64,000 bases of DNA from Comamonadaceae bacterium OTU4NAUVB1 (lineage in GTDB: Bacteria > Pseudomonadota > Gammaproteobacteria > Burkholderiales > Burkholderiaceae_C): the NCBI GenBank assembly GCA_024372625.1, contig CP099607.1:248001-312000 (forward strand). Reading direction: 5' to 3'. The notes under the pieces were generated by a model that made no database searches, was not told the origin of the DNA, and worked only from the letters and a program-made list of their open reading frames with translations. Within the stretch, counting starts at the first letter, position 1; each line of letters starts with the position of its first letter. Made by a program: the position numbers and the translations under genes. Shown piece by piece: positions 1 to 64,000 of this stretch.

Positions 1-1182
1 TACGGCAGCGTCGGCTACACCGACGTCGACTACCAGCAGACCTTCCCGAGCGGGCGGCCGAACTCGCTGGGCAATTTCGCCGTCTCCAACGCCTACTACG
101 ACTACTTCAGCAAGACCACCGCCGCCGACGCCGGCGTGCGCACGCGGTTCTCCACCGGCGGCGTGCGCCACACGCTGGCCGTGGGCGTGAACCTGCTCGA
201 CCAGGAGTCGGGCTTCCTGTACGTGACGACGCCGCCCTCGGCCAGCGTGCCGTCCAGCCTCTACAACCCGTCGGCGCTGCCGGCCGTCACGGCCGCGCGC
301 ACGCCGCCGGTCAAGGCCGGCGCGCTGCGGCAGTCGAGCGTGGTGGTGGCCGACACGATGGCGTTCGCCGACGACCGCGTGCTGCTGACGCTGGGCGCGC
401 GCGACCAGACGCTGGAGCAGGAATCGTTCTCCCAGACCACCGGCGCGACCACCAGCCGCTACAAGTCCAGCGCCATCTCGCCGCTGGCCGGCCTGGTCGT
501 CAAGGCGACGAACAACGTCTCGCTCTACACCAACTACACCGCCGGCCTGGTGCGCGGCGGCACGGCCGGCGCCGACACCGCCAACGTCGGCGAGACCTTC
601 GCGCCGCAGAAGTCCAAGCAGAACGAGGTCGGCGTGAAGGTCGACTGGGGCACCCTCACCACGCAGGCGGCGCTCTACCAGATCAAGCGGCCCAACAGCC
701 TGATCGACCCCGCCACGCGCATCTACAGCTTCGGTGGCGAGCAGCGCAACCGGGGCCTGGAACTCACGGCCTACGGCGAGGTGCAGCGCGGACTGCGCGT
801 GATGGCCAGCGCCGCCTTCAACGACGCCAAGCTCACCCGCACCGCCGGCGGCGTGAACCAGGGCAACGACGCCGCCGGCGTGCCCGACCGCACCTTCAAC
901 CTGGGCCTGGACTGGGACACGCCCTGGGTGCCGGGGCTGAGCCTGAACGGCCGGGTGATCAACACCTCCTCGGTCTACGCCGACGCGCAGAACCGCCTGA
1001 GCGTGCCGGCCTGGACGCGCCTGGACCTGGGCGCGCGCTACGTGACGCGCGTGGCCAACAAGCCCGTCGTCCTGCGCGCCAACCTGGAGAACGTGCAGAA
1101 CAAGAACTACTGGGTCACCAGCACCTACGTCACCGTCGGCGCGCCGCGCACGCTGATGCTCTCGGCCTCGGTCGACTTCTGA
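1..1182 (+). CDS. TonB-dependent siderophore receptor, C-terminal part
   Basis: The reading frame is open from the first base, so the gene starts upstream of the window; 393 residues are visible. They have the alternating short beta-strand pattern of an outer-membrane barrel and end in the usual final phenylalanine (SVDF). Late-barrel motifs of siderophore receptors are present: GVKVDWG, LYQIKRPNS, NRGLELTAYGE and LENVQNKNYW. The plug domain and TonB box lie outside the window. The receptor should take up ferric siderophores across the outer membrane, powered by TonB. It is followed after 32 bases by four coupled genes common in proteobacterial siderophore operons. The substrate cannot be told from this part. 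A GTG at 136 is internal, not a start. Confidence 0.93.
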   Translation, partial: YGSVGYTDVDYQQTFPSGRPNSLGNFAVSNAYYDYFSKTTAADAGVRTRFSTGGVRHTLAVGVNLLDQESGFLYVTTPPSASVPSSLYNPSALPAVTAARTPPVKAGALRQSSVVVADTMAFADDRVLLTLGARDQTLEQESFSQTTGATTSRYKSSAISPLAGLVVKATNNVSLYTNYTAGLVRGGTAGADTANVGETFAPQKSKQNEVGVKVDWGTLTTQAALYQIKRPNSLIDPATRIYSFGGEQRNRGLELTAYGEVQRGLRVMASAAFNDAKLTRTAGGVNQGNDAAGVPDRTFNLGLDWDTPWVPGLSLNGRVINTSSVYADAQNRLSVPAWTRLDLGARYVTRVANKPVVLRANLENVQNKNYWVTSTYVTVGAPRTLMLSASVDF

Positions 1183-1214
1183 GCGCGCCCCGCCGCGCCA
1201 AGGATCAACCCCTC

Positions 1215-1973
1215 ATGAATGCCATCCAACGACCCGCCTCGCGCGCCTTCGGCGTCCTCGGCGTCCTCTCCCTGCTCGCCGTCCTCGGCAGCGCCCAGGC
1301 GCACCAGATCTGGATCGAGCAGCCCGCCGGCGGCAGGACCGCCGTCGTGCGCTTCGGCGAATTCGGCGAGAACCTGCGCGAGACGTCGCCCGGCTCGCTC
1401 GACAAGTTCGTCCGGCCGACGGCCACCCTGCTGTCCCCGCGCGGCGAACGGGCGGTGCCGGCGCGCCGGACCGCCGACGGCTTCGCGCTGCCCTTCGGCG
1501 CCGCCGACGGCGAGGGCATCGTCGCCGAGGACCCCGACTACCCGCTCTACGCCTGGAAGCAGGGCGACCGGGAGACGCAGAACCGCTACCACCCGGCCGC
1601 CCGCCTGGTCACGCGGCTCGCGCCGCAGCCCCCGCGCCTGGCACTCGACCTGGTGCCCATCGACGCCACCGGCGGCTTCCGGCTCTACTTCAAGGGCGAA
1701 CCCCGGCCCAAGACCAAGGTGACGCTGGTCACGCAGTCGGGCTGGGCCAAGGAGGCCCAGACCGACGCGCAGGGCCAGGTGCGGTTCGACCTGCCCTGGA
1801 AGGGCACCTACGTGGCCGAGGTGAGCGTGAACGACCGCGCGGCCGGCGAGCGTCCCGGCGCCAACGGCCCCGAGGCGTTCGAGGGCACGAGCTACGTGAC
1901 AACGCTGACCTACGTCAAGGCCACCGGCGTGGCGCCGATCCCCGCCGGAGCGCCCGCGACGCCGCACCCGTGA
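1215..1973 (+). CDS. DUF4198 domain-containing exported protein
   Basis: 252 residues with an N-terminal signal peptide ending near AQAHQIW, about residue 30. The mature part starts with the AHQIWIE block typical of DUF4198 (NikM-like) periplasmic proteins. It has a carrier-like beta-rich domain near residues 150-200 (GGFRLYFKGEP, KTKVTLVTQSG) and a closing YVTTLTYVK strand. Members sit in metal-uptake operons and are thought to bind or deliver metals in the periplasm; this role is inferred. An AAGGA about 11 bases upstream supports this ATG. The next gene starts with a GTG overlapping this stop. Confidence 0.85.
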   Translation: MNAIQRPASRAFGVLGVLSLLAVLGSAQAHQIWIEQPAGGRTAVVRFGEFGENLRETSPGSLDKFVRPTATLLSPRGERAVPARRTADGFALPFGAADGEGIVAEDPDYPLYAWKQGDRETQNRYHPAARLVTRLAPQPPRLALDLVPIDATGGFRLYFKGEPRPKTKVTLVTQSGWAKEAQTDAQGQVRFDLPWKGTYVAEVSVNDRAAGERPGANGPEAFEGTSYVTTLTYVKATGVAPIPAGAPATPHP

Positions 1974-2272
1974 CCGGCCGGCTTTTCCGGCGCGCGCGCG
2001 CCGCCGGGCCGCTCGTCTCGCGCATCGTGGCCGCCGTCGCGGGCGGCTACGCCCTCGCCGCCCTGGCCAGCGTCGCCCCGCTCGCACTGCCCGTGAGCCG
2101 CCCCCAGGCGGTGCTCGCCGGCATGCTGGCGAGCTTCGCGGTCTACGCCGGGGCGGTGGTGTGGGTGTTCGCCGTGCGCAGCGCGCGCCGCGCCTGGACC
2201 GGGCTGATCGTGGCCGCCGCGCCGCTGCTGGCGGCGGCCTGTTCGGTGTGGTTCGCGGTCCCGGCGCCATGA
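1970..2272 (+). CDS. DUF3649 small membrane protein
   Basis: 100 residues starting with a GTG that overlaps the previous stop (GTGA), so translation is probably coupled. Three hydrophobic segments are visible (about residues 18-40, 44-66 and 75-95), with aromatic and glycine patterns of DUF3649 (VAGGYALAALA, FAVYAGAVVWVFAVRSA). The family is found beside PepSY and DUF3325 proteins in TonB-receptor operons. A helper role in ferrisiderophore handling is likely but unproven. The stop overlaps the next ATG. Confidence 0.82.
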   Translation: MTGRLFRRARAAGPLVSRIVAAVAGGYALAALASVAPLALPVSRPQAVLAGMLASFAVYAGAVVWVFAVRSARRAWTGLIVAAAPLLAAACSVWFAVPAP

Positions 2273-3966
2273 AGACGCCCGACCTCCTCACCGCCATGCC
2301 CGAGCCCACCCCCGCCCCTTCCTCCGTCCCATCTCCCGCCCCCGGCGCGTCGACGCAGCCCAGGCCGCGCGGCATCCGCCAGACGATGTCCGAACTGCAC
2401 ACCTGGACCGGCCTGCTGCTGGGCTGGGTGCTCTACGCGATGTTCCTGACCGGCACGGTCAGCTACTTCAAGGACGAACTCTCCCGCTGGGCGCGGCCCG
2501 AGGTGCCTCACCAGGCCGCCGTGCCCGACCCCGCCGTGGCCGCGCAGCGCGTGGCCGACGAGCTCGCGCGCGTGGCGCCAGGCAGCGCGCAGTGGAGCCT
2601 GCGCATGCCCGACGCGCGCAATCCCGCGGTCGCCGCGTTCTGGCGCACCACGCCGAGCCAGCCGGGCGCCCGGCGCAGCTTCGCCGAGGGCAGCTTCGAC
2701 GCGGCCACGGGCGCGCGCGTGGCCGGGCGCGAGACGCTGGGCGGCGAGTTCTTCTACCGCTTCCACTTCCAGTTCCACTACCTGCCGGTGCTCTGGGGCC
2801 GCTGGCTGGCCGGCGCGGCGGCGATGTTCATGCTGGTGGCCATCGTCAGCGGCGTGATCACGCACAAGAAGATCTTCATCGACTTCTTCACCTTCCGCTG
2901 GGGCAAGGGCCAGCGCTCCTGGCTCGACGCGCACAACGCGGTGTCGGTGTTCGGGCTGCCGTTCCACCTGATGATCACGTACACCGGCCTGGTCACCCTG
3001 ATGGCGATGTACATGCCCTGGGGCGAGCAGGCCGCCTTCAGGACGCCGGCGGAGCGCCAGCAGATGACGCGCGAACTCAACGCCTTCATCCAGCCCGGCC
3101 GGCCCAGCGGCACGGCCGCGCCGCTGGCGCCGGTGGACGCCATGGTGCGCCAGGCCCAGGGGCGCTGGGGGCCGGACGACGTCGGCCGCGTCACCGTCAC
3201 GCACGCCGGCGACGCGGCGGCGCGCGTGGCGATCGCGCGCGGCGACCCGGGCCGCGTCTCGACCAGCCCGCAGTACCTGCTGTTCGAGGGCGCCACCGGC
3301 CGCCTGCTGGAGACGCACGACCGCGTCGGTCCGGCCGCCGAGACGCGCGGCGTGATGATGGCGCTGCACATGGGGCGCTTCGGCGACCTGTCGCTGCGCT
3401 GGCTCTACTTCGCCGTCGGCCTGGCCGGCACCGCGATGGTGGGCACGGGCCTGGTGATGTGGACCGTCAAGCGCCGCGCTAGGCTGGCGCGGCCGGACCG
3501 CGTGCACGTCGGCTTCCGGGTGGTGGAGCGGCTCAACGTCGCGGCCATCGCCGGGCTGTCGATCGCCATGACGGCGTTCCTGTGGGCCAACCGGCTGCTG
3601 CCCGCGTCGCTGGCCGGGCGCGCGGACTGGGAGGTCCACGCCTTCTTCCTGGCCTGGGGCGCCTGCCTGCTGCACGCCGCGTGCCGGCCGGCCCGGCGCG
3701 CCTGGATCGAGCAGCTCGGGTTCGCCGCCGCCGCGCTGGCGCTGCTGCCGGTGCTCGACGCGGTGGTCGCGCACCGGCCACCGTGGCGCAGCGTGGCCGA
3801 GGGCGATGGGGTGTTCGTCGGCGTCGCCCTGGTGGCGTGGGCGTTCGCCGGTCTGCACGCCGTGCTCGCGCTGCGCGCGGCCCGCCACCGTCCCGTGGTG
3901 CCGGCCGGCCGACGCGCCCCGGCGTCCGCGCCGGCGCCGGGGCGGTCCGGAGGCCGCCCCGCATGA
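2269..3966 (+). CDS. PepSY-associated membrane protein (probable ferrisiderophore reductase)
   Basis: 565 residues from the ATG that overlaps the DUF3649 stop (ATGA). After a proline-rich N-terminus, ELHTWTGLLLGW opens the first membrane helix, as in PepSY_TM proteins. Large periplasmic loops follow (about residues 75-170 and 240-360), and further helices are seen at about 180-200, 225-250, 375-400, 420-440, 455-475 and 480-540. Several histidines lie in membrane segments (FHFQFHYLP, DAHNAVSVFGLPFHL, ALHMGRFGD), as expected for haem-binding reductases. Homologues such as FpvG reduce ferric siderophores at the inner membrane. An open frame continues upstream to a GTG at 2161, but that overlaps DUF3649 heavily. 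Confidence 0.85.
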   Translation: MKTPDLLTAMPEPTPAPSSVPSPAPGASTQPRPRGIRQTMSELHTWTGLLLGWVLYAMFLTGTVSYFKDELSRWARPEVPHQAAVPDPAVAAQRVADELARVAPGSAQWSLRMPDARNPAVAAFWRTTPSQPGARRSFAEGSFDAATGARVAGRETLGGEFFYRFHFQFHYLPVLWGRWLAGAAAMFMLVAIVSGVITHKKIFIDFFTFRWGKGQRSWLDAHNAVSVFGLPFHLMITYTGLVTLMAMYMPWGEQAAFRTPAERQQMTRELNAFIQPGRPSGTAAPLAPVDAMVRQAQGRWGPDDVGRVTVTHAGDAAARVAIARGDPGRVSTSPQYLLFEGATGRLLETHDRVGPAAETRGVMMALHMGRFGDLSLRWLYFAVGLAGTAMVGTGLVMWTVKRRARLARPDRVHVGFRVVERLNVAAIAGLSIAMTAFLWANRLLPASLAGRADWEVHAFFLAWGACLLHAACRPARRAWIEQLGFAAAALALLPVLDAVVAHRPPWRSVAEGDGVFVGVALVAWAFAGLHAVLALRAARHRPVVPAGRRAPASAPAPGRSGGRPA

Positions 3967-4277
3967 CGCACGCGCTGCTGCTGGCGACCGGCGTGGCCGG
4001 CTTCGCGGCGCTGGCGCTCGCCACCGGGCGCCAGCAGGAGGAACTGCTCGGCCGGGCCCTGCCGGGCCGCGCGACCCGGGTCCTGCGCGCGGCCGGCTGG
4101 GGCCTGCTGGTCGCCGCGCTCGCCATCGCCGTGCGGGCCTGGGGCTGGGGCTTCGGCCTGGTGGCGTACAGCGGCCACACCAGCCTGGCCGCCGGCCTGG
4201 TGTACGCCGCCGCGCTGGCGTGCGCGCGCCGGCGCTCGGACGCCGCGCGGCGCGGCTCCGGCCGCCGCCCGGACTGA
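3963..4277 (+). CDS. DUF3325 small membrane protein
   Basis: 104 residues; its ATG overlaps the stop of the PepSY gene (ATGA), the third such overlap in this operon. It has three hydrophobic segments and the family pattern LALATGRQQEELLGR, then GWGLLVAALAIAVR and SGHTSLAAGLVYAAALA. DUF3325 proteins follow PepSY proteins in siderophore operons; their function is unknown. An arginine-rich tail ends the protein. It is the last gene of the operon and converges on a LuxR-type regulator 21 bases away. Confidence 0.83.
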   Translation: MTHALLLATGVAGFAALALATGRQQEELLGRALPGRATRVLRAAGWGLLVAALAIAVRAWGWGFGLVAYSGHTSLAAGLVYAAALACARRRSDAARRGSGRRPD

Positions 4278-4298
4278 CGCAGGCGCCCGCCGGCGCGC

Positions 4299-5090
4299 TC
4301 AGCCGCCGGGCCCGGCGGGGCCCCGGTGCAGCAGCAGGGCCTTCAGGTTCGCCACGCCCAGCCGCCGGAACGCGCGGTACTGGTGGGTGCGCACCGTCGA
4401 GAGGCCCACGTCCAGCGCCCGTGCCGTCTCCCTGGCGGTGCGGCCGGCCAGCAGGTGCGCGACCACCTCCCGCTCGCGCCGGCTGAGCGCGGACAAGGGC
4501 AGCGCCGCCCCGGGCGCGACGGCCTCGCGGGCGCGCGCGGCGGCGCGCCCGTGGGCCGCGACGGCGTCGGCCAGCAGCGCGGCGTGGGCGCCGAGGCGCT
4601 CGAAGTCGGCGGCGTCGAACACCGGCTGCGCGAGGCTGCGGTAGAACCCGACCGCCGAGCGTTCGCCCGTGGGCAGCAGCGACAGCACCGACGCCCGCTC
4701 GCGGATGCCCACGTCGTCGTAGCAGGCGACCCGGTAGGCGGCGTCGGCGAGTTCGTCGCCCCGGTGATGCCCGATCCAGCGCTGCGGCGACGCGGGCAGC
4801 GCCCGGGCCCCCAGCCAGACCATGTGCGGGTCGCGGCGGTCGAAGCGCGCGGCGATGTAGCGCGCCGCCGTCTGCTCGGCCGCGCGGCCGTAGCTGCTGG
4901 CGGCCGACACGGTTTCCAGGCGGCCCGCCGCGTCGACCGAGAACACCGTGCAGAACGTGACCGGCAGCACGCGCTGCATCGCGCGCAGGCAGCCGGCCGC
5001 CAGCGCCGGGGTGCCGATGCCCGCCATCACGTCGGCCACGACGTCCGCCGGCAGGGGTTGGGTGGCAGCGCCGACGCGCCAGCGTTTCAT
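4299..5090 (-). CDS. LuxR-type transcriptional regulator
   Basis: 263 residues. The C-terminus is a LuxR/GerE helix-turn-helix (LSRREREVVAHLLAG ... VGLSTVRTHQYRAFRRLGV, about residues 193-253). The N-terminal 180 residues have no receiver aspartate pattern and look like a ligand-sensing domain, similar in layout to the regulator at 58932-59771. It is divergent from the monooxygenase at 5232, so it probably controls that cluster. The start is uncertain. ATG 5090 begins with MKRWRV but has no clear Shine-Dalgarno. An upstream GTG at 5177 would add 29 arginine/proline-rich residues and sits inside an AGGAGG, which makes it an unlikely start. Confidence 0.85.
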   Translation of the reverse strand: MKRWRVGAATQPLPADVVADVMAGIGTPALAAGCLRAMQRVLPVTFCTVFSVDAAGRLETVSAASSYGRAAEQTAARYIAARFDRRDPHMVWLGARALPASPQRWIGHHRGDELADAAYRVACYDDVGIRERASVLSLLPTGERSAVGFYRSLAQPVFDAADFERLGAHAALLADAVAAHGRAAARAREAVAPGAALPLSALSRREREVVAHLLAGRTARETARALDVGLSTVRTHQYRAFRRLGVANLKALLLHRGPAGPGG

Positions 5091-5214
5091 GGGAAGGGGT
5101 GCGCCCGGAAGGTGGAATCGAGGGAGGCGGAACGGAAGGCACGGACGCCCGTGGGAGCGCCGGATGCGGGTAAGCACCTCCTGCCAAGTTAGGACATCGC
5201 GGCGGTCGGGTCAT

Positions 5215-5227
5215 CGGGAAAATCCCG
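5215..5227. promoter_or_regulatory. Inverted repeat CGGGA-AAA-TCCCG, candidate operator
   Basis: A perfect 5-bp inverted repeat around AAA lies four bases before the ATG of the monooxygenase gene, in the 141-bp divergent region with the LuxR-type gene. It occupies the place where a ribosome binding site would be expected, and none is visible. It could be a repressor or LuxR site, or a sign that the true start is further downstream (GTG at 5382). Confidence 0.35.
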
Positions 5228-5231
5228 TCCC

Positions 5232-7313
5232 ATGACGACCGACACCGAAGCCCGCAACGCCGCCGACACCACCGCCCGGGCGGCCACCGCCACCGCCATC
5301 ACCGTCCCCGGGGCCCGCGCCGGCGGCGCGGCCGAGGGCCCCCTGCCGCCGCCGGCCGACGCGGGCGCGCCGCCGCCGTCCGTGGGCACCTTCCACTACA
5401 CGCGCCACGCGCCCCGCACGCCGCCGCTCGAAGGCGGCCGCGAGCCCGGCCGGCATCCGGTGGTCGTCGCCGGCGCCGGCCCGGTCGGCATGGCGCTGGC
5501 GCTGGGACTGGCCGACCACGGCGTGCGCAGCGTGCTGCTGGAGGCCGACGACACGGTGTGCGTGGGCAGCCGCGCGATCTGCGTGTCGCGCCGCAGCCTG
5601 CAGATCGTCGAGCGGCTCGGCGCGCTGCCGGGCTTCCTGGCCAAGGGCCTGCCGTGGTCGGTCGGCCGCAGCTTCTACCGGACCGACGAGGTGTTCCGCT
5701 TCGAGATGCCCGCCGATGCGCGCCAGACCCTGCCGCCGATGGTCAACCTGGCGCAGTACGACATCGAGCAGTGCCTGCTCGACGCCATCGAGCGGCGCAA
5801 CGCGGCCGAGCCCGGCCTGATCGACCTGCGCTGGGGCACGGAGGCGACGGCGCTGGCGCAGGACGACGACGGCGTGACGCTCGCGGTGCGCAACGCCCAT
5901 GGCGCCTACACGCTGCGGGGCGCGTGGCTCGCGGCGTGCGACGGCGGGCAGAGCTTCGTGCGCCGGTCGCTGGGCCTGGGCCTGGAGGGCGCGGCCTACG
6001 AGGGCCGCTACCTGATCGTCGACATCGAACTGCCCAGCGCCTACCCGACCGAGCGCCGCGCCTGGTTCGACCCGCCGTGGTATCCGGGCGGCACGGTGCT
6101 GATGCACCGCCAGCCCGACGACATCTGGCGCATCGACTACCAGCTGCGCGCCGGCGAGCGCACCGAGGACGCGATGCGGCCCGAGGCGGTCGCGGCCTTC
6201 GTGCGACGCCACCTCGACGCCATCGGCGAGGGCCACCTGCCATGGCGCTGCGTCTGGAATTCGGTCTATCGGGCCGGCGCGATGACGCTGGCGGACTATC
6301 GCCACGGCCGCGTCCTGTTCGCCGGCAACGCCGCGCACGCGATGCCGATCTTCGGCGTGCGCGGGCTGAACTCCGGCTTCGACGACGCCGACAACCTGGC
6401 CTGGAAGCTGGCCCACGTCGTGCGCGGCCTCGGCGGCGACGCGCTGCTCGACAGCTACTCGCGAGAACGCGTCGCGGCCTTCCACGTCAACGCCGAGAGC
6501 GCCATGCGCAGCACCGAGTTCATGTCGCCGCCCTCGCGCGGCTTCGAGCTGATGCGCGAGGCGGCCCTGTCGCTGGCCGGGGCGCACCCGGCCATCGCGC
6601 GGCTGGTCAACCCGCGCCAGACCGAGGCCGTGCGCTACGCCGACTCGGCCCTGTCGAGCACGGGCGACGCGCTGCCCGGCGGGCCCGTGCCCGGCGAGGC
6701 GATGCCGGGCTTCGCGCTGGCCGGCGGCCACCTGGCGCAGGGCGACGGCGGCGCCTTCGTGCTGTGGGTGTTCGCGCCGCCCGGCGTGCCGGAACCGGCG
6801 GCCGACGCGCTGGTGGCGCGGGCCCGTCGGAGCGCCGGCCCGGGCCTCGCGCTGAGCGTGCGGCGCGTGCGCGACGCCGACGCCGGCCTGCTCGCGGCGC
6901 TCGGCGCCACCGAGGGCGCGGTCTACCTGCTGCGCCCCGACGGCCACGTCGCGGCGCGCTGGCGCCGCGCCACGGCCGAGGCCCTGGCCGCCGCCCTGCG
7001 GCGCGTCACCGCCACCGCCACCACCACCCCCGACACCGCCGACCTCCGCCCCCGACACCGCCGACCTCCGCCCCCGGGCGCACCACCCATGAACACCCTC
7101 GACCCCGAAGCCCGCGACCGCCTCTACGCCGAACTCGCGCACGCCGTCACGGCGGCGGGCACCGAGCGCGAACCGCTGTTCCTCGCGCGCCTGGCCCTGC
7201 TGCTGTTCGAGCGGGTCGGCGACGAGGCCGCGTGCCGCGAAGCGCTGGCCGACGCGCTGCGCGAGCTCCCCGTACCATCGCTTTCCGCCATTCGAACCAC
7301 CAACGGAGACTGA
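5232..7313 (+). CDS. FAD-dependent aromatic-type monooxygenase fused to DUF2783
   Basis: 693 residues. Residues 1-50 are low-complexity Ala/Pro/Gly. A Rossmann FAD site follows (VVVAGAGPVGMALALGL, about residues 75-92), then the second FAD motif (GRVLFAGNAAHAMPIFGVRG, about 358-377) and NLAWKLA, as in MhpA/PheA-type class A flavin monooxygenases. The usual GD of the second motif is GN here. Residues from about 620 are a complete DUF2783 (ATG-equivalent at 7089), normally a separate small gene directly downstream. The two are joined in frame by a 22-bp tandem duplication. Substrate is probably a phenolic or similar ring compound. A Bug receptor follows four bases after the stop. The start is uncertain; GTG 5382 is an alternative. 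Confidence 0.82.
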   Translation: MTTDTEARNAADTTARAATATAITVPGARAGGAAEGPLPPPADAGAPPPSVGTFHYTRHAPRTPPLEGGREPGRHPVVVAGAGPVGMALALGLADHGVRSVLLEADDTVCVGSRAICVSRRSLQIVERLGALPGFLAKGLPWSVGRSFYRTDEVFRFEMPADARQTLPPMVNLAQYDIEQCLLDAIERRNAAEPGLIDLRWGTEATALAQDDDGVTLAVRNAHGAYTLRGAWLAACDGGQSFVRRSLGLGLEGAAYEGRYLIVDIELPSAYPTERRAWFDPPWYPGGTVLMHRQPDDIWRIDYQLRAGERTEDAMRPEAVAAFVRRHLDAIGEGHLPWRCVWNSVYRAGAMTLADYRHGRVLFAGNAAHAMPIFGVRGLNSGFDDADNLAWKLAHVVRGLGGDALLDSYSRERVAAFHVNAESAMRSTEFMSPPSRGFELMREAALSLAGAHPAIARLVNPRQTEAVRYADSALSSTGDALPGGPVPGEAMPGFALAGGHLAQGDGGAFVLWVFAPPGVPEPAADALVARARRSAGPGLALSVRRVRDADAGLLAALGATEGAVYLLRPDGHVAARWRRATAEALAAALRRVTATATTTPDTADLRPRHRRPPPPGAPPMNTLDPEARDRLYAELAHAVTAAGTEREPLFLARLALLLFERVGDEAACREALADALRELPVPSLSAIRTTNGD
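7031..7074 (+). repeat. 22-bp tandem duplication joining two genes
   Basis: Two identical 22-base units (7031-7052 and 7053-7074), each beginning CGACACCGCC. Since 22 is not a multiple of three, the second copy shifts the frame. With one copy only, the monooxygenase would read Arg-Ala-His-His-Pro and stop at TGA 7090-7092, overlapping the ATG at 7089 in the ATGA arrangement common in this window. Confidence 0.9.
7089..7313 (+). other. DUF2783 module within the fused gene
   Basis: The last 74 residues of the fused protein begin at an ATG and match the small DUF2783 family: MNTLDPEARDRLY, then REPLFLARLALLLFERVGD, then CREALADAL. Members are about 60-75 residues long and are encoded next to FAD monooxygenases; their function is unknown. 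The ATG may still be used for independent translation, giving both a fused and a free form. Confidence 0.75.
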
Positions 7314-7317
7314 ATCC

Positions 7318-8295
7318 ATGCACCGTCGAACCCTCCTGGGCGCGCTCGCCTCGGGCACCGCGCTCGCCGCCGCGCCCTTCGCCCGGGCCCAGGCCGCCTA
7401 CCCCGACCAGCTCGTCAAATGGGTCGTCCCCTACCCGGCCGGCGGCGGCACCGACGTCATCGCGCGCACGCTGGCCGAGGCCATGCGCGCCACGCTCGGC
7501 CAGCAGATCGTCGTGGACAACCGCCCCGGCGCCGCCACCAACATCGGCGCCGACCTGGTCGCCAAGAGCCGGCCGGACGGCTACACGATCATGTCGGCCG
7601 ACAACGCCGTGCTGGCCTTCAACGAGCACCTGTTCGGCCGCCTGCCGTTCGATCCGCAGAAGGACTTCAGCTACATCGGCGCGATCGGCAAGTTCCCGCT
7701 CGCGCTGGTCGTGAACCCGGACTTCCCGGCGCGCGACTTCAGGGAATTCCTCGCCTACGTGAAGGCCAACCCCGGCAAGGTGAACTACGCCTCGCCGGGC
7801 AACGGCTCGCCGCACCACCTGTCGATGGAGATGTTCAAGAACCGCACCGGCACCTTCATCACGCACATCCCCTACCGGGGCGCCGCGCCGGCCATGGCCG
7901 ACGTGATGGGCGGCCAGGTCCCCTGCATGTTCCTGGACCTGGCCTCGGGCCTGCAGATCATGAAGAGCGGCAAGGTGCGCGTGCTGGCGATCGGCTCCGG
8001 GGCGCGCAGCCGGCTGCTGCCGGACGTGCCGACGCTGGCCGAGGTCGGCGTGCGCGACAGCGAGGTGTTCGCCTTCCAGGGCCTGCTGGGCCCGGCCGGC
8101 CTGCCCCGGGCCGTGGTCGACAAACTCAACGGCGACCTCAACCGGTCCTTCGGCACCGCCGCCGTGCAGAAGCGCTTCGAGGACATCGGCATGGAGGCCA
8201 TGCCCGGCACGCCCGAGCAGTTCTTCGCCCTGGCGCGCGCGGAGTCGCGGCGCTGGGGGCCGGTGATCAAGGCCACCGGCGTGAAGCTGGACTAG
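7318..8295 (+). CDS. Bug-family tripartite tricarboxylate transporter substrate receptor
   Basis: 325 residues with a Tat-like or Sec signal (MHRRTLLGALASG ... ARAQA, cleavage near residue 25). Bug family motifs follow: VVPYPAGGGTDVIARTLAE, VVDNRPGAATNIGADLVAKS, PDGYTI, VNYASPGNGSPHHLSME and THIPYRGAAPAMADVMGGQV. Bug proteins capture carboxylates in the periplasm; many are orphans without TctA/TctB, as here. GGAGA about ten bases upstream supports the ATG. It lies four bases after the monooxygenase fusion, so it may deliver or sense that enzyme's substrate. The stop shares a CTAG with the stop of the convergent DUF4387 gene. Confidence 0.93.
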   Translation: MHRRTLLGALASGTALAAAPFARAQAAYPDQLVKWVVPYPAGGGTDVIARTLAEAMRATLGQQIVVDNRPGAATNIGADLVAKSRPDGYTIMSADNAVLAFNEHLFGRLPFDPQKDFSYIGAIGKFPLALVVNPDFPARDFREFLAYVKANPGKVNYASPGNGSPHHLSMEMFKNRTGTFITHIPYRGAAPAMADVMGGQVPCMFLDLASGLQIMKSGKVRVLAIGSGARSRLLPDVPTLAEVGVRDSEVFAFQGLLGPAGLPRAVVDKLNGDLNRSFGTAAVQKRFEDIGMEAMPGTPEQFFALARAESRRWGPVIKATGVKLD

Positions 8296-8663
8296 GCGGC
8301 CGCGCCGTCGGGGCGGCCGGCCGGGCCGTCCGCGTCCCCGTCCCCGTCCGACGGATCGAGCACCACGTCGAGCAGGCGGATGTACTGCTGGCCGCCGTGC
8401 ATGTCGCGCTCGACCGCGCCGCCCTGGGCGTGGCGGCGCGGGTAGGAGATCTTCACCACCCGCAGTTCCGGCACGGCGAAGTGCTTGACCTGGGCCGGAT
8501 CGACGTCGAACAGCGCGCCGATCGCCGCCGGCCGCAGCTGCGGCGCGAAGGCGTAGCGGTCGAACGCGGCCTGGTCGGCGAACGACAGGTCCAGCGTGAT
8601 CCAGAACGGGCCGGCGTTCTTCGAGCGCACGTGCCGGCAGACGTCGTCGACGGTCTCAGCCAT
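8292..8663 (-). CDS. DUF4387 protein
   Basis: 123 residues with the DUF4387 core: VRSKNAGPFWITLDLSF, YAFAPQLRPAAIGALFDVDP, HFAVPELRVVKISYPRR and DMHGGQQYIRLLDVVL. The C-terminal 20 residues are Asp/Gly/Pro-rich. The family is coded directly after AtuA-like proteins and is probably a partner subunit. The ATG lies inside the end of the AtuA-like gene (8-bp overlap). Its stop TAG overlaps that of the Bug gene on the other strand. Confidence 0.88.
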   Translation of the reverse strand: MAETVDDVCRHVRSKNAGPFWITLDLSFADQAAFDRYAFAPQLRPAAIGALFDVDPAQVKHFAVPELRVVKISYPRRHAQGGAVERDMHGGQQYIRLLDVVLDPSDGDGDADGPAGRPDGAAA

Positions 8664-10050
8664 GGGCCACCTCCCGGCGCGGGGCGAACACGGTGCGCAC
8701 CAGTTCGGCCGGGTCGTCCACCGCGACCACGTGGTTCAGCCGGAACTCGAACACCTGGCCGCGCTCGATCTCCGCCGGCGAGAACGGGAACGCGTAGCTC
8801 GGCATCGGGTCGCCCTCCTCCAGCGGCAGGTGGAACAGCCACGGGTTGCAGGTCTTGGCGATCTGCGTGGCGATGGCCTGGGTCGACGCGGTGGCGACGA
8901 ACAGCAGGCCGATCTCGCGCGGCGCGGCCGTGCCGGCGGCCACCGGCGCGCCGTCGACCGCGTTCCAGCCGTAAGGGCGCAGCGAGAGGTCGAAGACGCC
9001 GGCGCGCTCGCCCATGGCCTCGCGCACCCGGGTGGTGAGCACGCCGTGCAGCCGCGCGAGGAAGCGCTCGGGCTCGGCGAGCACCTTGCGGTCCTGGATG
9101 CCGACCAGCATCAGGGTCTGGAAGGCGCCGCCGGCCGCGCCCTCGAGCTTCATGGTGTAGGGCCGGGGCAGGAAGCGCGAACCCGTGACGCGCACCGAGC
9201 GCGCGTCGAGCGCCGTATAGCGCGCCCGCGTCACGTCCAGGATGCCGCCAGGCTCGTGCAGCAGGAACGGGTCGCTGTTCTCGTAGAGCATGTGGGCCGA
9301 GACGGTGTCGACGGTGCAGCGGTTGCCCTCGGACAGCGGCTCGACGTCGAAGTGGTCGGCGCCCACGCGGATCAGCACGCCGCCGTTGCGCGGCCGCTCG
9401 GTGCACAGGCCGCCGCATTCGGCGATCTTGCCGGCGTGCCAGGCCGGCCCGGCGCCGGCGCCGCGCATCAGCGGCACCGCCGCGAGCACGGCCGTGTCGG
9501 TGGTGCGCCCGCCCAGCACGATGTCGGCGCCGGCGGCCAGGGCGGCGACGTAGGGCTCCGGCCCCATCAGCGCGACGACGTGGTCGCAGGCCTCGAACAG
9601 CGCCGGCTCGGCCGAGGTCATGGGGGCCAGCGGCGTCACGTTCCCGGCGCGCGCGCGCCGCGCCATCGCGGCGGGCGACTGCTCGCTGTAGAGCAGCGCG
9701 ATGCGCGGGGCGAGCCCCTCCTCGGCCGCGATCTCGCGCGCGATGTCGTGCGTCCAGTCGAGCGCCGCGTCGCTGCCGGAGGTGCCGCACGAGCCGATCA
9801 GCAGCGGGATGCCGGCCGAGGCCTGCGCCCGCATCAGGATCGCCAGGTCGGTCTTGACCGCGTCGCGCGAGTACTTGGCCAGCCCGGTGGCCAGGTAGGC
9901 CGGGCCGCTGTCGGTGGAGCCGGCGTCGCAGGCGATGGCGTGCGCGCCGGCGGCGAGGCCCGCGGCGACGTCGCTCGCCCGCACGCCCATGCCCAGGGCG
10001 CCGATGGGAACGAGGATGGCGGTGGTGTGGGGGTCGGGGTCGGAGGTCAT
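8656..10050 (-). CDS. AtuA-like protein (DUF1446, acyclic terpene utilisation family)
   Basis: 464 residues from the ATG at 10050 (MTSDPDPHTTAILVPIGALG). The frame stays open to 10197, but that part is Arg/Pro-rich and not family-like. Typical blocks are CDAGSTDSGPAYLATG, LIGSCGTSGSDAALDW, GADIVLGGRTTDTAVLAA, KIAECGGLCTERP and EPGGILDVTRARY. AtuA is needed for citronellol/geraniol catabolism in Pseudomonas, but AtuA/DUF4387 pairs outside atu clusters have no known reaction. No other atu genes are present, so a terpene substrate is not implied. Confidence 0.88.
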   Translation of the reverse strand: MTSDPDPHTTAILVPIGALGMGVRASDVAAGLAAGAHAIACDAGSTDSGPAYLATGLAKYSRDAVKTDLAILMRAQASAGIPLLIGSCGTSGSDAALDWTHDIAREIAAEEGLAPRIALLYSEQSPAAMARRARAGNVTPLAPMTSAEPALFEACDHVVALMGPEPYVAALAAGADIVLGGRTTDTAVLAAVPLMRGAGAGPAWHAGKIAECGGLCTERPRNGGVLIRVGADHFDVEPLSEGNRCTVDTVSAHMLYENSDPFLLHEPGGILDVTRARYTALDARSVRVTGSRFLPRPYTMKLEGAAGGAFQTLMLVGIQDRKVLAEPERFLARLHGVLTTRVREAMGERAGVFDLSLRPYGWNAVDGAPVAAGTAAPREIGLLFVATASTQAIATQIAKTCNPWLFHLPLEEGDPMPSYAFPFSPAEIERGQVFEFRLNHVVAVDDPAELVRTVFAPRREVAHG

Positions 10051-10653
10051 GGATCGGCGATCGTGAAGGCGAGGAAAGACGGAGATTATTCCGGGCCCGC
10101 GCCGGGGTCCCGGCCGGGCGAGGCGCGCGCGATGCCGGCGGGTTCGGCGACGCGAACGGAACAGGCCCGTGGCCGGATCCACGCCGCGAGGGTCCATGGC
10201 CTCTCCCAGACCCGGCTGTGTGCGCTAGCGCACCGACACCCTGTCACGCATTGCGTACAACCGCCGCATCCCGGTGTTGATTCAGTTCGTGTTCAGGTAC
10301 GAAGGAGATTTCAAGAACCCGCATCGGTCATCGAGTCAGTCAATCAAAGACGTTCCACGCACGCACCGTCGCGGCACGGATCATGGGTGCGGATCGATTT
10401 CCCGCGACCCGGATTCTTTTTTCCGTTTTTTCAGGCGGACGCCGCGGGCGTCGCGCCACCCTGCGCGCGACCCGGGCATCGGCCGTCAATTCGGCTGGGT
10501 CCGGCGCCAATTCGGGCCGCCATCGCCGAGGCGATGGAAAGACGCGCCCGGACGCCATGGAGTCGAATTGCTTTGTATTAGCCCGTGCTTCCGGCCATTT
10601 GATCGATCCCCGCGCCGCCCCACCGGCGCGCCGCAAAAAAAGAAAGGCTGACG
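10051..10653. other. Intergenic region with 14-bp palindrome, no gene supported
   Basis: 603 bases separate the AtuA-like gene from the orphan gene at 10654. Composition is less GC-rich, with poly-T/poly-A patches near 10420 and 10630. A perfect palindrome GTGCGCTAGCGCAC lies at 10220-10233. A 125-codon frame at 10274-10651 has an AAGGAG-like stretch nearby, but its product is Arg/Pro/His-rich without family features, so it is not called. Confidence 0.5.
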
Positions 10654-11568
10654 ATGCGCCAGGAATTTCTGGAAGACCCCGACGTGCGCGAATTCACCGA
10701 ATGGCTCGCGCGCCATCTGGGCCGGCTGGACGTGCAGCTCAACATGAGCGTGTCGCCCTACATGCCCGAGGGCATGAACGCCGTCACGACCTTCGACCGC
10801 CTCGTTCCGGACCATTACCGGTGGCGCTTCACGGGCATGGCGACGGGCGACTGGCGCGAGACGATCCTGCGCATGCAGGAACTCGCGCACGGCCTGCGCA
10901 CCGCCGTGGCCCGGCACGACGCGCCGGCCACCCACGCCGCGTGCAACGCCATCGTCGAGTGGGGCGCCGACCGCAACAGCCGCGTGGGTGCCAGCGCCTA
11001 CTTCGTGGGACTGGGCGACCGGCTGCCGACCTACCTGGCGACGACCGCGGAGGCCCTCCGCCTCGCCCGGCCGGACCCGTCGGGCAACTTCCGCGGCATT
11101 CCGCGCATGAATTCGACACTCTGCAAGGTCCACGCGCTCTACGCCGCCGACGGCCTGCCGATCTACGAGTCGCGCGTGGCGGCCTCCATCGGCACGCTGG
11201 TCGAGCTGTGGCGCCGGCAGACCGACCGGGCGATGCTGCCGCTGCCGCCGATGCTGCGCTTTCCCGCCGTCGGCAACCAGCTGCAGCGGCGCGTGCGGCG
11301 GGCCTTCCCGGACGCGGTCGATCCGGGCGTGCTCAGCTACAACATCGGCTCGGAGATCGCGACCGCCGGGCGCTGGGCCAGCGCCGCCGTGCGCCTGGGA
11401 CTGCTGATGCAGGAGACCCTGCGCCGCGGCCCGCGCCACCTCTTCGTGGCCTGGCCGCTGCGCCTCACCTCGCGCACGACCGAGGCACGCATGGCGGCGT
11501 TCATCGGCGCGCTGTTCGTCGCGGGCTACGACCCGCGCTCCATGGTCGCGGAAGCGCACCAGCACTGA
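10654..11568 (+). CDS. Conserved-looking protein of unknown function
   Basis: 304 residues, not recognised. It looks soluble: no signal peptide and no clear membrane helix. It is rich in Arg and Ala, with a mid-protein block MNSTLCKVHALYAADGLP followed by IYESRVAASIG (about residues 152-180), and YNIGSEIATAGRW near 230. GAAAGG about eight bases before the ATG serves as ribosome binding site. Codon use is like a genuine gene of this genome. It stands alone between two intergenic regions of about 600 and 460 bases that are richer in A+T than the rest, which fits an acquired gene. No function is proposed. Confidence 0.7.
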   Translation: MRQEFLEDPDVREFTEWLARHLGRLDVQLNMSVSPYMPEGMNAVTTFDRLVPDHYRWRFTGMATGDWRETILRMQELAHGLRTAVARHDAPATHAACNAIVEWGADRNSRVGASAYFVGLGDRLPTYLATTAEALRLARPDPSGNFRGIPRMNSTLCKVHALYAADGLPIYESRVAASIGTLVELWRRQTDRAMLPLPPMLRFPAVGNQLQRRVRRAFPDAVDPGVLSYNIGSEIATAGRWASAAVRLGLLMQETLRRGPRHLFVAWPLRLTSRTTEARMAAFIGALFVAGYDPRSMVAEAHQH

Positions 11569-12027
11569 TCGAGGGGCCCCCTCGTGGCGTGGCGGAGGCC
11601 CTTGGGGGCCGTCGCGAGGCGCTCCGACCGCCGGCGACGCGCCCTTTTTGCAACGCAGTTGCAATTTTCCCCAAAAATTTCCGTCCGGTTCCACCGTCCG
11701 ATTCGAGGCCCGAAAGACGCGCCTGCTCGCGACGAACGGTGAATCGGGAATTCGCATCGCGGGAAGGCGCGCGCGTGATTCGCGAATTGGGGGGTTTTGA
11801 TGCTGGTTTTCCCTGCCTAGGATCGCAACGCTTAAATCGATGGTTTTAGAAGCCTCTTTTTTCGCGCTCGATGATCCGGCGCCCGATTTCGCCTTTCGCG
11901 GGACCCCAGGGAAAACCATTGCCAATTCAACGAATACTTTCTGAGTATTGATTCAAGAAATTACAAAAGCTACATTTTTGGTTCCATATCGATTCAACCC
12001 CTTGCTACCAATTGCCGAAGGACCATC
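11569..12027. other. AT-richer intergenic region upstream of the pilin gene
   Basis: 459 bases without a supported gene. Just after the orphan gene lies a GC-rich inverted repeat (CGAGGGG/CCCCTCG, 11570-11584) with no T-tract. At 11648-11664 two TTGCAA hexamers flank CGCAG. The last 150 bases are the most AT-rich of the whole Tad region and contain the pilin promoter candidate. Confidence 0.5.
11933..11976 (+). promoter_or_regulatory. Candidate sigma-70 promoter with overlapping inverted repeat, pilin gene
   Basis: TTGATT (11948-11953) and TACATT (11971-11976) are 17 bases apart, 51 bases before the pilin ATG; each matches the consensus at four of six positions. An inverted repeat AATACT-N5-AGTATT (11933-11949) overlaps the -35 box and could bind a regulator. 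The hexamer AGTATT occurs again at 24955-24960, just upstream of the Crp/Fnr gene. Confidence 0.45.
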
Positions 12028-12213
12028 ATGAAAGCCGCATTTCTTAAATTCATCCGTGACGAACGTGGCGCCACCGCCATCGAATACGGGATCATCGCCG
12101 GCCTGATCGCCGTGGTTTTGATTGCCGCATTCGGACCGGCAGCCAACTCGATTTCGTCGCGGCTGACAACCGCGTTCGCCAACATCGCCACTCATCTCGC
12201 GACCATTCTTTGA
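12028..12213 (+). CDS. flp: Flp-type (type IVb) pilin
   Basis: 61 residues, the usual size of Flp pilins. A short basic leader (MKAAFLKFIRDERG) is followed by the class signature ATAIEYGIIAGLIAVVLI: the prepilin peptidase should cut after the glycine at residue 14 and the mature protein has Glu5 and Tyr6. It is the major subunit of the Tad adhesive pilus. AAGGA lies seven bases before the ATG. It has its own promoter candidate, fitting the need for much more pilin than assembly protein. Confidence 0.96.
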   Translation: MKAAFLKFIRDERGATAIEYGIIAGLIAVVLIAAFGPAANSISSRLTTAFANIATHLATIL

Positions 12214-12258
12214 GGCCGACGGTTCCAATCGGCGTCTGGATCTGTAATCGGTAAGCGT

Positions 12259-12780
12259 GTGCTGTTCGTCGCACTCGTGCTCTGGCTGACCGGAATCGTC
12301 CTCACCGACTTCGTCAAGCGCCGTGTTCCCAACCGCTGGCTGGTCGTCGGCGCCGGACTCGCCTTCGTCGCGCTGACCTGGAACGCCTCACCACTGGCCG
12401 TCACCTGGCAGGACGCACTGACCGGAGGCGGCGTCGCCTTCGTCGTCCTGCTGGGGTTCTACGCGCTGGGAATGATGGGCGCGGGCGACGTCAAGTTCGC
12501 GGCGGTGCTGGGCCTGTGGCTGGGCGGGCCGCCGCTGGTGCCGATCGCCGTCGGCGCCGGTCTATTGGCCGGCGGGCATGCGCTCGTCTGCCTCGCGCGC
12601 CGGCACGGACCCGCGCTGCTTCGACGCCAGCGGCAAGCGGCCGGAGCGATGCCCGCCAGTGCACCGATCGCGGGGCACGCATCGGCGAACGCGCCCGCGC
12701 TGGACGGGGCCATCCCCTATGCCGGCTACCTCGCGCTGATGGCGCTGCTGTGGATCGCGCTGAGCCTGGCGCCGCCTTGA
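12259..12780 (+). CDS. tadV: Prepilin peptidase TadV/CpaA (A24 family)
   Basis: 173 residues, polytopic, without the N-terminal methylase domain of PilD, as in TadV. Both aspartates of A24 peptidases are visible: LTDFVKRRVPNRW (about residue 14) and GAGDVKFAAVLG (about residue 75). It processes the Flp pilin and the TadE/F pseudopilins at the inner membrane. The start is a GTG with only a weak upstream purine stretch; no in-frame ATG is closer. Confidence 0.93.
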   Translation: MLFVALVLWLTGIVLTDFVKRRVPNRWLVVGAGLAFVALTWNASPLAVTWQDALTGGGVAFVVLLGFYALGMMGAGDVKFAAVLGLWLGGPPLVPIAVGAGLLAGGHALVCLARRHGPALLRRQRQAAGAMPASAPIAGHASANAPALDGAIPYAGYLALMALLWIALSLAPP

Positions 12781-12847
12781 GGTCGTTCTTGCACCCCCCT
12801 GCCCTTCACCCGCGCTCCTTGCTCACCCGGTTCCCGTCCGCCCCGCC

Positions 12848-13873
12848 ATGTTCCGCCTGACCCAGTTCCTCGCCGCCGCGCTGCTGCTTCTCGCCGTGCT
12901 GCTGGGGGTGTACGCGTGGCAGCTGGGTGGGCGGTCGGCGGCCACCCCGCCGGACGCCGCCCTCGCGGCGCCGGCCGCGCCCGTGGCGGCCACCTTCCCG
13001 GTCGTGGTCACACGCCGCCGGGTGGCCGCGGGCGAGGCGCTGACCGCCGACGCGGTGGCGGTGGTGCGCCTGCCCATCGATCCGCCCGGGGTCCTGCGCG
13101 AGACGGCCGCCGCCATCGGCCGGGTGCCGACCACGGAACTCGCCAGCGGCGCCCTGGTGATGGAGGGCGGCCTCGCCGCCGGTTTCGCGCTGCGTCTGGC
13201 CGAGGGCGAGCGCGCCGTGGCGATCCGGGCCGACGAGGTGCTGGGCGTCGCCAACCGGGTGCAGCCGGGCGATTTCGTCGACGTGTTCCTGATGCTCAAG
13301 ACCGACGGCCGCGAGGTGGCGCGCAGCCAGGCGCGCCTGCTGCTGTCGCGCCAGCGCGTGCTCGCCTACGGCGGCGCGTCGGTCGACGGCACGCCGGCGA
13401 CGGAAGGCGGCGCCCCCGGCGCGCCCGCCGCGAACCGCCCGCTGGAGGCAGCGCGCACGGCGGTGCTGGCGGTGCCGGTGGAGGACGTCGCGCGCCTCGC
13501 CCTGGGTGAGGCGAACGGCCGGCTGCTGCTGGCCCTGCGCCATCCCGGCGACACCGCGCGGCCCGACGCGTCGCTGTTCGCGACCCTGCCGGCGGCGCTG
13601 CGCCCGGTCGCCGGCGCGCCGTCCGGCGGCACGCTGCGGCCCATCGACCGGGCGCAGGCCGGCGTCGCGATGGCCGATCTGGCCGAGGGCGGCGGCGCGC
13701 CGTCGGCCCTGGCCGCGTTGCTTCCGCCGCCGCTCGCCGTCGCCGTGGGTTCACCGGGCGGCGCCACGGCGATGGGGGTCCGGCCGCGCGCGACGGGCGG
13801 CGCGGCCCCGGCGCGCGCGGGCATCGAGATCGAGTCGATCCGCGGCGACCGGCGCGAGACCGTCAGCTACTGA
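12848..13873 (+). CDS. cpaB: Flp pilus assembly protein RcpC/CpaB
   Basis: 341 residues: an N-terminal membrane anchor (residues 5-24), then a SAF domain (VVVTRRRVAAGEALTADAV, about 55-120), then the RcpC-type domain with QPGDFVDVFLMLK and VLAVPVEDVARLALGEANG. It acts in the periplasm with the secretin. The C-terminal 80 residues are Gly/Ala/Pro-rich and vary in the family. Gap to the secretin gene is 74 bases with a short CCCACG repeat and no promoter seen. Confidence 0.93.
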   Translation: MFRLTQFLAAALLLLAVLLGVYAWQLGGRSAATPPDAALAAPAAPVAATFPVVVTRRRVAAGEALTADAVAVVRLPIDPPGVLRETAAAIGRVPTTELASGALVMEGGLAAGFALRLAEGERAVAIRADEVLGVANRVQPGDFVDVFLMLKTDGREVARSQARLLLSRQRVLAYGGASVDGTPATEGGAPGAPAANRPLEAARTAVLAVPVEDVARLALGEANGRLLLALRHPGDTARPDASLFATLPAALRPVAGAPSGGTLRPIDRAQAGVAMADLAEGGGAPSALAALLPPPLAVAVGSPGGATAMGVRPRATGGAAPARAGIEIESIRGDRRETVSY

Positions 13874-13947
13874 GGCCGCCGGCCCACCACGCCCACGCCC
13901 ACGCCCACCCCCATCTCCACCCCCCGTTTCCCATCACCCGACGCACC

Positions 13948-15282
13948 ATGCCACCTCTCCTTCCCGCCCGCCTCGTCGCCGTGCCGGCCCGCGAGCGCCA
14001 TCGCGCACGGCCCGCCAGCGCCGTGCGTGCCGTGCGCGCGGGATGCGCGACGCTCGCGCTGCTGGCCGCCGGCGGCACCGCCGCCGTCGCCGCGACGGAC
14101 GCGCGCGAGTTCACGCTCGTGACGGGCACCCAGCGCGAGCTGCTGATCGACCGCGCCATCGAGCGGGTGGCGGTCGCCGACGAGGCGGTCGCCAGCGTGC
14201 TGGTGACGCGGCGCGGCCGGGGCGTCGACGGCGCCCGGCTGATCGTCACGGGCAAGGCGCCCGGGCGCACCACGCTCATGGTGTGGCGGCGCGACAGCGA
14301 CACCGCCACCACCTACGAGGTCGCGGTGCGGCGCCGCCAGACCGCGCTGGACGGCGCCTCGCCCAGCATGGAGGCGCACGCGCAGCGGCTGCAGGACGCG
14401 CGCTCCGCCACCGGCGCGGACGCCCCGACGGCCGACCGCTCGGTCGTCGACGTGCGCAGCCAGACCGTGCAGGTCGAAGTGCGGATCGTCGAGTTCAGCC
14501 GCAACGTGTTGAAGGAAGCCGGCATCAGCCTGTCGAGCTACGGCCCCAACAGCCGGGGCTTCAGCTTCCTGAACACCTCCGCGTCGTCGCTCAGCCAGGC
14601 GTTCAACCTGGTGCTGGGCTTCGGCAACGCGAACCAGGGGCGCGGCCTGGACCTGACGCTGCGCCTGCTGCAGGGCAACGGCCTGGCGCGGGTGCTGGCC
14701 GAGCCGACGCTGGTGGCCACGTCGGGCCAGAGCGCGAGCTTCCTGTCCGGCGGCGAGCTGCCCGTGCCCGTGCCCCAGGCCCTGGGCACCACCACCATCC
14801 AGTACAAGCCCTTCGGCATCGGCCTGACGGTGACGCCGACCGTGCTGTCCAACGAGCGCATCGCGCTCAAGGTGGCGCCGGAGGCGAGCGACCTCGACTA
14901 CACCAACGCGCTGAGCATCAACGGCACGCCCGTGCCCTCCATCACCACGCGCCGCGCCGACACGAGCGTCGAGCTGGGCGACGGCGAGAGCTTCATCATC
15001 GGCGGGCTGGTCAGCCGCACCACGCTGTCCAACGCCAGCAAGGTGCCGCTGCTGGGCGACCTGCCGGTGATCGGCCTGCTGTTCCGCCAGGGCAGCTACC
15101 GGATGACCGAAAAGGAACTCGTGATCATGGTCACCCCCCACCTGGTGCGGCCGATCGCGCGCGGCACCGACCTCTCGGCGCGCCTGCCCGGCGGCGCCGA
15201 ACAGCGCGAGGGCGCCGGCTGGAACCGCATCCTGCTGGGCGACATCACCGCGCGCGACGCCCTGCCGGGGTTCTCGAGATGA
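13948..15282 (+). CDS. cpaC: Tad secretin RcpA/CpaC
   Basis: 444 residues. The signal peptide ends near residue 50 (GTAAVAAT). A BON-like/pilus-assembly N-domain follows, with the beta pattern RAIERVAVADEAVASVLV and GKAPGRTTLMVWRR. Then comes the secretin core: VQVEVRIVEFSRNVLKEAGI, LARVLAEPTLVATSGQ, ASFLSGGELPVPVPQ, and near the C-terminus IIGGLVSRTTLSNASKVP, LGDLPVIGLLFRQ and ELVIMVTPHLV. It forms the outer-membrane ring through which the Flp pilus leaves. Its stop overlaps the ATG of the next gene. Confidence 0.95.
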   Translation: MPPLLPARLVAVPARERHRARPASAVRAVRAGCATLALLAAGGTAAVAATDAREFTLVTGTQRELLIDRAIERVAVADEAVASVLVTRRGRGVDGARLIVTGKAPGRTTLMVWRRDSDTATTYEVAVRRRQTALDGASPSMEAHAQRLQDARSATGADAPTADRSVVDVRSQTVQVEVRIVEFSRNVLKEAGISLSSYGPNSRGFSFLNTSASSLSQAFNLVLGFGNANQGRGLDLTLRLLQGNGLARVLAEPTLVATSGQSASFLSGGELPVPVPQALGTTTIQYKPFGIGLTVTPTVLSNERIALKVAPEASDLDYTNALSINGTPVPSITTRRADTSVELGDGESFIIGGLVSRTTLSNASKVPLLGDLPVIGLLFRQGSYRMTEKELVIMVTPHLVRPIARGTDLSARLPGGAEQREGAGWNRILLGDITARDALPGFSR

Positions 15283-16652
15283 AACCGTTCCTGTCCTCCC
15301 CGGCGTTCCCGCCGGCCGCCGCGCCCGCCGCGCCCGCCATCCCCGCCATCCCCGCCGGTGGCGAGACCTACCTGTGCGCCACCGACGACGCCGCGACGCT
15401 CGACTGGCTGGCCCACGGCCTGCACCGGCGCGGCCGGGTGGTGCCGGTGGCCTGCGGCTTGCGGGCCATCGACGAGGCCGTCGCCACCCTGCGCCCGCAG
15501 GCGGTGTTCCTGGATTTCTCCGGCCCGCGCGCGGCCACCGCCGCCGAGCTGCACCACCAGTTGCGCAAGGCCCGTCCCGACCTGCCCGTGCTGGGCACCG
15601 GCGCCTCGACCGAGCCCGCCGCGCTGCTGGCGGCGCTGCGCGCGGGCGTCGCCGACTTCGTCGACACGGCCGGCTCGCTGCACGACCTCAACGCGACGCT
15701 GGTCGCCCTGCTGCTGCGCCAGCGCGGCGCGACGTCGACCGGCGCGCCGGCCCCGGCGCGCCAGAGCGGCGCGCGCGGGCACGGGGTGGTGCTGCTGGGC
15801 GCGCGTCCCGGCCTGGGCGTGACGACCCTGGCGACCCACCTCGCGCTGCTGCTGCAGGACGCGGTCGGGCGCGTGGCCGCCACCCCCGCGGGCGGTCCGC
15901 CCGCGCGCGGCGTCGCGCTGCTCGACCTGGGCCTGCCCGCGCGCGACGGCCTGCTCTACCTCGACACCGCCAGCGACTTCAGCTTCTTCGACGGCGTGAG
16001 CCAGCTGCGCCGCCTCGACCAGACGCTGGCGCAGACCGCGCTGGCGCACCACGCCGACGGCCTGGCCGTGCTGCCGCTGTCGTGCGATCCGCTCCAGTGG
16101 CGCGCGACCGCCTCGGAGGACGACGCCGCCCTGCTGCAGCGCCTGCCCGACTTCTTCGACCACCAGGTCGCCGACCTCGGCGGCTGCACCCGGCCGGCCT
16201 TCATGGCCCAGTGCGTGCGCGAGGCCGACCGGGCCTGGATCGTGTGCGACCAGAGCATCGGCGGGCTGGTCTCCACGGCCCAGCTGCTGCGCGAGCTGGA
16301 GGGCCACGGCATCGGGCGCGAACGCATCGGGCTGGTGGTCAACCTGTTCGATCCGGCGCTGGCCGTCACGGCGCGCGACATGGCCCAGCGCCTGGAGCTG
16401 CCGCTCGCGCACGTGCTGCCGCAGCGCCGCGCCGCGCTGCTCGCGGCCGGGGCGCGCGGCCAGATGCTCGCGCGCGTGGCGCGCCACGATCCCTACGTGA
16501 ACGCCGTGCAGGCCATGGTGCGGGAGCTGCGCGGCGAGGCCGGCGCGACGGCGGCCGACGGCGCGTCGCGCCTGCCGGGACGCACGCCCTCGTCGTGGGC
16601 CGCGCTGGTGGCGCCCCTGTCGCGGCGCGGCCGCCGGGCCCGGGAACGCTGA
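15279..16652 (+). CDS. cpaE: Tad localisation ATPase TadZ/CpaE
   Basis: 457 residues starting at the ATG overlapping the secretin stop. The first 30 residues are Ala/Pro-rich. A receiver-like alpha/beta domain follows (about 32-145), with VFLDFSGPRAA and GVADFVDTAGSLHDL. The MinD/ParA-like ATPase domain starts near residue 168. Its P-loop reads GARPGLGVTTLATH: the lysine of GKT is a valine, a feature of several TadZ proteins that bind ATP weakly or dimerise without hydrolysis. TadZ places the Tad machine at the pole. Confidence 0.92.
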   Translation: MKPFLSSPAFPPAAAPAAPAIPAIPAGGETYLCATDDAATLDWLAHGLHRRGRVVPVACGLRAIDEAVATLRPQAVFLDFSGPRAATAAELHHQLRKARPDLPVLGTGASTEPAALLAALRAGVADFVDTAGSLHDLNATLVALLLRQRGATSTGAPAPARQSGARGHGVVLLGARPGLGVTTLATHLALLLQDAVGRVAATPAGGPPARGVALLDLGLPARDGLLYLDTASDFSFFDGVSQLRRLDQTLAQTALAHHADGLAVLPLSCDPLQWRATASEDDAALLQRLPDFFDHQVADLGGCTRPAFMAQCVREADRAWIVCDQSIGGLVSTAQLLRELEGHGIGRERIGLVVNLFDPALAVTARDMAQRLELPLAHVLPQRRAALLAAGARGQMLARVARHDPYVNAVQAMVRELRGEAGATAADGASRLPGRTPSSWAALVAPLSRRGRRARER

Positions 16653-16667
16653 GGCCGCGCGAACGCC

Positions 16668-17988
<1,321 letters not shown>

Positions 17989-17996
<8 letters not shown>

Positions 17997-19050
17997 CGCG
18001 CCGTGGGCGCTGGCCGCCGGCGTGCTGCTGCTCGCCGGCCTGGGCCTCGTGCTGTGGCAGTGGGCGGCGCGCCGCCAGCTGCGCCGGGCCACGTCGCGCC
18101 ACCTGGCCGCGCGCCTGGCCGCCGCCCTGGCGGCGCCGGCGGCGCCCGCGCCCGACACGCGACGCGGCGCCTGGACCGCCGGCCTGGCGCGCGATCCGTG
18201 GGCGACCGCGCCCCTGGCCGGCGCCGCGCCCGGCGCCGTGGACGCGGGGCCGGCGGGCCTGGCGGCGACGCCGCGCCCGGACGCCGGCGCGCCGGGCGCG
18301 GGCGCAGGCGCAGGCGCCTCCACCCTCGCGCGCCGCCTGCCCGGCTGGCTGCGCGCCGTCGCCACGCCGCGCCAGCTGGGGCTGGCCACCGGGGCGACCG
18401 CCACGCTGGCGCTGCTGGCGGGCGCGGTGCTCGGCCCGGTGGCCGCCGGCGGCCTGCTCCTGCTCGCCGCCACCGGCGGTGCCTTCGCGGTCTGGCTGCG
18501 CGTGCAGCGCTTCCGCCGCCGGCTGGTGCTGCAGCTGCCGGGCTTCATCGACGGCATGGTGCGCTCGATCCGCATCGGCAATTCGCCCCAGGCGGCCTTC
18601 CAGCTGTCGACCGCCAACCTGAAGACGCCGCTGCGCGAGTCGATGGAGCACGCCGCCGCGCTGGCGCGCGCCGGGGTCGACCTCGACGCCGCGCTCGACC
18701 AGACGGCCGACCACCTGCGCGTGGACGAGCTGCACCTGCTGGGCGCCATCCTGGGGCTGGGCGTGCGCTACGGCGGGCGCGCCGACCTGCTGCTCGAGCG
18801 CGTCGCCACGTCCCTGCGCGACAGCGAACAGGCCGGCCAGGAGCTGGCGGCGATGTCGGCCGAGACACGCCTGTCGGCCTGGATCCTGGGGCTGCTGCCG
18901 GTGGGCGTGGGCGCCGCCATCATGGTGACCAACGCCGACTACGTGGTGCGCATGTGGCTCGACGCCTCGGGGCGGCTGATGCTGTTCGGCGCGCTCGGGC
19001 TGCAGACGCTGGGCGTGCTGCTGCTCTACCGCCTCGCGCGGCTGCGGTGA
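17989..19050 (+). CDS. tadB: Tad inner-membrane platform protein TadB
   Basis: 353 residues from a GTG inside the end of cpaF. An N-terminal membrane helix and an Ala/Pro-rich stretch precede two helices (about 125-170). The T2SSF domain begins at about residue 185 with QLPGFIDGMVRSIRIGNS and LLGAILGLGVRYGG, and two C-terminal helices close the protein. It forms the inner-membrane platform with TadC. Confidence 0.93.
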
Positions 19051-19055
19051 GCGCC

Positions 19056-20054
19056 ATGCCGACGTTCCTCGCCACCCTCGACCCGACCCGGCTGACGGCC
19101 CTGAGCCTCGCGCTGCTGGCCGCCGCGCTGGTGCTGGCCGCCGGCCTGGTGGCGCAGCGCGAATGGCGCGTCGCGCGCAGCCGCCGCGTGTTCGGCCGCG
19201 CCGTGCGGGGCGCCACCGGCGCGGTGGGCGCGCCGGCCCCGGTTCCGGCCGCCGGCGACGCCGAGCCCGGCCCCGGGGACGCCGCCGGCACCGGACGCCC
19301 CGGCGCCGGACTGCCCGCGCACTGGCTGCGCACCCGCTGGGGCCGCCTGCTGGTGGCCGAGGAGGACCGCCGCCTGATCGACCAGTGCGGCGCCCGGCCG
19401 CTGCGCGGCCAGCTGTGGCTGCTGGGCGCGCGCGCGGCGCTGGCCGTGGCGCTCCCCGTCGCGGCGATCGTGCTGCGCGGCGCGGGGCTGCTGGGCGGCG
19501 ACCCGACGATCGTCACGGCCGCGGCCTTCGTGCTGGGTTTCATGGCCCCCAAATGGGTCCTGGGGCGCATCGCGGCCGGGCGGCGCGCGCGGGTGGCGCA
19601 GGAGCTGCCGATGTTCGTCGAGTTGCTGCGGCTGCTGCAGGGCGTGGGCCTGAGCCTCGACCAGAGCCTGCACGTGCTGGCCACCGACTTCACCGCCACC
19701 CTGCCGGTGCTCGCCGGCGAACTCGCGATCGCCAACCGCCAGTACGGCCAGGGGCGCCCGCGCGAGCACTCGCTCCAGCGCATGGCCACGCTGCACGGCA
19801 ACGACCACCTGGGCGAGCTGGTCGCGCTGCTGGTGCAGATCGACCGCCACGGCGGCGCCGTGCAGGAACCGCTGACCCAGTTCGGCGAGCGGCTGCGCGA
19901 GCACCGCCGCGCCGAACTCAAGGCGCGCATCGGCCGCATCACGGTGAAGATGACCGGGATCATGGTCGTCACCCTGCTGCCGGCGCTGGTCATCGTCACG
20001 GCCGGGCCGGGCTTCCTCGCCATCACCCGGTCGCTCGGCGCCCTGTCCCGATGA
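19056..20054 (+). CDS. tadC: Tad inner-membrane platform protein TadC
   Basis: 332 residues from the ATG five bases after the tadB stop. Helices lie at about 9-30 and 130-170, followed by a T2SSF domain with ELPMFVELLRLLQGVGLSLDQS and ELVALLVQIDRHGGAVQEPL, and a final helix MVVTLLPALVIVTAGPGF. Much longer overlapping frames exist on both strands here, but the ATG spacing and family length fix this one. Its stop overlaps the tadD ATG. Confidence 0.93.
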   Translation: MPTFLATLDPTRLTALSLALLAAALVLAAGLVAQREWRVARSRRVFGRAVRGATGAVGAPAPVPAAGDAEPGPGDAAGTGRPGAGLPAHWLRTRWGRLLVAEEDRRLIDQCGARPLRGQLWLLGARAALAVALPVAAIVLRGAGLLGGDPTIVTAAAFVLGFMAPKWVLGRIAAGRRARVAQELPMFVELLRLLQGVGLSLDQSLHVLATDFTATLPVLAGELAIANRQYGQGRPREHSLQRMATLHGNDHLGELVALLVQIDRHGGAVQEPLTQFGERLREHRRAELKARIGRITVKMTGIMVVTLLPALVIVTAGPGFLAITRSLGALSR

Positions 20055-20881
20055 GCACGCGAATGAACACCGAAATCCGCCCCCGTCCAGTGCCGGCGCT
20101 TCGCCCGGTCTTCCCGGGCGCCCGCCCGCTCGTCCTGGCGTGCCTGCTGGCGCTCGCCGGCTGCGGCGCGACCGGTCCCGCCACCTACCCCGGTGCCCGC
20201 GCGGCGGCCGACCGCGCCGCCGCCGACGACGCCCTGGCACCGGCCGACGGGGCGCTGCAGACCCCGGCGATCCACCTCCGGCTGATCGAGCAGATGCAGC
20301 GCGACGGCCTGTGGTTCGCCTCGCTGGCGCACCTGGACGCGCTGGAGCGCCGGACGCCGGCCACGGCCGAGACGCTGCGCCTGCGCGCCGACGCGCTGCG
20401 CCGCACCGGCCAGATCGCCGAGAGCCGCCAGCAGTACCTGCGCCTGCTGGACACGCCGCTGGCGGGTCCGGCCTACCACGGCCTGGGCCTCCTCGCCGGC
20501 GCCGACGGCGACTTCCCGCAGGCCGTCGAGATGCTTTCGCAGGCCCGGCGGCTCGACCCGACCGACGCGCTGGTGCTGAGCGACCTGGGCTACGCCCTGC
20601 TGCGCGCCGGCCGCACGGCGCAGGCGCGCGTGCCGCTGATGCAGGCCGGCCAGCTCCAGCCCGGGCAGCCGCAGGTCCAGGCCAACCTGGCGCTCTACCT
20701 GTTCGCGACCCGGCGCTCGAACGACGCCGAGCAACTCATGGCCGCGCGCAACCTGCCGCCCGGCACCCGCCACGCCATCCGCCAGGCCGCGCGCGACCTG
20801 CCCGCCGCCGCCACGACCACCGCCCCGCCCGCCGCCCGCGCCGGGGCCACGCGCGCCTTCGACGAAAGCCCATCGCCATGA
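20051..20881 (+). CDS. tadD: Tad lipoprotein with TPR repeats, TadD
   Basis: 276 residues. A lipoprotein signal (LVLACLLALAGC, Cys about residue 38) precedes several TPR-like helix pairs, for example AYHGLGLLAGADGDFPQAVEML, DALVLSDLGYALLRAG and QVQANLALYLFATRR. TadD is probably the pilotin or periplasmic scaffold of the secretin. The C-terminus is Ala/Thr/Pro-rich. The start ATGA overlap with tadC supports this ATG; a second in-frame ATG lies eight codons later. Confidence 0.9.
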   Translation: MSTRMNTEIRPRPVPALRPVFPGARPLVLACLLALAGCGATGPATYPGARAAADRAAADDALAPADGALQTPAIHLRLIEQMQRDGLWFASLAHLDALERRTPATAETLRLRADALRRTGQIAESRQQYLRLLDTPLAGPAYHGLGLLAGADGDFPQAVEMLSQARRLDPTDALVLSDLGYALLRAGRTAQARVPLMQAGQLQPGQPQVQANLALYLFATRRSNDAEQLMAARNLPPGTRHAIRQAARDLPAAATTTAPPAARAGATRAFDESPSP

Positions 20882-21234
20882 ACGTCGTCCACCCCCCGCT
20901 GCGGCAGCGCGTCGCCGCCCTCCTCCTGAGCCTGGCCTCCGGTCCGGCGATGTGGCTGGCCGTCGGCCAGGACGCCCGCGCCGCCGATGCCGAGGCGCCA
21001 TCGCCGCCGGCGCACGCCGCTCCGGCGGCGCCGGCGCGCGTGGGCGACGCCACCGCCGGCCTGCTGGCCCTGCAGCGCGAGGGCCGCGCCGCCTCCACGG
21101 TGCCGCGGCCCATCGCCGGGGAGGTCGCCACGCGCAGCCACCAGCGCTACCTCAAGAGCTTCGAACATCCGATCCCCGAGCGCCTGGGCGCCACCATCGG
21201 CGGCGGATCGTCGGCGGGCGGCGCGGGGCGCTGA
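20878..21234 (+). CDS. DUF3613 exported protein in the tad locus
   Basis: 118 residues starting at the ATG overlapping the tadD stop. A signal peptide (cleavage near QDARAADA, about residue 35) precedes a short conserved part: VGDATAGLLALQREGRAA, then RSHQRYLKSFEHPIPER. The tail is Gly/Ser-rich. DUF3613 proteins are found in Burkholderiales tad loci at this position. Function is unknown; a periplasmic accessory of the pilus is likely from position only. Confidence 0.82.
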   Translation: MNVVHPPLRQRVAALLLSLASGPAMWLAVGQDARAADAEAPSPPAHAAPAAPARVGDATAGLLALQREGRAASTVPRPIAGEVATRSHQRYLKSFEHPIPERLGATIGGGSSAGGAGR

Positions 21235-21240
21235 GCGACC

Positions 21241-21759
21241 ATGGCCCGCCCGCCCCTGCCCCGCCCACGCCACGCGCCGACGCGCCGCGACGGCCCGGCG
21301 GCCGTCCGGCAGCGCGGGGTCTACGCGATCGAGTTCGCCTTCGTCTTCCTGATGTTCTTCGGCCTGGTCTACGCGACGCTGTGCTACGGCATCGCGCTGA
21401 CCCTGCGCATGGGCCTGCAGCACGCGGCCGAGGAAGGCGCGCGCGCCGCGCTGCGCTACCAGAAGGTCGCCGGCACGGCCGACCCGCTGCCGCTGCGCCG
21501 CGCGCAGGCGGCGGTGGTCGCCGCGTCGCGGGTGGAGGGCTGGTTCGCGACGCCGCCCGCGGTGGTCGCGCAGATCTGCCAGAGCGCCAGCGGCGAGTGC
21601 GCCGCGCCGGCCTGCGGCCCCGACTGGGCCCAGCGCTGCCAGATCCGGGTGACGGTCACCGCGTCGGGCATCGACCGCATGCTGCCGATGATGACCTTCG
21701 CCATGCCCGCCACCCTGACCGGGCAGGCCAGCATGCTGCTCGACGGGCGCCTGCCATGA
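21241..21759 (+). CDS. tadE: TadE-like pseudopilin
   Basis: 172 residues. A basic leader ends in RQRGVYAIEFAFVFLMFFGLVY, the TadE signature: cleavage after Gly leaves a mature protein with Glu5. The periplasmic part has two cysteine pairs (near ICQSASGECAAPAC and RCQIRV). TadE is a minor pseudopilin processed by TadV. Its stop overlaps the next ATG. Confidence 0.9.
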   Translation: MARPPLPRPRHAPTRRDGPAAVRQRGVYAIEFAFVFLMFFGLVYATLCYGIALTLRMGLQHAAEEGARAALRYQKVAGTADPLPLRRAQAAVVAASRVEGWFATPPAVVAQICQSASGECAAPACGPDWAQRCQIRVTVTASGIDRMLPMMTFAMPATLTGQASMLLDGRLP

Positions 21760-22202
21760 CGACGCGGTCCCGCCAGCGCGGCGTCGCGGCGGTCGAGTTC
21801 GCCTTCGTGCTGACGGGACTGCTCGCGCTGTTCCACGGCATCGCGACCTTCGGCTCGATCTTCTACACGCAGCAGGCGATCGCGCGGGCGGCGGAGGACG
21901 GCGTGCGCGCGGTCGCGCTGATGCCCAACGGCGCCGCGCCGGACCTGCAGCGCGTGCGAGACGTCGTCCTCGACTCCCTGGCCGGTTCGCTGGTGGCGCC
22001 GGCCGGTGCGACCACGCCCGCCACCCGCCGCACCTGGCTGGCGACGCACGTCCAGGTCGCCGTCGCCACCTCGGCCGGGCGCGTCACGGTCACCGTCAGC
22101 CACCGCTACGGCGACAACCCCCTGATGCCCATGACCGGCGCGCTGCCGTGGGTGCCCGACGTGCTGACGCGTCAGGCCACCATGGCGCGGCCGGCGGCGT
22201 GA
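21756..22202 (+). CDS. tadF: TadE/TadF-like pseudopilin
   Basis: 148 residues from the ATG overlapping the previous stop. The leader RQRGVAAVEFAFVLTGLLAL again gives Glu5 after Gly cleavage. The periplasmic domain is small and lacks cysteines, unlike its neighbour. The two pseudopilins are diverged paralogues, probably TadE and TadF partners. Which is which cannot be fixed from sequence alone. Confidence 0.87.
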   Translation: MTTRSRQRGVAAVEFAFVLTGLLALFHGIATFGSIFYTQQAIARAAEDGVRAVALMPNGAAPDLQRVRDVVLDSLAGSLVAPAGATTPATRRTWLATHVQVAVATSAGRVTVTVSHRYGDNPLMPMTGALPWVPDVLTRQATMARPAA

Positions 22203-24202
22203 GCGCGATGACCCGTCGGCGCGCCGCCACGACAGCGCCCGCGCGGTGCGCCGGCTCGGTGCTGGTGCAGGCCGCGCTGGCGCTGAGCATGCTGGTGGGC
22301 GTGCTGGTGGGAACCGAGCTGGGCTGGCTGTTCTACCTCAAGCGCGAGATGCAGAAGGCGGTCGACCTCGCCGCGATGGCCGGCGCGCAGGCCCTGGCAA
22401 CCACCGATTGCGCCGGGGCGCGCGCCGCCGCCGTGGCCAACGGCGCGCTCAACCTGCCCGCCGGCCTGCCGCTCACCACGGCCGACGTCGAGTGCGGCCG
22501 CTGGGACCCCGCGACCTACGCCGCGCCCACCTACTACGGGACGCCCGCCACCGGCCAGGCGCCCAACGCGGTGAAGGTCGTCATGCGCCGCACGCCGTCG
22601 CTGCTGATGCCCAACCTGCCCGGCGCCCAGGCGCGCACCATCGCGGTCCAGGCGCTCGCGACCCGGCGCCAGCCGCGCGCCGCGCTGACCATCCGCAGCA
22701 CCCTCGCGAGCGTCGACGCCGCGCAGGCGCCGCTGCTCAACGCGGTGCTCGGCGGCATGCTCGGGGGTTCGCTGGCGCTCGACACGGTGGCCTACAACGG
22801 GCTGGCCACCGGGCGGCTGAAGCTGCTGGGCTACCTCGACCAGCTCGCCCTGTCGATGGGCGTGGCGGCCGGCGACTACGACCGGGTGCTCGACACGGCG
22901 GTGCCGGTGGGCACGCTGCTGCAGGGCGCCGTCACGGCCCTGACGCGCCAGGGCGACACCGCCCAGGCCACCGTCACCGCGCTCGACGCCTTCCGCCTCG
23001 CGGCCGGCGCGCCGGCCCCGCAGCCGCTGGTCAAGCTCGGCAGCCTGATCAAGGTGCAGAGCGGCACCCCGGCGGCGGCCCTGATGGTGGACCTGCAGGT
23101 CCTGCAGCTCGCCGAGGCGCTGGTGCAGCTGGCCAACGGGCGCAACGGGCTGGTCGCCAGCGTGCCGCTGGGCGTGCCGGGGCTGCTGAACCTGACGGCC
23201 AGCGCGCGGGTCATCGAGCCGCCCCAGCTCTCGGCCATCGGCGATCCGGCATTCGCCAAGCTCGATCCGACCGGGCCCAACGCCATCGCCGTGCGCACCG
23301 CCCAGGTCCGCACGCTGATCACGGTCGAGCTGCCGCTGCTCACGGGCATCACCGCGCTCACCAACGCCCTGTCGAGCGCGCTCGCGCCGCTGCTCTCGAC
23401 GCTCAACAGCGTGCTCAAGCTCGACCTCGGCAACGTGCTGGCCTGCGCCGTCGTCTGCACCAACCAGTGGGTGGTGGACGCGGCCTTCCTCGCGCCGGTC
23501 GCGCGCATCGACATCAACCTCGACGCCGGTGGCGGCACCTCGCGCGTGACCAACTTCGCCTGCGCCAATCCCGCGGCGACCTCGCTCACGGCGCGCACCA
23601 CCACCACCGCCGCCGCCCTGCGCATCGGCACCTTCGGCGGGACGGTCGCGCAGGCGAAGGCGCAGGTGTTCGGCGCCGCCACCGTGCCCGTGGTCGCGCC
23701 ACTGCCCCTGCTCGACGTGGGCGCGGCACGATGCACCAAGCTGCTGGCCGGCGTGCTGAAGACCTGCGAGGCGCGCGTGCCGTTTTACGGCGGTGGCCTG
23801 GGCCTCAAGGCGGACCTCGCCTTCGGCGCCACCACCGCCGACCAGACCTTCGCCAACCCGCCCGACGTGCGCGCCGACCCCGCCTGGCTGGCGATCTCGA
23901 CGGTGAGCGTCGCCGATGCGATCGGCCAGACGCTGCGCATTCCCGCCACCCTGCTGCAACCCATCGCGCCGACCGCGCCCTCGACCACCGGCGCGAACAG
24001 CTCGTCCACCATGCTGCAGAACGTGGCGAGCGCCCTCTCCGGCGTCACCACGGCGCTCGCCACGGTGGTCTCGAACGTGCTCTCGCCCCTGGTCGACCCG
24101 CTGATCGCCACGGTGGTGCGCGACCTCCTGGGGCTCGACCTCGCCAAGACCGAGGTCGGCGGCCGGCTGGGCTGCGCCGACGGCGAGGAACTGGTCTTCT
24201 AG
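22199..24202 (+). CDS. tadG: TadG-like pilus assembly protein
   Basis: 667 residues from a GTG overlapping the previous stop (GTGA); an ATG at 22208 is the alternative. The N-terminus has a TadE-like membrane segment (LVQAALALSMLVGVLVGTELG, split by charges) and the segment KREMQKAVDLAAMAGAQAL of TadG proteins. No von Willebrand A domain motif was seen; the long C-terminal part is Ala/Leu/Val/Thr-rich and probably periplasmic beta structure. It is the last gene of the tad operon. Its stop TAG shares CTAG with the convergent regulator's stop. Confidence 0.85.
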   Translation: MSAMTRRRAATTAPARCAGSVLVQAALALSMLVGVLVGTELGWLFYLKREMQKAVDLAAMAGAQALATTDCAGARAAAVANGALNLPAGLPLTTADVECGRWDPATYAAPTYYGTPATGQAPNAVKVVMRRTPSLLMPNLPGAQARTIAVQALATRRQPRAALTIRSTLASVDAAQAPLLNAVLGGMLGGSLALDTVAYNGLATGRLKLLGYLDQLALSMGVAAGDYDRVLDTAVPVGTLLQGAVTALTRQGDTAQATVTALDAFRLAAGAPAPQPLVKLGSLIKVQSGTPAAALMVDLQVLQLAEALVQLANGRNGLVASVPLGVPGLLNLTASARVIEPPQLSAIGDPAFAKLDPTGPNAIAVRTAQVRTLITVELPLLTGITALTNALSSALAPLLSTLNSVLKLDLGNVLACAVVCTNQWVVDAAFLAPVARIDINLDAGGGTSRVTNFACANPAATSLTARTTTTAAALRIGTFGGTVAQAKAQVFGAATVPVVAPLPLLDVGAARCTKLLAGVLKTCEARVPFYGGGLGLKADLAFGATTADQTFANPPDVRADPAWLAISTVSVADAIGQTLRIPATLLQPIAPTAPSTTGANSSSTMLQNVASALSGVTTALATVVSNVLSPLVDPLIATVVRDLLGLDLAKTEVGGRLGCADGEELVF

Positions 24203-24927
24203 TCGGTCGGGCGGACGGGCGCCGGCAACAGGCGCTGGTACTCGGCCCGCACCACGGTGTAGCACTCGCACACCCGCCGCTCCAGGCCGGGGCGGTCGAT
24301 GACGTCGATGCGCCCGCGCCGGTAGCTGATGACGCCGGCGCCCTGCAGCTTGAGCGCCGCCTCGGTCACGCTCTCGCGACGCACCCCCAGCATGTTGGCG
24401 ATCATCTCCTGGGTCATCTCCAGGCGGTCGGCGTCGATGCGGTCGAGCATCAGCAGCAGCCAGCGGCACAGCTGCTGGTCGAGCGAATGGTGGCGGTTGC
24501 ACACCGCCGTCTGCGAGACCTGCGTCAGCAGCGCCTGCGTGTAGCGCAGCAGGTGGCGCAGCACGCGGTCGCCCCGGTCGACGCTGGCCTGGAGCACGCG
24601 CGCCGGCAGGCGCAGCAGCTGGCCCGCGCCCTGCACCACCGCGCGGTTGAGCGTGGAGCCGCCGCCCAGCAGCACCGGCAGGCCGATGAAGCCCTCGCGC
24701 CCCACCACGGCCACCTCGGCCGAGGCGCCGTCGTCCATCAGGTAGATCAGCGACACCACGGCGGTCGTCGGGAAGTAGGCGTAGGTGCGCCGCTCGTTGG
24801 GCTCGCAGATCACGCAGCCCATCGGCAGGTCGACGAGGTCGAGGTGCGGCAGCCAGCGATCGACGTCCTCGGGCCCCAGCGTCGCGAGCAACTGATTGGC
24901 GCGGTGGTCCAGCAGGGTGGCGGTCAT
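24199..24927 (-). CDS. Crp/Fnr-family transcriptional regulator
   Basis: 242 residues: a cyclic-nucleotide-type beta barrel (about 25-140, with YAYFPTTAVVSLIYLMDDG and AEVAVVGREGFIGLPVLLGG) and a C-terminal winged helix (MTQEMIANMLGVRRESVTEA, about 175-194, and GVISYRRGRIDVID). The N-terminal four-cysteine cluster of FNR is absent; the cysteines (CVICEPNERR) do not match an FeS site, so the signal is unknown. It converges on the tad operon, and may regulate it. Confidence 0.92.
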   Translation of the reverse strand: MTATLLDHRANQLLATLGPEDVDRWLPHLDLVDLPMGCVICEPNERRTYAYFPTTAVVSLIYLMDDGASAEVAVVGREGFIGLPVLLGGGSTLNRAVVQGAGQLLRLPARVLQASVDRGDRVLRHLLRYTQALLTQVSQTAVCNRHHSLDQQLCRWLLLMLDRIDADRLEMTQEMIANMLGVRRESVTEAALKLQGAGVISYRRGRIDVIDRPGLERRVCECYTVVRAEYQRLLPAPVRPTD

Positions 24928-25253
24928 GGCGCGCGGCGAGGGTCGGTCATGTTGAGTATTTTCGACCTCATCGATTCAATCCGTCGTCCGGCGAAAGACC
25001 TACACGAACCGTCAAATCGTCCTCCAAATGCCACATAAAAGTAACAATATGCGTTTCGGTGAGTGTTTGCTACGGCGCGAACGCCCGCAAAATCAAGGCC
25101 GACTTTCGTTCACCAGAAAACCGAACGATCCATCGGCTTGTAGCCTGAAAGAATTCAACTCCAATGTTTATCCCACGGCACCCGGGTGAATGCACCCCCG
25201 CGACGCAGCCCCTCGGTGCCGCCACCATCCCTTCCCCGACCCGAACGACCGCC
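24928..25253. other. Divergent intergenic region, no gene
   Basis: 326 bases between the Crp/Fnr gene and the ABM-like gene. Part of it is AT-rich (around 25030-25060). The hexamer AGTATT at 24955-24960 repeats half of the inverted repeat seen at the pilin promoter. Promoters must lie here for both genes, but no convincing -35/-10 pair was found by eye. Confidence 0.5.
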
Positions 25254-25598
25254 ATGGACAAGATCTTTCGCGCATGGACCTTCTGGATCCGCACGGCGCT
25301 GCGCGAGGAATGCCAACACTACCTGGACACCGTCAAGCTCAAGGAGATGAACGCGGCACCGGGCAACGAACGCGCCGCCGCGCTGTTCCGCGACCTGGGC
25401 GACGGCACCACCGAGGTGGCGGTGGTGTCGGTCTGGGAATCGATGGACGCGATCCGGGGCTACGTGGGCACCGAGCCCCTGCAGCCGTCGATCGACGCGG
25501 AGGACCGCAAGAAGCTGTTCGACCGGGAGCCGATCGTGCGCCACTACGCGATGAGCGACCAGAGCGCGCTCATGCTGATGCCCAAGGAATGGCGCTGA
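25254..25598 (+). CDS. Small dimeric alpha/beta-barrel protein (ABM-like)
   Basis: 114 residues from ATG 25254 (MDKIFRAWTFWIR); the frame is open 30 codons further up to an ATG at 25164, but that extension is Pro/Thr-rich. The pattern FRDLGDGTTEVAVVSVWESMDAI followed by RGYVGTE and PIVRHYAM is that of the antibiotic-biosynthesis-monooxygenase fold, a ferredoxin-like barrel used in small oxygenases and stress proteins. No catalytic residues can be assigned. It converges on the cobN-like gene with a 30-base gap. Confidence 0.7.
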   Translation: MDKIFRAWTFWIRTALREECQHYLDTVKLKEMNAAPGNERAAALFRDLGDGTTEVAVVSVWESMDAIRGYVGTEPLQPSIDAEDRKKLFDREPIVRHYAMSDQSALMLMPKEWR

Positions 25599-25628
25599 GC
25601 GTCGTCCCCGCGCGGGCCGCTCCGGCGC

Positions 25629-28600
25629 TCAGGCCGGCCGCGGCGGCGGCGCCCGCCGCGTCTGCCGCCAGGCGCCGGCGAGCAGCACCAGCGCGGCGAT
25701 GAACAGCGCCGCCAGCCGGTCGACGACCGACGCCGGGACGTCCGTCGCCGACGGCGGCACCCGCTCGGGCTGCGGCAGCAACCGCAGTCCTTCCACCCGC
25801 GTCGACGCCGGCGCGGCGGGCGGCACGGCGGCCGGGGCCGCGCGGGTCGGCGGCGCCGCCCGCGCCACTTCCAGGGGACGCGGCGCCGTGCGGGGCGTCG
25901 CCGGCCGCGCGGCGTCGGCGCGGTCCGTGGCCGGGGCGGCCGGGGCGTCGGCCTCGCGCGCGGCGAAGCGACGCACCAGCGGGTTCAGGTCGCGCTGTCC
26001 GGTCGCGCCGACCGCCGCCTCGTAGGCCCGGGCCAACTCGCGCCGGGTCTCGGCGTCGGGCCGCCAGTAGTCCAGCCGCACGGCGTCGAGCATGCGCTCC
26101 AGCGTCTGCGCGAAGGCGGCGCGGTTGTCGCCTTCCAGCCATTCGCGCGTGCCCAGCCGGTAGCGGTCGCGCACGTAGACGTCGTGCAGCGACTGCCAGT
26201 GGTCCTGGCGCACCGACCGCGGCGCCGTCACCTGCCAGCCCCACAGGAACTGCGCCGTCTTGAGCACCTGCAGCGTGCCGCTGTAGCCCTCGGCCTTCTG
26301 CGCCTCGATCCACTGCGGGTGCAGGTAGCGCGTCTGCATCTCCTTGGCGATCGCGTCGTCGGCGCCCTCGGTGCGCACCTCCGCGCCGTCGCGCAGGTTC
26401 TGCACGTAGAGCGCGGGATCGCGCCCGGTGAGCTGGCGCACGGCCAGGGCCAGCCCGCCGAGGTACTGGAACGGGTCGTCGCTGGTCAGCATGCCGTAGG
26501 TGTTGGAGGTGCGCGAGAGCAGCGCCGCGTCGACCTGCGCCAGGTTGGCGGCATGGGCGCCGTGGCGCGCCAAGCCTTCCAGGCCGTCGCCCTGGGCGTG
26601 GCCCATCCGGTCGACGTAGAGGCCGGCCATGCGCGCATCGCCGCCGCCCCGGCCCTGCGCGGCCCAGGTGTCGCTGGCGGTGGTGGCGTCGGCCAGGCCG
26701 CTGCCGTAGCTGCCGGCCTCGTTGGAGAACACGCGCACGGTCGACCAGCGCTGCGCCTGCGCGGGCGTCGCGCCCTCGGCGCGCAGGCGTTGCGCGAGCG
26801 CCTCGCTGTGGCGGGCGACGAAGTTGTCGGTGCCCGCCTCGCGCAGGTCCGCCACCTGCCGCACCCCGGCGTCGAGCCAGCGCATGACGCCGGGGAACTG
26901 GTCGCGGTAGGACCCCGTGACGCTGACCAGCACGTCCAGGCGCGGCCGCTTGAGTTCGGCCGCGGGGATGGTCTCCAGGCCGACCACGCGGCCGGCCTCG
27001 TCCCAGCGCGGCTTCACCCCCATGGCGTAGAGCGCCTGGCTCTCCATCACGCCCTGGTGGCGCAGGGTCTCGCCGGCCCACAGCGTGAAGGCGATCTTCT
27101 CGGGCGGGCGGCCGCCGTGGGCCTTCGCGTGCGCCGCGATCCAGGCGTCCATGGCCGCGACGGCGATGCCCCAGGCTTCCCGGGTGGGCACGCGGCCGGG
27201 GTCGAACCCGTAGAGGTTGCGCCCGGTGGGCAGGCTGTCGGGGTTGCGCACCGGGTCGCCACCATAGCTCGACGCGAGGTGGCGGCCGTCGAGCGCGGCG
27301 AGGAAGCCCTCGATCTCCTGGTTGCCCGCGAGCGTCGCGTCCAGACGCTGTGCCCGCTCGGCCAGCGCCAGCAGCACCGCGCTGTCCAGCGGCTTGCCCT
27401 GCGCCCGGTTGGGCACCGCGCTGGCGCCCTGCGGCGGCGGCCGCGCGGCGTCGACCGCGCGCAGGTCGAGCGTGCTGGCCGCCCGCGCGTCGACCAGCGC
27501 CGCCTCCAGCCAGCGCGCCGGGCGCGACAGGGCGACGTTCTTCGCGTCCAGCAGGAACACCTCGTCGATGTCCTCGCCCAGCGCCTCGATCAGCGGCTTC
27601 TTCAGGATCTGCAGGATCGTGCCGTGGCGCCGCCGCGCGTCGGGCACCTCGCCGAAGGCCGCCAGCCCGAGCGGCTGCGCCGTCATCGCCAGCTCGTCGA
27701 GGTGCGGGTGCAGCCGCTCCATGAAGCCGGCGAAGTCGGCCAGGATCTGCTCGCGGGTCCATTTCAGGTCGCGGTGGTACTGGTGCTCGACGAACTGGGC
27801 CGCGAGGCGCGCCTCCAGCTCGACCTTCACCGGCCCGGGCGACACGTTCTCCCAGTCGTGCATCAACTCGTGCATCTCCTGCACGCGGGGCCGGAAGCCC
27901 GCCGGCGCGAACATGGGCGTCGAATGGCTCACCAGCACGGCACGGCCGCGCCGCTTGGCGGTCACGGCCTCGCCGAGGTTGTCCATGATGTAGGGGTAGA
28001 CGTTGGGCAGGTCGCCCAGCGCCAGCAGGGGGTCGTCGTCCACCGCCAGCGCGCGCTCCTTGCCCGGCGCCCATTCGAGCGTGCCGTGCGTGCCCACGTG
28101 CACCACCGCCCCGGCGCCGAACCGCGTGCGCAGCCACAGGTAGGTGGCCAGGTAGCCGTGACTCAGCGGCGTCGCCGAGCGGTGGTAGATCGTCCGGGCC
28201 TTCTGCGCCGGATCGTCGCTGGGCTCCTGGCGCGGCGGCTGCGGCAGCACCACGACGTGGCCGTCCGCGCCGCCCATGCGCACGCGCGGGATGACGAAGG
28301 CGCGCTCGCCGCCGACGTCGCGCAGCAGGCTCGAGCGTTCGGGCGGGCCCCAGTGCGCCTCGATGCGCGCCTGCGTGGCCGCCGGCAGCGCGCGGAACCA
28401 CGCCAGGTAGCGCGCGAGCGGCAGCGCCTCGGCCAGATCGCGCTCGAGCAGCGGGCCCAGGGTCTCGGGCCGGTGGAACGCCGCCATCGTCGCCTGCACC
28501 TGCGGGGTGATGCGCTCGGCCTCCGGGGCGTCGGTGCGGTAGCCGGCGTCGCGCAGGGCGGCGAGCATGTTGTGCAGGCTCCTGGGCACGTTCAGGAACG

Positions 28601-29879
28601 AGGCGCCGAAGTTGCCCTCGCCCTGCGGGTAGTTGTAGACCAGCATCGCCACCCGGCGCTCGGCCGGCGGCGTGGCGCGCAGGCGCGTCAGGGCGGCGGC
28701 CTTGTCGGCGACCGCATCGACCTGCGCCGCGATCGGCGCCAGCGCGCCGCTCGCCGCGTCGCGCGCGGTGATCAGCATCGGATCGACCATGCCGGCGAGT
28801 TCGCTGGGCGTGTAGTAGTAGGCGACGTCGGCCTGCGCCAGCCCGGACGTGCTCCGCGCCCATTGCGCGGCGTCCATGGCCAGGGCCGGCATGGTCTGGA
28901 GCACCGGCACGCCGATGCGCTCGAGCTCGGCCTTGCGCTCGGTCGGGTTGAAGACCAGCGCGGCGTTGACGATCAGGTCGGCCACGCGGCGCGGGGCGGC
29001 GTCCGGGCCGGGGCCGGCGGCGTGCGTCATGGCGAAGAACAGGTCCTTGCGCTGGCGCGGACCGTAGAACGCGTAGGCCCGCAGGCCGCGCCGCTCGAGG
29101 GCGCCCACGAGCGCGTCGACCCAGCCGGTGTCGTCGCTCGTCAGGACGGCGTTGTTGATGGCGATCGCCACCGTCGGCGCGCCGGCCGCCGGGCCCGGCA
29201 GGCGATCCAGCGCCCCGGGATCGGACTCGATGCCGGGCCAGCCCGGGTGGTAGAGACCGGCCGCGGGCAGGCGCTCGGGCGCCGGCAGGCCGTCCAGGCG
29301 CCCGACCTGGCGCAGGGCCGCCATCGACGCCGCGAGGTTGGCGGCGCGGGCGTTGCGCCAGTAGCCGCGCAGGCGCTGCGCCCAGGCCGCATCGACGCCG
29401 CGCTCGGTGGCCAGCGGGGCGGCGGCGACGGCTTCGTCGCGCGCCACGGCGGCGGCCTCGCCGACCAGCACGTAGGGCACGCCGCTGCGCTCGATCGCCG
29501 TGCCGAAGCGCGCCGCCGCCGCCTCGCCGACGCCCGCGTGCGGGGCGTCGATCACCAGCAGCGCGGCGCCCGCGACGGCATCGGCCAGGGCGTCGGGCGT
29601 GTCGCGCTCGGCCGACAGCGTGCGCAGCGGCACGCCGGCCGCGCGCGCCGCCGACTGCAGCTTCGCCAGCCGCGCGGGCGAGACGAGGTAGGTGGCCAGC
29701 AGGACGATGCGTCCGGCATCCCCGGCCGCGCCGTCCACCGGCTCCGCGGCGCGCGCCGGGCGGCCCGCGCCGGCCAGGGCGAGCGCCAAAGCCACGGCGA
29801 GCGCCAGGGCGAGCATCGGCAGCCGGGTCGCGACCCAGGCCGCCAGGGCGCCCGCGCCCGGTCGCGCGCCGCGCCTCAC
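25629..29879 (-). CDS. cobN: CobN-like chelatase with signal peptide and C-terminal membrane anchor
   Basis: 1416 residues, in the CobN/ChlH/BchH large-subunit family. Core motifs include MLVYNYPQGEGNFGASFLN, the HVGTHGTLEWAPGKE block (about 583-597), GDLPNVYPYIMDNLGEA and TGSYRDQFPGVMRWLD. Unlike cytoplasmic CobN, it starts with a hydrophobic export signal (about residues 15-42, ending GRPARAAEP) and ends with a Pro/Ala-rich linker and one membrane helix (about 1385-1405, LAALFIAALVLLAGAW). It therefore should be periplasmic and anchored. No CobS/CobT ATPase is nearby. It is the third gene after an ExbB-like and an ExbD-like gene, with a GTGA overlap, behind a cobalamin riboswitch. The closest known logic is the HmuS/HmuU/HmuV set of Bacteroidetes haem uptake. 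Substrate here is inferred to be a corrinoid or other tetrapyrrole. Confidence 0.9.
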   Translation of the reverse strand: MRRGARPGAGALAAWVATRLPMLALALAVALALALAGAGRPARAAEPVDGAAGDAGRIVLLATYLVSPARLAKLQSAARAAGVPLRTLSAERDTPDALADAVAGAALLVIDAPHAGVGEAAAARFGTAIERSGVPYVLVGEAAAVARDEAVAAAPLATERGVDAAWAQRLRGYWRNARAANLAASMAALRQVGRLDGLPAPERLPAAGLYHPGWPGIESDPGALDRLPGPAAGAPTVAIAINNAVLTSDDTGWVDALVGALERRGLRAYAFYGPRQRKDLFFAMTHAAGPGPDAAPRRVADLIVNAALVFNPTERKAELERIGVPVLQTMPALAMDAAQWARSTSGLAQADVAYYYTPSELAGMVDPMLITARDAASGALAPIAAQVDAVADKAAALTRLRATPPAERRVAMLVYNYPQGEGNFGASFLNVPRSLHNMLAALRDAGYRTDAPEAERITPQVQATMAAFHRPETLGPLLERDLAEALPLARYLAWFRALPAATQARIEAHWGPPERSSLLRDVGGERAFVIPRVRMGGADGHVVVLPQPPRQEPSDDPAQKARTIYHRSATPLSHGYLATYLWLRTRFGAGAVVHVGTHGTLEWAPGKERALAVDDDPLLALGDLPNVYPYIMDNLGEAVTAKRRGRAVLVSHSTPMFAPAGFRPRVQEMHELMHDWENVSPGPVKVELEARLAAQFVEHQYHRDLKWTREQILADFAGFMERLHPHLDELAMTAQPLGLAAFGEVPDARRRHGTILQILKKPLIEALGEDIDEVFLLDAKNVALSRPARWLEAALVDARAASTLDLRAVDAARPPPQGASAVPNRAQGKPLDSAVLLALAERAQRLDATLAGNQEIEGFLAALDGRHLASSYGGDPVRNPDSLPTGRNLYGFDPGRVPTREAWGIAVAAMDAWIAAHAKAHGGRPPEKIAFTLWAGETLRHQGVMESQALYAMGVKPRWDEAGRVVGLETIPAAELKRPRLDVLVSVTGSYRDQFPGVMRWLDAGVRQVADLREAGTDNFVARHSEALAQRLRAEGATPAQAQRWSTVRVFSNEAGSYGSGLADATTASDTWAAQGRGGGDARMAGLYVDRMGHAQGDGLEGLARHGAHAANLAQVDAALLSRTSNTYGMLTSDDPFQYLGGLALAVRQLTGRDPALYVQNLRDGAEVRTEGADDAIAKEMQTRYLHPQWIEAQKAEGYSGTLQVLKTAQFLWGWQVTAPRSVRQDHWQSLHDVYVRDRYRLGTREWLEGDNRAAFAQTLERMLDAVRLDYWRPDAETRRELARAYEAAVGATGQRDLNPLVRRFAAREADAPAAPATDRADAARPATPRTAPRPLEVARAAPPTRAAPAAVPPAAPASTRVEGLRLLPQPERVPPSATDVPASVVDRLAALFIAALVLLAGAWRQTRRAPPPRPA

Positions 29880-30232
29880 GGCCCGACCGGCGTCGCGTCG
29901 GCCGGAACGTAGACCATCGTGCCGTCCTTCATGCGGTAGGCGGTGCCGGCCTTCTCGCCGTCGCCCTCGCCCGAGGCGCCGCTCGCCTTGAAGCGCGTCA
30001 CCTTGCGGCCCTCCTTGGTGAGGATCTCCATGTCGGGCCGGCCCTCGTTGCGGATGACGGTGACCTTGTCCTGGGCGAACGGGTTCATGGGGTTGTTGAT
30101 GACCGCGATCATCAGCATGCCGATCACCACCATGAAGACGTCGATCAGGTTGATGGTGGAGAGCACCGGATCGTCGTCCTCGGCGTCCAGGCCGTCGAGG
30201 ATGGAGAAACGCCGGCCCTGGCGCCCGCTCAC
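29876..30232 (-). CDS. DUF2149 protein, ExbD-like motor partner
   Basis: 118 residues from a GTG overlapping the stop of the ExbB-like gene. A short acidic N-terminus is followed by one membrane helix, INLIDVFMVVIGMLMIAV (about 27-44), whose Asp31 sits where ExbD, TolR and MotB carry the proton-binding aspartate. The rest is a small periplasmic domain ending in GTAYRMKDGTMVYVPAD. DUF2149 genes co-occur with ExbB-like and CobN-like genes. The motor role is inferred from the helix and the neighbours. Confidence 0.85.
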   Translation of the reverse strand: MSGRQGRRFSILDGLDAEDDDPVLSTINLIDVFMVVIGMLMIAVINNPMNPFAQDKVTVIRNEGRPDMEILTKEGRKVTRFKASGASGEGDGEKAGTAYRMKDGTMVYVPADATPVGP

Positions 30233-30702
30233 GACGCGCGCTCCCGGGCGTCGAGCACCATCACCAGCTCGTTCATCAGCCAGCGCCGGCGCACCGTGTA
30301 GACGACGAAGGTGATCGAGGCCGAGGCCAGCGCGACGATCACGCTGGCGAAGGCCGGCGCCAGGCTCTGCGCCACGCCCTGCGACTCGCCCGAGGCCACC
30401 GCGACCAGCGCGGGGCCCATCGGGATCATGGTGGCGATCAGCCCGAGCATGGGCGCCACGCGGCTGCACAGGCGCACGCCCTCCAGCGCCTTGAGCACGG
30501 CCAGCTCCATCTGCTCCTGGCCACGGTCGGCCAGCGTCCCGAGCAGCAGCGCGCGCGTCGGCTCGCGCCGCCGCTGCAGGTACTCGATGCCGAAGGCGCC
30601 CAGCCCGTAGACCGCGTAGAGGAAGGACAGCAGGACACCCAGGGTGACCGGCCACAGGAACAGGCGTGCCAGTTCGAACAGAACGGCTTCGAAAGCGAAC
30701 AT
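30229..30702 (-). CDS. MotA/TolQ/ExbB-family proton channel protein
   Basis: 157 residues with three membrane segments (about 10-32, 85-105 and 115-138). The family signature VAPMLGLIATMIPMGPALVAV is complete, followed by FASVIVALASASITFVVYTVRRR. It pairs with the DUF2149 protein as ExbB pairs with ExbD and should use the proton gradient. It is shorter than Escherichia coli ExbB (no long cytoplasmic tail). First gene of the riboswitch-led operon; no good Shine-Dalgarno is visible before its ATG, only TCATCATCTCC. Confidence 0.92.
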   Translation of the reverse strand: MFAFEAVLFELARLFLWPVTLGVLLSFLYAVYGLGAFGIEYLQRRREPTRALLLGTLADRGQEQMELAVLKALEGVRLCSRVAPMLGLIATMIPMGPALVAVASGESQGVAQSLAPAFASVIVALASASITFVVYTVRRRWLMNELVMVLDARERAS

Positions 30703-30733
30703 GGAGATGATGACCCGACGATGCGATGCCCGT

Positions 30734-30753
30734 CACCGGCCTCCCCGCCGGTG
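30734..30753 (-). promoter_or_regulatory. Short hairpin between aptamer and first gene
   Basis: CACCGGC (30734-30740) and GCCGGTG (30747-30753) form a 7-bp stem with a six-base loop, 31 bases before the first start codon of the operon. It may be part of the expression platform of the riboswitch. No T-tract follows, so it would act on translation or by Rho rather than as an intrinsic terminator. Confidence 0.45.
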
Positions 30754-30765
30754 CTTGGGTGTCAT

Positions 30766-30800
30766 GGCCGCCGCACCCGCGTGGCGCGGGCGCGGCGGCC
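30766..30800 (-). promoter_or_regulatory. Strong hairpin directly 3' of the riboswitch aptamer
   Basis: Nine base pairs (30766-30774 with 30792-30800), one A/C mismatch, then six more pairs around a TGG loop form a nearly perfect 15-bp stem. On the transcript it comes right after the B12 box. No U-run follows. An ATG just beyond it opens a 10-codon frame that ends in TGA, a possible leader peptide. Confidence 0.6.
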
Positions 30801-30805
30801 GCCTC

Positions 30806-31000
30806 GTTGGCCGGTATCCGGGCTGACAGCGCGGCCCCCGGCGGCCTTCCCGGACACCTGTTTCAGGGCGTCCAGTGGCTTGCGTCGCCGGGGGTGGCGC
30901 CCGGGGGCGCCGTCTGCTTGACCGTTGCGGGGGCAGCGCAGGCGGCGCCGGCGTTCCGCGAGGGAACACCGCCACTCCTGCTTCCCGTTGAACTGCGCCA
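30806..31000 (-). ncRNA. Cobalamin (AdoCbl-type) riboswitch
   Basis: Read on the minus strand, the leader has the conserved parts of the cobalamin riboswitch in order: AACGGGAAG (30981-30989), GCTGCCCCCGCAACGGT (30921-30937), GCCACTGG (30872-30879), GGGAAGG (30845-30851) and the B12 box AGCCCGGATACCGGCC (30809-30824). Lengths between them fit the family. It lies upstream of the ExbB-like, DUF2149 and CobN-like genes and should lower their expression when cobalamin is plentiful. The aptamer boundaries are approximate. Confidence 0.93.
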
Positions 31001-31032
31001 CGTGAACCGCGCCGCGAGCACCAACCCGGCCG

Positions 31033-31059
31033 ATTCTACAAAGACGTGATGAAAGTCAC
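31033..31059 (-). promoter_or_regulatory. Candidate promoter of the riboswitch operon
   Basis: On the minus strand TAGAAT (31033-31038) matches the -10 consensus at five of six positions and lies about 30 bases before the aptamer. GTGACT (31054-31059) is the best -35 match but the spacer is only 15 bases. Confidence 0.3.
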
Positions 31060-31185
31060 ACCGCAGCGCCCGCTTTGCCGCCGCCTTTCACACGTTCACC
31101 GGACTTCGCGCCAGCCTTACACGCCGTTCACGTGGCCGCGCCACGATGAATCCCTCGCAATCACGCAGTCTTCGAAGGAGTCGTT

Positions 31186-31497
31186 ATGAAGCAGATGATC
31201 CTCGCCGCCGGCACCACCCTCCTGCTGGCGCTGGGCGGCCTCTCGGCCCCGGCGCAGGCCCAGCCCCACGGCCCGGGCGGCCGCTACGACCGGCCCCAGG
31301 TCATCGTGGTTCAGCCACCGCCGCCGCGCTACCACGCGCACCCCGTGCACGGCCCCCGCTACGACCACCGGTACGACGACCGGTACGACCACCGGTTCGA
31401 CCACCGCCGCGACCGGCGCGCCCATCGCCGCGATCGCGACCGCGACGGCGTGCCCGACCGCCACGACCGCTTCCCGGGCAACCCGTACCGCCGCTGA
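31186..31497 (+). CDS. Small exported Arg/Asp/His-rich repeat protein
   Basis: 103 residues; AAGGAG lies eight bases before the ATG. The signal peptide ends near APAQAQP (residue 26). Then come PPPPRY and four tandem tetrapeptides of the form YDHR (residues 59-74, bases 31360-31407). The C-terminus RDRDGVPDRHDRFPGNPYRR resembles a calcium-binding thrombospondin type 3 repeat. Probably a periplasmic or surface protein; the role is unknown. Histidines and aspartates could bind metal. It is divergent from the B12-riboswitch operon, about 180 bases away. Confidence 0.78.
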   Translation: MKQMILAAGTTLLLALGGLSAPAQAQPHGPGGRYDRPQVIVVQPPPPRYHAHPVHGPRYDHRYDDRYDHRFDHRRDRRAHRRDRDRDGVPDRHDRFPGNPYRR

Positions 31498-31638
31498 GCG
31501 CGGCGCGCCAGTGCCCCCGGGCATCCGGCTAATCACCGATACGGCGCGGCGCGCGGCCCACTAAGCTGGCTGCGCCGTGCCCCCGCCATCCCGACGGAAA
31601 GGAACCACGGCCGCATCGCGATCAGAAAGAGACACGAC

Positions 31639-33399
31639 ATGAAGCTGCCTTCCAAGGCCCAGGCCCTCTCCTTTTCGTTCCCCCGCCGCCCGGTGGCCCT
31701 CGGCACCGTCCTGGCGGCCGCGCTGTGCGTCGCGGGCTGCGGCGGCAGCGGCGGCGACGACGACGACGACGCGCCGCCGCGCCAGGCCATGACCTGCGCC
31801 CAGCTCGGCGGCATGACGGTCGCCGCCGGCGCCATCGGCCTGCCCACCACCGGCGCCGTCGTCACCAGCGCCACCGTCGTGGCCGCCACCGGCAGCGGCC
31901 CCACGGCGGTGGGCGAACACTGCCGGGTGCTGGGCGACATCCGCCCGGTGGACGCCACCGCGCAGAGCGTCAAGTTCCAGCTCAACCTGCCCACCGCCTG
32001 GAACGGCAAGGCGATGATGTTCGGCGGCGGCGGCTACAACGGCACGCTCGCCACCGGCGCGGGCAACGTGCCGGCCGGGCCGACCGACAAGGCGACCCCG
32101 CTCGGCCGGGGCTACGCCACCTTCGGCAGCGACTCGGGCCACCAGGCCGACCCGCTCACCACCAGCCGCGACGGCAGCTTCGGCGCCAACGACGAGATGC
32201 TGCGCAATTTCGCCGGCGACGCCATCAAGAAGACGCGCGACGTCGCGGCGGCGCTGATCGAGTCGCGCTACGCCACGCGCGCGCGCCAGACCTACTTCGC
32301 CGGCGGCTCCACCGGCGGGCGCGAGGCGCTGGCCGCCGTCACCCGCTGGCCGGCCGATTTCGACGGCGCCATCGTGCTGTACCCGGCCTGGGACGCGGTG
32401 GCGCTGGACCTGCAGTTCGGCCGCATCACGCGCGCCCTGGCGCAGCCCAACGCCTACCCCAACCGCGCCAAGCGCCGGTTGCTGCTGGACGCCTCGACCG
32501 CCGCCTGCGACGCGCTGGACGGCGTCGCCGACGGCCTGGTGAGCAACGTCGCCGCCTGCAACGCCGGCTTCGATCCGCGCACCGCGACCTTCAACGGCGC
32601 GCCGCTGCGCTGCCCGGGCGGCGCGGACACGGGCGACGCCTGCCTGTCGGACGCGCAGCTCACCGCCCTGGAGGTCACCAACACGCCCCTCGTGCTGCCC
32701 TACCGGCTGGCCAGCGGGGAGACCGGCTACCCCGGCTTCAATGTCTGGGGCACCGATTTCGGCGCCACCGGCACCAGCCCGCTGCAGCCCACGGTGGTCA
32801 CGCTGTCGCTGGGCACCCTGGCGCCCGCCAACCCGATGCCGGCGGTCACGGCGACGGCTTCACCGCCCTACGGCAGCACCTTCTGGGACCAGTGGATCCG
32901 CTTCTTCGTGACGCGCAACGCGAACGCCGATTCCCTGGCGGTCGATCCGCAGAACCCGGGCGCGCTGCAGTCGCGCATCGTCGAACTCTCCGGGCTGCAG
33001 GACGTCACCAGCGCCGACCTCTCGGCGTTCCGCGCGCGCGGCGGCAAGATCCTGATGGCGCACGGCTCGCACGACGCGCTGGTCAGCACCCGCGCCACGG
33101 CGCGCTACTACGCGCGGCTGCGCGAGGCGATGGGCACCGCGCAGGTCGACAGCTTCGTGCGCTACTACGAGATCCCCGGCTACGGCCACGCCGCCAGCAG
33201 CGTGTTCAACGCCGCCTGGGACTCGCTCACCACGCTGGAGAACTGGGCGGAGTCCGGCGTGGCGCCACCGGCCCAGGTGGTGGCCGACACCGCCGGCGTG
33301 CCGGGCCGCACCCGGCCGCTGTGCGACTACCCGCGCTACGCGCGCTTCGTCGGCGGCAATGTCAACGCCGCGACCAGCTTCAACTGCGTGAACCCGTAG
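31639..33399 (+). CDS. Tannase/feruloyl esterase family lipoprotein, altered active site
   Basis: 586 residues. A lipoprotein signal (LAAALCVAGC, Cys about residue 37) is followed by Gly/Ser and an Asp run. Family motifs include FQLNLPTAWNGKAMMFGGGGYNG, ATFGSDSGHQ, and the nucleophile region YFAGGSTGGREAL. Near the C-terminus KILMAHGSHDALVS (acid) and YEIPGYGHAAS (His) complete the triad. Both cysteines of the family's CS-D-HC motif are missing (GS and HA). The paralogue at 55011-56675 has both. Substrate is probably a plant phenolic ester; activity is uncertain because of the altered motif. Confidence 0.88.
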   Translation: MKLPSKAQALSFSFPRRPVALGTVLAAALCVAGCGGSGGDDDDDAPPRQAMTCAQLGGMTVAAGAIGLPTTGAVVTSATVVAATGSGPTAVGEHCRVLGDIRPVDATAQSVKFQLNLPTAWNGKAMMFGGGGYNGTLATGAGNVPAGPTDKATPLGRGYATFGSDSGHQADPLTTSRDGSFGANDEMLRNFAGDAIKKTRDVAAALIESRYATRARQTYFAGGSTGGREALAAVTRWPADFDGAIVLYPAWDAVALDLQFGRITRALAQPNAYPNRAKRRLLLDASTAACDALDGVADGLVSNVAACNAGFDPRTATFNGAPLRCPGGADTGDACLSDAQLTALEVTNTPLVLPYRLASGETGYPGFNVWGTDFGATGTSPLQPTVVTLSLGTLAPANPMPAVTATASPPYGSTFWDQWIRFFVTRNANADSLAVDPQNPGALQSRIVELSGLQDVTSADLSAFRARGGKILMAHGSHDALVSTRATARYYARLREAMGTAQVDSFVRYYEIPGYGHAASSVFNAAWDSLTTLENWAESGVAPPAQVVADTAGVPGRTRPLCDYPRYARFVGGNVNAATSFNCVNP

Positions 33400-33408
33400 C
33401 CGGGCGCG

Positions 33409-34758
33409 TCACGACAGGATCACCTGCAGGCTGTGCTCGTATTGCGCGGCGAGCTGGTCGAAGCTCTCGACCAGCGCCTCGGTCGAGCGTGCCAGGGCGG
33501 CGGCGCCCTCCGGCCGGCCCAGGCGCTGCAGGCTGAGCGCGAGGCGCAGCCATTCCGCGCGCGCGGCGCCCAGCGCGGCGCGCACCTCCGGTGAACTCAG
33601 CGGCGCCCGCTCCAGCTCGACCAGCGCCGCCTCGAAGGCCGCCGCCGTGGCCGGCAGCAGCGCGGGGTCGACGCGGGCGCCCAGGGTGGCGAGCAGCGCG
33701 GTCTTGGCGATGCGCTCCGCCAGCATGCGCTGGCGCCCGCACAGGTTGACGATGCGCAGCGCGCGCCGTCCGCTGGCCGCCTGCAGCGCCTCGGCCAGGG
33801 CCTCGGCGGCCTCGAGCAGCACGTCGGCGGCGGCGTCGATGCGCACGATGTCGCGGGGCGCCGCGCGCGCGGGCCAGACGGCCGCGAAGGACGCCCACGC
33901 CGCGCCGACCCGCGCCAGCGCCGCGGCGCATTCGGGCCGGGCCGGCAGCCGCCCCAGGTGGGCGAGGGTGTCGTCGATGCGCTCGGCCACCGCGCGCCGC
34001 CGCCCGGGGCCGTGCGCCGTCTCGACGTTGGCGATCTGCTGCGCGGCCAGGCGCGCGAGGCGCTGCGACAGCATGCGCAGCTGACCGGCGCGGTTCACCG
34101 CCTCGGCCCATTGCGCCGCATCGACCACCGCGCGCGAGACTTCGCCCAGGCGCAGGTTGGCGTGCATGGCGGTGCCGCGCAGCAGCGCGAAGGCCGCGTC
34201 CTCGTCCATGCGCCGCGCCACCATCAGCAGGCCCTTGGCCTTGTCGACCCACTTGCGCTCGTCCAGCCGGAGGCGCAGCTGCGCCAGCTCGACCCGCAGC
34301 GCCCGCTCGCGGCGCCAGCGCGCCGCGGCGCGGTCGGCCAGCGCGGCCAGCCCCGGCGCGTCGATGGCGCCCAGGTCGGCCCAGGCCTGGACGCCGGCCT
34401 CGACCAGCGCGGCGTGGGCGTCGGCGTCCAGCGGCGGGCCGAGCACGGCGACCGGCCAGGGCGGACCGTCCGCCGCGCCTCCGGCCGTGGCGATTTCGCG
34501 CAGGACGTCGAGCACCCCGCCGATGCCCTGGCCGGCGCAGAACACCACCGGCGGCCCGCCTTTCTCGGCCAGATCGACCGCCTCGACGGCCGGCGCCGCA
34601 CCGGGCGGACTGGCCAGCGCACGCAGGAAGGCGGCGCCGCCAGCATGCAGGGTCGCCGCGCGTCCGGGCACGCCCGCGTCCAGGGCGCGGCGCAGCGCGG
34701 CGGGCGGTGCGGCGGGCCCGTCGGAAGGATCGATCAGGACGAGGTGCAGCGAGGTCAT
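33409..34758 (-). CDS. ANTAR regulator with PilJ-type nitrate-sensor repeats (NasT/NasR-like)
   Basis: 449 residues from ATG 34758 (MTSLHLVLIDPSDG). The N-terminus (about 1-135) looks like a degenerate receiver. A helical stretch leads into an ANTAR domain (ERKWVDKAKGLLMVARRMDED ... AFALLRGTAMHANLRLGEVS, about 155-205), split here into two blocks. The C-terminal 240 residues hold two PilJ-type four-helix repeats, each opened by the P-box-like motif NRAGQLRMLSQRLA and NLCGRQRMLAERIAK. PilJ domains are related to the nitrate sensors of NarX and NasR. It should bind nitrate or nitrite and antiterminate leader RNA. It is divergent from narK. Confidence 0.88.
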   Translation of the reverse strand: MTSLHLVLIDPSDGPAAPPAALRRALDAGVPGRAATLHAGGAAFLRALASPPGAAPAVEAVDLAEKGGPPVVFCAGQGIGGVLDVLREIATAGGAADGPPWPVAVLGPPLDADAHAALVEAGVQAWADLGAIDAPGLAALADRAAARWRRERALRVELAQLRLRLDERKWVDKAKGLLMVARRMDEDAAFALLRGTAMHANLRLGEVSRAVVDAAQWAEAVNRAGQLRMLSQRLARLAAQQIANVETAHGPGRRRAVAERIDDTLAHLGRLPARPECAAALARVGAAWASFAAVWPARAAPRDIVRIDAAADVLLEAAEALAEALQAASGRRALRIVNLCGRQRMLAERIAKTALLATLGARVDPALLPATAAAFEAALVELERAPLSSPEVRAALGAARAEWLRLALSLQRLGRPEGAAALARSTEALVESFDQLAAQYEHSLQVILS

Positions 34759-35097
34759 CGGCGTCGGCGGGGTGGGCGGGTGGGCGGCGGCGCGGGTGGC
34801 GGGCGGGGCGGCCACCCGGCCGGATGGCGGGCGGCGCGGCGCGGCGCGGCGCCGGGGCGCATGGCGAAACCCGAGGCTAACCGGATCGCACCGGGCACGG
34901 AGCTTGCGTCGAACGGGGTTCACGGTGCAACGAAGCACCGTTCTGGTGATTACTCCGCGGTTCCGCGGATCCCGGTGGCGCACGCCTCCCGGCACCTTAC
35001 CGCCGGCGAAGCCGCCGCGCGATCCTCCCCCAAACCCGCCGACGATCCGCGCCCTCCCCCGGGGCCGTGTCCAGGCATTGCATCGAACGAAGCTGCC
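34759..35097. other. Divergent region between ANTAR gene and narK
   Basis: 339 bases. The half next to the ANTAR gene is extremely GC-rich with runs of GGCGC (34831-34853). The half next to narK carries the hairpins described above. No clear sigma-54 or sigma-70 boxes were found by eye. Confidence 0.5.
34881..34940 (+). ncRNA. Candidate ANTAR-target dual hairpin in the narK leader
   Basis: ANTAR proteins bind two hairpins whose six-base loops have A at position 1 and G at position 4. Here P1 is CCGG-ATCGCA-CCGG (34881-34894, short stem) and P2 is ACGGTGC-AACGAA-GCACCGT (34922-34941, seven pairs). Both loops fit the rule. The 3' arm of P2 (CACCG, 34936-34940) can also pair with CGGTG at 34973-34977, which encloses a further stem TCCGCGG/CCGCGGA; this would be the competing structure. 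The spacing between P1 and P2 (about 28 bases) is longer than usual and P1 is weak. Confidence 0.45.
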
Positions 35098-36387
35098 ATG
35101 TCGACCTTCAAGACCTTCCTGCGATCGGGCCACTCCCCCACCCTGTTCGCCGCGTTCTTCTACTTCGCGTTCTCGTGCTGCATCTGGGTGCTCAACGGCG
35201 CCATGGCGCCCTTCATCGGCGAGACCTTCAACCTCACGCCGGCGCAGAAGGGCCTGATGCTGTCGGTGCCGATCATCGCGGGGGCGCTGATGCGCTTTCC
35301 GCTGGGCATCCTGTCGCAGTACATCGGCCGCAAGAACGCCACGCTGGTGGAGATGGCGCTGATCGCGGTGGCGATGCTGTTCGGCTTCTTCTTCGTGCAC
35401 AGCTTCAACGAGCTGCTGGCCATGGGGGTGCTGCTGGGCATCGCCGGCGCCAGCTTCGGCGTCGCGCTGTCGCTGGGTTCGGGCTCGTTCCCGCCGCAGC
35501 ACAAGGGCCTGGCGATGGGCCTGGTGGGGGCCGGCAACATCGGCACCGCCGTGTCGGTGCTGGTGGCGCCGCCGCTGGCCCAGTGGCTCGGCTGGCAGGC
35601 GGTCTACGGCGTCGCGGCCGTGGCGATCCTGATCCCGATGGTCGTCATGATCCTGTTCGCCCAGGAGCCGCCGGACGTCGACAGCCACGCCAGCTTCCGC
35701 GAGCACGTGGCCTGCCTGTTCGAGAAGGACGGCTGGGTCTTCAGCCTGATCTACGGCGTGACCTTCGGCGGCTTCATCGGCCTCATCACCTTCCTGCCCT
35801 CCTACTACTACGACCAGTTCGGCGTCTCCAAGGTGCAGGCCGGCCAGCTGACCATGCTCGCGGCCTTCATGGGCGCGGCGGTGCGGGTGGTGGGCGGCTG
35901 GCTCTCCGACCGCTGGGGCGGCGTCAACACCCTCACGGTGGTGCTGGTCGTGGTGGCCGTGGGCCTGGCGCTGGTGGGCGTGAGCTCGGCCTCGCTGGTG
36001 CTCACCACGCTGCTGCTGATCGTGTGCTTCGCGGCCCTGGGCGCGGGCAACGGCGCCCTGTTCCAGCTGGTGCCGCTGCGCTGGCCGGCCAGCACGGCCG
36101 TGGCCGGCTCGATGATCGGCGAGATCGGCGCCCTCGGCGGCGGCCTGGTGCCCAACGCCATGGGCCTGTCCAAGCAGTACCTGGGCAGCTACGTCTGGGG
36201 CTTCGTGTTCTTCGCCGCGCTGTCGCTCGTCATGCTGGGCGTGATGCGCGTCATGCAGATCCGCTGGACGCGCACCTGGGCCGAGAAGGGCGGACGCGCC
36301 CGCGCGACGCCCGGCGTCGCCGCGTCGGCCGCGCCCGTCACCGGTCCGAAGAAATCGCCCACGGCCCGCCGCCCGGTGCGTTCCTGA
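35098..36387 (+). CDS. narK: Nitrate/nitrite transporter of the NarK family (MFS)
   Basis: 429 residues with 12 membrane segments. NarK/NRT2 nitrate-signature patterns are present: GASFGVALSLGSGSFPPQHKG and AALGAGNGALFQLVPLRWP, each cut from longer helices, plus RFPLGILSQYIGRKN between helices 2 and 3. It imports nitrate for the assimilation enzymes downstream. The ATG follows AACGAAGCTGCC, a weak ribosome binding site, consistent with control in the leader. The next gene is on the other strand. Confidence 0.93.
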   Translation: MSTFKTFLRSGHSPTLFAAFFYFAFSCCIWVLNGAMAPFIGETFNLTPAQKGLMLSVPIIAGALMRFPLGILSQYIGRKNATLVEMALIAVAMLFGFFFVHSFNELLAMGVLLGIAGASFGVALSLGSGSFPPQHKGLAMGLVGAGNIGTAVSVLVAPPLAQWLGWQAVYGVAAVAILIPMVVMILFAQEPPDVDSHASFREHVACLFEKDGWVFSLIYGVTFGGFIGLITFLPSYYYDQFGVSKVQAGQLTMLAAFMGAAVRVVGGWLSDRWGGVNTLTVVLVVVAVGLALVGVSSASLVLTTLLLIVCFAALGAGNGALFQLVPLRWPASTAVAGSMIGEIGALGGGLVPNAMGLSKQYLGSYVWGFVFFAALSLVMLGVMRVMQIRWTRTWAEKGGRARATPGVAASAAPVTGPKKSPTARRPVRS

Positions 36388-36527
36388 GACGCCCACCGGT
36401 GGAAGCAGCCGTGAAGCCATCGTCGTCGAGCGGGCCCGAAGCCGCGTCGGGGACCGGAACCATGCGCCCGTGCGGTGAGGACCGCGGCCGCGCGTCGGGG
36501 ACGCGCAGCGCACCGGTTCGCAGCGTC

Positions 36528-38246
36528 TCAGCGCGGCAGGAAGAGCAGCCAGACCAGCAGCACGACGTTGAACAGCAGCGAGATCGCCAGGCCGATGCGC
36601 AGCAGCAGCACGCGGTCGCGATGGATCAGGGGGATCGGCCCCGGCGCGGCGACCGGCCGGGAGGCGCCGCGCTCCAGCGCGAGCAGCAGCTCCTCGGCGG
36701 TCTCGAAGCGCTCGCGCGGGTCGCGCGCGACGGCGCGGCGCACCAGGTGGTCGAGCCACAGCGGCACGTCCGGGCGGATGCCCGAGAGCGCGGCCGCGTC
36801 GCGCCGGTAGCGCCCGGTCTGGTAGGGCTCGATCTCGCCGTAGGGCAGCCGGCCGGCGAGCCACTGGTAGAGCGTGACGCCCAGGGCGAACAGGTCGCTC
36901 GCGGCATCGGCGGTGGCGCCCTCCCACTGCTCGGGATTGATGTAGCTGGGCGTGCCGGCGTGCAGCGCGCGCGTGGCCGGGTCCTCGCGGCCCGACAGCG
37001 CCACGCCCAGGTCGAGCAGGCGCCAGCGGCCGTCGTCGCCCCGGTGCAGGTTGTCCGGCTTGATGTCGCGGTGCACCACGCCGTGGCGGTGCAGCCGGCC
37101 GAGCGCGCGCGCCCACTGGACGGCCGCCTCCACCACCTCGGCCACGGGCGCCGGGCCGTCGCCCTGGCGCTGCGCCAGCGTGCGCCCGGCGTGCCAGTCG
37201 AACACCGTGTAGAAGGCGCTCGCGCGCGGGTCGCGCGGATGGACGCGCACGAAGCCGGCGTCGCCGCGCGCGCTCACCCGCAGGCCGAGCCAGGCCTCGT
37301 GCGCGAGCATGGCGCGTTCCTGCGGGTCGCTGGCGCGGCTCGGATGCAGCACCTTGAGCGCGACCAGCGCGCGCGTGGCGCGCTCGCGCGCCTGGTAGAT
37401 CAGGTGCACGCCGGTGTCGGCCACGCGCGCGGTCACGGTGTAGCCGTCGATGACGTCGCCGATCCTGAGCAGCGGCGGGGTGGGCAGCCGGCGGGCGTCG
37501 ACCTGCTCGTCGTCGAGCGATCTCGCGTCCAGGCCGGTCACGCGCAGCACCAGCGCGGTGGCGTTGTCGCGCGTGCCGGCCGCGCGCGCCGCCTGCACCA
37601 GCGCCTCGCTCGCGGCGGCGACCTCGCCGGCGAGCGCCAGCTCGCCGATGCGCGCGTCCCGCAGCACGCCGTGCACGCCGTCGGTGGTCAGCACGAAACA
37701 GTCGCCCACCCGCACGTCGCCCTGCGCGTAGTCCACGCGCACCTGGTCGTCCAGGCCGACCGCGCGCGTGAGCCGCGACGCCAGGTCGCGCTGCTCGAAG
37801 GCGTGGTCCTGCGTCAGGCGCGCGACCTCGGGCGCGCCGTCCGCGCCGTCGGCGCGCACGTGCCAGGCGCGCGTGTCGCCGACGTGGGCGAGCGTGTAGC
37901 GGTGGCCCTGCAGCGCCAGCGCGGTCAGCGTGGTCAGGCCGGTGCGCCCGTCCTGGCGACGCGCGTTGTGGCTGGCCAGCCAGTCGTTCTGGGCGCCGAT
38001 CAGGCGGTCGAGCGCCACCGTCGCCTCCCAGGTGTCGGGCGTGGCGAAGTAGTCCGCCAGCAGGCCCATCACCGTGGTCTGGGCCGCCTCCAGCCCGCCC
38101 CCGCCGGTGGACACGCCATCGGCGATGGCGGCGATCAGGCCGCGCGCCGCCTCGTCCCGGGGCGCCCGCACGGCGCCCGCGAAATCCTCGTTCAGGTCAC
38201 GCGGTCCACGGTGGCTGCTGTAGCCGATCTCGACGTCGAAGCTCAT
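36528..38246 (-). CDS. PP2C phosphatase / Ser-Thr kinase fusion, membrane-anchored
   Basis: 572 residues from ATG 38246 (MSFDVEIGYSSHRG); a GTG at 38264 would add six residues. The N-terminal PP2C phosphatase (about 5-235) shows RDLNEDFAG, AIADGVSTGGGG, AHVGDTRAW, VLTTDGVHGVL and TRDNATALVL. The Hanks-type kinase (about 258-520) has VALKVLHP, the catalytic loop VVHRDIKPDN, DLG in place of DFG, and GTPSYINPEQW. A single C-terminal helix anchors it. The gene is inverted within the nitrate cluster and divergent from nirB, so it may phosphorylate a component of nitrate assimilation. Confidence 0.92.
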   Translation of the reverse strand: MSFDVEIGYSSHRGPRDLNEDFAGAVRAPRDEAARGLIAAIADGVSTGGGGLEAAQTTVMGLLADYFATPDTWEATVALDRLIGAQNDWLASHNARRQDGRTGLTTLTALALQGHRYTLAHVGDTRAWHVRADGADGAPEVARLTQDHAFEQRDLASRLTRAVGLDDQVRVDYAQGDVRVGDCFVLTTDGVHGVLRDARIGELALAGEVAAASEALVQAARAAGTRDNATALVLRVTGLDARSLDDEQVDARRLPTPPLLRIGDVIDGYTVTARVADTGVHLIYQARERATRALVALKVLHPSRASDPQERAMLAHEAWLGLRVSARGDAGFVRVHPRDPRASAFYTVFDWHAGRTLAQRQGDGPAPVAEVVEAAVQWARALGRLHRHGVVHRDIKPDNLHRGDDGRWRLLDLGVALSGREDPATRALHAGTPSYINPEQWEGATADAASDLFALGVTLYQWLAGRLPYGEIEPYQTGRYRRDAAALSGIRPDVPLWLDHLVRRAVARDPRERFETAEELLLALERGASRPVAAPGPIPLIHRDRVLLLRIGLAISLLFNVVLLVWLLFLPR

Positions 38247-38311
38247 GGCGCGATTGTTGTTCACGCCCCGGGCATCGCACTTGCTTCGAACCCCCGAAAG
38301 GATCCCTCCCG

Positions 38312-40765
38312 ATGAAACGACTCAAACTGGTGCTGGTGGGCAATGGCATGGCGGGCGTGCGCACGCTCGAGGAGCTGCTCAAGCTCGCGCCCGACATGTA
38401 CGACATCACGGTGTTCGGCGCCGAGCCGCATCCGAACTACAACCGCATCCTGCTGTCGCCGGTGCTCGCGGGCGAGCAGACCATCGAGGAGATCGTGCTC
38501 AACGGCTGGGACTGGTACACCGACCACGGCATCACGCTGCATGCCGGCAAGAAGGTCACCGAGATCGACCGCATCGCCCGCCGCGTGCGCGCGGTCGGCG
38601 CCGACGGCGAGGTGGTCGAGACCACCTACGACCGCCTGCTGCTGTGCACCGGCTCCAACCCCTTCATCCTCCCGGTGCCGGGCAAGGACCTCAAGGGCGT
38701 GATCGGCTACCGCGACATCGCCGACACCGACTACATGATCGAGACCACGAAGACGCACAGGCACGCGGTGGTCATCGGCGGCGGCCTGCTGGGCCTTGAG
38801 GCCGCCAACGGCCTGATGCTGCGCGGCATGAGCGTGACGGTGGTGCACAACAGCGCCTGCCTGATGGACCGCCAGCTCGACACCGTCGCCGGCGGGCTGC
38901 TGCGCCAGTCGCTGGAAGGGCGCGGGCTGTCGTTCCGGCTCGCCGCGCAGACGCAGGAGCTGGTGGACGACGGCGCCGGGCGCGTCAGGGCGGTGCGCTT
39001 CAAGGAAGGCCCCGAGGTGCCGGCCGACCTGGTGGTGATGGCCGTGGGCATCCGCCCCAACACGGCGCTGGCCGAGTCGATGCGCCTGCACTGCAACCGG
39101 GGCGTCGTGGTCAACGACACCCTGCAGACCGTGACCGACCCGCGCGTCTATTCGGTGGGCGAGTGCGCGGCGCACCGCGGCATCGCCTACGGCCTGGTGG
39201 CGCCGCTGTTCGAGCAGGCCAAGGTGGCGGCCAACCACCTCGCGCAATGGGGCATCGGGCGCTACCAGGGCTCGCTGACCTCGACCAAGCTCAAGGTCAC
39301 GGGCATCGACCTGTTCAGCGCCGGCAACTTCCAGGGCGGCGAGGGCACCGAGGAGATCGTCATGAGCGACCCCTTCGGCGGCGTCTACAAGAAGCTGGTG
39401 CTCAAGGACGACAAGCTCGTGGGCGCCTGCCTGTACGGCGACACCTCCGACGGCAGCTGGTACTTCAAGCTGCTGCGCGACGGCCGCAGCATCGGCGATA
39501 TCCGCGAGAAGCTGATGTTCGGCGAATCCAACATCGGCGACACCGGCCACGAGGGCCACAGCAAGGCCGCGACCATGCCCGACGAGGCCGAGGTCTGCGG
39601 CTGCAACGGCGTGAGCAAGGGGGCCATCTGCAAGGCGATCCGCGAGAAGGGCCTGTTCACGCTCGACGAGGTCAAGAAGCACACCAAGGCCAGCGCCTCG
39701 TGCGGCTCGTGCACCGGCCTGGTCGAGCAGATCCTGATGTTCACGGCCGGCGGCGACTACTCGGCCGCGCCCGGCAAGAAGGCGATGTGCGGCTGCACCG
39801 ACGCCAGCCACCAGGACGTGCGCGAGGCCATCCGCGGCCAGAAGTACCTGACCCACGCGCAGGTCTACGCCGGCCTGGGCTGGCGCACGCCCGACGGCTG
39901 CGCGAGCTGCCGCCCGGCGGTCAACTACTACCTCATCAGCACCTGGCCGAAGGAGGCGAAGGACGATCCGCAGAGCCGCTTCGTCAACGAGCGCAGCCAC
40001 GCCAACATCCAGAAGGACGGCACGTACTCGGTGATCCCGCGCATGTGGGGCGGCCACACCACCCCCGACGAGCTGCGCCGCATCGCCGACGCGGCCGACA
40101 AGTACAGGATCCCGACGGTGAAGGTCACCGGCGGCCAGCGCATCGACCTGCTGGGCGTGAGGAAGGAGGACCTGCCGGGCGTCTGGAAGGACATCGGCAT
40201 GCCCTCGGGCTTCGCCTACGGCAAGTCGCTGCGCACGGTGAAGACCTGCGTGGGCAGCGAGTGGTGCCGCTTCGGCACCCAGGACTCGACGCAGATGGGC
40301 AAGGACATCGAGCACGCGCTGTGGGCGATGTATTCCCCGCACAAGGTCAAGATCGCCGTCAGCGGCTGCCCGCGCAACTGCGCGGAGGCCGGCATCAAGG
40401 ACGTCGGCGTGATCGGCGTGGATTCGGGCTGGGAGATCTACGTCGGGGGCAACGGCGGCATCAAGACCGAGGTCGCGCATTTCCTGGTCAAGCTCAAGAC
40501 GCCCGAGGAGGTGATGGAGTACACGGGCGCCTTCCTGGAGCTCTACCGCACCGAGGCCTGGTACCTGGAACGCACGGTGCACTACATCGGCCGCGTCGGC
40601 CTGGACCACGTGAAGCAACGCATCCTGGAGGACGCCGAGGGGCGCCGGGCGCTGTGGGAGCGGCTGCAGTTCGCGCTCGACGGCGAGCCGGACCCGTGGT
40701 TCCAGTCGGTGCAGGCGCAGGTGGACGTGCGCCAGTTCGTGCCGGTGGCCGGCGCGACGGCCTGA
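38312..40765 (+). CDS. nirB: Assimilatory nitrite reductase, large subunit
   Basis: 817 residues. It has an FAD/NAD(P)H-binding domain at the N-terminus (LVLVGNGMAGVRTLEELL, VIGGGLLGLEAANGL), two BFD-like [2Fe-2S] domains (CGCNGVSKGAICKAIREKG ... CGSCTG, about 430-480; MCGCTDASHQDVREAI ... CASCRP, about 493-535) and the sirohaem/4Fe-4S half with TCVGSEWCRFG and SGCPRNCAEAGIKDVG. It reduces nitrite to ammonium with NirD. AAGGAT before the ATG is the ribosome binding site. The upstream gap to the divergent kinase gene is only 65 bases. Confidence 0.97.
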   Translation: MKRLKLVLVGNGMAGVRTLEELLKLAPDMYDITVFGAEPHPNYNRILLSPVLAGEQTIEEIVLNGWDWYTDHGITLHAGKKVTEIDRIARRVRAVGADGEVVETTYDRLLLCTGSNPFILPVPGKDLKGVIGYRDIADTDYMIETTKTHRHAVVIGGGLLGLEAANGLMLRGMSVTVVHNSACLMDRQLDTVAGGLLRQSLEGRGLSFRLAAQTQELVDDGAGRVRAVRFKEGPEVPADLVVMAVGIRPNTALAESMRLHCNRGVVVNDTLQTVTDPRVYSVGECAAHRGIAYGLVAPLFEQAKVAANHLAQWGIGRYQGSLTSTKLKVTGIDLFSAGNFQGGEGTEEIVMSDPFGGVYKKLVLKDDKLVGACLYGDTSDGSWYFKLLRDGRSIGDIREKLMFGESNIGDTGHEGHSKAATMPDEAEVCGCNGVSKGAICKAIREKGLFTLDEVKKHTKASASCGSCTGLVEQILMFTAGGDYSAAPGKKAMCGCTDASHQDVREAIRGQKYLTHAQVYAGLGWRTPDGCASCRPAVNYYLISTWPKEAKDDPQSRFVNERSHANIQKDGTYSVIPRMWGGHTTPDELRRIADAADKYRIPTVKVTGGQRIDLLGVRKEDLPGVWKDIGMPSGFAYGKSLRTVKTCVGSEWCRFGTQDSTQMGKDIEHALWAMYSPHKVKIAVSGCPRNCAEAGIKDVGVIGVDSGWEIYVGGNGGIKTEVAHFLVKLKTPEEVMEYTGAFLELYRTEAWYLERTVHYIGRVGLDHVKQRILEDAEGRRALWERLQFALDGEPDPWFQSVQAQVDVRQFVPVAGATA

Positions 40766-40809
40766 GCTTCCGCCCAGACGAGACCCCACGACAGAAGAAG
40801 GAAATTCCC

Positions 40810-41235
40810 ATGACCGACTGGACGACGATCTGCCGCCTGGAGGACATCCCGGTGCTGGGCGCGCGCCGCGTGGCGCGGCCCGCGGGCGTGGCGGTGGCGG
40901 TGTTCCGCACCGCCACGGACGAGGTGTTCGCGCTGCTCGACCGCTGCCCGCACAAGGGCGGGCCGCTCTCGCAGGGCATCGTGTTCGGCGCCAGCGTGGC
41001 CTGCCCGCTGCACAACTGGACCATCGCGCTGGACGACGGCTGCGCCCGCGCGCCCGACGAGGGCTGCGTGCCGCGCTTCGCCTGCCAGGTCGAGGCCGGC
41101 GCGGTGCAGCTCGACGCCCTCGAACTGGCGACGCACGCGCTCGACCTGGCCGCGCCGCGCGCCGGCCCGGGCGCGGCCACGGCCGGCGCCCTGGGCGACG
41201 AGAGCTTCGGCGTGCAGGCGCCGCACGGAGGCTGA
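40810..41235 (+). CDS. nirD: Assimilatory nitrite reductase, small subunit
   Basis: 141 residues, Rieske-like fold. It has CPHKGGPLSQGIVFG and CPLHNWTIALDDGCA, so both Cys-His pairs (CPH and CPLH) are present; many NirD proteins lack the cluster ligands. The C-terminal 40 residues are Ala/Gly-rich. AGAAGAAGGAAA precedes the ATG. It lies 44 bases after nirB and 6 bases before nasA. Confidence 0.94.
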   Translation: MTDWTTICRLEDIPVLGARRVARPAGVAVAVFRTATDEVFALLDRCPHKGGPLSQGIVFGASVACPLHNWTIALDDGCARAPDEGCVPRFACQVEAGAVQLDALELATHALDLAAPRAGPGAATAGALGDESFGVQAPHGG

Positions 41236-41241
41236 CGCATC

Positions 41242-44154
41242 GTGATGTCCCTCCTCCAGCCCCTGGCGCCCGCCCTGGACCTCCACGTCTCGCCGCGCGA
41301 GACGCGCTCGACCTGCCCGTACTGCGGCGTGGGCTGCGGCGTAATCATCGAATCGGTGGGCGCGCAGATCACCGGCGTGCGCGGCGACCCGGACCATCCC
41401 GCCAATTTCGGGCGGCTCTGCACCAAGGGCTCGACGCTGCACCTGACGGCCGCCGCTGAGGTGACGCGGCAGACGCGCCTGCTGCAGCCGATGCGGCGCA
41501 CGGCGCGTGGCGCGGCGCCGGTGGCGATCGGCTGGGACGACGCGCTCGACGGCGCGGCGGACGCGTTCGCCCGCGTGATCGACGCCCATGGACGCGACGC
41601 GGTCGGCTTCTACATCTCCGGCCAGCTGCTGACCGAGGACTACTACGTCTTCAACAAGCTGGTGAAGGGGCTGATCGGCACCAACAACCTCGACACCAAC
41701 TCGCGCCTGTGCATGAGCAGCGCGGTGGCGGGCTACAAGAAGACCCTGGGGGCCGACGCGCCGCCGGCGTGCTACGACGACTTCAACCACGCCGGCTGCC
41801 TGTTCATCACCGGCAGCAACACGGCCTGGGCGCACCCGATCCTGTTCCGCCGGATCGAGGACGCCAAGCGCGCCGACCCGGCGATGAAGATCGTGGTGGT
41901 CGACCCGCGGCGCACCGACACCTGCGAGATCGCCGACCTGCACCTGGCCATCCAGCCCGGCACCGACGTGATGCTGATGCACGGCATGCTGCACCTGATG
42001 CTGTGGGAGGGCTGGACGAAGCCCGACTACATCGCCGCCCACACCACGGGTTTCGAGGCCCTGCGCGCGCTGGTGCGCGACTGCACGCCCGAGCGCGTGG
42101 CGCAGGTCTGCGGCATCGCGGCGGCCGACCTGCTGGAGGCGGCGCGGCTGTTCGCCACCTCGTCCGCGACGCTGAGCCTGTACTGCCAGGGCCTGAACCA
42201 GTCGTCCGCCGGCACGGCCAAGAACGCCGCGCTGGTCAACCTGCACCTGGCGACGGCGCAGATCGGCCGCCCGGGGGCGGGACCGTTCTCGCTCACCGGC
42301 CAGCCCAACGCGATGGGCGGGCGCGAGGTCGGCGGCATGGCCAACCTGCTGGGCGGCCACCGCGACATGGCCGATGCCGCGCACCGCGCCGAGGTCGCCG
42401 CGCTGTGGGGCGTGGCCGACGTGCCGGCCGCGCCGGGCAAGACGGCGGTGGAGATGTTCGAGGCCGCCGCCGACGGGCAGATCAAGGCGCTGTGGATCTC
42501 CTGCACCAACCCGGCCCAGTCGATGCCCGACCAGGCCACGGTGCGCCGCGCGCTGGAACGCTGCGAGTTCGTGGTGGTGCAGGAAGCCTTCGCCACCACC
42601 GCCACCTGCGCCCACGCCGACCTGCTGCTGCCGGCGACGACCTGGGGCGAGAAGGTCGGCACGGTCACCAACAGCGAGCGGCGCATCTCGCGCGTGCGGC
42701 CGGCCGTGGCCGCCCCGGGCGCGGCACGCCACGACTGGTCGGCCGTGGCCGATTTCGCGCGGCGCCTGGAGCGGCGGCTGCCGGCGGTGGCGCCGGCCAC
42801 CCTGTTCCCCTACGCGCTGGACGACGCGGCCGGCGCCGAGGCGATCTGGCGCGAGCACCGCGAATCCACGCGCGGGCGCGACCTGGACATCACCGGGCTG
42901 TCGTGGGCGATGCTCGACGCGCTCGGCCCGCAGCAGTGGCCGCTGCCCGAGGGCGCCGCGCGCGGGCGCGAGCGGCTCTACGAGGACGGCGTCTTCCCGA
43001 CGCCGGACGGCCGCGCGCGCTTCCACGTCGCGCCCTACAGGCCCGTGGCCGAGGCGCGCGAGGCGCGCTATCCGTTCTCGCTGAACACCGGCCGGCTGCG
43101 CGACCAGTGGCACGGCATGAGCCGCACCGGCACGCTCGGGCGGCTGTTCGGCCACGCGCCGGAGCCGGTCGTGCAGATGAACCCGCAGGACCTGGCGCGC
43201 CGCCAGCTCAAGGACGGCGACCTGGTGCACGTGACCTCGCGCCGGGGCTCGGTGGTGGTGCCGGTGCAGGCGAGCCCGGAGGTCGGCCTGAGCCAGGCCT
43301 TCATCGCCATGCACTGGGGAGCCGAATACCTCAGCGGCCGCTCGGGCGCGGGCGAGCCGATCGCCGGCGTGAACGCGCTCACCACGCCGGCGTACTGCCC
43401 CGATTCCAAGCAGCCCGAACTCAAGCACGCGGCGGTGAAGATCCTGAAGGCCGAACTGCCCTGGGGCCTGCTGGCGATGGCCTGGCTGCCGGCCGACCGG
43501 GCGCTGGCGGTGGAAGGCGCGCTGCGGGCGCTGATGCCGCGCTTCGAGTTCGCGAGCTGCGTGCCCTTCGGCACGGGCGGCGCGCTGGTCGCCGGGGGCG
43601 ACGCCGCCGTCGAGCGCACGGGCGTGCTGCTGCGCGCCGCCGCGCACGCGGCGCCGGACGACGCGCTGCTCGGCCAGGTCGAGCACCTGCTCGGCCTGGC
43701 CGGCGCGGACACGCTGCGCTATGTCGACGCGCGCCACGGCCAGCGCCGCGCCGCGCGGCTGGTGCGCGCCGAGGATGGCCAGTCGGCGCACCTCGAGGGC
43801 TTCCTGCTGGGCGGCGACGTCCGCGCCGAGGCCTGGATCCGCACGCTGCTGCAGGAACGGCTGCCGGCGCAGACCTTCGGCCGGCTGCTTCTGCGCCCGG
43901 GGGCGACCGCGCCGGCCGGCGTCGCCGCGCGCGGCAAGACCGTCTGCAGCTGCTTCGGCGTGACGGAGACGGCCATCGCCGCCACCCTGACCGGGTGCGC
44001 GGGATCGGACAAGGAGCGCCTGGCCGCGTTGCAGGGCGCGCTCCGGTGCGGCACCAACTGCGGCTCCTGCATCCCCGAACTCCAGCGCATGGTGCGCGCC
44101 ACCGCGCCCGCCGCGACGGCGGGCGCGCCGGCCGCGCTTCCGGTGTCGGGCTGA
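41242..44154 (+). CDS. nasA: Assimilatory nitrate reductase, catalytic subunit
   Basis: 970 residues. The N-terminal 4Fe-4S motif (STCPYCGVGCGVII ... GRLCTKGSTL) and the Mo-bisMGD domains are of NasA type: YYVFNKLVKGLIGTNNLDTN, GSNTAWAHP, GQPNAMGGREVGGMANLLGG and, near 600, SLNTGRLRDQWHGMSRTG. The C-terminus has a BFD-like [2Fe-2S] domain (TVCSCFGVTETAI ... CGTNCGSCIPEL, about 895-945), the electron entry site. It reduces nitrate to nitrite in the cytoplasm. GGAGG lies 10 bases before GTG 41242 and 13 before ATG 41245; either may start. Confidence 0.96.
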   Translation: MMSLLQPLAPALDLHVSPRETRSTCPYCGVGCGVIIESVGAQITGVRGDPDHPANFGRLCTKGSTLHLTAAAEVTRQTRLLQPMRRTARGAAPVAIGWDDALDGAADAFARVIDAHGRDAVGFYISGQLLTEDYYVFNKLVKGLIGTNNLDTNSRLCMSSAVAGYKKTLGADAPPACYDDFNHAGCLFITGSNTAWAHPILFRRIEDAKRADPAMKIVVVDPRRTDTCEIADLHLAIQPGTDVMLMHGMLHLMLWEGWTKPDYIAAHTTGFEALRALVRDCTPERVAQVCGIAAADLLEAARLFATSSATLSLYCQGLNQSSAGTAKNAALVNLHLATAQIGRPGAGPFSLTGQPNAMGGREVGGMANLLGGHRDMADAAHRAEVAALWGVADVPAAPGKTAVEMFEAAADGQIKALWISCTNPAQSMPDQATVRRALERCEFVVVQEAFATTATCAHADLLLPATTWGEKVGTVTNSERRISRVRPAVAAPGAARHDWSAVADFARRLERRLPAVAPATLFPYALDDAAGAEAIWREHRESTRGRDLDITGLSWAMLDALGPQQWPLPEGAARGRERLYEDGVFPTPDGRARFHVAPYRPVAEAREARYPFSLNTGRLRDQWHGMSRTGTLGRLFGHAPEPVVQMNPQDLARRQLKDGDLVHVTSRRGSVVVPVQASPEVGLSQAFIAMHWGAEYLSGRSGAGEPIAGVNALTTPAYCPDSKQPELKHAAVKILKAELPWGLLAMAWLPADRALAVEGALRALMPRFEFASCVPFGTGGALVAGGDAAVERTGVLLRAAAHAAPDDALLGQVEHLLGLAGADTLRYVDARHGQRRAARLVRAEDGQSAHLEGFLLGGDVRAEAWIRTLLQERLPAQTFGRLLLRPGATAPAGVAARGKTVCSCFGVTETAIAATLTGCAGSDKERLAALQGALRCGTNCGSCIPELQRMVRATAPAATAGAPAALPVSG

Positions 44155-44195
44155 AGCGCCGCCCCCTGCATGAATTCCACACGACCACTTCCACG

Positions 44196-45005
44196 ATGAC
44201 CGCTTCCACCCCCTTCTCCTCCCCCGCCGCCGCCGGCAGCTGCACGCTGGTGGGGGCCGGCCCGGGCGACCCGGAGCTGCTGACGATCAAGGCCGCGCGC
44301 GCCATCGCCGCGGCCACCGTGCTGTTCGTCGACGACCTGGTCGACGAGGCCGTCGTCGCGGCCCACGCGCGCCCGGGCGCGCGCATCGTCCACGTGGGCA
44401 AGCGCGGCGGCTGCAAGAGCACGCCCCAGGCCTTCATCGAGCGCCTCATGATCACCGCCGTGCGCGAGGGCGAGACGGTGGTGCGCCTGAAGGGCGGCGA
44501 CCCCTTCATCTTCGGGCGCGGGGGCGAGGAGGTCGAGCACCTGAGGCAGGCGGGCATCGCCTGCGCGGTGGTCAACGGCATCACCGCCGGGCTCGCCGCG
44601 GTCACCTCCCTGGGCGTGCCGCTGACCCACCGCGACCACGCCCAGGGCGTGGTGTTCGTCACCGGCCACGCCAAGACCGGCGCGGCCGCCCCCCAGGACC
44701 CCACCGACTGGCGCGCGCTGGCCGCGACGGTGCGCGAGGCGCGCCTCACGCTGGTGATCTACATGGGCGTGGCCGGGGCGGCGCACATCCAGGCCGAGCT
44801 GCTCCACGGCCTGCCCGGGGACACGCCCGTGGCGGTGATCCAGCACGCGAGCCTGCCGCACCAGCGCCACGTCGCCACCACCCTCGCGCGCCTGGGCGTG
44901 GCCATCGTGCAGGCCGGCCTGGGCAGCCCCTCGGTCATCGTCGTGGGCGACGTCCTCCACGGCCTGGCCGCCGCCGCCCAGCCGGCCACCCGCTTCGGCA
45001 CCTGA
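44196..45005 (+). CDS. cobA: Uroporphyrinogen-III C-methyltransferase
   Basis: 269 residues, the single-domain SUMT type without the CysG-N dehydrogenase part. Motifs are LVGAGPGDPELLTIKAARAI, VGKRGGCKSTPQ, RLKGGDPFIFGRGGEE, GITAGLAAVTSLGVPLTHR and TLVIYMGVAG. It makes precorrin-2, the precursor of the sirohaem of NirB. Placement in the nitrate operon supports this role rather than cobalamin synthesis. A purine-poor leader precedes the ATG. Confidence 0.95.
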   Translation: MTASTPFSSPAAAGSCTLVGAGPGDPELLTIKAARAIAAATVLFVDDLVDEAVVAAHARPGARIVHVGKRGGCKSTPQAFIERLMITAVREGETVVRLKGGDPFIFGRGGEEVEHLRQAGIACAVVNGITAGLAAVTSLGVPLTHRDHAQGVVFVTGHAKTGAAAPQDPTDWRALAATVREARLTLVIYMGVAGAAHIQAELLHGLPGDTPVAVIQHASLPHQRHVATTLARLGVAIVQAGLGSPSVIVVGDVLHGLAAAAQPATRFGT

Positions 45006-45034
45006 AGAACGACACCCACCGCACGAGGAACGCC

Positions 45035-45955
45035 ATGACCACGCTCATCAAAGCCGCCGAACTCTGGATCCCCGACGCGGACGGCCAGATCCTCGAACTG
45101 TCGGCCGGCCTCTACGGCGCCGCCGGCGCCTTCGGCTTCCTCAGCCGGGGCATGTGCTTCGGCCGGGGCGAAGGCCTGCCGGGCAAGGCCTGGGAGGAAC
45201 GCCGGCCGATCCTGCTGAAGGACCTGCAGTCGGGTCCGTTCCGTCGCGCCGAGGCGGCGCGCGCCGCCGGCCTGAGCTGCGCGGTCGCGCATCCGGTGTT
45301 CGTCGAGCAGACCTGCAAGGCCGTGGTGCTGCTGTTCTGCGGCGACGTGCAGGCCGAGGTCGGCGCCCTCGAGCTGTGGCGCAACGACCCGCGCGTGACG
45401 CCCGACATGACGCTGGCCGACGGCTACTACGGCGCCACCCCGGGCGGTTTCGAGACGGCCTCGGGCGAGACCTACCTGGAACGCGGCACCGGGCTGCCGG
45501 GGCTGGCGTGGCAGCACGAGGCGTCGGTGTACTTCCCCGACCTGTCGCGCGCCGCGGGCTTCCCGCGCGCCGCCGCCGCCGCGTCGGCGGGCATCCGCAG
45601 CGGCATGGCCATTCCCTGTCCGGTGCCGGGACGCGAGAACTACGCGCTGAGCTTCCTGTGGCCGGCCGACGTGCCGGTGGCCCGGCGCGTGGAGAGCTGG
45701 ACCGTCGCCGCGGCCGGCCACCCACCGACCCTGGCCTACCGCTTCGACGCCGGGCTGGACGGAGCCGACGACGCAAACGCCGCCACGGGCGCGGCGGGCG
45801 CGGCGGGCGAAACGCCGGGCGCTGCCGTGGCGCGCGCGCTGGCCACGGCCCTGCCGCAGGTCGAGGCCGCGCCCGGACCGGGTCACCACGGCGTGCTGGC
45901 GCTGCCGATCGTCATCGACACCCTGGTGGCCGAGGTGGTCGCGTTCTCGCTCTGA
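45035..45955 (+). CDS. Tandem GAF-domain protein of the nitrate operon
   Basis: 306 residues. Two GAF-like halves can be recognised by repeated features: FGRGEGLPGKAWEERRPILLKDL (about 47-69, cut from a longer stretch) and ERGTGLPGLAWQHEASVYFPDL (about 149-170), each followed by a segment leading to a beta strand (GLSCAVAHPVFVEQ; GIRSGMAIPCPVPG). The C-terminal 80 residues are Ala-rich. No output domain is present, so it probably acts through a partner or as a small-molecule sensor. Homologues sit in Comamonadaceae nitrate operons. It lies 29 bases after cobA. Confidence 0.82.
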   Translation: MTTLIKAAELWIPDADGQILELSAGLYGAAGAFGFLSRGMCFGRGEGLPGKAWEERRPILLKDLQSGPFRRAEAARAAGLSCAVAHPVFVEQTCKAVVLLFCGDVQAEVGALELWRNDPRVTPDMTLADGYYGATPGGFETASGETYLERGTGLPGLAWQHEASVYFPDLSRAAGFPRAAAAASAGIRSGMAIPCPVPGRENYALSFLWPADVPVARRVESWTVAAAGHPPTLAYRFDAGLDGADDANAATGAAGAAGETPGAAVARALATALPQVEAAPGPGHHGVLALPIVIDTLVAEVVAFSL

Positions 45956-45966
45956 GCCGCGCCTGA

Positions 45967-45990
45967 CAGAGACGCCGCGTGGCGTCTGTG
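45967..45990 (+). terminator. Hairpin after the nitrate operon
   Basis: CAGAGACGCC and GGCGTCTGTG form a ten-base stem with one mismatch and a GCGT loop, 12 bases after the GAF gene stop. GGGG follows rather than a T-run, so if it ends transcription it may need Rho. Confidence 0.45.
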
Positions 45991-46189
45991 GGGGTATGTC
46001 CGTGTGAAATAAGCACGCTTTTCGCACGCGACGTTCCTAGGATGGGCCGCATGCAAGTGTCCGCCCACCCTCCTCCCGTTCCCCGAGGGAACGCCATTTC
46101 CACCGCCCTGGCTGGCGGTGCCGTTACGTCGTGTTTCGATTTCACAGGGTAAACCCTGCGGTTTGCACACGAAAGTCTTCCTAAAATTT

Positions 46190-46202
46190 ATTCAAGTTGA
46201 AT
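46190..46202. promoter_or_regulatory. Inverted repeat ATTCAAGTTGAAT, candidate ROK operator
   Basis: Thirteen bases with perfect dyad symmetry around a central G, in an AT-rich patch between the nitrate operon and the ROK-led sugar operon. ROK repressors such as NagC bind AT-rich palindromes, so this is a plausible autoregulatory site. Confidence 0.4.
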
Positions 46203-46259
46203 TAATTAATAGCGCTTGCGTGCCGTCGGTACGCTGATGCGCACCAGGAGACGAACCCC

Positions 46260-47504
46260 GTGACTTCCGAAGGCCCCGGTCGAGGCGCGAACTCGAACAG
46301 CCTGCGCCTCTACAACGAGCGCACGCTGCTGCAGCGGCTGCGCCGCGCGGGCGAAGCCTCGAAGGCGGACCTGGCGCGCTGGGCCAAGCTCACCAACACC
46401 GCCGTCGGCAGCATCGTGCAGTCGCTGGAGGAAGCGCAGCTCATCGAGCCCGCCGGGCGCCGCCAGGACGGCCAGCGCGGCCAGCCCGCCGGGCTCTACC
46501 GCATCAACCACGAGGGCGCCTACGGCATCGGCGTGCGCCTGGACCGCACCAGCATCGAGAGCGTGCTGATCGACCTGGGCGGCAACATCCTGGCGCGCGA
46601 GTCGCACGACCTGCTGCTGCCCCACCCCGACCGCGCCCTGGCGCTGGTGCGCAAGGACGTGGCGCGCCTGCTCACCGTGCTGGACGCCGGCCAGCGCCGC
46701 CGCTTCATGGGCGTGGGCCTGGCGCAGCCCTACAACCTGGGGAGCTGGCTGCGCGAGCTCGACCTGAAGGCCGACTTCCGGGTCTGGGACGAGGTCGACT
46801 TCGGCGCCATGCTGGCGCAGGCGGTGCACCACCCGGTGTTCCGCGAGAACGACGGCAACGCCGCGGCCATCGCCGAGCTGTTCTTCGGCGTCGGGCGCGA
46901 GGAGAACGACTTCCTCTACGTCTTCATCGGCCCGGCGCTGGGCGCCGGCGCGGTGATGGGCGGGGAAAGCCTGCGCGGGGCCACCGGCAACGCGGCCGAC
47001 CTCGGCCTGATGCCGGTGCCCGCGAGCCGGCTGGACTCGGCCCCGCCGGCGGAACGGCGCTGGGACATCCTGCTGTCGCGCGCCTCGCTCAATTCGCTGT
47101 CGCGCCACCTGCGCCACCACGGCGTCGCGGTGCGCGGCAACGCCGACCTCGAGGCCTGCGTGCGCGCCGGGCGCGCCGAACTCGGCGAATGGCTCGACGA
47201 CTGCGTCGACGCCCTCGTGCCCTCGATCCGCGCCACGCTGGCGGTGCTGGACCTGCCGGTGGTGGTGCTCGACTGCGACATCGACGGCGGCCTGGTGGGC
47301 GAGCTGATGCGGCGCGTCGACGCCGGCCTGCGCCTGATCGCCCCGGAAGCGCGGCAGACGCCGCGCCTGCTGCGCGGCAGCTTCCGCGCCGACGCCGGCG
47401 CCATCGGGGCGGCGAGCCTGCCGATGTTCTTCAACTTCTCGCCCCGCGCCGACGTCCTGCGCGGACGCTCGCACCGCCATCAAATGGAGACGATTCATGT
47501 CTGA
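46260..47504 (+). CDS. ROK-family transcriptional regulator of the sugar operon
   Basis: 414 residues from a GTG with CAGGAG upstream. The N-terminal winged helix is [19 protein letters not shown] and [18 protein letters not shown] (about 22-65). The ROK sugar-kinase-like domain follows, with [20 protein letters not shown] and [17 protein letters not shown]. The zinc motif CxCGxxGCxE usually near residue 250 is absent: the segment [18 protein letters not shown] has no cysteines. It overlaps the ATPase gene by 8 bases and probably senses the transported sugar. Confidence 0.9.
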
Positions 47505-49044
47505 GACCACGCCCATCCTGCTGGAACTGCGCAAGATCTCCAAGACCTTCCCCGGCGTGAAGGCGCTGCGCGACGTGCGGCTGAAGGCGCGCGCCGGCCA
47601 CATCCACGCCCTCATGGGCGAGAACGGCGCGGGCAAGTCGACGCTGATGAAGGTGCTCTCGGGGGCCTACATGCCCGATGCCGGCGCCGAGATCCTGATC
47701 GACGGCCAGCGGGTGGACATCGACGGGCCGCTCGCGGCCAAGAACCTGGGCGTCTCGGTGATCTACCAGGAACTCAGCCTCGCGCCCAACCTCACGGTGG
47801 CCGAGAACATCTACATGGGCCGGCCGCTGCGCCGCGCCGGCCTGGTCGACCGCGCCGGCATGACACGCGCCTGCGAGGCCACGCTCACCCGCCTGGGCGC
47901 GGATTTCGGCCCCACCACGCGGGTGGAGACGCTGTCGATCGCGCAGCGCCAGCTGGTGGAGATCGCCCGCGCGGTGCATTTCGACTGCCGCATCCTGGTG
48001 ATGGACGAGCCGACCACGCCGCTGTCCACCCACGAGACCGACCGCCTGTTCGTGCTGATCCGCCGCCTGCGCGACGAGGGCCTGGCCATCCTCTACATCA
48101 GCCACCGCATGGACGAGATCGACGAGCTGGCCGACGAGGTCACGGTGCTGCGCGACGGCACCTACGTCGGCACCCTCGAGCGCGCCGAGCTGACGCGCGA
48201 CAAGCTGGTGAAGATGATGGTCGGGCGCGACCTCTCGGGCTTCTACCGCAAGGAGGGCACGGGCCACCACACCGGCCGGAAGGCCCTGAGCGTGACCGGC
48301 CTGGCCGACGGCCGGCGCGTGCACGGCTGCAGCTTCGAGCTGCACGCCGGCGAGGTGCTGGGCCTGGCCGGCCTGGTGGGCGCCGGGCGCACCGAACTCG
48401 CCCGCCTGATCTTCGGCGCCGACCCGCGCACCGCCGGCCAGGTGGCGCTCGACGACAGCGGCACGGTGCTCGACATCCGCCAGCCGATCGACGCGATCCG
48501 CTCGGGCATCCTCTACCTCACCGAGGACCGCAAGGGCCAGGGCCTGTTCCTGGACCTCTCGGTACGCGACAACATCAACGTGATGGTGTGCCCCGGCGAC
48601 GCCGGCGCCGGCGGCGTGATGGACGGCAAGCGCGCCCTCCAGCGCGCCAACGACGCCATCGGCCAGCTTTCCATCCGCGTGCCCTCCTCCAAGGTCAACG
48701 TCGGCTCGCTGTCGGGGGGCAACCAGCAGAAGGTGCTGCTCGCGCGGCTGCTGGAACTGGGCCCGCGCGTGCTGATCCTGGACGAGCCCACGCGCGGCGT
48801 GGACATCGGCGCGAAGAGCGAGATCTACCGCCTGATCGACGAGCTGGCGCGCCGCGGCGTCGCGGTGCTGGTCATCTCCAGCGAGCTGGCCGAGGTCGTG
48901 GGCATCTGCGACCGCGTCGTCGTGATGCGCGAGGGCCACCTCGTGGGCGAGGTCGGCGGCGCGAGCGGCCACGCGATCAGCCAGGAGAACATCGTCGCGC
49001 TGGCCACCGGCGCCGACGTGCTCCAGGCCCCCGTCGTGCACTGA
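47497..49044 (+). CDS. Sugar ABC transporter, double ATPase subunit (RbsA-like)
   Basis: 515 residues, two ATPase halves as in RbsA/MglA/FrcA. First half: Walker [13 protein letters not shown], signature [14 protein letters not shown], Walker [13 protein letters not shown]. Second half: degenerate Walker [14 protein letters not shown], signature [17 protein letters not shown], Walker [15 protein letters not shown]. It energises import of a monosaccharide. The start lies inside the ROK gene; translation is probably coupled. Confidence 0.95.
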
Positions 49045-49123
49045 CGCCCGCCATCCGAAGCCGAATCCAATTCCGATCGACCCCGCTCCCCATCCGACAA
49101 CGAAGACAGACCCGGAGATTCCC

Positions 49124-50155
49124 ATGACCGAACCGACCTCCAACGCCCTCACCGGGGTGGACGCCTCCACCACGCCCTCGACGCCGAGCGCCCCGCGCAT
49201 GAGCAGCGCCACCACCGGCAAGGACCTGATCCGCGCGCTGGGCATGCTGCCGGTGCTGGTGCTGCTGTGCATCGGCTTCAGCCTGGCCAGCGAAGCCTTC
49301 TTCAGCCTGCAGAACCTGTCGATCATGACGCAGCAGGCCTCCATCAACATCGTGCTGGCCGCGGGCATGACCTTCGTCATCCTGACCGGCGGCATCGACC
49401 TGTCGGTGGGCTCGATCCTGGCGGCCTCGGCGGTGGTGGCGATGCTGGTGTCCAACATCCCCGAGTTCGGGATGCTGGGCATCGCCGCGGGCCTGGCCTG
49501 CGGCCTGCTCTTCGGCCTCATCAACGGCGTGCTGATCGCCTTCGTGAAGCTGCCTTCGTTCATCGTCACGCTGGGCTCGCTGACGGCGGTGCGCGGCATC
49601 GCGCGGCTGATCGGCAACGACGCCACCATCTCCAACCCGAACCTGCCCTTCGCCTTCATGGGCGACGGCGAGGTGCTGGGCATCCCGTCGCTGGTGATCA
49701 TCGCGTTCGTGGTGGTGGCGGTGTCGTGGTTCATCCTGCGCCGCACGGTGCTGGGCCTGAACATCTACTCGGTGGGCGGCAACCCCGAGGCGGCGCGCCT
49801 GGCCGGCATCAAGGTGTGGGCGGTGCTGCTGTTCGCCTACTGCACCTCGGGCCTGCTCTCCGGCCTGGGCGGCGTGATGGCCTCGGCCCGCCTCCAGTCG
49901 GCCAACGGCCTGCAGCTGGGCGCGTCCTACGAACTCGACGCCATCGCGGCGGTCATCCTGGGCGGCACCAGCTTCGTCGGCGGCACCGGCTCCATCCTGG
50001 GCACGCTGATCGGCGCGCTGATCATCGCGGTGCTGACCAACGGCCTGATCCTGATGGGCGTCTCCGACATCTGGCAGTACATCGTCAAGGGCCTGGTGAT
50101 CATCGGCGCCGTGGCGCTGGACAGCTACCGCCGCCGCGGCTCCGCCCGCACCTGA
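49124..50155 (+). CDS. Sugar ABC transporter permease (RbsC-like)
   Basis: 343 residues, eight to ten membrane segments. RbsC/FrcC motifs are FVILTGGIDLSVGSILA, LINGVLIAFVKLPSFIVTLG, GGNPEAARLAGIKV and the cytoplasmic-loop helix GASYELDAIAAVILGGTSFVGG. It forms the membrane channel, probably as a homodimer. CCGGAGATTCCC precedes the ATG. The first 30 residues are Ser/Thr-rich and cytoplasmic. Confidence 0.95.
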   Translation: MTEPTSNALTGVDASTTPSTPSAPRMSSATTGKDLIRALGMLPVLVLLCIGFSLASEAFFSLQNLSIMTQQASINIVLAAGMTFVILTGGIDLSVGSILAASAVVAMLVSNIPEFGMLGIAAGLACGLLFGLINGVLIAFVKLPSFIVTLGSLTAVRGIARLIGNDATISNPNLPFAFMGDGEVLGIPSLVIIAFVVVAVSWFILRRTVLGLNIYSVGGNPEAARLAGIKVWAVLLFAYCTSGLLSGLGGVMASARLQSANGLQLGASYELDAIAAVILGGTSFVGGTGSILGTLIGALIIAVLTNGLILMGVSDIWQYIVKGLVIIGAVALDSYRRRGSART

Positions 50156-50174
50156 GCACCGCGTCCCCGTCCTC

Positions 50175-50192
50175 TTTCTGTTTCTGTTTCTG
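50175..50192 (+). repeat. Triple TTTCTG repeat between permease and binding-protein genes
   Basis: Three copies of TTTCTG lie in a pyrimidine-only tract in the 79-base gap before the binding-protein gene. The tract is a local T-rich patch in a GC-rich genome and may affect RNA processing or slip in replication. Confidence 0.6.
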
Positions 50193-50234
50193 TTTTCCCC
50201 GATTCCCGTTCCCCGCCTTTCCCAGGAGACATCC

Positions 50235-51173
50235 ATGCGCAACACCATCCTCGCCCTGACCGTGATCGCCGCCGCCCTCGCGGCCCCCGCCGTCCAGGCC
50301 CAGAACAAGCCGATCAAGAACGTCGGCATCACGCTCGGCTCGCTGGGCAATCCGTTCTTCGTCTCGCTGGCCAAGGGCGCCGAGGCCAAGGTCAAGCAGC
50401 TCAACCCGGCCGCCAAGGTCACGATGCTGTCGGCCGACTACGAGCTCAACAAGCAGTTCTCGCAGATCGACGGCTTCATCGCCGCGGGCACCGACCTGAT
50501 CCTGGTCAACGCCGTGGACGCCAAGGCCATCGAGCCGGCGCTGGTGAAGGCCAAGAAGGCCGGCATCGTGGTGGTGGGCGTGGACGTGGCGGCCAACGGC
50601 GCCGACGCGACCGTGCAGACCAACAACGTGCAGGCCGGCGAGATCGCCTGCCAGTTCATCGTCGAGAAGCTCGGCGGCAAGGGCAACGTCATCATCCAGA
50701 ACGGTCCGCAGGTCTCTGCCGTGATCGACCGCGTCAACGGCTGCAAGTCGGTGTTCAAGAAGAACCCGGACATCAAGGTGCTGTCGGACGACCAGGACGC
50801 CAAGGGCTCGCGCGAGGGTGGCCTGAACGTGATGCAGAACCACCTCACGCGCTTCCCCAAGATCGACGCCGTGTTCGCCATCAACGACCCGCAGGCCGTG
50901 GGCATCGACCTGGCCGCGCGCCAGCTCAAGCGCAAGGGCATCGTCATCGCCTCGGTCGACGGCGCCCCCGACATCGAGACCGCGCTCAAGGGCGACACCC
51001 AGGTGCAGGCCTCCGCCAGCCAGGACCCCTACGCCATCGCGCAGAAGGCGGTGGAGATCGGCCAGGACCTGATCAACGGCAAGAAGCCGGCCGCGCCGAT
51101 GACGCTGCTGCCCTCGACCCTGATCACGCGCGACAACGTGAAGGACTACAAGGGCTGGTCGGCACCGCGCTGA
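50235..51173 (+). CDS. Sugar ABC transporter substrate-binding protein (RbsB-like)
   Basis: 312 residues. The signal peptide ends at AVQAQNK (residue 22). The type I periplasmic binding fold shows ITLGSLGNPFFVSLAKGAE, IDGFIAAGTDLILVNAVDA, GIVVVGVDVAANG, VFAINDPQAVGIDLAAR and VQASASQDPYAIAQKAVE. It captures a monosaccharide; fructose or ribose are the closest family substrates, but the specificity cannot be read from sequence by eye. TTTCCCAGGAGACATCC precedes the ATG. Confidence 0.94.
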   Translation: MRNTILALTVIAAALAAPAVQAQNKPIKNVGITLGSLGNPFFVSLAKGAEAKVKQLNPAAKVTMLSADYELNKQFSQIDGFIAAGTDLILVNAVDAKAIEPALVKAKKAGIVVVGVDVAANGADATVQTNNVQAGEIACQFIVEKLGGKGNVIIQNGPQVSAVIDRVNGCKSVFKKNPDIKVLSDDQDAKGSREGGLNVMQNHLTRFPKIDAVFAINDPQAVGIDLAARQLKRKGIVIASVDGAPDIETALKGDTQVQASASQDPYAIAQKAVEIGQDLINGKKPAAPMTLLPSTLITRDNVKDYKGWSAPR

Positions 51174-51229
51174 GCGGCCCCCGCCCTCGTCGATCGTTCG
51201 CACCTACACACAACCCGGGGAGAAGCGCC

Positions 51230-52156
51230 ATGTTCGTGGTCTGCGGTGAAGCACTGATGGATGTCTACACGGGCGCCCAGACGCCCACCGGCCTGAGCCT
51301 CGATGCGCGCATCGGCGGCTCGCCGCTCAACGTGGCGCAGGGACTGGCCCGGCTCGGCCGGCCGGTCGCCTTTCTCACCGGGCTGTCGAGCGACGCCATC
51401 GGCGAGCGCCTGATGGCCTCGCTCGCCGCCGAGGGCGTGGACACGTCGCTGGTGCTGCGCAACGACGCGCCCAGCACGATCAGCATGGTGCTGGTCGACG
51501 CGCTGGGCGTGCCGCGCTATGCCTTCCACGGCGACGGCGCGGCCGACCGGCAGATCACCAACGAGACCCTGCCCCGGCTGCCCGCCGACACGCGCGCGCT
51601 GCAGTTCGGCTCCTACGCGCTCGCGGTCGAGCCGGTGGGCAGCGCCCTGCGCGCCCTGGCGGCGCGCGAGCGCGACCGGCGCCTCGTGGCCTACGACCTG
51701 AACGTGCGCCTGAACGTCGAGCCCGACATCGCGCACTGGCGCGGCGTCGTGGAATACATGGTGCAGTTCGCCCACGTGCTCAAGACGAGCGACGAGGACC
51801 TGGACCTGCTCTACCCGGACGAGACGCCCGAGGCCGTCGCCGCGCGCTGGCTCGAACAGGGCGCCGCGCTCGTGATCGTGACGCGCGGCCCGCACGGCGC
51901 GACCGCCTGGACGCGCGCGACCCGCGTCACGGCGCCGTCGCCGCGCGTGGCGGTGGTCGACACGGTCGGCGCGGGCGACACCTTCCAGGCCGCCTTCCTG
52001 ACCTGGCTGGACGAGCGCGACCTGCTGACGGCCCCCGCCGTCGCGGCGCTCGACGCCGCCCAGCTCGAGGCCATGCTGCGGTTCGCCGCGCGCGCGGCCG
52101 CGATCACCTGCTCGCGGCGCGGCGCGGACATGCCCCGGCGCGCCGAACTGGACTAG
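51230..52156 (+). CDS. PfkB-family carbohydrate kinase (fructokinase-like)
   Basis: 308 residues. PfkB signatures are visible: GGSPLNVAQGLARLGRPVAFL (slightly cut) near residue 25, and VDTVGAGDTFQAAFLTWL near residue 240 with the catalytic Asp of GAGD. The start FVVCGEALMDVYTG fits fructokinases. It should phosphorylate the sugar imported by the ABC system, as FrcK does in Sinorhizobium. GGGGAGAAGCGCC precedes the ATG. Confidence 0.93.
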   Translation: MFVVCGEALMDVYTGAQTPTGLSLDARIGGSPLNVAQGLARLGRPVAFLTGLSSDAIGERLMASLAAEGVDTSLVLRNDAPSTISMVLVDALGVPRYAFHGDGAADRQITNETLPRLPADTRALQFGSYALAVEPVGSALRALAARERDRRLVAYDLNVRLNVEPDIAHWRGVVEYMVQFAHVLKTSDEDLDLLYPDETPEAVAARWLEQGAALVIVTRGPHGATAWTRATRVTAPSPRVAVVDTVGAGDTFQAAFLTWLDERDLLTAPAVAALDAAQLEAMLRFAARAAAITCSRRGADMPRRAELD

Positions 52157-52244
52157 ACCCGGCCCGGACCGCGGGCGCCGCGCGCGCCACGGCGAGGCCC
52201 CTCGGCAGCGGGCCCACAATGGGCCTCGCACCCGGAGGATCCCC

Positions 52245-53408
52245 ATGACCCGCTTCGTCGACGTCCCCACCATGTCGCGGCTGATCGAATCGATCGGCCT
52301 GCGCACCTTCATCGGCGAGCTCGCCGACGCCATCCGGGCGGACTTCCTGCGCTGGAACGACTTCGACAAGTCGCCGCGCACGGCCGCCCACTCGGAGGTC
52401 GGCGTGATCGAGCTGATGCCCGTCGCCGGCTCTCTCACCTACGCCTTCAAGTACGTCAACGGCCACCCGCGCAACACCGCGCGGGGCCTCTACACGGTGA
52501 TGGCCTTCGGCGTGCTGGCCGAGGTCGCCACCGGCCGGCCGGTGCTGCTGTCCGAACTCACCATCGCCACCGCGCTGCGCACCTGCGCGACCTCGCTGGT
52601 CGCCGCGCGCGCGCTGGCGCGGCCCGGGTCGCGGCGCATGGCGCTGATCGGCAACGGCGCGCAGGCCGAATTCCAGGCGCTGGCCTTCCATCTCCACCTG
52701 GGCATCGAGGAACTCGCGGTGTTCGACGTCGACCCGCGCGCCACCGACCGGCTCGCGCGCAACCTCGCGCCGTGGCCGGGCCTGCGCGTGGTGCGCTGCG
52801 GCTCGGTCGCGGCGGCCGTGCGCGGCGCCGACATCGTGACCACCGCCACCGCCGACAAGTCGCGCGCCACCATCCTCGTGCCGGAGATGATCGAGCCGGG
52901 CATGCACGTCAACGCCGTCGGCGGGGACTGCCCCGGCAAGACCGAGCTGCACGCCGACGTGCTGCGCGGCGCCAGCGTGTTCGTCGAGTACGAGCCGCAG
53001 ACGCGCGTCGAGGGCGACATCCAGCAGTTGCCGGCGGACTTCCCGGTGGTCGAGCTCTGGCGCGTGCTCGCCGGCACCGCGCCGGGCCGGCGGGACGAGC
53101 GCGAGGTCACGGTGTTCGACTCGGTCGGCTTCGCGCTGGAGGACCACGCGACGCTGCGCTACGTGCTGGCGCAGGCCGAGCGGCACGGGCTCGGCACGAC
53201 GATCGCGCTGGTGCCGACGACCGACGATCCGAAGGACCTGTTCCGCCACGCCCGGGCCGGCGCGGCCACTGACGCGGGTTCAGCCGACGTCGAGCGTGGT
53301 GGTGTGCAGGGACGCGTCGCCGTCGTCGACGTCGCCGAGGTCGATCGTGAAGCAGGTGCCCCGCCCCACGGTCGAGCGCACGTGGATGCGGGCGTTGAGC
53401 ACCTTTGA
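52245..53408 (+). CDS. Ornithine cyclodeaminase/mu-crystallin family protein, C-terminally extended
   Basis: 387 residues. Family motifs are RTAAHSEVGVIELMPVAG, FKYVNGHPRNTARGL, RTCATSLVAARALARP, the NAD site MALIGNGAQAEFQALAF, IVTTATADKSRATIL and GMHVNAVGGDCPGK. It is a probable ornithine cyclodeaminase or a related imine reductase. The family part ends near DPKDLFRHAR (residue 345). About 40 further residues are read antisense to the end of the histidine kinase gene. A TGA in another frame at 53270-53272 would give the normal length, so a one-base indel is likely. GGAGGATCCCC precedes the ATG. Confidence 0.88.
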   Translation: MTRFVDVPTMSRLIESIGLRTFIGELADAIRADFLRWNDFDKSPRTAAHSEVGVIELMPVAGSLTYAFKYVNGHPRNTARGLYTVMAFGVLAEVATGRPVLLSELTIATALRTCATSLVAARALARPGSRRMALIGNGAQAEFQALAFHLHLGIEELAVFDVDPRATDRLARNLAPWPGLRVVRCGSVAAAVRGADIVTTATADKSRATILVPEMIEPGMHVNAVGGDCPGKTELHADVLRGASVFVEYEPQTRVEGDIQQLPADFPVVELWRVLAGTAPGRRDEREVTVFDSVGFALEDHATLRYVLAQAERHGLGTTIALVPTTDDPKDLFRHARAGAATDAGSADVERGGVQGRVAVVDVAEVDREAGAPPHGRAHVDAGVEHL

Positions 53409-54887
53409 CAGGCGCGCGACGATCGACAGGCCCAGCCCCATGCCGTCGACCGTTGGCGCGTCGGCGCGGTCGACCCGGTAGAACTCCTGGAAGATCCGGT
53501 CGATGTCCCCGGCCGGAATGCCCAGTCCCTGGTCCCAGACCTGCACGCGCACGCCGTCGCCGTGGGGACGCGCGACCAGCAGGATGCGGCGTCCGGGCGG
53601 GCTGTACTTGATGGCGTTGCCCAGCACGTTGCCGATCATGCGCTGCAGCCGCACCGAGTCGCTGCGGATGACGGCGGCGACGCCGCGCACGCGCAGTTCG
53701 ATCCCCTTGGCGGCGGCCAGCGGGCCGAACTGGACACCCAGGCTGTCGAGCACCTCGGCGGTGCGCACCTTCTCCACCTGCAGGATCACCTGGCCGCTGT
53801 CGAGGTTGGCCAGGTCGAACAGGGACTCGAACATGTGCTTGACCGCCAGGCTGGCGGCCGCGATCTTGGGGGCCAGTTCCGGCTGCATCTCCGGGTAGGC
53901 CAGCAGGTGCTCGGCGTAGAGCGACAGGGCCATGACCGGCTGGCGCATGTCGTGCGCCGCGGCGGCGAGGAAGCGGTCCTTGGTCTCGACCGCCGCGCGG
54001 GCTTCCCGCGCCTTCTGCTGGACGTCGTACTGCAGTCCGAACTGCTCGGTCTGGTTCTGGTGGATGCCCAGCCCGTAGTGGCCCAGCAGCCACCAATAGA
54101 ACACCGAGATGCCCAGCAGCAGGTAGTGGGGCACGTCGGTGCTGGACTCGCGCGTGGCCGTCATGACCAGGATCACGCCCACGACGATCGAGAACAGCGT
54201 GTTCGTGTAGGCGTGCTGCAGCCGTGGCACCAGGGCCACGCTGGTGAGCGGCGCGGAGGCGGCGCAGGCCAGCACCAGCCAGCAGCCGAGCTGGTTGTAG
54301 ACCGGGATGCGGTCGAAACTGAAGACCAGCGAGACCCCCCAGATCGCCCCGTGCAGGCCGTAGATCGGGCGCATCGTTCGCACGAACGCCACCGGGGCCT
54401 CCCCGTCCTCGAACGCGCCGCTGCGCAGGTAGCGCGCTTCCGCGCGCTGGCGCAGCGCCAGCACCGACAGCCCGGCGATCAGCCACAGCAGCAGCCCGGG
54501 CGTGCTCGCGTACCCCCAGCAGCAGACCACGAAGATCACCATCAGGGTGCCGCCGACGTTCTGGCGGAAGCGGCTGCCGCGCAGGAAGATGGTCAGCAGA
54601 CCGGTCTGGATCGAACGGGCGCGCTCGTCGAGCGCAGGGGCGGGTGGCGCCATGGCCGGCATCGGCGCCAGGAGCGGCCCCAGGACCGGATCGTCGGCCG
54701 GCGCCGCGGGCCCGGCGGTGCACGCCGCCCGGTCGTCCGGCGACAGCGGCTCGATCGGCTGCAGTCCCGAGTCCGATGTGAACCGGTGCTGCAGTCGGAG
54801 GAGTCCGAAGGACTGGCGGGTCGATGGAAGGCGGAAGCGCACGTGGAGAAGGAGTGTTGACGCCAGTGCATCACCGGCCGCGACCAC
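53280..54887 (-). CDS. Membrane-bound sensor histidine kinase
   Basis: 535 residues as drawn. After a low-complexity N-terminus, about six helices occur between residues 105 and 265. The DHp box is AAAHDMRQPVMALSLYAEHL (His about residue 315). The ATPase domain has IGNVLGNAIKYSPPG (N box), VWDQGLGIPAGDIDRIFQEF (G1/F) and DGMGLGLSIVARLSK (G2). There is no receiver domain and no response regulator gene beside it. The start is uncertain: GTG 54887 has no Shine-Dalgarno, and the ATG at 54662 is another choice. The last 129 bases overlap the cyclodeaminase gene. Confidence 0.88.
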   Translation of the reverse strand: MVAAGDALASTLLLHVRFRLPSTRQSFGLLRLQHRFTSDSGLQPIEPLSPDDRAACTAGPAAPADDPVLGPLLAPMPAMAPPAPALDERARSIQTGLLTIFLRGSRFRQNVGGTLMVIFVVCCWGYASTPGLLLWLIAGLSVLALRQRAEARYLRSGAFEDGEAPVAFVRTMRPIYGLHGAIWGVSLVFSFDRIPVYNQLGCWLVLACAASAPLTSVALVPRLQHAYTNTLFSIVVGVILVMTATRESSTDVPHYLLLGISVFYWWLLGHYGLGIHQNQTEQFGLQYDVQQKAREARAAVETKDRFLAAAAHDMRQPVMALSLYAEHLLAYPEMQPELAPKIAAASLAVKHMFESLFDLANLDSGQVILQVEKVRTAEVLDSLGVQFGPLAAAKGIELRVRGVAAVIRSDSVRLQRMIGNVLGNAIKYSPPGRRILLVARPHGDGVRVQVWDQGLGIPAGDIDRIFQEFYRVDRADAPTVDGMGLGLSIVARLSKVLNARIHVRSTVGRGTCFTIDLGDVDDGDASLHTTTLDVG

Positions 54888-55010
54888 ATTGTCAATGCGT
54901 CAAATGCCGCAACGCCGCGCCGTCGGTCATCCTCTCAAAATAATGCGTCCCAGCGTTCATTTCGCGCACTTCGGCCCCGGGCGAGGTGGGGGTTTCCCCA
55001 CGTGCGGGGC

Positions 55011-56675
55011 TCAGCGACAGGCGAAGCTCGCGGCGTCCTCCACATTGCCGCCGGCATAGGTCGCGACCTGGGGGTAGGGGCACAGCGGCCGCGTGCGGCC
55101 GGGCCAGGGTGCCGTGGCGGCGGCCCTGGCGACGATGCGGTCGGGCGCGATGCCGCGTTCGACCCAGTCGGCCAGCGGTGTCAGCGCGTCGTAGACGTCG
55201 GTCGAGGGACCGCCCGAGGCCGAGCAGTGGTTCATGCCGGGCACCAGGAACAGCCGCGCGAAGTCGCGCGTCGCCGCGTCGCCGCCGTTGGCGTCGGAGA
55301 GCTTGCGCACGTAGTCGATCGAGTCGTTGGCCGAGAAGATCGGATCGCTGGTGCCGTGGACGATCAGCATCTTGCCGCCGCGCTCGCGGAACGCGCCGAC
55401 GTCGGTCGAGGTGGTGTTGTAGATCGCCGCGTAGGCGTCCATGCGCGCGGGATCGGTGTCGAAGTTGAAGGTGTAGACGTCGAAGGCCGGCGCGGGCGGG
55501 GTGAAGAACTCCTTGAGCATCGCGTCGGTGGCGATGAGCGTGTGGTTGCGCGCGTTGGGCGTGGGCGTGGTGGACGTGCCCAGGCGCCAGTTGCGCCAGT
55601 CGGCGCCCTTGATGCCGCTGTCCCACGGCCAGCTCGCGTAGAGCGAACGTCCGGTCGAGTCCTTGGGACCGGCGAAGTCCCGCTTCAGCGCGCCGACCTG
55701 CGCGGCCGACAGGCAGGCGTCCGTCTTCGCGCCGGTGCACTGCAGCACGGCGGGGTCGAAGCTGCAGGCCGACGGGTTGACGCCGACGATGCCGTCGGCC
55801 AGGCCGTCCTGCGCGTCGCACTGCCTGACGACGGCGTCCGAGACCAGCGCCAGGTCCTGGGAGGACAAAGCACGGCTCAGGATGCGCCGGCCGCTGGCGG
55901 GGTCGGTGGGCGCGACGGCGTCGTACGTGAGCACGCTCCACGTCGACGCGACCGAGGCTTCCTTGGCGACCTTGATGGCCGGCGCGTTGGCCGCCACGCC
56001 GTCGAAGTAGGCCGGAAAGCGCTGCGGGAACAGCAGGGCCTGCCGGCCGCCGCCCGAGCAGCCGACGAAATAGGAGCGGTCCGGGCCGCGACCGTAGGCC
56101 TGGCCGATGAGGGCCTTGGCCGCCAGCGTCACGCGGTCGTAGGCGGCGTAGGCATGGTCGATGCGCGCCTGCGGGTCGAGCCCGAAGCTGGCGTCGGTCA
56201 CCTGGTGGCCGGCATCGGTGGTGACGACGGCGTAGCCCTTGGCGAGCGCGCTGGTCTGCAGCGCCGCCGACGAGGCGTCGTTGCCCGCCAGCGCGCCGAT
56301 CGCCAGGCGCACCACGCCGTCGTTGCCGCCGCCGCCCTGGAAGGCGAAGCGCCCGTTCCAGGTCCTGGGCAGCCGCAGTTCGAAACCGGTGTGGTAGGCC
56401 TTGCCGTCGACGCCGGTGCGCGGGTTCATGCGGCCCTGGACGACGCAGTGCGCCGGCAGCGTGACGCCGTTGACGACCGTGCCCTGCGCCACCGCGACGC
56501 CGGTCAGCGTGGTCTCGGGCAGGCGCGCGCCGGCGAGGGCCTCGCACTCGCCCACCAGGCTGGAGGTGGTGGGCAGCGGCGCCGGGCGGGGCGCGTCGTC
56601 GCCACCGCCGCCGCAGGCGCACAGCGCCGCGGCGGCCAGCGCCGCGGCGGAGGATCGGATCGTCGGGAAGGTCAT
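55011..56675 (-). CDS. Tannase/feruloyl esterase family exported protein
   Basis: 554 residues. A signal peptide of lipoprotein type ends at LAAAALCACGGGG. Motifs are FAFQGGGGNDGVV, VVTTDAGHQVTDASFG, the nucleophile YFVGCSGGGRQALLFPQRF, KMLIVHGTSDPIFS and PGMNHCSASGGPS, giving a complete CS-D-HC set. It should hydrolyse gallate or hydroxycinnamate esters. It is divergent from a Bug receptor gene at 56881. Two operator-like motifs lie in the 205-base divergent region. Confidence 0.93.
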   Translation of the reverse strand: MTFPTIRSSAAALAAAALCACGGGGDDAPRPAPLPTTSSLVGECEALAGARLPETTLTGVAVAQGTVVNGVTLPAHCVVQGRMNPRTGVDGKAYHTGFELRLPRTWNGRFAFQGGGGNDGVVRLAIGALAGNDASSAALQTSALAKGYAVVTTDAGHQVTDASFGLDPQARIDHAYAAYDRVTLAAKALIGQAYGRGPDRSYFVGCSGGGRQALLFPQRFPAYFDGVAANAPAIKVAKEASVASTWSVLTYDAVAPTDPASGRRILSRALSSQDLALVSDAVVRQCDAQDGLADGIVGVNPSACSFDPAVLQCTGAKTDACLSAAQVGALKRDFAGPKDSTGRSLYASWPWDSGIKGADWRNWRLGTSTTPTPNARNHTLIATDAMLKEFFTPPAPAFDVYTFNFDTDPARMDAYAAIYNTTSTDVGAFRERGGKMLIVHGTSDPIFSANDSIDYVRKLSDANGGDAATRDFARLFLVPGMNHCSASGGPSTDVYDALTPLADWVERGIAPDRIVARAAATAPWPGRTRPLCPYPQVATYAGGNVEDAASFACR

Positions 56676-56732
56676 GGGTGTGTCTCCGGGGTTCGTCGTC
56701 GGCGGACGTTACGGCGCGGGACCGGCGGGGCG

Positions 56733-56750
56733 GTCATCCCAGAAGATGAC
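56733..56750. promoter_or_regulatory. Bipartite operator-like motif, copy 1
   Basis: GTCATC-CCAGAA-GATGAC: a perfect 6-bp inverted repeat around six bases, 57 bases before the tannase start codon. Same layout as copies at 56774, 60444 and 60481. Confidence 0.65.
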
Positions 56751-56773
56751 AGCGCGCCCGGCCGCGCGCCGGT

Positions 56774-56791
56774 GTCGTCCTCAGGGATGAC
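56774..56791. promoter_or_regulatory. Bipartite operator-like motif, copy 2
   Basis: GTCGTC-CTCAGG-GATGAC, 41 bases from copy 1 (start to start) and 89 bases before the Bug gene start. The right arm is identical in all four copies and each is followed by A. Confidence 0.6.
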
Positions 56792-56880
56792 AACGCCGGG
56801 GCCCCGGGTGCCGGAGACTCGGAACCACTCGAAGAACCACGGGACCCCGGAGGTCCCGACCCGCCCTGGAGACACCACCG

Positions 56881-57864
56881 ATGCTGCGCCGACACCTGCT
56901 CGCCCTCACCCTCGCCTCGGCCACGGCCGCCGCCCTGCCCGTGGCGGCGCTCGCCCAGGCGGCGCCCTACCCGGACCGCCAGGTGCGCCTGATCGTCGGC
57001 TTCCCGGCCGGCACCGGACCCGACGTCGTCGCCCGCACCGTCGGGCAGAAGCTCGGCGAACTGCTCAGGCAGCCGGTGGTGGTGGACAACCGCGCCGGCG
57101 CCGGCGGGCAGATCGGCGCGCAGGCGGTGGCCAAGGCCGCGCCGGACGGCCACACGCTGCTGCTGGGCGAGGTGGGATCGATCAGCATCGCCCCGGCCTC
57201 GTACACCAAGCTCTCCTACGACCCGGCGCGCGAGCTGGTCGCGGTGTCGGAGCTGGTGCGCTCGGACTTCATCCTGGTGGTGCCGCCCGACTCGCCCTAC
57301 CGCAGCGTGAAGGAACTCGTCGCCGGCGCCCGGGCCAAGGGCGAGCGCGTGAACTTCGGCACCTTCGGCGCCGGCACGCCGGGGCACTTCGGCGCCGAGG
57401 TGTTCGCCGCCGAGGCCGGCCTGAAGATCGAGCCGGTGCACTACCGCGCCACCGGCGACGCCATCACCGCGCTGGTGGCCGGGGACGTGCAGGCCGCCTT
57501 CGTGACCACCGCGCTGGCGGCGCCGCAGATCAAGGGGGGCAAGCTGCGCGCCCTGGCGACCACCGGGGCGGCGCGCTCGGCACTGCTGCCGGAGGTGGCG
57601 ACCATGGCCGAAGCCGGTTTCCCCAAGGTCGACTTCTCCGCCTGGTTCGCGCTGATGGCGCCGGCCGGCACGCCCACGGCCACGCTCGACGCGCTGGGTC
57701 AGGCGGCGGTCGCGACCCTGCAGGCACCGGAGGTGCGGCGCGTGCTGCAGGAAGCCGGCTTCACCCTGGCCGGCACGGGCCGCGCCGACAGCGAGCGGAT
57801 GGTGAGGAGCGAGGCCACGCGCTGGGCGGGCGTGGTGAAGGCGACCGGCTTCAAGGCCGATTGA
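56881..57864 (+). CDS. Bug-family tripartite tricarboxylate transporter substrate receptor
   Basis: 327 residues. The signal peptide ends at AALAQAAPYP (about residue 23). Motifs: LIVGFPAGTGPDVVARTVGQ, VVDNRAGAGGQIGAQAVAKA, PDGHTLLLG, GTFGAGTPGHFGAEVF and LVAGDVQAAFVTT. It binds a carboxylate or aromatic acid in the periplasm. GGAGACACCACCG precedes the ATG. It probably forms one regulated unit with the divergent tannase: the esterase could release the acid that the receptor captures. Confidence 0.93.
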   Translation: MLRRHLLALTLASATAAALPVAALAQAAPYPDRQVRLIVGFPAGTGPDVVARTVGQKLGELLRQPVVVDNRAGAGGQIGAQAVAKAAPDGHTLLLGEVGSISIAPASYTKLSYDPARELVAVSELVRSDFILVVPPDSPYRSVKELVAGARAKGERVNFGTFGAGTPGHFGAEVFAAEAGLKIEPVHYRATGDAITALVAGDVQAAFVTTALAAPQIKGGKLRALATTGAARSALLPEVATMAEAGFPKVDFSAWFALMAPAGTPTATLDALGQAAVATLQAPEVRRVLQEAGFTLAGTGRADSERMVRSEATRWAGVVKATGFKAD

Positions 57865-57912
57865 GCGAACCGCCGCGCCGGGACCGGCCGTGCCGGCCGC
57901 GCCGGCGGTCCC

Positions 57913-58935
57913 TCAGACCGTCGCGCCGGAACTGCGCACCACGGCGCCCCATTTCTCGCTTTCCCGCCGGATCCGCTGCGCGTAGGCGGCCGCGTCGCCC
58001 AGCATCGGTTCGGCGCCCTCGATGCCCAGTTTCGACTGGAACGCGGGCGTCGCGGCCACCTGGAGGATCTGCGCGCCGAACCTGTCGATCTCGGCCGCCG
58101 GGACCCCCTTGGGCGCCAGGATGCCGTAGGTCAGCGAACTCTCGAAGCCGGCCAGCGGCGCGATGCGCGACGCGGCCACCGTCGGGACGTCGGGCAGCAG
58201 CGCGAGGCGATCCGCGCTGGTCACGGCCAGCGCCCGCAGCTTGCCCGCCCTGACCAGCGCCAGCGCGGCCGGGATCACGCTGAAGCTGAAGTCCACCTGC
58301 CCGCCGGCCAGGTCGGTGAGCGACGGCGCCGTGCCCTTGTACGGCACGTGCGTCGCCCTGACTCCCAGCATGTGGATGAACATCTCGCCCGTCAGGTGGC
58401 CGCCCGTGCCGGCGCCGCTGGAGGCGTAGTTCAACCCGCCGCCGGACCGGCGCAGCGCCTGCGCGAGCTGGCCGACGTCCTGGATCGGCGAGGTCGCCGG
58501 CACCACCAGCAGCAGGGCGGACGAAGCGAACATCGCGACCGGCTGCAGGTCCGTCGCGGCGTTGAACTTCAGGTCCTTGTAGAGCACCGGATTGATCGAC
58601 ACCGTGCCGGTGTGGCCCAGCAGCCACGTGCCGCCGTCGGGCGCCGCCCGCAGGACGGCCTCGGTGCCCAGGTTGCCGCCGGCCCCGGGCCGGTTCTCCA
58701 CCACGACGGCCCGGCCGAAGGTCCGGTCGAGGCCGTCGGCCATCTGGCGCGCGAAGGCGTCGTTGCCGCCGCCGGGGGCGAACGGCACGACGAGGCGGAC
58801 CGTCGCCTGGCGTGTCTGGCCCCGGGCGGGCAGCGCGGCGACCGCCGAGGCCGCCACGGCGGCACCCAGCCAGCGGCGCCGGGACGTCGGCGCGGCCGGC
58901 ATGGCCGGGGCGCGCCCTGGAAAGAAACGTTTCAT
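57913..58935 (-). CDS. Bug-family tripartite tricarboxylate transporter substrate receptor
   Basis: 340 residues from ATG 58935. The leader MKRFFPG ... SRRRWLGAAVAAS is twin-arginine-like with cleavage near LPARGQT. Motifs: LVVPFAPGGGNDAFARQMADG, VVENRPGAGGNLGTEAVLRA, LNYASSGAGTGGHLTGEMF and THVPYKGTAPSLTDLAGGQ. Its start overlaps the stop of the LuxR-type gene (ATGA), so the regulator and the receptor are made together. It converges on the other Bug gene with a 48-base gap. Confidence 0.92.
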   Translation of the reverse strand: MKRFFPGRAPAMPAAPTSRRRWLGAAVAASAVAALPARGQTRQATVRLVVPFAPGGGNDAFARQMADGLDRTFGRAVVVENRPGAGGNLGTEAVLRAAPDGGTWLLGHTGTVSINPVLYKDLKFNAATDLQPVAMFASSALLLVVPATSPIQDVGQLAQALRRSGGGLNYASSGAGTGGHLTGEMFIHMLGVRATHVPYKGTAPSLTDLAGGQVDFSFSVIPAALALVRAGKLRALAVTSADRLALLPDVPTVAASRIAPLAGFESSLTYGILAPKGVPAAEIDRFGAQILQVAATPAFQSKLGIEGAEPMLGDAAAYAQRIRRESEKWGAVVRSSGATV

Positions 58936-59771
58936 CGGCACCCTCGCGCGTTCAGACCGACCGCCGTCGCCGCGACGCGCCGGCCGGCCGGCGCCGCCAC
59001 GAACAGCGCGAACAGCTCGCTCTTGAAATGGATGCCCAGCCGGTCGAAGGCACGGGCGCGGTAGGTCTTCACGGTGCACACGCCCAGGCCCATGTCGGCG
59101 GCGATGCCGTCGTAGGTGATGCCGCGCAGCAGCCGTTCGAGCACGTCGAGTTCGCGGTCGGTCAGCGCCGGGCAGCGCGCGCGCAAGGCCTCGCGCGGCC
59201 CCGGTGGCGGCACCGGCGGCTGCGTCCATTCGACGTGCCGCGCCACGGCCGCGATGAGCGTCGCGGCGATGTCGCCGAAGCGCCCGGCCAGCGAGCCGTC
59301 GGCGCCGCGCGCCGCGTCGTGGCGGTAGGCGTTGACCGCCAGCAGCGAGCCGTCGGGCTCGGCGCGCGCGACCGAGACGCGCTCGACCATGCCGTGGCGG
59401 CGGTAGATGGCGTCGCGATGCTCGACGTTGGGCGCTTCGTCGGCGCGCATCTGCAGCATCACCGCGCGTCCGGCGACGCCGTCGCGCCGCACCGCCTCGA
59501 AGCTCGAATCGCGCAGGTAGAGCTGCCGGTCGCGGTAGATGGAGAAGCATTCGCCGGTGGTGTCGGCCACGCCGTGGCTGGCCGACAGGTGCATCACCGG
59601 CGGGCGGTCGCGCCACAGCCGGTACACCGACCACGAGCCGATGCCCAGCACGGGCGACAGGCTGGCGAGCGCGCGGGTGGCGAAGCGCTCCCGCCCGATG
59701 GCGTCGACGACGTCGGCCATCGCCGCGTGCGTGCCGGTGCGGTCGGCGTGCTCCAGGCCCCAGGAATTCAT
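58932..59771 (-). CDS. LuxR-type transcriptional regulator of the second catabolic island
   Basis: 279 residues. The C-terminal GerE helix-turn-helix is LTDRELDVLERLLRGITYDGI and MGLGVCTVKTYRARAFDRLG (about 195-250), each quoted in part. The N-terminal 180 residues are a sensor domain without receiver residues, in the style of the gene at 4299-5090. It is in the order DUF3237, LuxR, Bug on the minus strand and is the likely reader of the four operator motifs in the island, because no other regulator is present here. Confidence 0.88.
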   Translation of the reverse strand: MNSWGLEHADRTGTHAAMADVVDAIGRERFATRALASLSPVLGIGSWSVYRLWRDRPPVMHLSASHGVADTTGECFSIYRDRQLYLRDSSFEAVRRDGVAGRAVMLQMRADEAPNVEHRDAIYRRHGMVERVSVARAEPDGSLLAVNAYRHDAARGADGSLAGRFGDIAATLIAAVARHVEWTQPPVPPPGPREALRARCPALTDRELDVLERLLRGITYDGIAADMGLGVCTVKTYRARAFDRLGIHFKSELFALFVAAPAGRRVAATAVGLNARGCR

Positions 59772-59873
59772 GTGCGTGTGTCTCCGGCGCGCGCGCCGGC
59801 GCCCCTCGGTCGAGCTTAAGCCGCCGGCCGCCGGCCGCCGACTGGCGCTTACCCTGAAGCCGGCGGTCCGGGC

Positions 59874-60365
59874 TCAGGTCAGGCGGTAGACGTCGAGCAG
59901 CACGCGGCTCGCCTCGCGCGTGCCCCGGGCGATGGCCATGGTCGCGTTGAGGTGCGCCCAGCGCGCCGCGCCGGTGGTGAAGCGGATCAGCGTGCGGAAG
60001 AAATAGGCGTCGCCGGCGACCGCCTCGCCGCGCCCGAGCCGCGCCATCACCTCGGCCGGACCGTGGCGCAGGCCGCTGCTGCGGACCTCCACCAGCGCGC
60101 CGTCGTCCAGCCGCAGCACGTAGTGGGCCTCGATCTCCAGCACGCCGTCGGCCCGGTTGAGCTGCCAGTCGACGCCGCCCTCGACCAGGCGGCCGTTGAG
60201 CTCGGCCCCGCGCACGGTGCCCCCGCCCAGGGGCACGTAGCGGCGCTCGCCGCGCGGCGACGCGCCCAGGCTCGTCAGCGCGCCGACCTCGCAGACGATG
60301 CGTGTCATGGGCACCAGCGCGGGCGCGGGAAGGGAGAAGGCGTCGGGATCGGCTCGGTCGTTCAT
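59874..60365 (-). CDS. DUF3237 protein
   Basis: 163 residues from ATG 60365 (MNDRADPDAFSLP). The frame is open further to 60500, but that part crosses the operator motifs and is not family-like. DUF3237 blocks: GERRYVPLGGGTVRGAEL, GVDWQLNRADGVLEIEAHY, LVEVRSSGLRHGP and YFFRTLIRFTTGAARWAHLN. The family forms a small beta barrel; function unknown. AAAAGGAAAAGGGGG lies upstream, though a little far. Confidence 0.87.
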   Translation of the reverse strand: MNDRADPDAFSLPAPALVPMTRIVCEVGALTSLGASPRGERRYVPLGGGTVRGAELNGRLVEGGVDWQLNRADGVLEIEAHYVLRLDDGALVEVRSSGLRHGPAEVMARLGRGEAVAGDAYFFRTLIRFTTGAARWAHLNATMAIARGTREASRVLLDVYRLT

Positions 60366-60443
60366 GGCGAAAAGGAAAAGGGGGCGGTGCGGGGACGCGC
60401 GGTGGCGGAACGGCCACGATAAGGCGCCCGGTCGCCGGGCGGC

Positions 60444-60461
60444 GTCCCCCCAGAGGATGAC
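60444..60461. promoter_or_regulatory. Bipartite operator-like motif, copy 3
   Basis: GTCCCC-CCAGAG-GATGAC, 78 bases before the DUF3237 start. The left arm is the most degenerate of the four copies; the right arm and following A are kept. Confidence 0.55.
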
Positions 60462-60480
60462 AAGGCGGCACGACCGCCCT

Positions 60481-60498
60481 GTCAGCTTCTGGGATGAC
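60481..60498. promoter_or_regulatory. Bipartite operator-like motif, copy 4
   Basis: GTCAGC-TTCTGG-GATGAC, 37 bases from copy 3 and 59 bases before the FAD oxidoreductase start. Read on the other strand it matches copy 1 at 16 of 18 positions, including the central CCAGAA. Confidence 0.62.
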
Positions 60499-60557
60499 AC
60501 GTCACGCCGCGCGGCGCGTCACACTCCGTTTCCAGGAATCACGGCAGGAGACGACGC

Positions 60558-61808
60558 ATGAAGGTATTGATCGCGGGAGCCGGCATCGCCGGACTGGTGC
60601 TGGCACTGAAGCTGCAGCGCATGGGGGTCGAGGTCGAGGTGTTCGAGACCTCGCGCGAGATCCGCCCGCTGGGCGTGGGCATCAACCTGCTGCCCCACGC
60701 GGTGGCGGTGCTCGAATCGATCGGGCTGCGCGACGCGGTGGCCGAGCGCGCCATCGAGACCTCGTCGCTCCGGTATTTCAACAAGTTCGGCCAGCCGGTG
60801 TGGAGCGAGCCGCGCGGGCTGGCCGCGGGCTACCCGGTGCCGCAGTTCTCGGTGCACCGGGGCGAGTTCCAGGTGCTGCTCTACCAGACCGCCGTGGCGC
60901 GCCTGGGCGCCGGCGCGATCCGGCTGGGCCATGCCTTCGCCGGCTTCACGCAGGACGCCGGCGGCGTGACCGCCACCCTGCGCCGCGAGGACGGCAGCAC
61001 GGTCGAGGCGCGCGGCGACGTGCTGGTGGGCGCCGACGGCATCCACTCGGCGGTGCGCAAGGCGCTCTATCCGGACGACGCGCCCACGCGCTTCGCCGGC
61101 CGCATGCTCTGGCGCGGCGTGACCGAGACCACGCCCTTCCTCGACGGCCGCACCATGTTCATGGCCGGCCACCAGGACCAGAAGTTCGTCTGCTACCCGA
61201 TCTCCGAGCCCCTGCGTCGCGCGGGCCGCTCGCGCATCAACTGGATCGCCGAGCTGCGCGTGCCGGGCGACACCCCGCCGCGCACCGACTGGAACAAGAA
61301 GGTCGACAAGTCCGTCTTCTCCGGTGCCTTCACCGACTGGCGGTGGGACTGGATCGACATCCCGGCGGTGATCGAAGGCGCCGAGGCGGTCTACGAATTC
61401 CCGCTGGTGGACCGCGACACCCTCCCCCGCTGGACCTTCGGCCGCGTCACGCTGATGGGCGACGCCGCCCACGCGATGTACCCGATCGGCTCCAACGGCA
61501 GCGCGCAGGCCATCGTCGACGCGGCCTATTTCGCGGAATGCCTGGGCCTGCTGCGCGAGAAGCGACTGAGTTCCATCGAACACGCCTTGCTGGAGTACGA
61601 GGCCGACCGGCTGCCGAAGACCACCGGCATCGTGCTGCGCAACCGCCTGAACGGGCCGGAGCAGGTGATGCAGGTGGCGGAGGAGCGGGCGCCGGAGGGC
61701 TTCGCCGGCCAAGTCCAGGAGGTCATCCCGCAGGCGGAGCTGGAGGAGATCGCGGCGCGCTACAAGCGGGTGGCGGGCTTCGACGTGGAGCGGTTGCGCA
61801 CGGTCTGA
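60558..61808 (+). CDS. FAD-dependent oxidoreductase (salicylate hydroxylase-like)
   Basis: 416 residues. FAD site GAGIAGLVLALKLQRMG at the N-terminus, the middle motif VLVGADGIHSAVRKALYP (about 156-173), and GRVTLMGDAAHAMYPIGSNG (about 295-314) with the normal GD. This is a class A flavoprotein hydroxylase; the substrate is probably an aromatic acid. GGAGACGACGC precedes the ATG. It is divergent from DUF3237, with two operator-like motifs between. Confidence 0.92.
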   Translation: MKVLIAGAGIAGLVLALKLQRMGVEVEVFETSREIRPLGVGINLLPHAVAVLESIGLRDAVAERAIETSSLRYFNKFGQPVWSEPRGLAAGYPVPQFSVHRGEFQVLLYQTAVARLGAGAIRLGHAFAGFTQDAGGVTATLRREDGSTVEARGDVLVGADGIHSAVRKALYPDDAPTRFAGRMLWRGVTETTPFLDGRTMFMAGHQDQKFVCYPISEPLRRAGRSRINWIAELRVPGDTPPRTDWNKKVDKSVFSGAFTDWRWDWIDIPAVIEGAEAVYEFPLVDRDTLPRWTFGRVTLMGDAAHAMYPIGSNGSAQAIVDAAYFAECLGLLREKRLSSIEHALLEYEADRLPKTTGIVLRNRLNGPEQVMQVAEERAPEGFAGQVQEVIPQAELEEIAARYKRVAGFDVERLRTV

Positions 61809-62039
61809 ACTGCCGGTCGCGCCGGATCGGAAGTCCGCGCTCGCCGCGTTGCCTCGCGCATCGAAGACGTGTCGCTTCGAACCCGATGATGTCCACGCGC
61901 GATGGCGTCGGCCGAGGGTAATTCCCCGAAGGTCGAAGCGATGGCGAACGTTAATCTGATTTGATCAACCGATCCGGCTCCGACGGGAGACAGGTCGACG
62001 GAAACGTCGGCTGGATCGACCTACCGAAGACGGAACGAC

Positions 62040-63104
62040 ATGCCATTCACATCCCATCGCCCGAGCAGCGCGTTCGTCGCCCTCTGCCTCGTGGCCGCCA
62101 GCGCTTCCCTCCTGGCCCAGCCCGCCCCGCTCGCGCCACGGGACGTGCCCGCGAAGACGATTCCCGTGCCGGACACCGTGAGTCCGGCCATGCGGCAGAT
62201 CATCGCGCAGCCCCTGCGCGCGGGCTGGAACACGCCACCGACGACGGCGGAGGGCTGGAAGCAACTGGCGGAGAGCACGCGGGTGAACGCCCTGCCCAAC
62301 GTCCAGGCCATGCGCGAGCGGCTGAAGGTGCGTGTCGAGCCCGGCACGATGGCCGGCGTGAAGGTCTACACGGTCACGCCGGAGCGGATCCTGCCGCAGA
62401 ACCGCGATCGCGTTCTGGTGCAGATCCACGGCGGCTGCTACGTGCTGAACCCGGCGGAGGCGGCGCTGCCGGAGGCGATGCTGATCGCCGCCATCGGCGG
62501 CTACCGCGTCATCGCGGTCGACTACCGCATGCCGCCCGAGGCCTATTTTCCGGCCGCGCTCGACGATTCGATGGCCGTGTACAGGGCGGTGATCGCCAGG
62601 ACCGATCCCAGGCGCGTGGGCCTCATCGGCACGTCGGCAGGCGGCGCACTGGTGCTCGAAATGGGCCTGCGCGCGAAACAGATGGGCATCGCCCTGCCGG
62701 GCGCGATCGCCTCCGGCACGCCCATGTCGGACAGCACCAAGACGGGCGACACCTTCCAGACCAATGCCATGCTCGACAACGTGCTGGTGTCGACCGAAGG
62801 CTTCTGCGACGCGGCCGCCGCCTTCTACGCCAACGGCCACGACCTGAAGGACCCGCTGATCTCGCCGATCTACGGCGACATGAGCGGCTTCCCGCCGACG
62901 ATCCTCACTTCCGGAACGCGCGACCTGCTGCTGAGCAACACGGTGCGCGTGCACCGCAAGTTGCGCAACCTCGGCATCGATTCGTTCCTGCAGGTCTACG
63001 AAGGCCAATCGCACGCGCAGTACGGACGCGACGACCGCATTCCCGAGGTCCGCGAAGCGTTCAGCGAGATCGGGACGTTCATGAATGCGCATTTGAAGCA
63101 GTGA
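62040..63104 (+). CDS. Exported alpha/beta hydrolase, hormone-sensitive-lipase type
   Basis: 354 residues. The signal peptide ends near SLLAQPAP (residue 26). The HSL-type oxyanion motif HGGCYVL (about 130), VDYRMPPEAYFPAALDD, the nucleophile elbow GTSAGG (about 200), the acid SGTRDLLLSN (about 290) and His EGQSHAQYG (about 325) give a complete triad. It is an esterase for short esters, probably periplasmic. The 231 bases before it hold TTGATCAA near 61963 but no supported gene. Confidence 0.9.
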   Translation: MPFTSHRPSSAFVALCLVAASASLLAQPAPLAPRDVPAKTIPVPDTVSPAMRQIIAQPLRAGWNTPPTTAEGWKQLAESTRVNALPNVQAMRERLKVRVEPGTMAGVKVYTVTPERILPQNRDRVLVQIHGGCYVLNPAEAALPEAMLIAAIGGYRVIAVDYRMPPEAYFPAALDDSMAVYRAVIARTDPRRVGLIGTSAGGALVLEMGLRAKQMGIALPGAIASGTPMSDSTKTGDTFQTNAMLDNVLVSTEGFCDAAAAFYANGHDLKDPLISPIYGDMSGFPPTILTSGTRDLLLSNTVRVHRKLRNLGIDSFLQVYEGQSHAQYGRDDRIPEVREAFSEIGTFMNAHLKQ

Positions 63105-63183
63105 TGCGTGCTCGCCGGCCCGAGGGGCGATGGCGGGCCGCCCGATGCCGCGAGGCGCTTGGTCAAGACGACGCCGGACGACC

Positions 63184-63975
63184 TCACGGCAGCCGGCCGA
63201 ATCCCGGCCATCGCAGGGCCCGGTCGTCGACGTCGAGGCCGAAACCGAGTCCCAGCAGGTTGAATTCCACACCCTCGTCGCGCGCCACCGTCACGCCGGC
63301 CAGCCCCAACGCCGACAGCTGCCAACCGGTGCCGCTGGGCGCGTGGTCGACGAAGGTGGTCGCGCCCAGGTAGTCCTTGCCGATCGCCGTGGGCGGCAGG
63401 TCCAGCCGCAGCGCGGGCACCTGCCGCGCGACCCAGGCCACGAAGGTGTTGCTGTTCGGGCCGGGCCAGAGGCGGTAGGACTCGCGCCAGGGATAGGCCG
63501 CCACGGCCGCCTCGATCTGCCCGATCATGGCTTCCGCCCGCGCCCCCCGGTGGTCGGCCAGCAGCTGCGGATAGGCGCCGTACCAGAGCATGTCGGGGGC
63601 TTCCACGTCGCTGGTGACCATGGCGTCGCCGCCGCGGCGGGCCCGCCAGCCGACGATGTGATAGGTGGTGTAGCGCGGGGCGCCGGCGCGCTTGACGGCG
63701 ATCCAGGGATGGATGCCGAAGGCCCCGCGCCAGCGCACGATCCGCGCGCCGTAGACCTGCACCACCGCGCCGCGCTCGAGCCCCGGATCGGGTGCCTGTC
63801 CGGTGCGCTCCTGACGCGTCAGGTGCCAGGGCGTGCTCAGGTCCAGGTCGCCGAAGATCAGCACGCCGGCCGGGCCCAGCAGCAGCAGCGCGACCAGGCC
63901 CAGGAACCGGATCGACCAGCGCGCCCGGCGCGACGCGCGCTGGCGAACCGGAGGCGGTGACGGTGCGTCGGCCAT
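63184..63975 (-). CDS. DUF3750 protein, membrane-anchored
   Basis: 263 residues. One membrane helix (about residues 24-46, FLGLVALLLLGPAGVLIF) anchors a domain with VVQVYGARIVRWRGAFGIHPW, TYHIVGWRARRGGD, WRESYRLWPGPNSNTFVAWV and AIGKDYLGATTFVDHAPSG. These are DUF3750 blocks; the conserved His, Asn and Ser suggest a papain/NlpC-like fold, but function is unknown. The end of the window is 25 bases past its start, so its promoter is not seen. It converges on the esterase gene. Confidence 0.87.
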   Translation of the reverse strand: MADAPSPPPVRQRASRRARWSIRFLGLVALLLLGPAGVLIFGDLDLSTPWHLTRQERTGQAPDPGLERGAVVQVYGARIVRWRGAFGIHPWIAVKRAGAPRYTTYHIVGWRARRGGDAMVTSDVEAPDMLWYGAYPQLLADHRGARAEAMIGQIEAAVAAYPWRESYRLWPGPNSNTFVAWVARQVPALRLDLPPTAIGKDYLGATTFVDHAPSGTGWQLSALGLAGVTVARDEGVEFNLLGLGFGLDVDDRALRWPGFGRLP

Positions 63976-64000
63976 CGCGTCAGTGGGGCCCCGGCAAGGG

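Follow-up and report, generated by a model that had tools for sequence, protein, structure and literature searches.

In the window analyzed here, which is the whole 64,000-nucleotide stretch from Comamonadaceae bacterium OTU4NAUVB1, a cobalamin riboswitch heads a minus-strand operon in which an ExbB-like gene is followed, in the 3' direction, by a DUF2149 gene and a gene for a CobN-like chelatase. The gene set, the riboswitch, the links within the operon, the conservation of the residues described below, and the lack of CbiC and CobT matches in the genome were all obtained by computation. Taken as a whole, our best explanation, in which confidence comes close to but does not reach an even balance, is that the trio is a corrinoid-dedicated member of a group of periplasmic machines built from CobN-like, ExbB-like, and DUF2149 proteins. 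An earlier note on this DNA had described the riboswitch, the motor-type pair, and the CobN-like protein, and that observation was confirmed by Rfam and Pfam matches and by the recurrence of the gene set elsewhere. Its interpretation fared less evenly: the corrinoid link and the periplasmic placement gained support, whereas the metal removal it allowed for became less likely.

Anatomy of the operon and its genomic setting

The features, all on the minus strand, are as follows.

30792..31040, minus strand: cobalamin riboswitch aptamer (RF00174; cmscan 40.2 bits, gathering threshold 31.5, E=1.1e-6)
30229..30702, minus strand: ExbB/TolQ/MotA-like proton-channel protein, 157 aa (PF01618, 27 bits, cut-off 22.9)
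30430..30432, minus strand: codon of ExbB Thr91 (T in 125/125 ExbB rows of the alignment)
29876..30232, minus strand: DUF2149 protein (HmuV type), 118 aa (PF09919, 90.4 bits; GTGA overlap with exbB)
30140..30142, minus strand: codon of DUF2149 Asp31, candidate proton-carrying residue (D in 151/151 rows)
25629..29879, minus strand: CobN-like chelatase, 1416 aa (PF02514, 936 bits; NF004644, 1308 bits over a cut-off of 1248; GTGA overlap)
29745..29879, minus strand: signal-like N-terminal stretch of the CobN-like protein, roughly residues 1-45 (hydropathy)
28086..28088, minus strand: codon of His598, equivalent of HmuS His-538 (alignment)
26475..26477, minus strand: codon of Asp1135, which takes the position of HmuS His-1209 (alignment)
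25671..25727, minus strand: hydrophobic C-terminal helix of the CobN-like protein, spanning roughly residues 1385-1403 (hydropathy value of 2.17 at residue 1385)

The RF00174 match clears its gathering threshold, bearing out the claim that a B12 riboswitch heads the operon; it reaches 40 nt past the end of the interval (25629..31000) to which that claim referred, and 89 nt separate it from the ExbB/MotA-like gene. Both junctions of the trio, exbB/DUF2149 and DUF2149/CobN-like, are GTGA stop/start overlaps, and the proposed translational coupling of the CobN-like gene to its two partners is therefore correct as anatomy.

The ExbB-like protein has about three hydrophobic segments, as judged by hydropathy, and a conserved GLxxT..PMGP motif; it had zero matches among the sequences of solved structures. 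The predicted model of the DUF2149 protein has a helix at residues 22-45 and then five strands, forming a small extracytoplasmic beta domain, but is of low confidence (mean pLDDT 64). Asp31 lies in this single helix, as the earlier note had it, and is invariant in 151 aligned rows, as is Asn28; the rows comprise 133 that include the window and 18 from alignment A1 that partly repeat the 133, and all 18 A1 members match PF09919. Asp31 is presumably the counterpart of the ExbD/MotB aspartate. ExbD was not among the six Pfam families listed for DUF2149 at E 1, a fold search with the low-confidence model gave no match at E 0.001, and the DUF2149 profile gave chance matches only against solved-structure sequences. 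That DUF2149 works like ExbD is thus something we infer from the invariant Asp of a one-helix partner encoded beside a PF01618 protein, there being no Pfam match to ExbD itself.

The CobN-like protein consists of a signal-like N-terminus, a class I chelatase body, a Pro-rich linker, a C-terminal hydrophobic helix, and a basic tail. Hydropathy was the sole basis for assigning the export signal and the C-terminal helix; on that measure, both are present in 12/13 clade-W, 11/12 clade-B, and 78/87 other CobN-like proteins (clades are defined below). The protein is thus predicted to be periplasmic, in line with the placement proposed earlier.

The genome, which is 98.8% complete, contains one PF02514 gene and two B12 riboswitches. 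Neither CbiC, for corrin-ring synthesis, nor CobT (PF06213) has a match in it, and a ChlI/D-type subunit is represented only by weak generic matches, the best at 31.5 bits against a cut-off of 779. The second riboswitch heads a cluster identified by Pfam as TonB receptor, CbiA/CobB, CobU, BtuF-type, BtuR, CbiB, and CobQ genes together with a nucleotide-loop phosphoribosyltransferase gene, and BtuC-, BtuD-, and CobC-like ORFs are interspersed. The operon is split in this genome, the trio having its own riboswitch, whereas a same-genus relative (L201) has it whole. Given the salvage-gene cluster and the lack of CbiC and CobT matches, the organism most likely salvages corrinoids rather than making B12, and the CobN-like protein is most likely not usable in a classical CobNST complex. 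The earlier view that no CobT is at hand to act with the CobN-like protein therefore stands, and its caveat that CobS/CobT might be encoded elsewhere did not materialize for CobT, the subunit that was sought with its own model.

Relatives and their corrinoid context

PF09919 was found in 18/274 genomes sampled at class level, 18/250 at order level, and 28/200 at family level. Loci were fetched from each sample (17, 17, and 31, respectively), at least 80 named loci were added from a collection scan, and, after five duplicates were dropped and the window was included, the final set numbered 141. The three-gene set recurs: 126 of the 141 loci, the window included, have a CobN match, and in 125 of those 126 it lies on the same strand as ExbB. 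FastTree, applied to 112 near-full-length CobN-like proteins, grouped the window with a same-genus sequence within a 13-row clade, W (100% local support), adjoining a clade, A, of 83 rows; clade B, with 12 rows, is set apart from both. Owing to long branches, which FastTree flagged at L199, L149, L139/L140, and B, the deep branching order is uncertain.

The 13 W loci counted below exclude the window; 12 are in the tree and L207, which has a shorter CobN ORF, was placed by score. Group A holds 111 loci, 82 placed by the tree and 29 by exclusion, 16 of the group being under 10 kb, and context was examined over flanks of at most 8-9 kb. In 15 group-A loci, the fetched DNA contains a DUF2149 gene (with ExbB in 14) but no CobN match; at least three of these loci are on short contigs. 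DUF2149 proteins nearly identical to that of the window occur in relatives bearing the names Variovorax and Polaromonas, and DUF2149 also has a match in Methanosarcina acetivorans, which served as a control.

The W loci are replete with salvage genes: BtuR occurs in all 13, CobU, CbiA, BtuF, BtuC, and BtuD in 12 each, BtuB-type receptors in 11, and CbiB in nine. A typical order (L202) is riboswitch-TonB receptor-CobU-BtuF-BtuC-BtuD-CbiA-ExbB-DUF2149-CobN, followed by a second TonB receptor-BtuR-CbiB-CobC. Rfam detected the riboswitch in 11/13 W loci; the contigs of the other two, L210 and L214, end about 4.4 kb upstream. Among the 12 B loci, BtuR is found in 10 and CbiA and BtuB-type receptors in eight each, and in four (L034, L035, L037, L038) a riboswitch immediately precedes either the trio or the receptor gene ahead of it. 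The riboswitches of L153 and L154 were rejected as direct controllers of the trio because they lie on the opposite strand past its 3' end; in L153-L155 the upstream end of the gene cluster is beyond the fetched DNA. No corrin genes are near the trio in B loci L030 and L031.

In group A, CobU, CbiA, BtuR, CbiB, and CobQ were found in 0/111 loci (82 tree-placed); the neighbors are TonB receptors (81/111) and HmuY-like genes (16/111), the latter having no match in the 13 W loci with the one query used. Two or more corrin genes are present in 12/13 W and 9/12 B loci and in 0/111 A loci (0/82 tree-placed); Fisher tests against the 82, uncorrected for kinship, gave 2e-14 for W and 2e-10 for B. A riboswitch motif script, by which true riboswitches have 1-4 mismatches and 25 shuffles had at least 10, found none in group A, where the best score over the 111 loci was at least nine mismatches; Rfam itself covered 12 of these loci. 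In four genomes a W-type copy coexists with one other copy, and Rfam places a riboswitch beside the W-type copy only; the other copy belongs to clade A by the tree in three of them and consists of split ORFs in G675. A candidate Zur-box consensus (GTTATANNATAAC) gave no signal above shuffles in loci without a riboswitch. The corrinoid link of the trio, to which the riboswitch had pointed in the earlier note, is consequently well supported by salvage-gene context in two clades.

Proposed mechanism and the alternatives to it

The mechanism we favor would begin with low B12, at which the riboswitch would permit expression of the trio. The CobN-like subunit would be exported and anchored by its C-terminal helix through the Pro-rich linker, and would bind a corrinoid brought in by a TonB-dependent receptor, most likely in order to put cobalt into a metal-free (or wrongly metallated) ring; metal-free corrinoids are assumed to be a food source in nature. 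Because the periplasm has no ATP and the genome no CobT match, the energy is suggested to come from proton flow through ExbB/DUF2149 (Asp31, Thr91), which would pull on the chelatase by way of the C-terminal helix and linker, opening the ring and assisting its deprotonation. This putative coupling leans on the invariant Asp31. The product would be imported by BtuFCD and completed in the cytoplasm by CbiA, BtuR, CobQ, CbiB, and others. For comparison, the ATP used by CobNST may serve to distort the corrin and remove its protons, according to a passage in PMC7689651.

The direction of the reaction and the metal are matters of inference, and we favor cobalt insertion into metal-free corrinoids over metal removal because the trio would be made at low B12, CbiA is found beside it in both clades, and CobG clusters occur in B. 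The earlier note had left the choice among salvage, metal removal, and remodelling; the salvage-gene context in W and B supports a corrinoid-linked function, whereas removal is less likely in view of the riboswitch and the CobG-containing clusters.

If true, a proton-driven class I chelatase outside the cytoplasm would be a new form of energy coupling, as class I chelatases known to be inserters (CobNST, Mg chelatase) rely on an AAA+ ATPase. It would also explain the role of the uncharacterized ExbB-like/DUF2149 pair of hmu-type operons and place a step of B12 salvage or synthesis in the periplasm.

Clade B extends the argument to synthesis. CbiC was found in four of 26 genomes: G669 of W, and G236, G121, and G089 of B. 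G669 has its own CbiX-like/CbiD/CbiG-like cluster (CbiX was sought in fetched clusters with one query), and the trio is therefore not needed there for de novo insertion; its role in W must be salvage. The G236 cluster reads riboswitch, CobN, ExbB, DUF2149, BluB, BtuR, CobB, CobA, CbiD, an ABC-2 transporter pair, CobG (323 bits, cut-off 234.8), CbiC/CobH, CobI, CobJ, CbiE/T, CobM, TonB receptor, BtuF-, BtuC-, and BtuD-type genes, CobU, and a phosphoribosyltransferase. G121 and G089 have matching genes, and the CbiD-ABC-CobG order is common to all three, although G236 and G121 share a genus code and the three genomes thus amount to about two lineages. CobG and BluB are characteristic of the aerobic, late-cobalt route.

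The PF02514 stretches of each B genome are confined to one ORF (12/12). CobT matches were obtained in 3/26 genomes, over the cut-off in G143 (80.5) and G089 (52.9) and below it in G140 (19.4), and there was none in G236 or G121. The fused ChlI/D-type model has a stringent cut-off, which 1/14 controls exceeded and none of the 26 genomes passed; the best matches in G236, G121, and G089 were 31, 38, and 27 bits. Four W genomes (G638, G689, G697, G596) gave sub-cut-off matches of 296-461 bits, each at most about 13 kb from a different PF02514 gene not of the W type, and these are probably Mg chelatase. With a single CobN, no CobT, and weak ChlI/D-type matches, the trio is thus the only candidate class I chelatase seen by the CobT and ChlI/D searches for the late cobalt step in G236 and G121. 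We consider it possible, if doubtful, that two things hold jointly: that the trio of G236, G121, and G089 is a periplasmic de novo cobaltochelatase with ExbB/DUF2149 in place of CobST, and that the version in the window salvages metal-free corrinoids. The metal-free ring of the CobG pathway would then leave the cytoplasm, perhaps through the ABC-2 transporter whose genes lie between those for CbiD and CobG, gain cobalt in the periplasm from the proton-driven chelatase, and re-enter via BtuFCD; the same machine would serve salvage in the window.

An unlikely reading, albeit the one that competes most seriously, is that the trio strips corrinoids of metal (either cobalt or wrong metals) in the periplasm, as HmuS does with haem. 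HmuS has the same architecture and, in the passages describing it, is reported to be a de-chelatase; hmu operons are described as having the same ExbB-like and DUF2149 partners. Fold comparison does not cleanly separate HmuS from CobN: the first Foldseek match was CobN 7c6o, the query TM-score was slightly higher for HmuS (0.64) than for CobN (0.61), and similarity to the structure sequences was nearly equal overall (CobN 351-373 bits, HmuS 343 bits). The HxGTHG motif is common to the window protein and HmuS. At the active site, however, the second axial His-1209 and the Glu-1212 of the HmuS signature LSLDHxxEFMGG are replaced by Asp and Gln in 13/13 W rows, the window included, and the motif around Asp1135, SDDPFQYLGG, has the SDDxFQYxGG form of the Mycobacterium tuberculosis CobN active site (SDDYFQYHGG). 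Asp at this place is not by itself a corrinoid mark, as it is found in 74/83 A rows too, His-1209 types being found in 9/83. The long Met-rich insertion of HmuS (domain IV) is missing from the W rows as judged by segment length, Glu-577 to Ser-1014 spanning 269-334 residues (437 in HmuS) with Met at most 2.4%. Furthermore, a cobalt remover made at low B12 would make little sense, and the CobG-containing B clusters require an inserter.

It is distinctly improbable that the ExbB-like/DUF2149 pair energizes outer-membrane corrinoid uptake in the service of TonB, with the CobN-like protein a mere neighbor or a binding relay lacking chelatase activity. HmuU/HmuV have been interpreted as ExbB/ExbD for TonB in a passage of PMC10100974. 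The frequency of BtuB-type receptors in W loci and the 15 group-A loci with DUF2149 and no CobN fit the same idea, but it accounts poorly for the near-constant sharing of a strand by CobN and ExbB and for the GTGA overlaps that link the trio here. DUF2149 is, moreover, present in M. acetivorans, an archaeon not known to have an outer membrane, and the position of His598 holds His in every W (13), B (12), and A (83) row.

A de-chelatase for haem or another metalloporphyrin (HmuS proper), under a B12 riboswitch by chance, is hardly probable: the HmuY-like neighbors and His-1209 types that would suit it belong to group A, whereas W has its corrin genes, no HmuY-like match, and neither His-1209 nor Glu-1212 of the HmuS signature. 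The naming used in databases, on the strength of models such as NCBIfam NF004644 'CobN', would make the protein a conventional cytoplasmic CobN that works with CobS/CobT or ChlI/D. That reading can be given next to no credence in view of the signal-like N-terminus and C-terminal helix, present in 12/13 W proteins, and a genome with no CobT match and a feeble best ChlI/D-type match; the earlier warning that a cytoplasmic cobaltochelatase label would mislead was well placed.

Comparison with known systems

Much of the groundwork is already in print, namely, in the passages concerned, the exported HmuS family, the BtuS prediction, the Zur-linked PA1921-1925 operon, and riboswitch-led hmu-like operons in Bacteroides. 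The operon evidence, the active-site contrast, and the apparent replacement of CobST are new; nothing in the parts of the open-licence literature that were searched proposes ExbB/DUF2149 as the power source of a chelatase or as a substitute for CobST.

The closest parallel is HmuS/HmuU/HmuV of Bacteroidota hmu operons (HmuS PDB 9D26), described as a CobN-like protein that is exported and anchored in the membrane and has partners of the ExbB-like and DUF2149 types; a passage in PMC10434189 lists MotA/ExbB (hmuU) and DUF2149 (hmuV) in the operon, and both types are present in the window (PF01618 and PF09919). The parallel drawn in the earlier note thus holds for architecture and fails at the His-1209/Glu-1212 pair, which is absent here, as is the long Met-rich insertion by segment length; a B12 riboswitch and salvage genes take the place of the haem operon, and the 13 W loci gave no HmuY-like match. 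Heterologously expressed HmuS is reported to remove metal with NADH, so that a motor may not be needed for catalysis.

BtuS was named and predicted as a CobN-related third type by Rodionov 2003, as cited in a passage of Rocha 2018 (PMC6460266), where a Bacteroides fragilis strain mutated in both btuS1 and btuS2 was still able to release iron from haem; even an HmuS-type role is therefore not simple. A cobalamin riboswitch precedes an hmu-like operon of B. fragilis, and the idea that riboswitch-controlled hmu-like operons are cobalamin-related is stated in a passage of Mesle 2023 (PMC10100974). These systems, compared by description only, share the riboswitch with the trio and may resemble it in the CobN-related third type but are from Bacteroidota, and the passages in question give no mechanism. 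BtuS of Methanosarcina barkeri, also compared by description only, is an archaeal CobN-like protein whose full operon is lacking according to the authors' account in PMC10846266. Pseudomonas aeruginosa PA1921-PA1925 likewise combines TonB receptor, CobN-like, and ExbD-like genes in one operon but, in the account given in PMC4542158, is induced by zinc shortage and has a Zur site; the candidate Zur-box consensus gave no signal above shuffles here.

The ExbB/ExbD, TolQ/TolR, and MotA/MotB motors share with the trio a PF01618 channel protein and a one-helix partner with an invariant Asp; the partner here is DUF2149, which differs in having no Pfam match to ExbD at E 1, and a TonB gene is absent from the trio. 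Shelton 2018, in the passage concerned, observed that cobNST annotations are found outside aerobic pathways as well, and also where a genome has no corrin genes. The present genome, which carries a gene passing a 'CobN' model and has no CbiC match, likewise indicates that such annotations overstate B12 synthesis. With CobNST itself, the window protein has in common the class I chelatase fold (first match CobN 7c6o) and the SDDxFQYxGG motif; it differs in its signal-like export, in the lack of a CobT match, and in having proton-motor-type partners instead of an AAA+ ATPase.

Genes beside the operon

Two genes adjoin the 3′ end of the operon that encodes the ExbB-like, DUF2149 and CobN-like proteins, and no link to B12 was seen for either of them:

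24199-24927, minus strand: Crp-family regulator
25164-25598, plus strand: weak ABM-domain protein, below the family cut-off

ExbB-DUF2149 pairs and their neighbors

Among the relatives' loci (coordinates are within each locus), that of Catenovulum maritimum (L097) carries a tandem pair of CobN-like genes, at 8368-12567 and 12709-16264, behind a single ExbB-DUF2149 pair. The locus of Cupriavidus sp. U2 (L086) has, in the stretch 2646-9190, an ExbB-DUF2149 pair and no CobN match within the locus; an HlyD-type adaptor and an RND pump lie upstream, and a ChaN-type haem-binding protein is next downstream. Other metal or tetrapyrrole systems may be clients of the motor pair. L099 resembles this arrangement in its gene sizes, the two having been compared by ORF sizes only. 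In L115, L200 and L206, which also lack CobN in the locus, histidine kinase genes lie near the pair, as do Sel1-repeat proteins in L115 and L206.

Corrinoid-linked loci

In three B12 clusters (L034, at 1789-3758, L037 and L032), an ABC-2 type transporter pair is located between CbiD and CobG and is a candidate exporter of a corrin intermediate. The guanidine-III riboswitch match in L203 (13210-13276, minus strand; 39.1 bits vs. a gathering cut-off of 36) falls within a BtuF-like ORF (12762-13703) and is probably due to chance.

The HmuS-type histidine in clade A

In the alignment, the His-1209 typical of HmuS, a reported haem de-chelatase of Bacteroidota, is present in 9 of the 83 CobN-like rows of clade A, the other main group, where the motif reads DHPFEYLGG; the loci concerned include L028, L056, L061, L084 and L144, among others. 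These proteins are candidates for a haem branch within Pseudomonadota.
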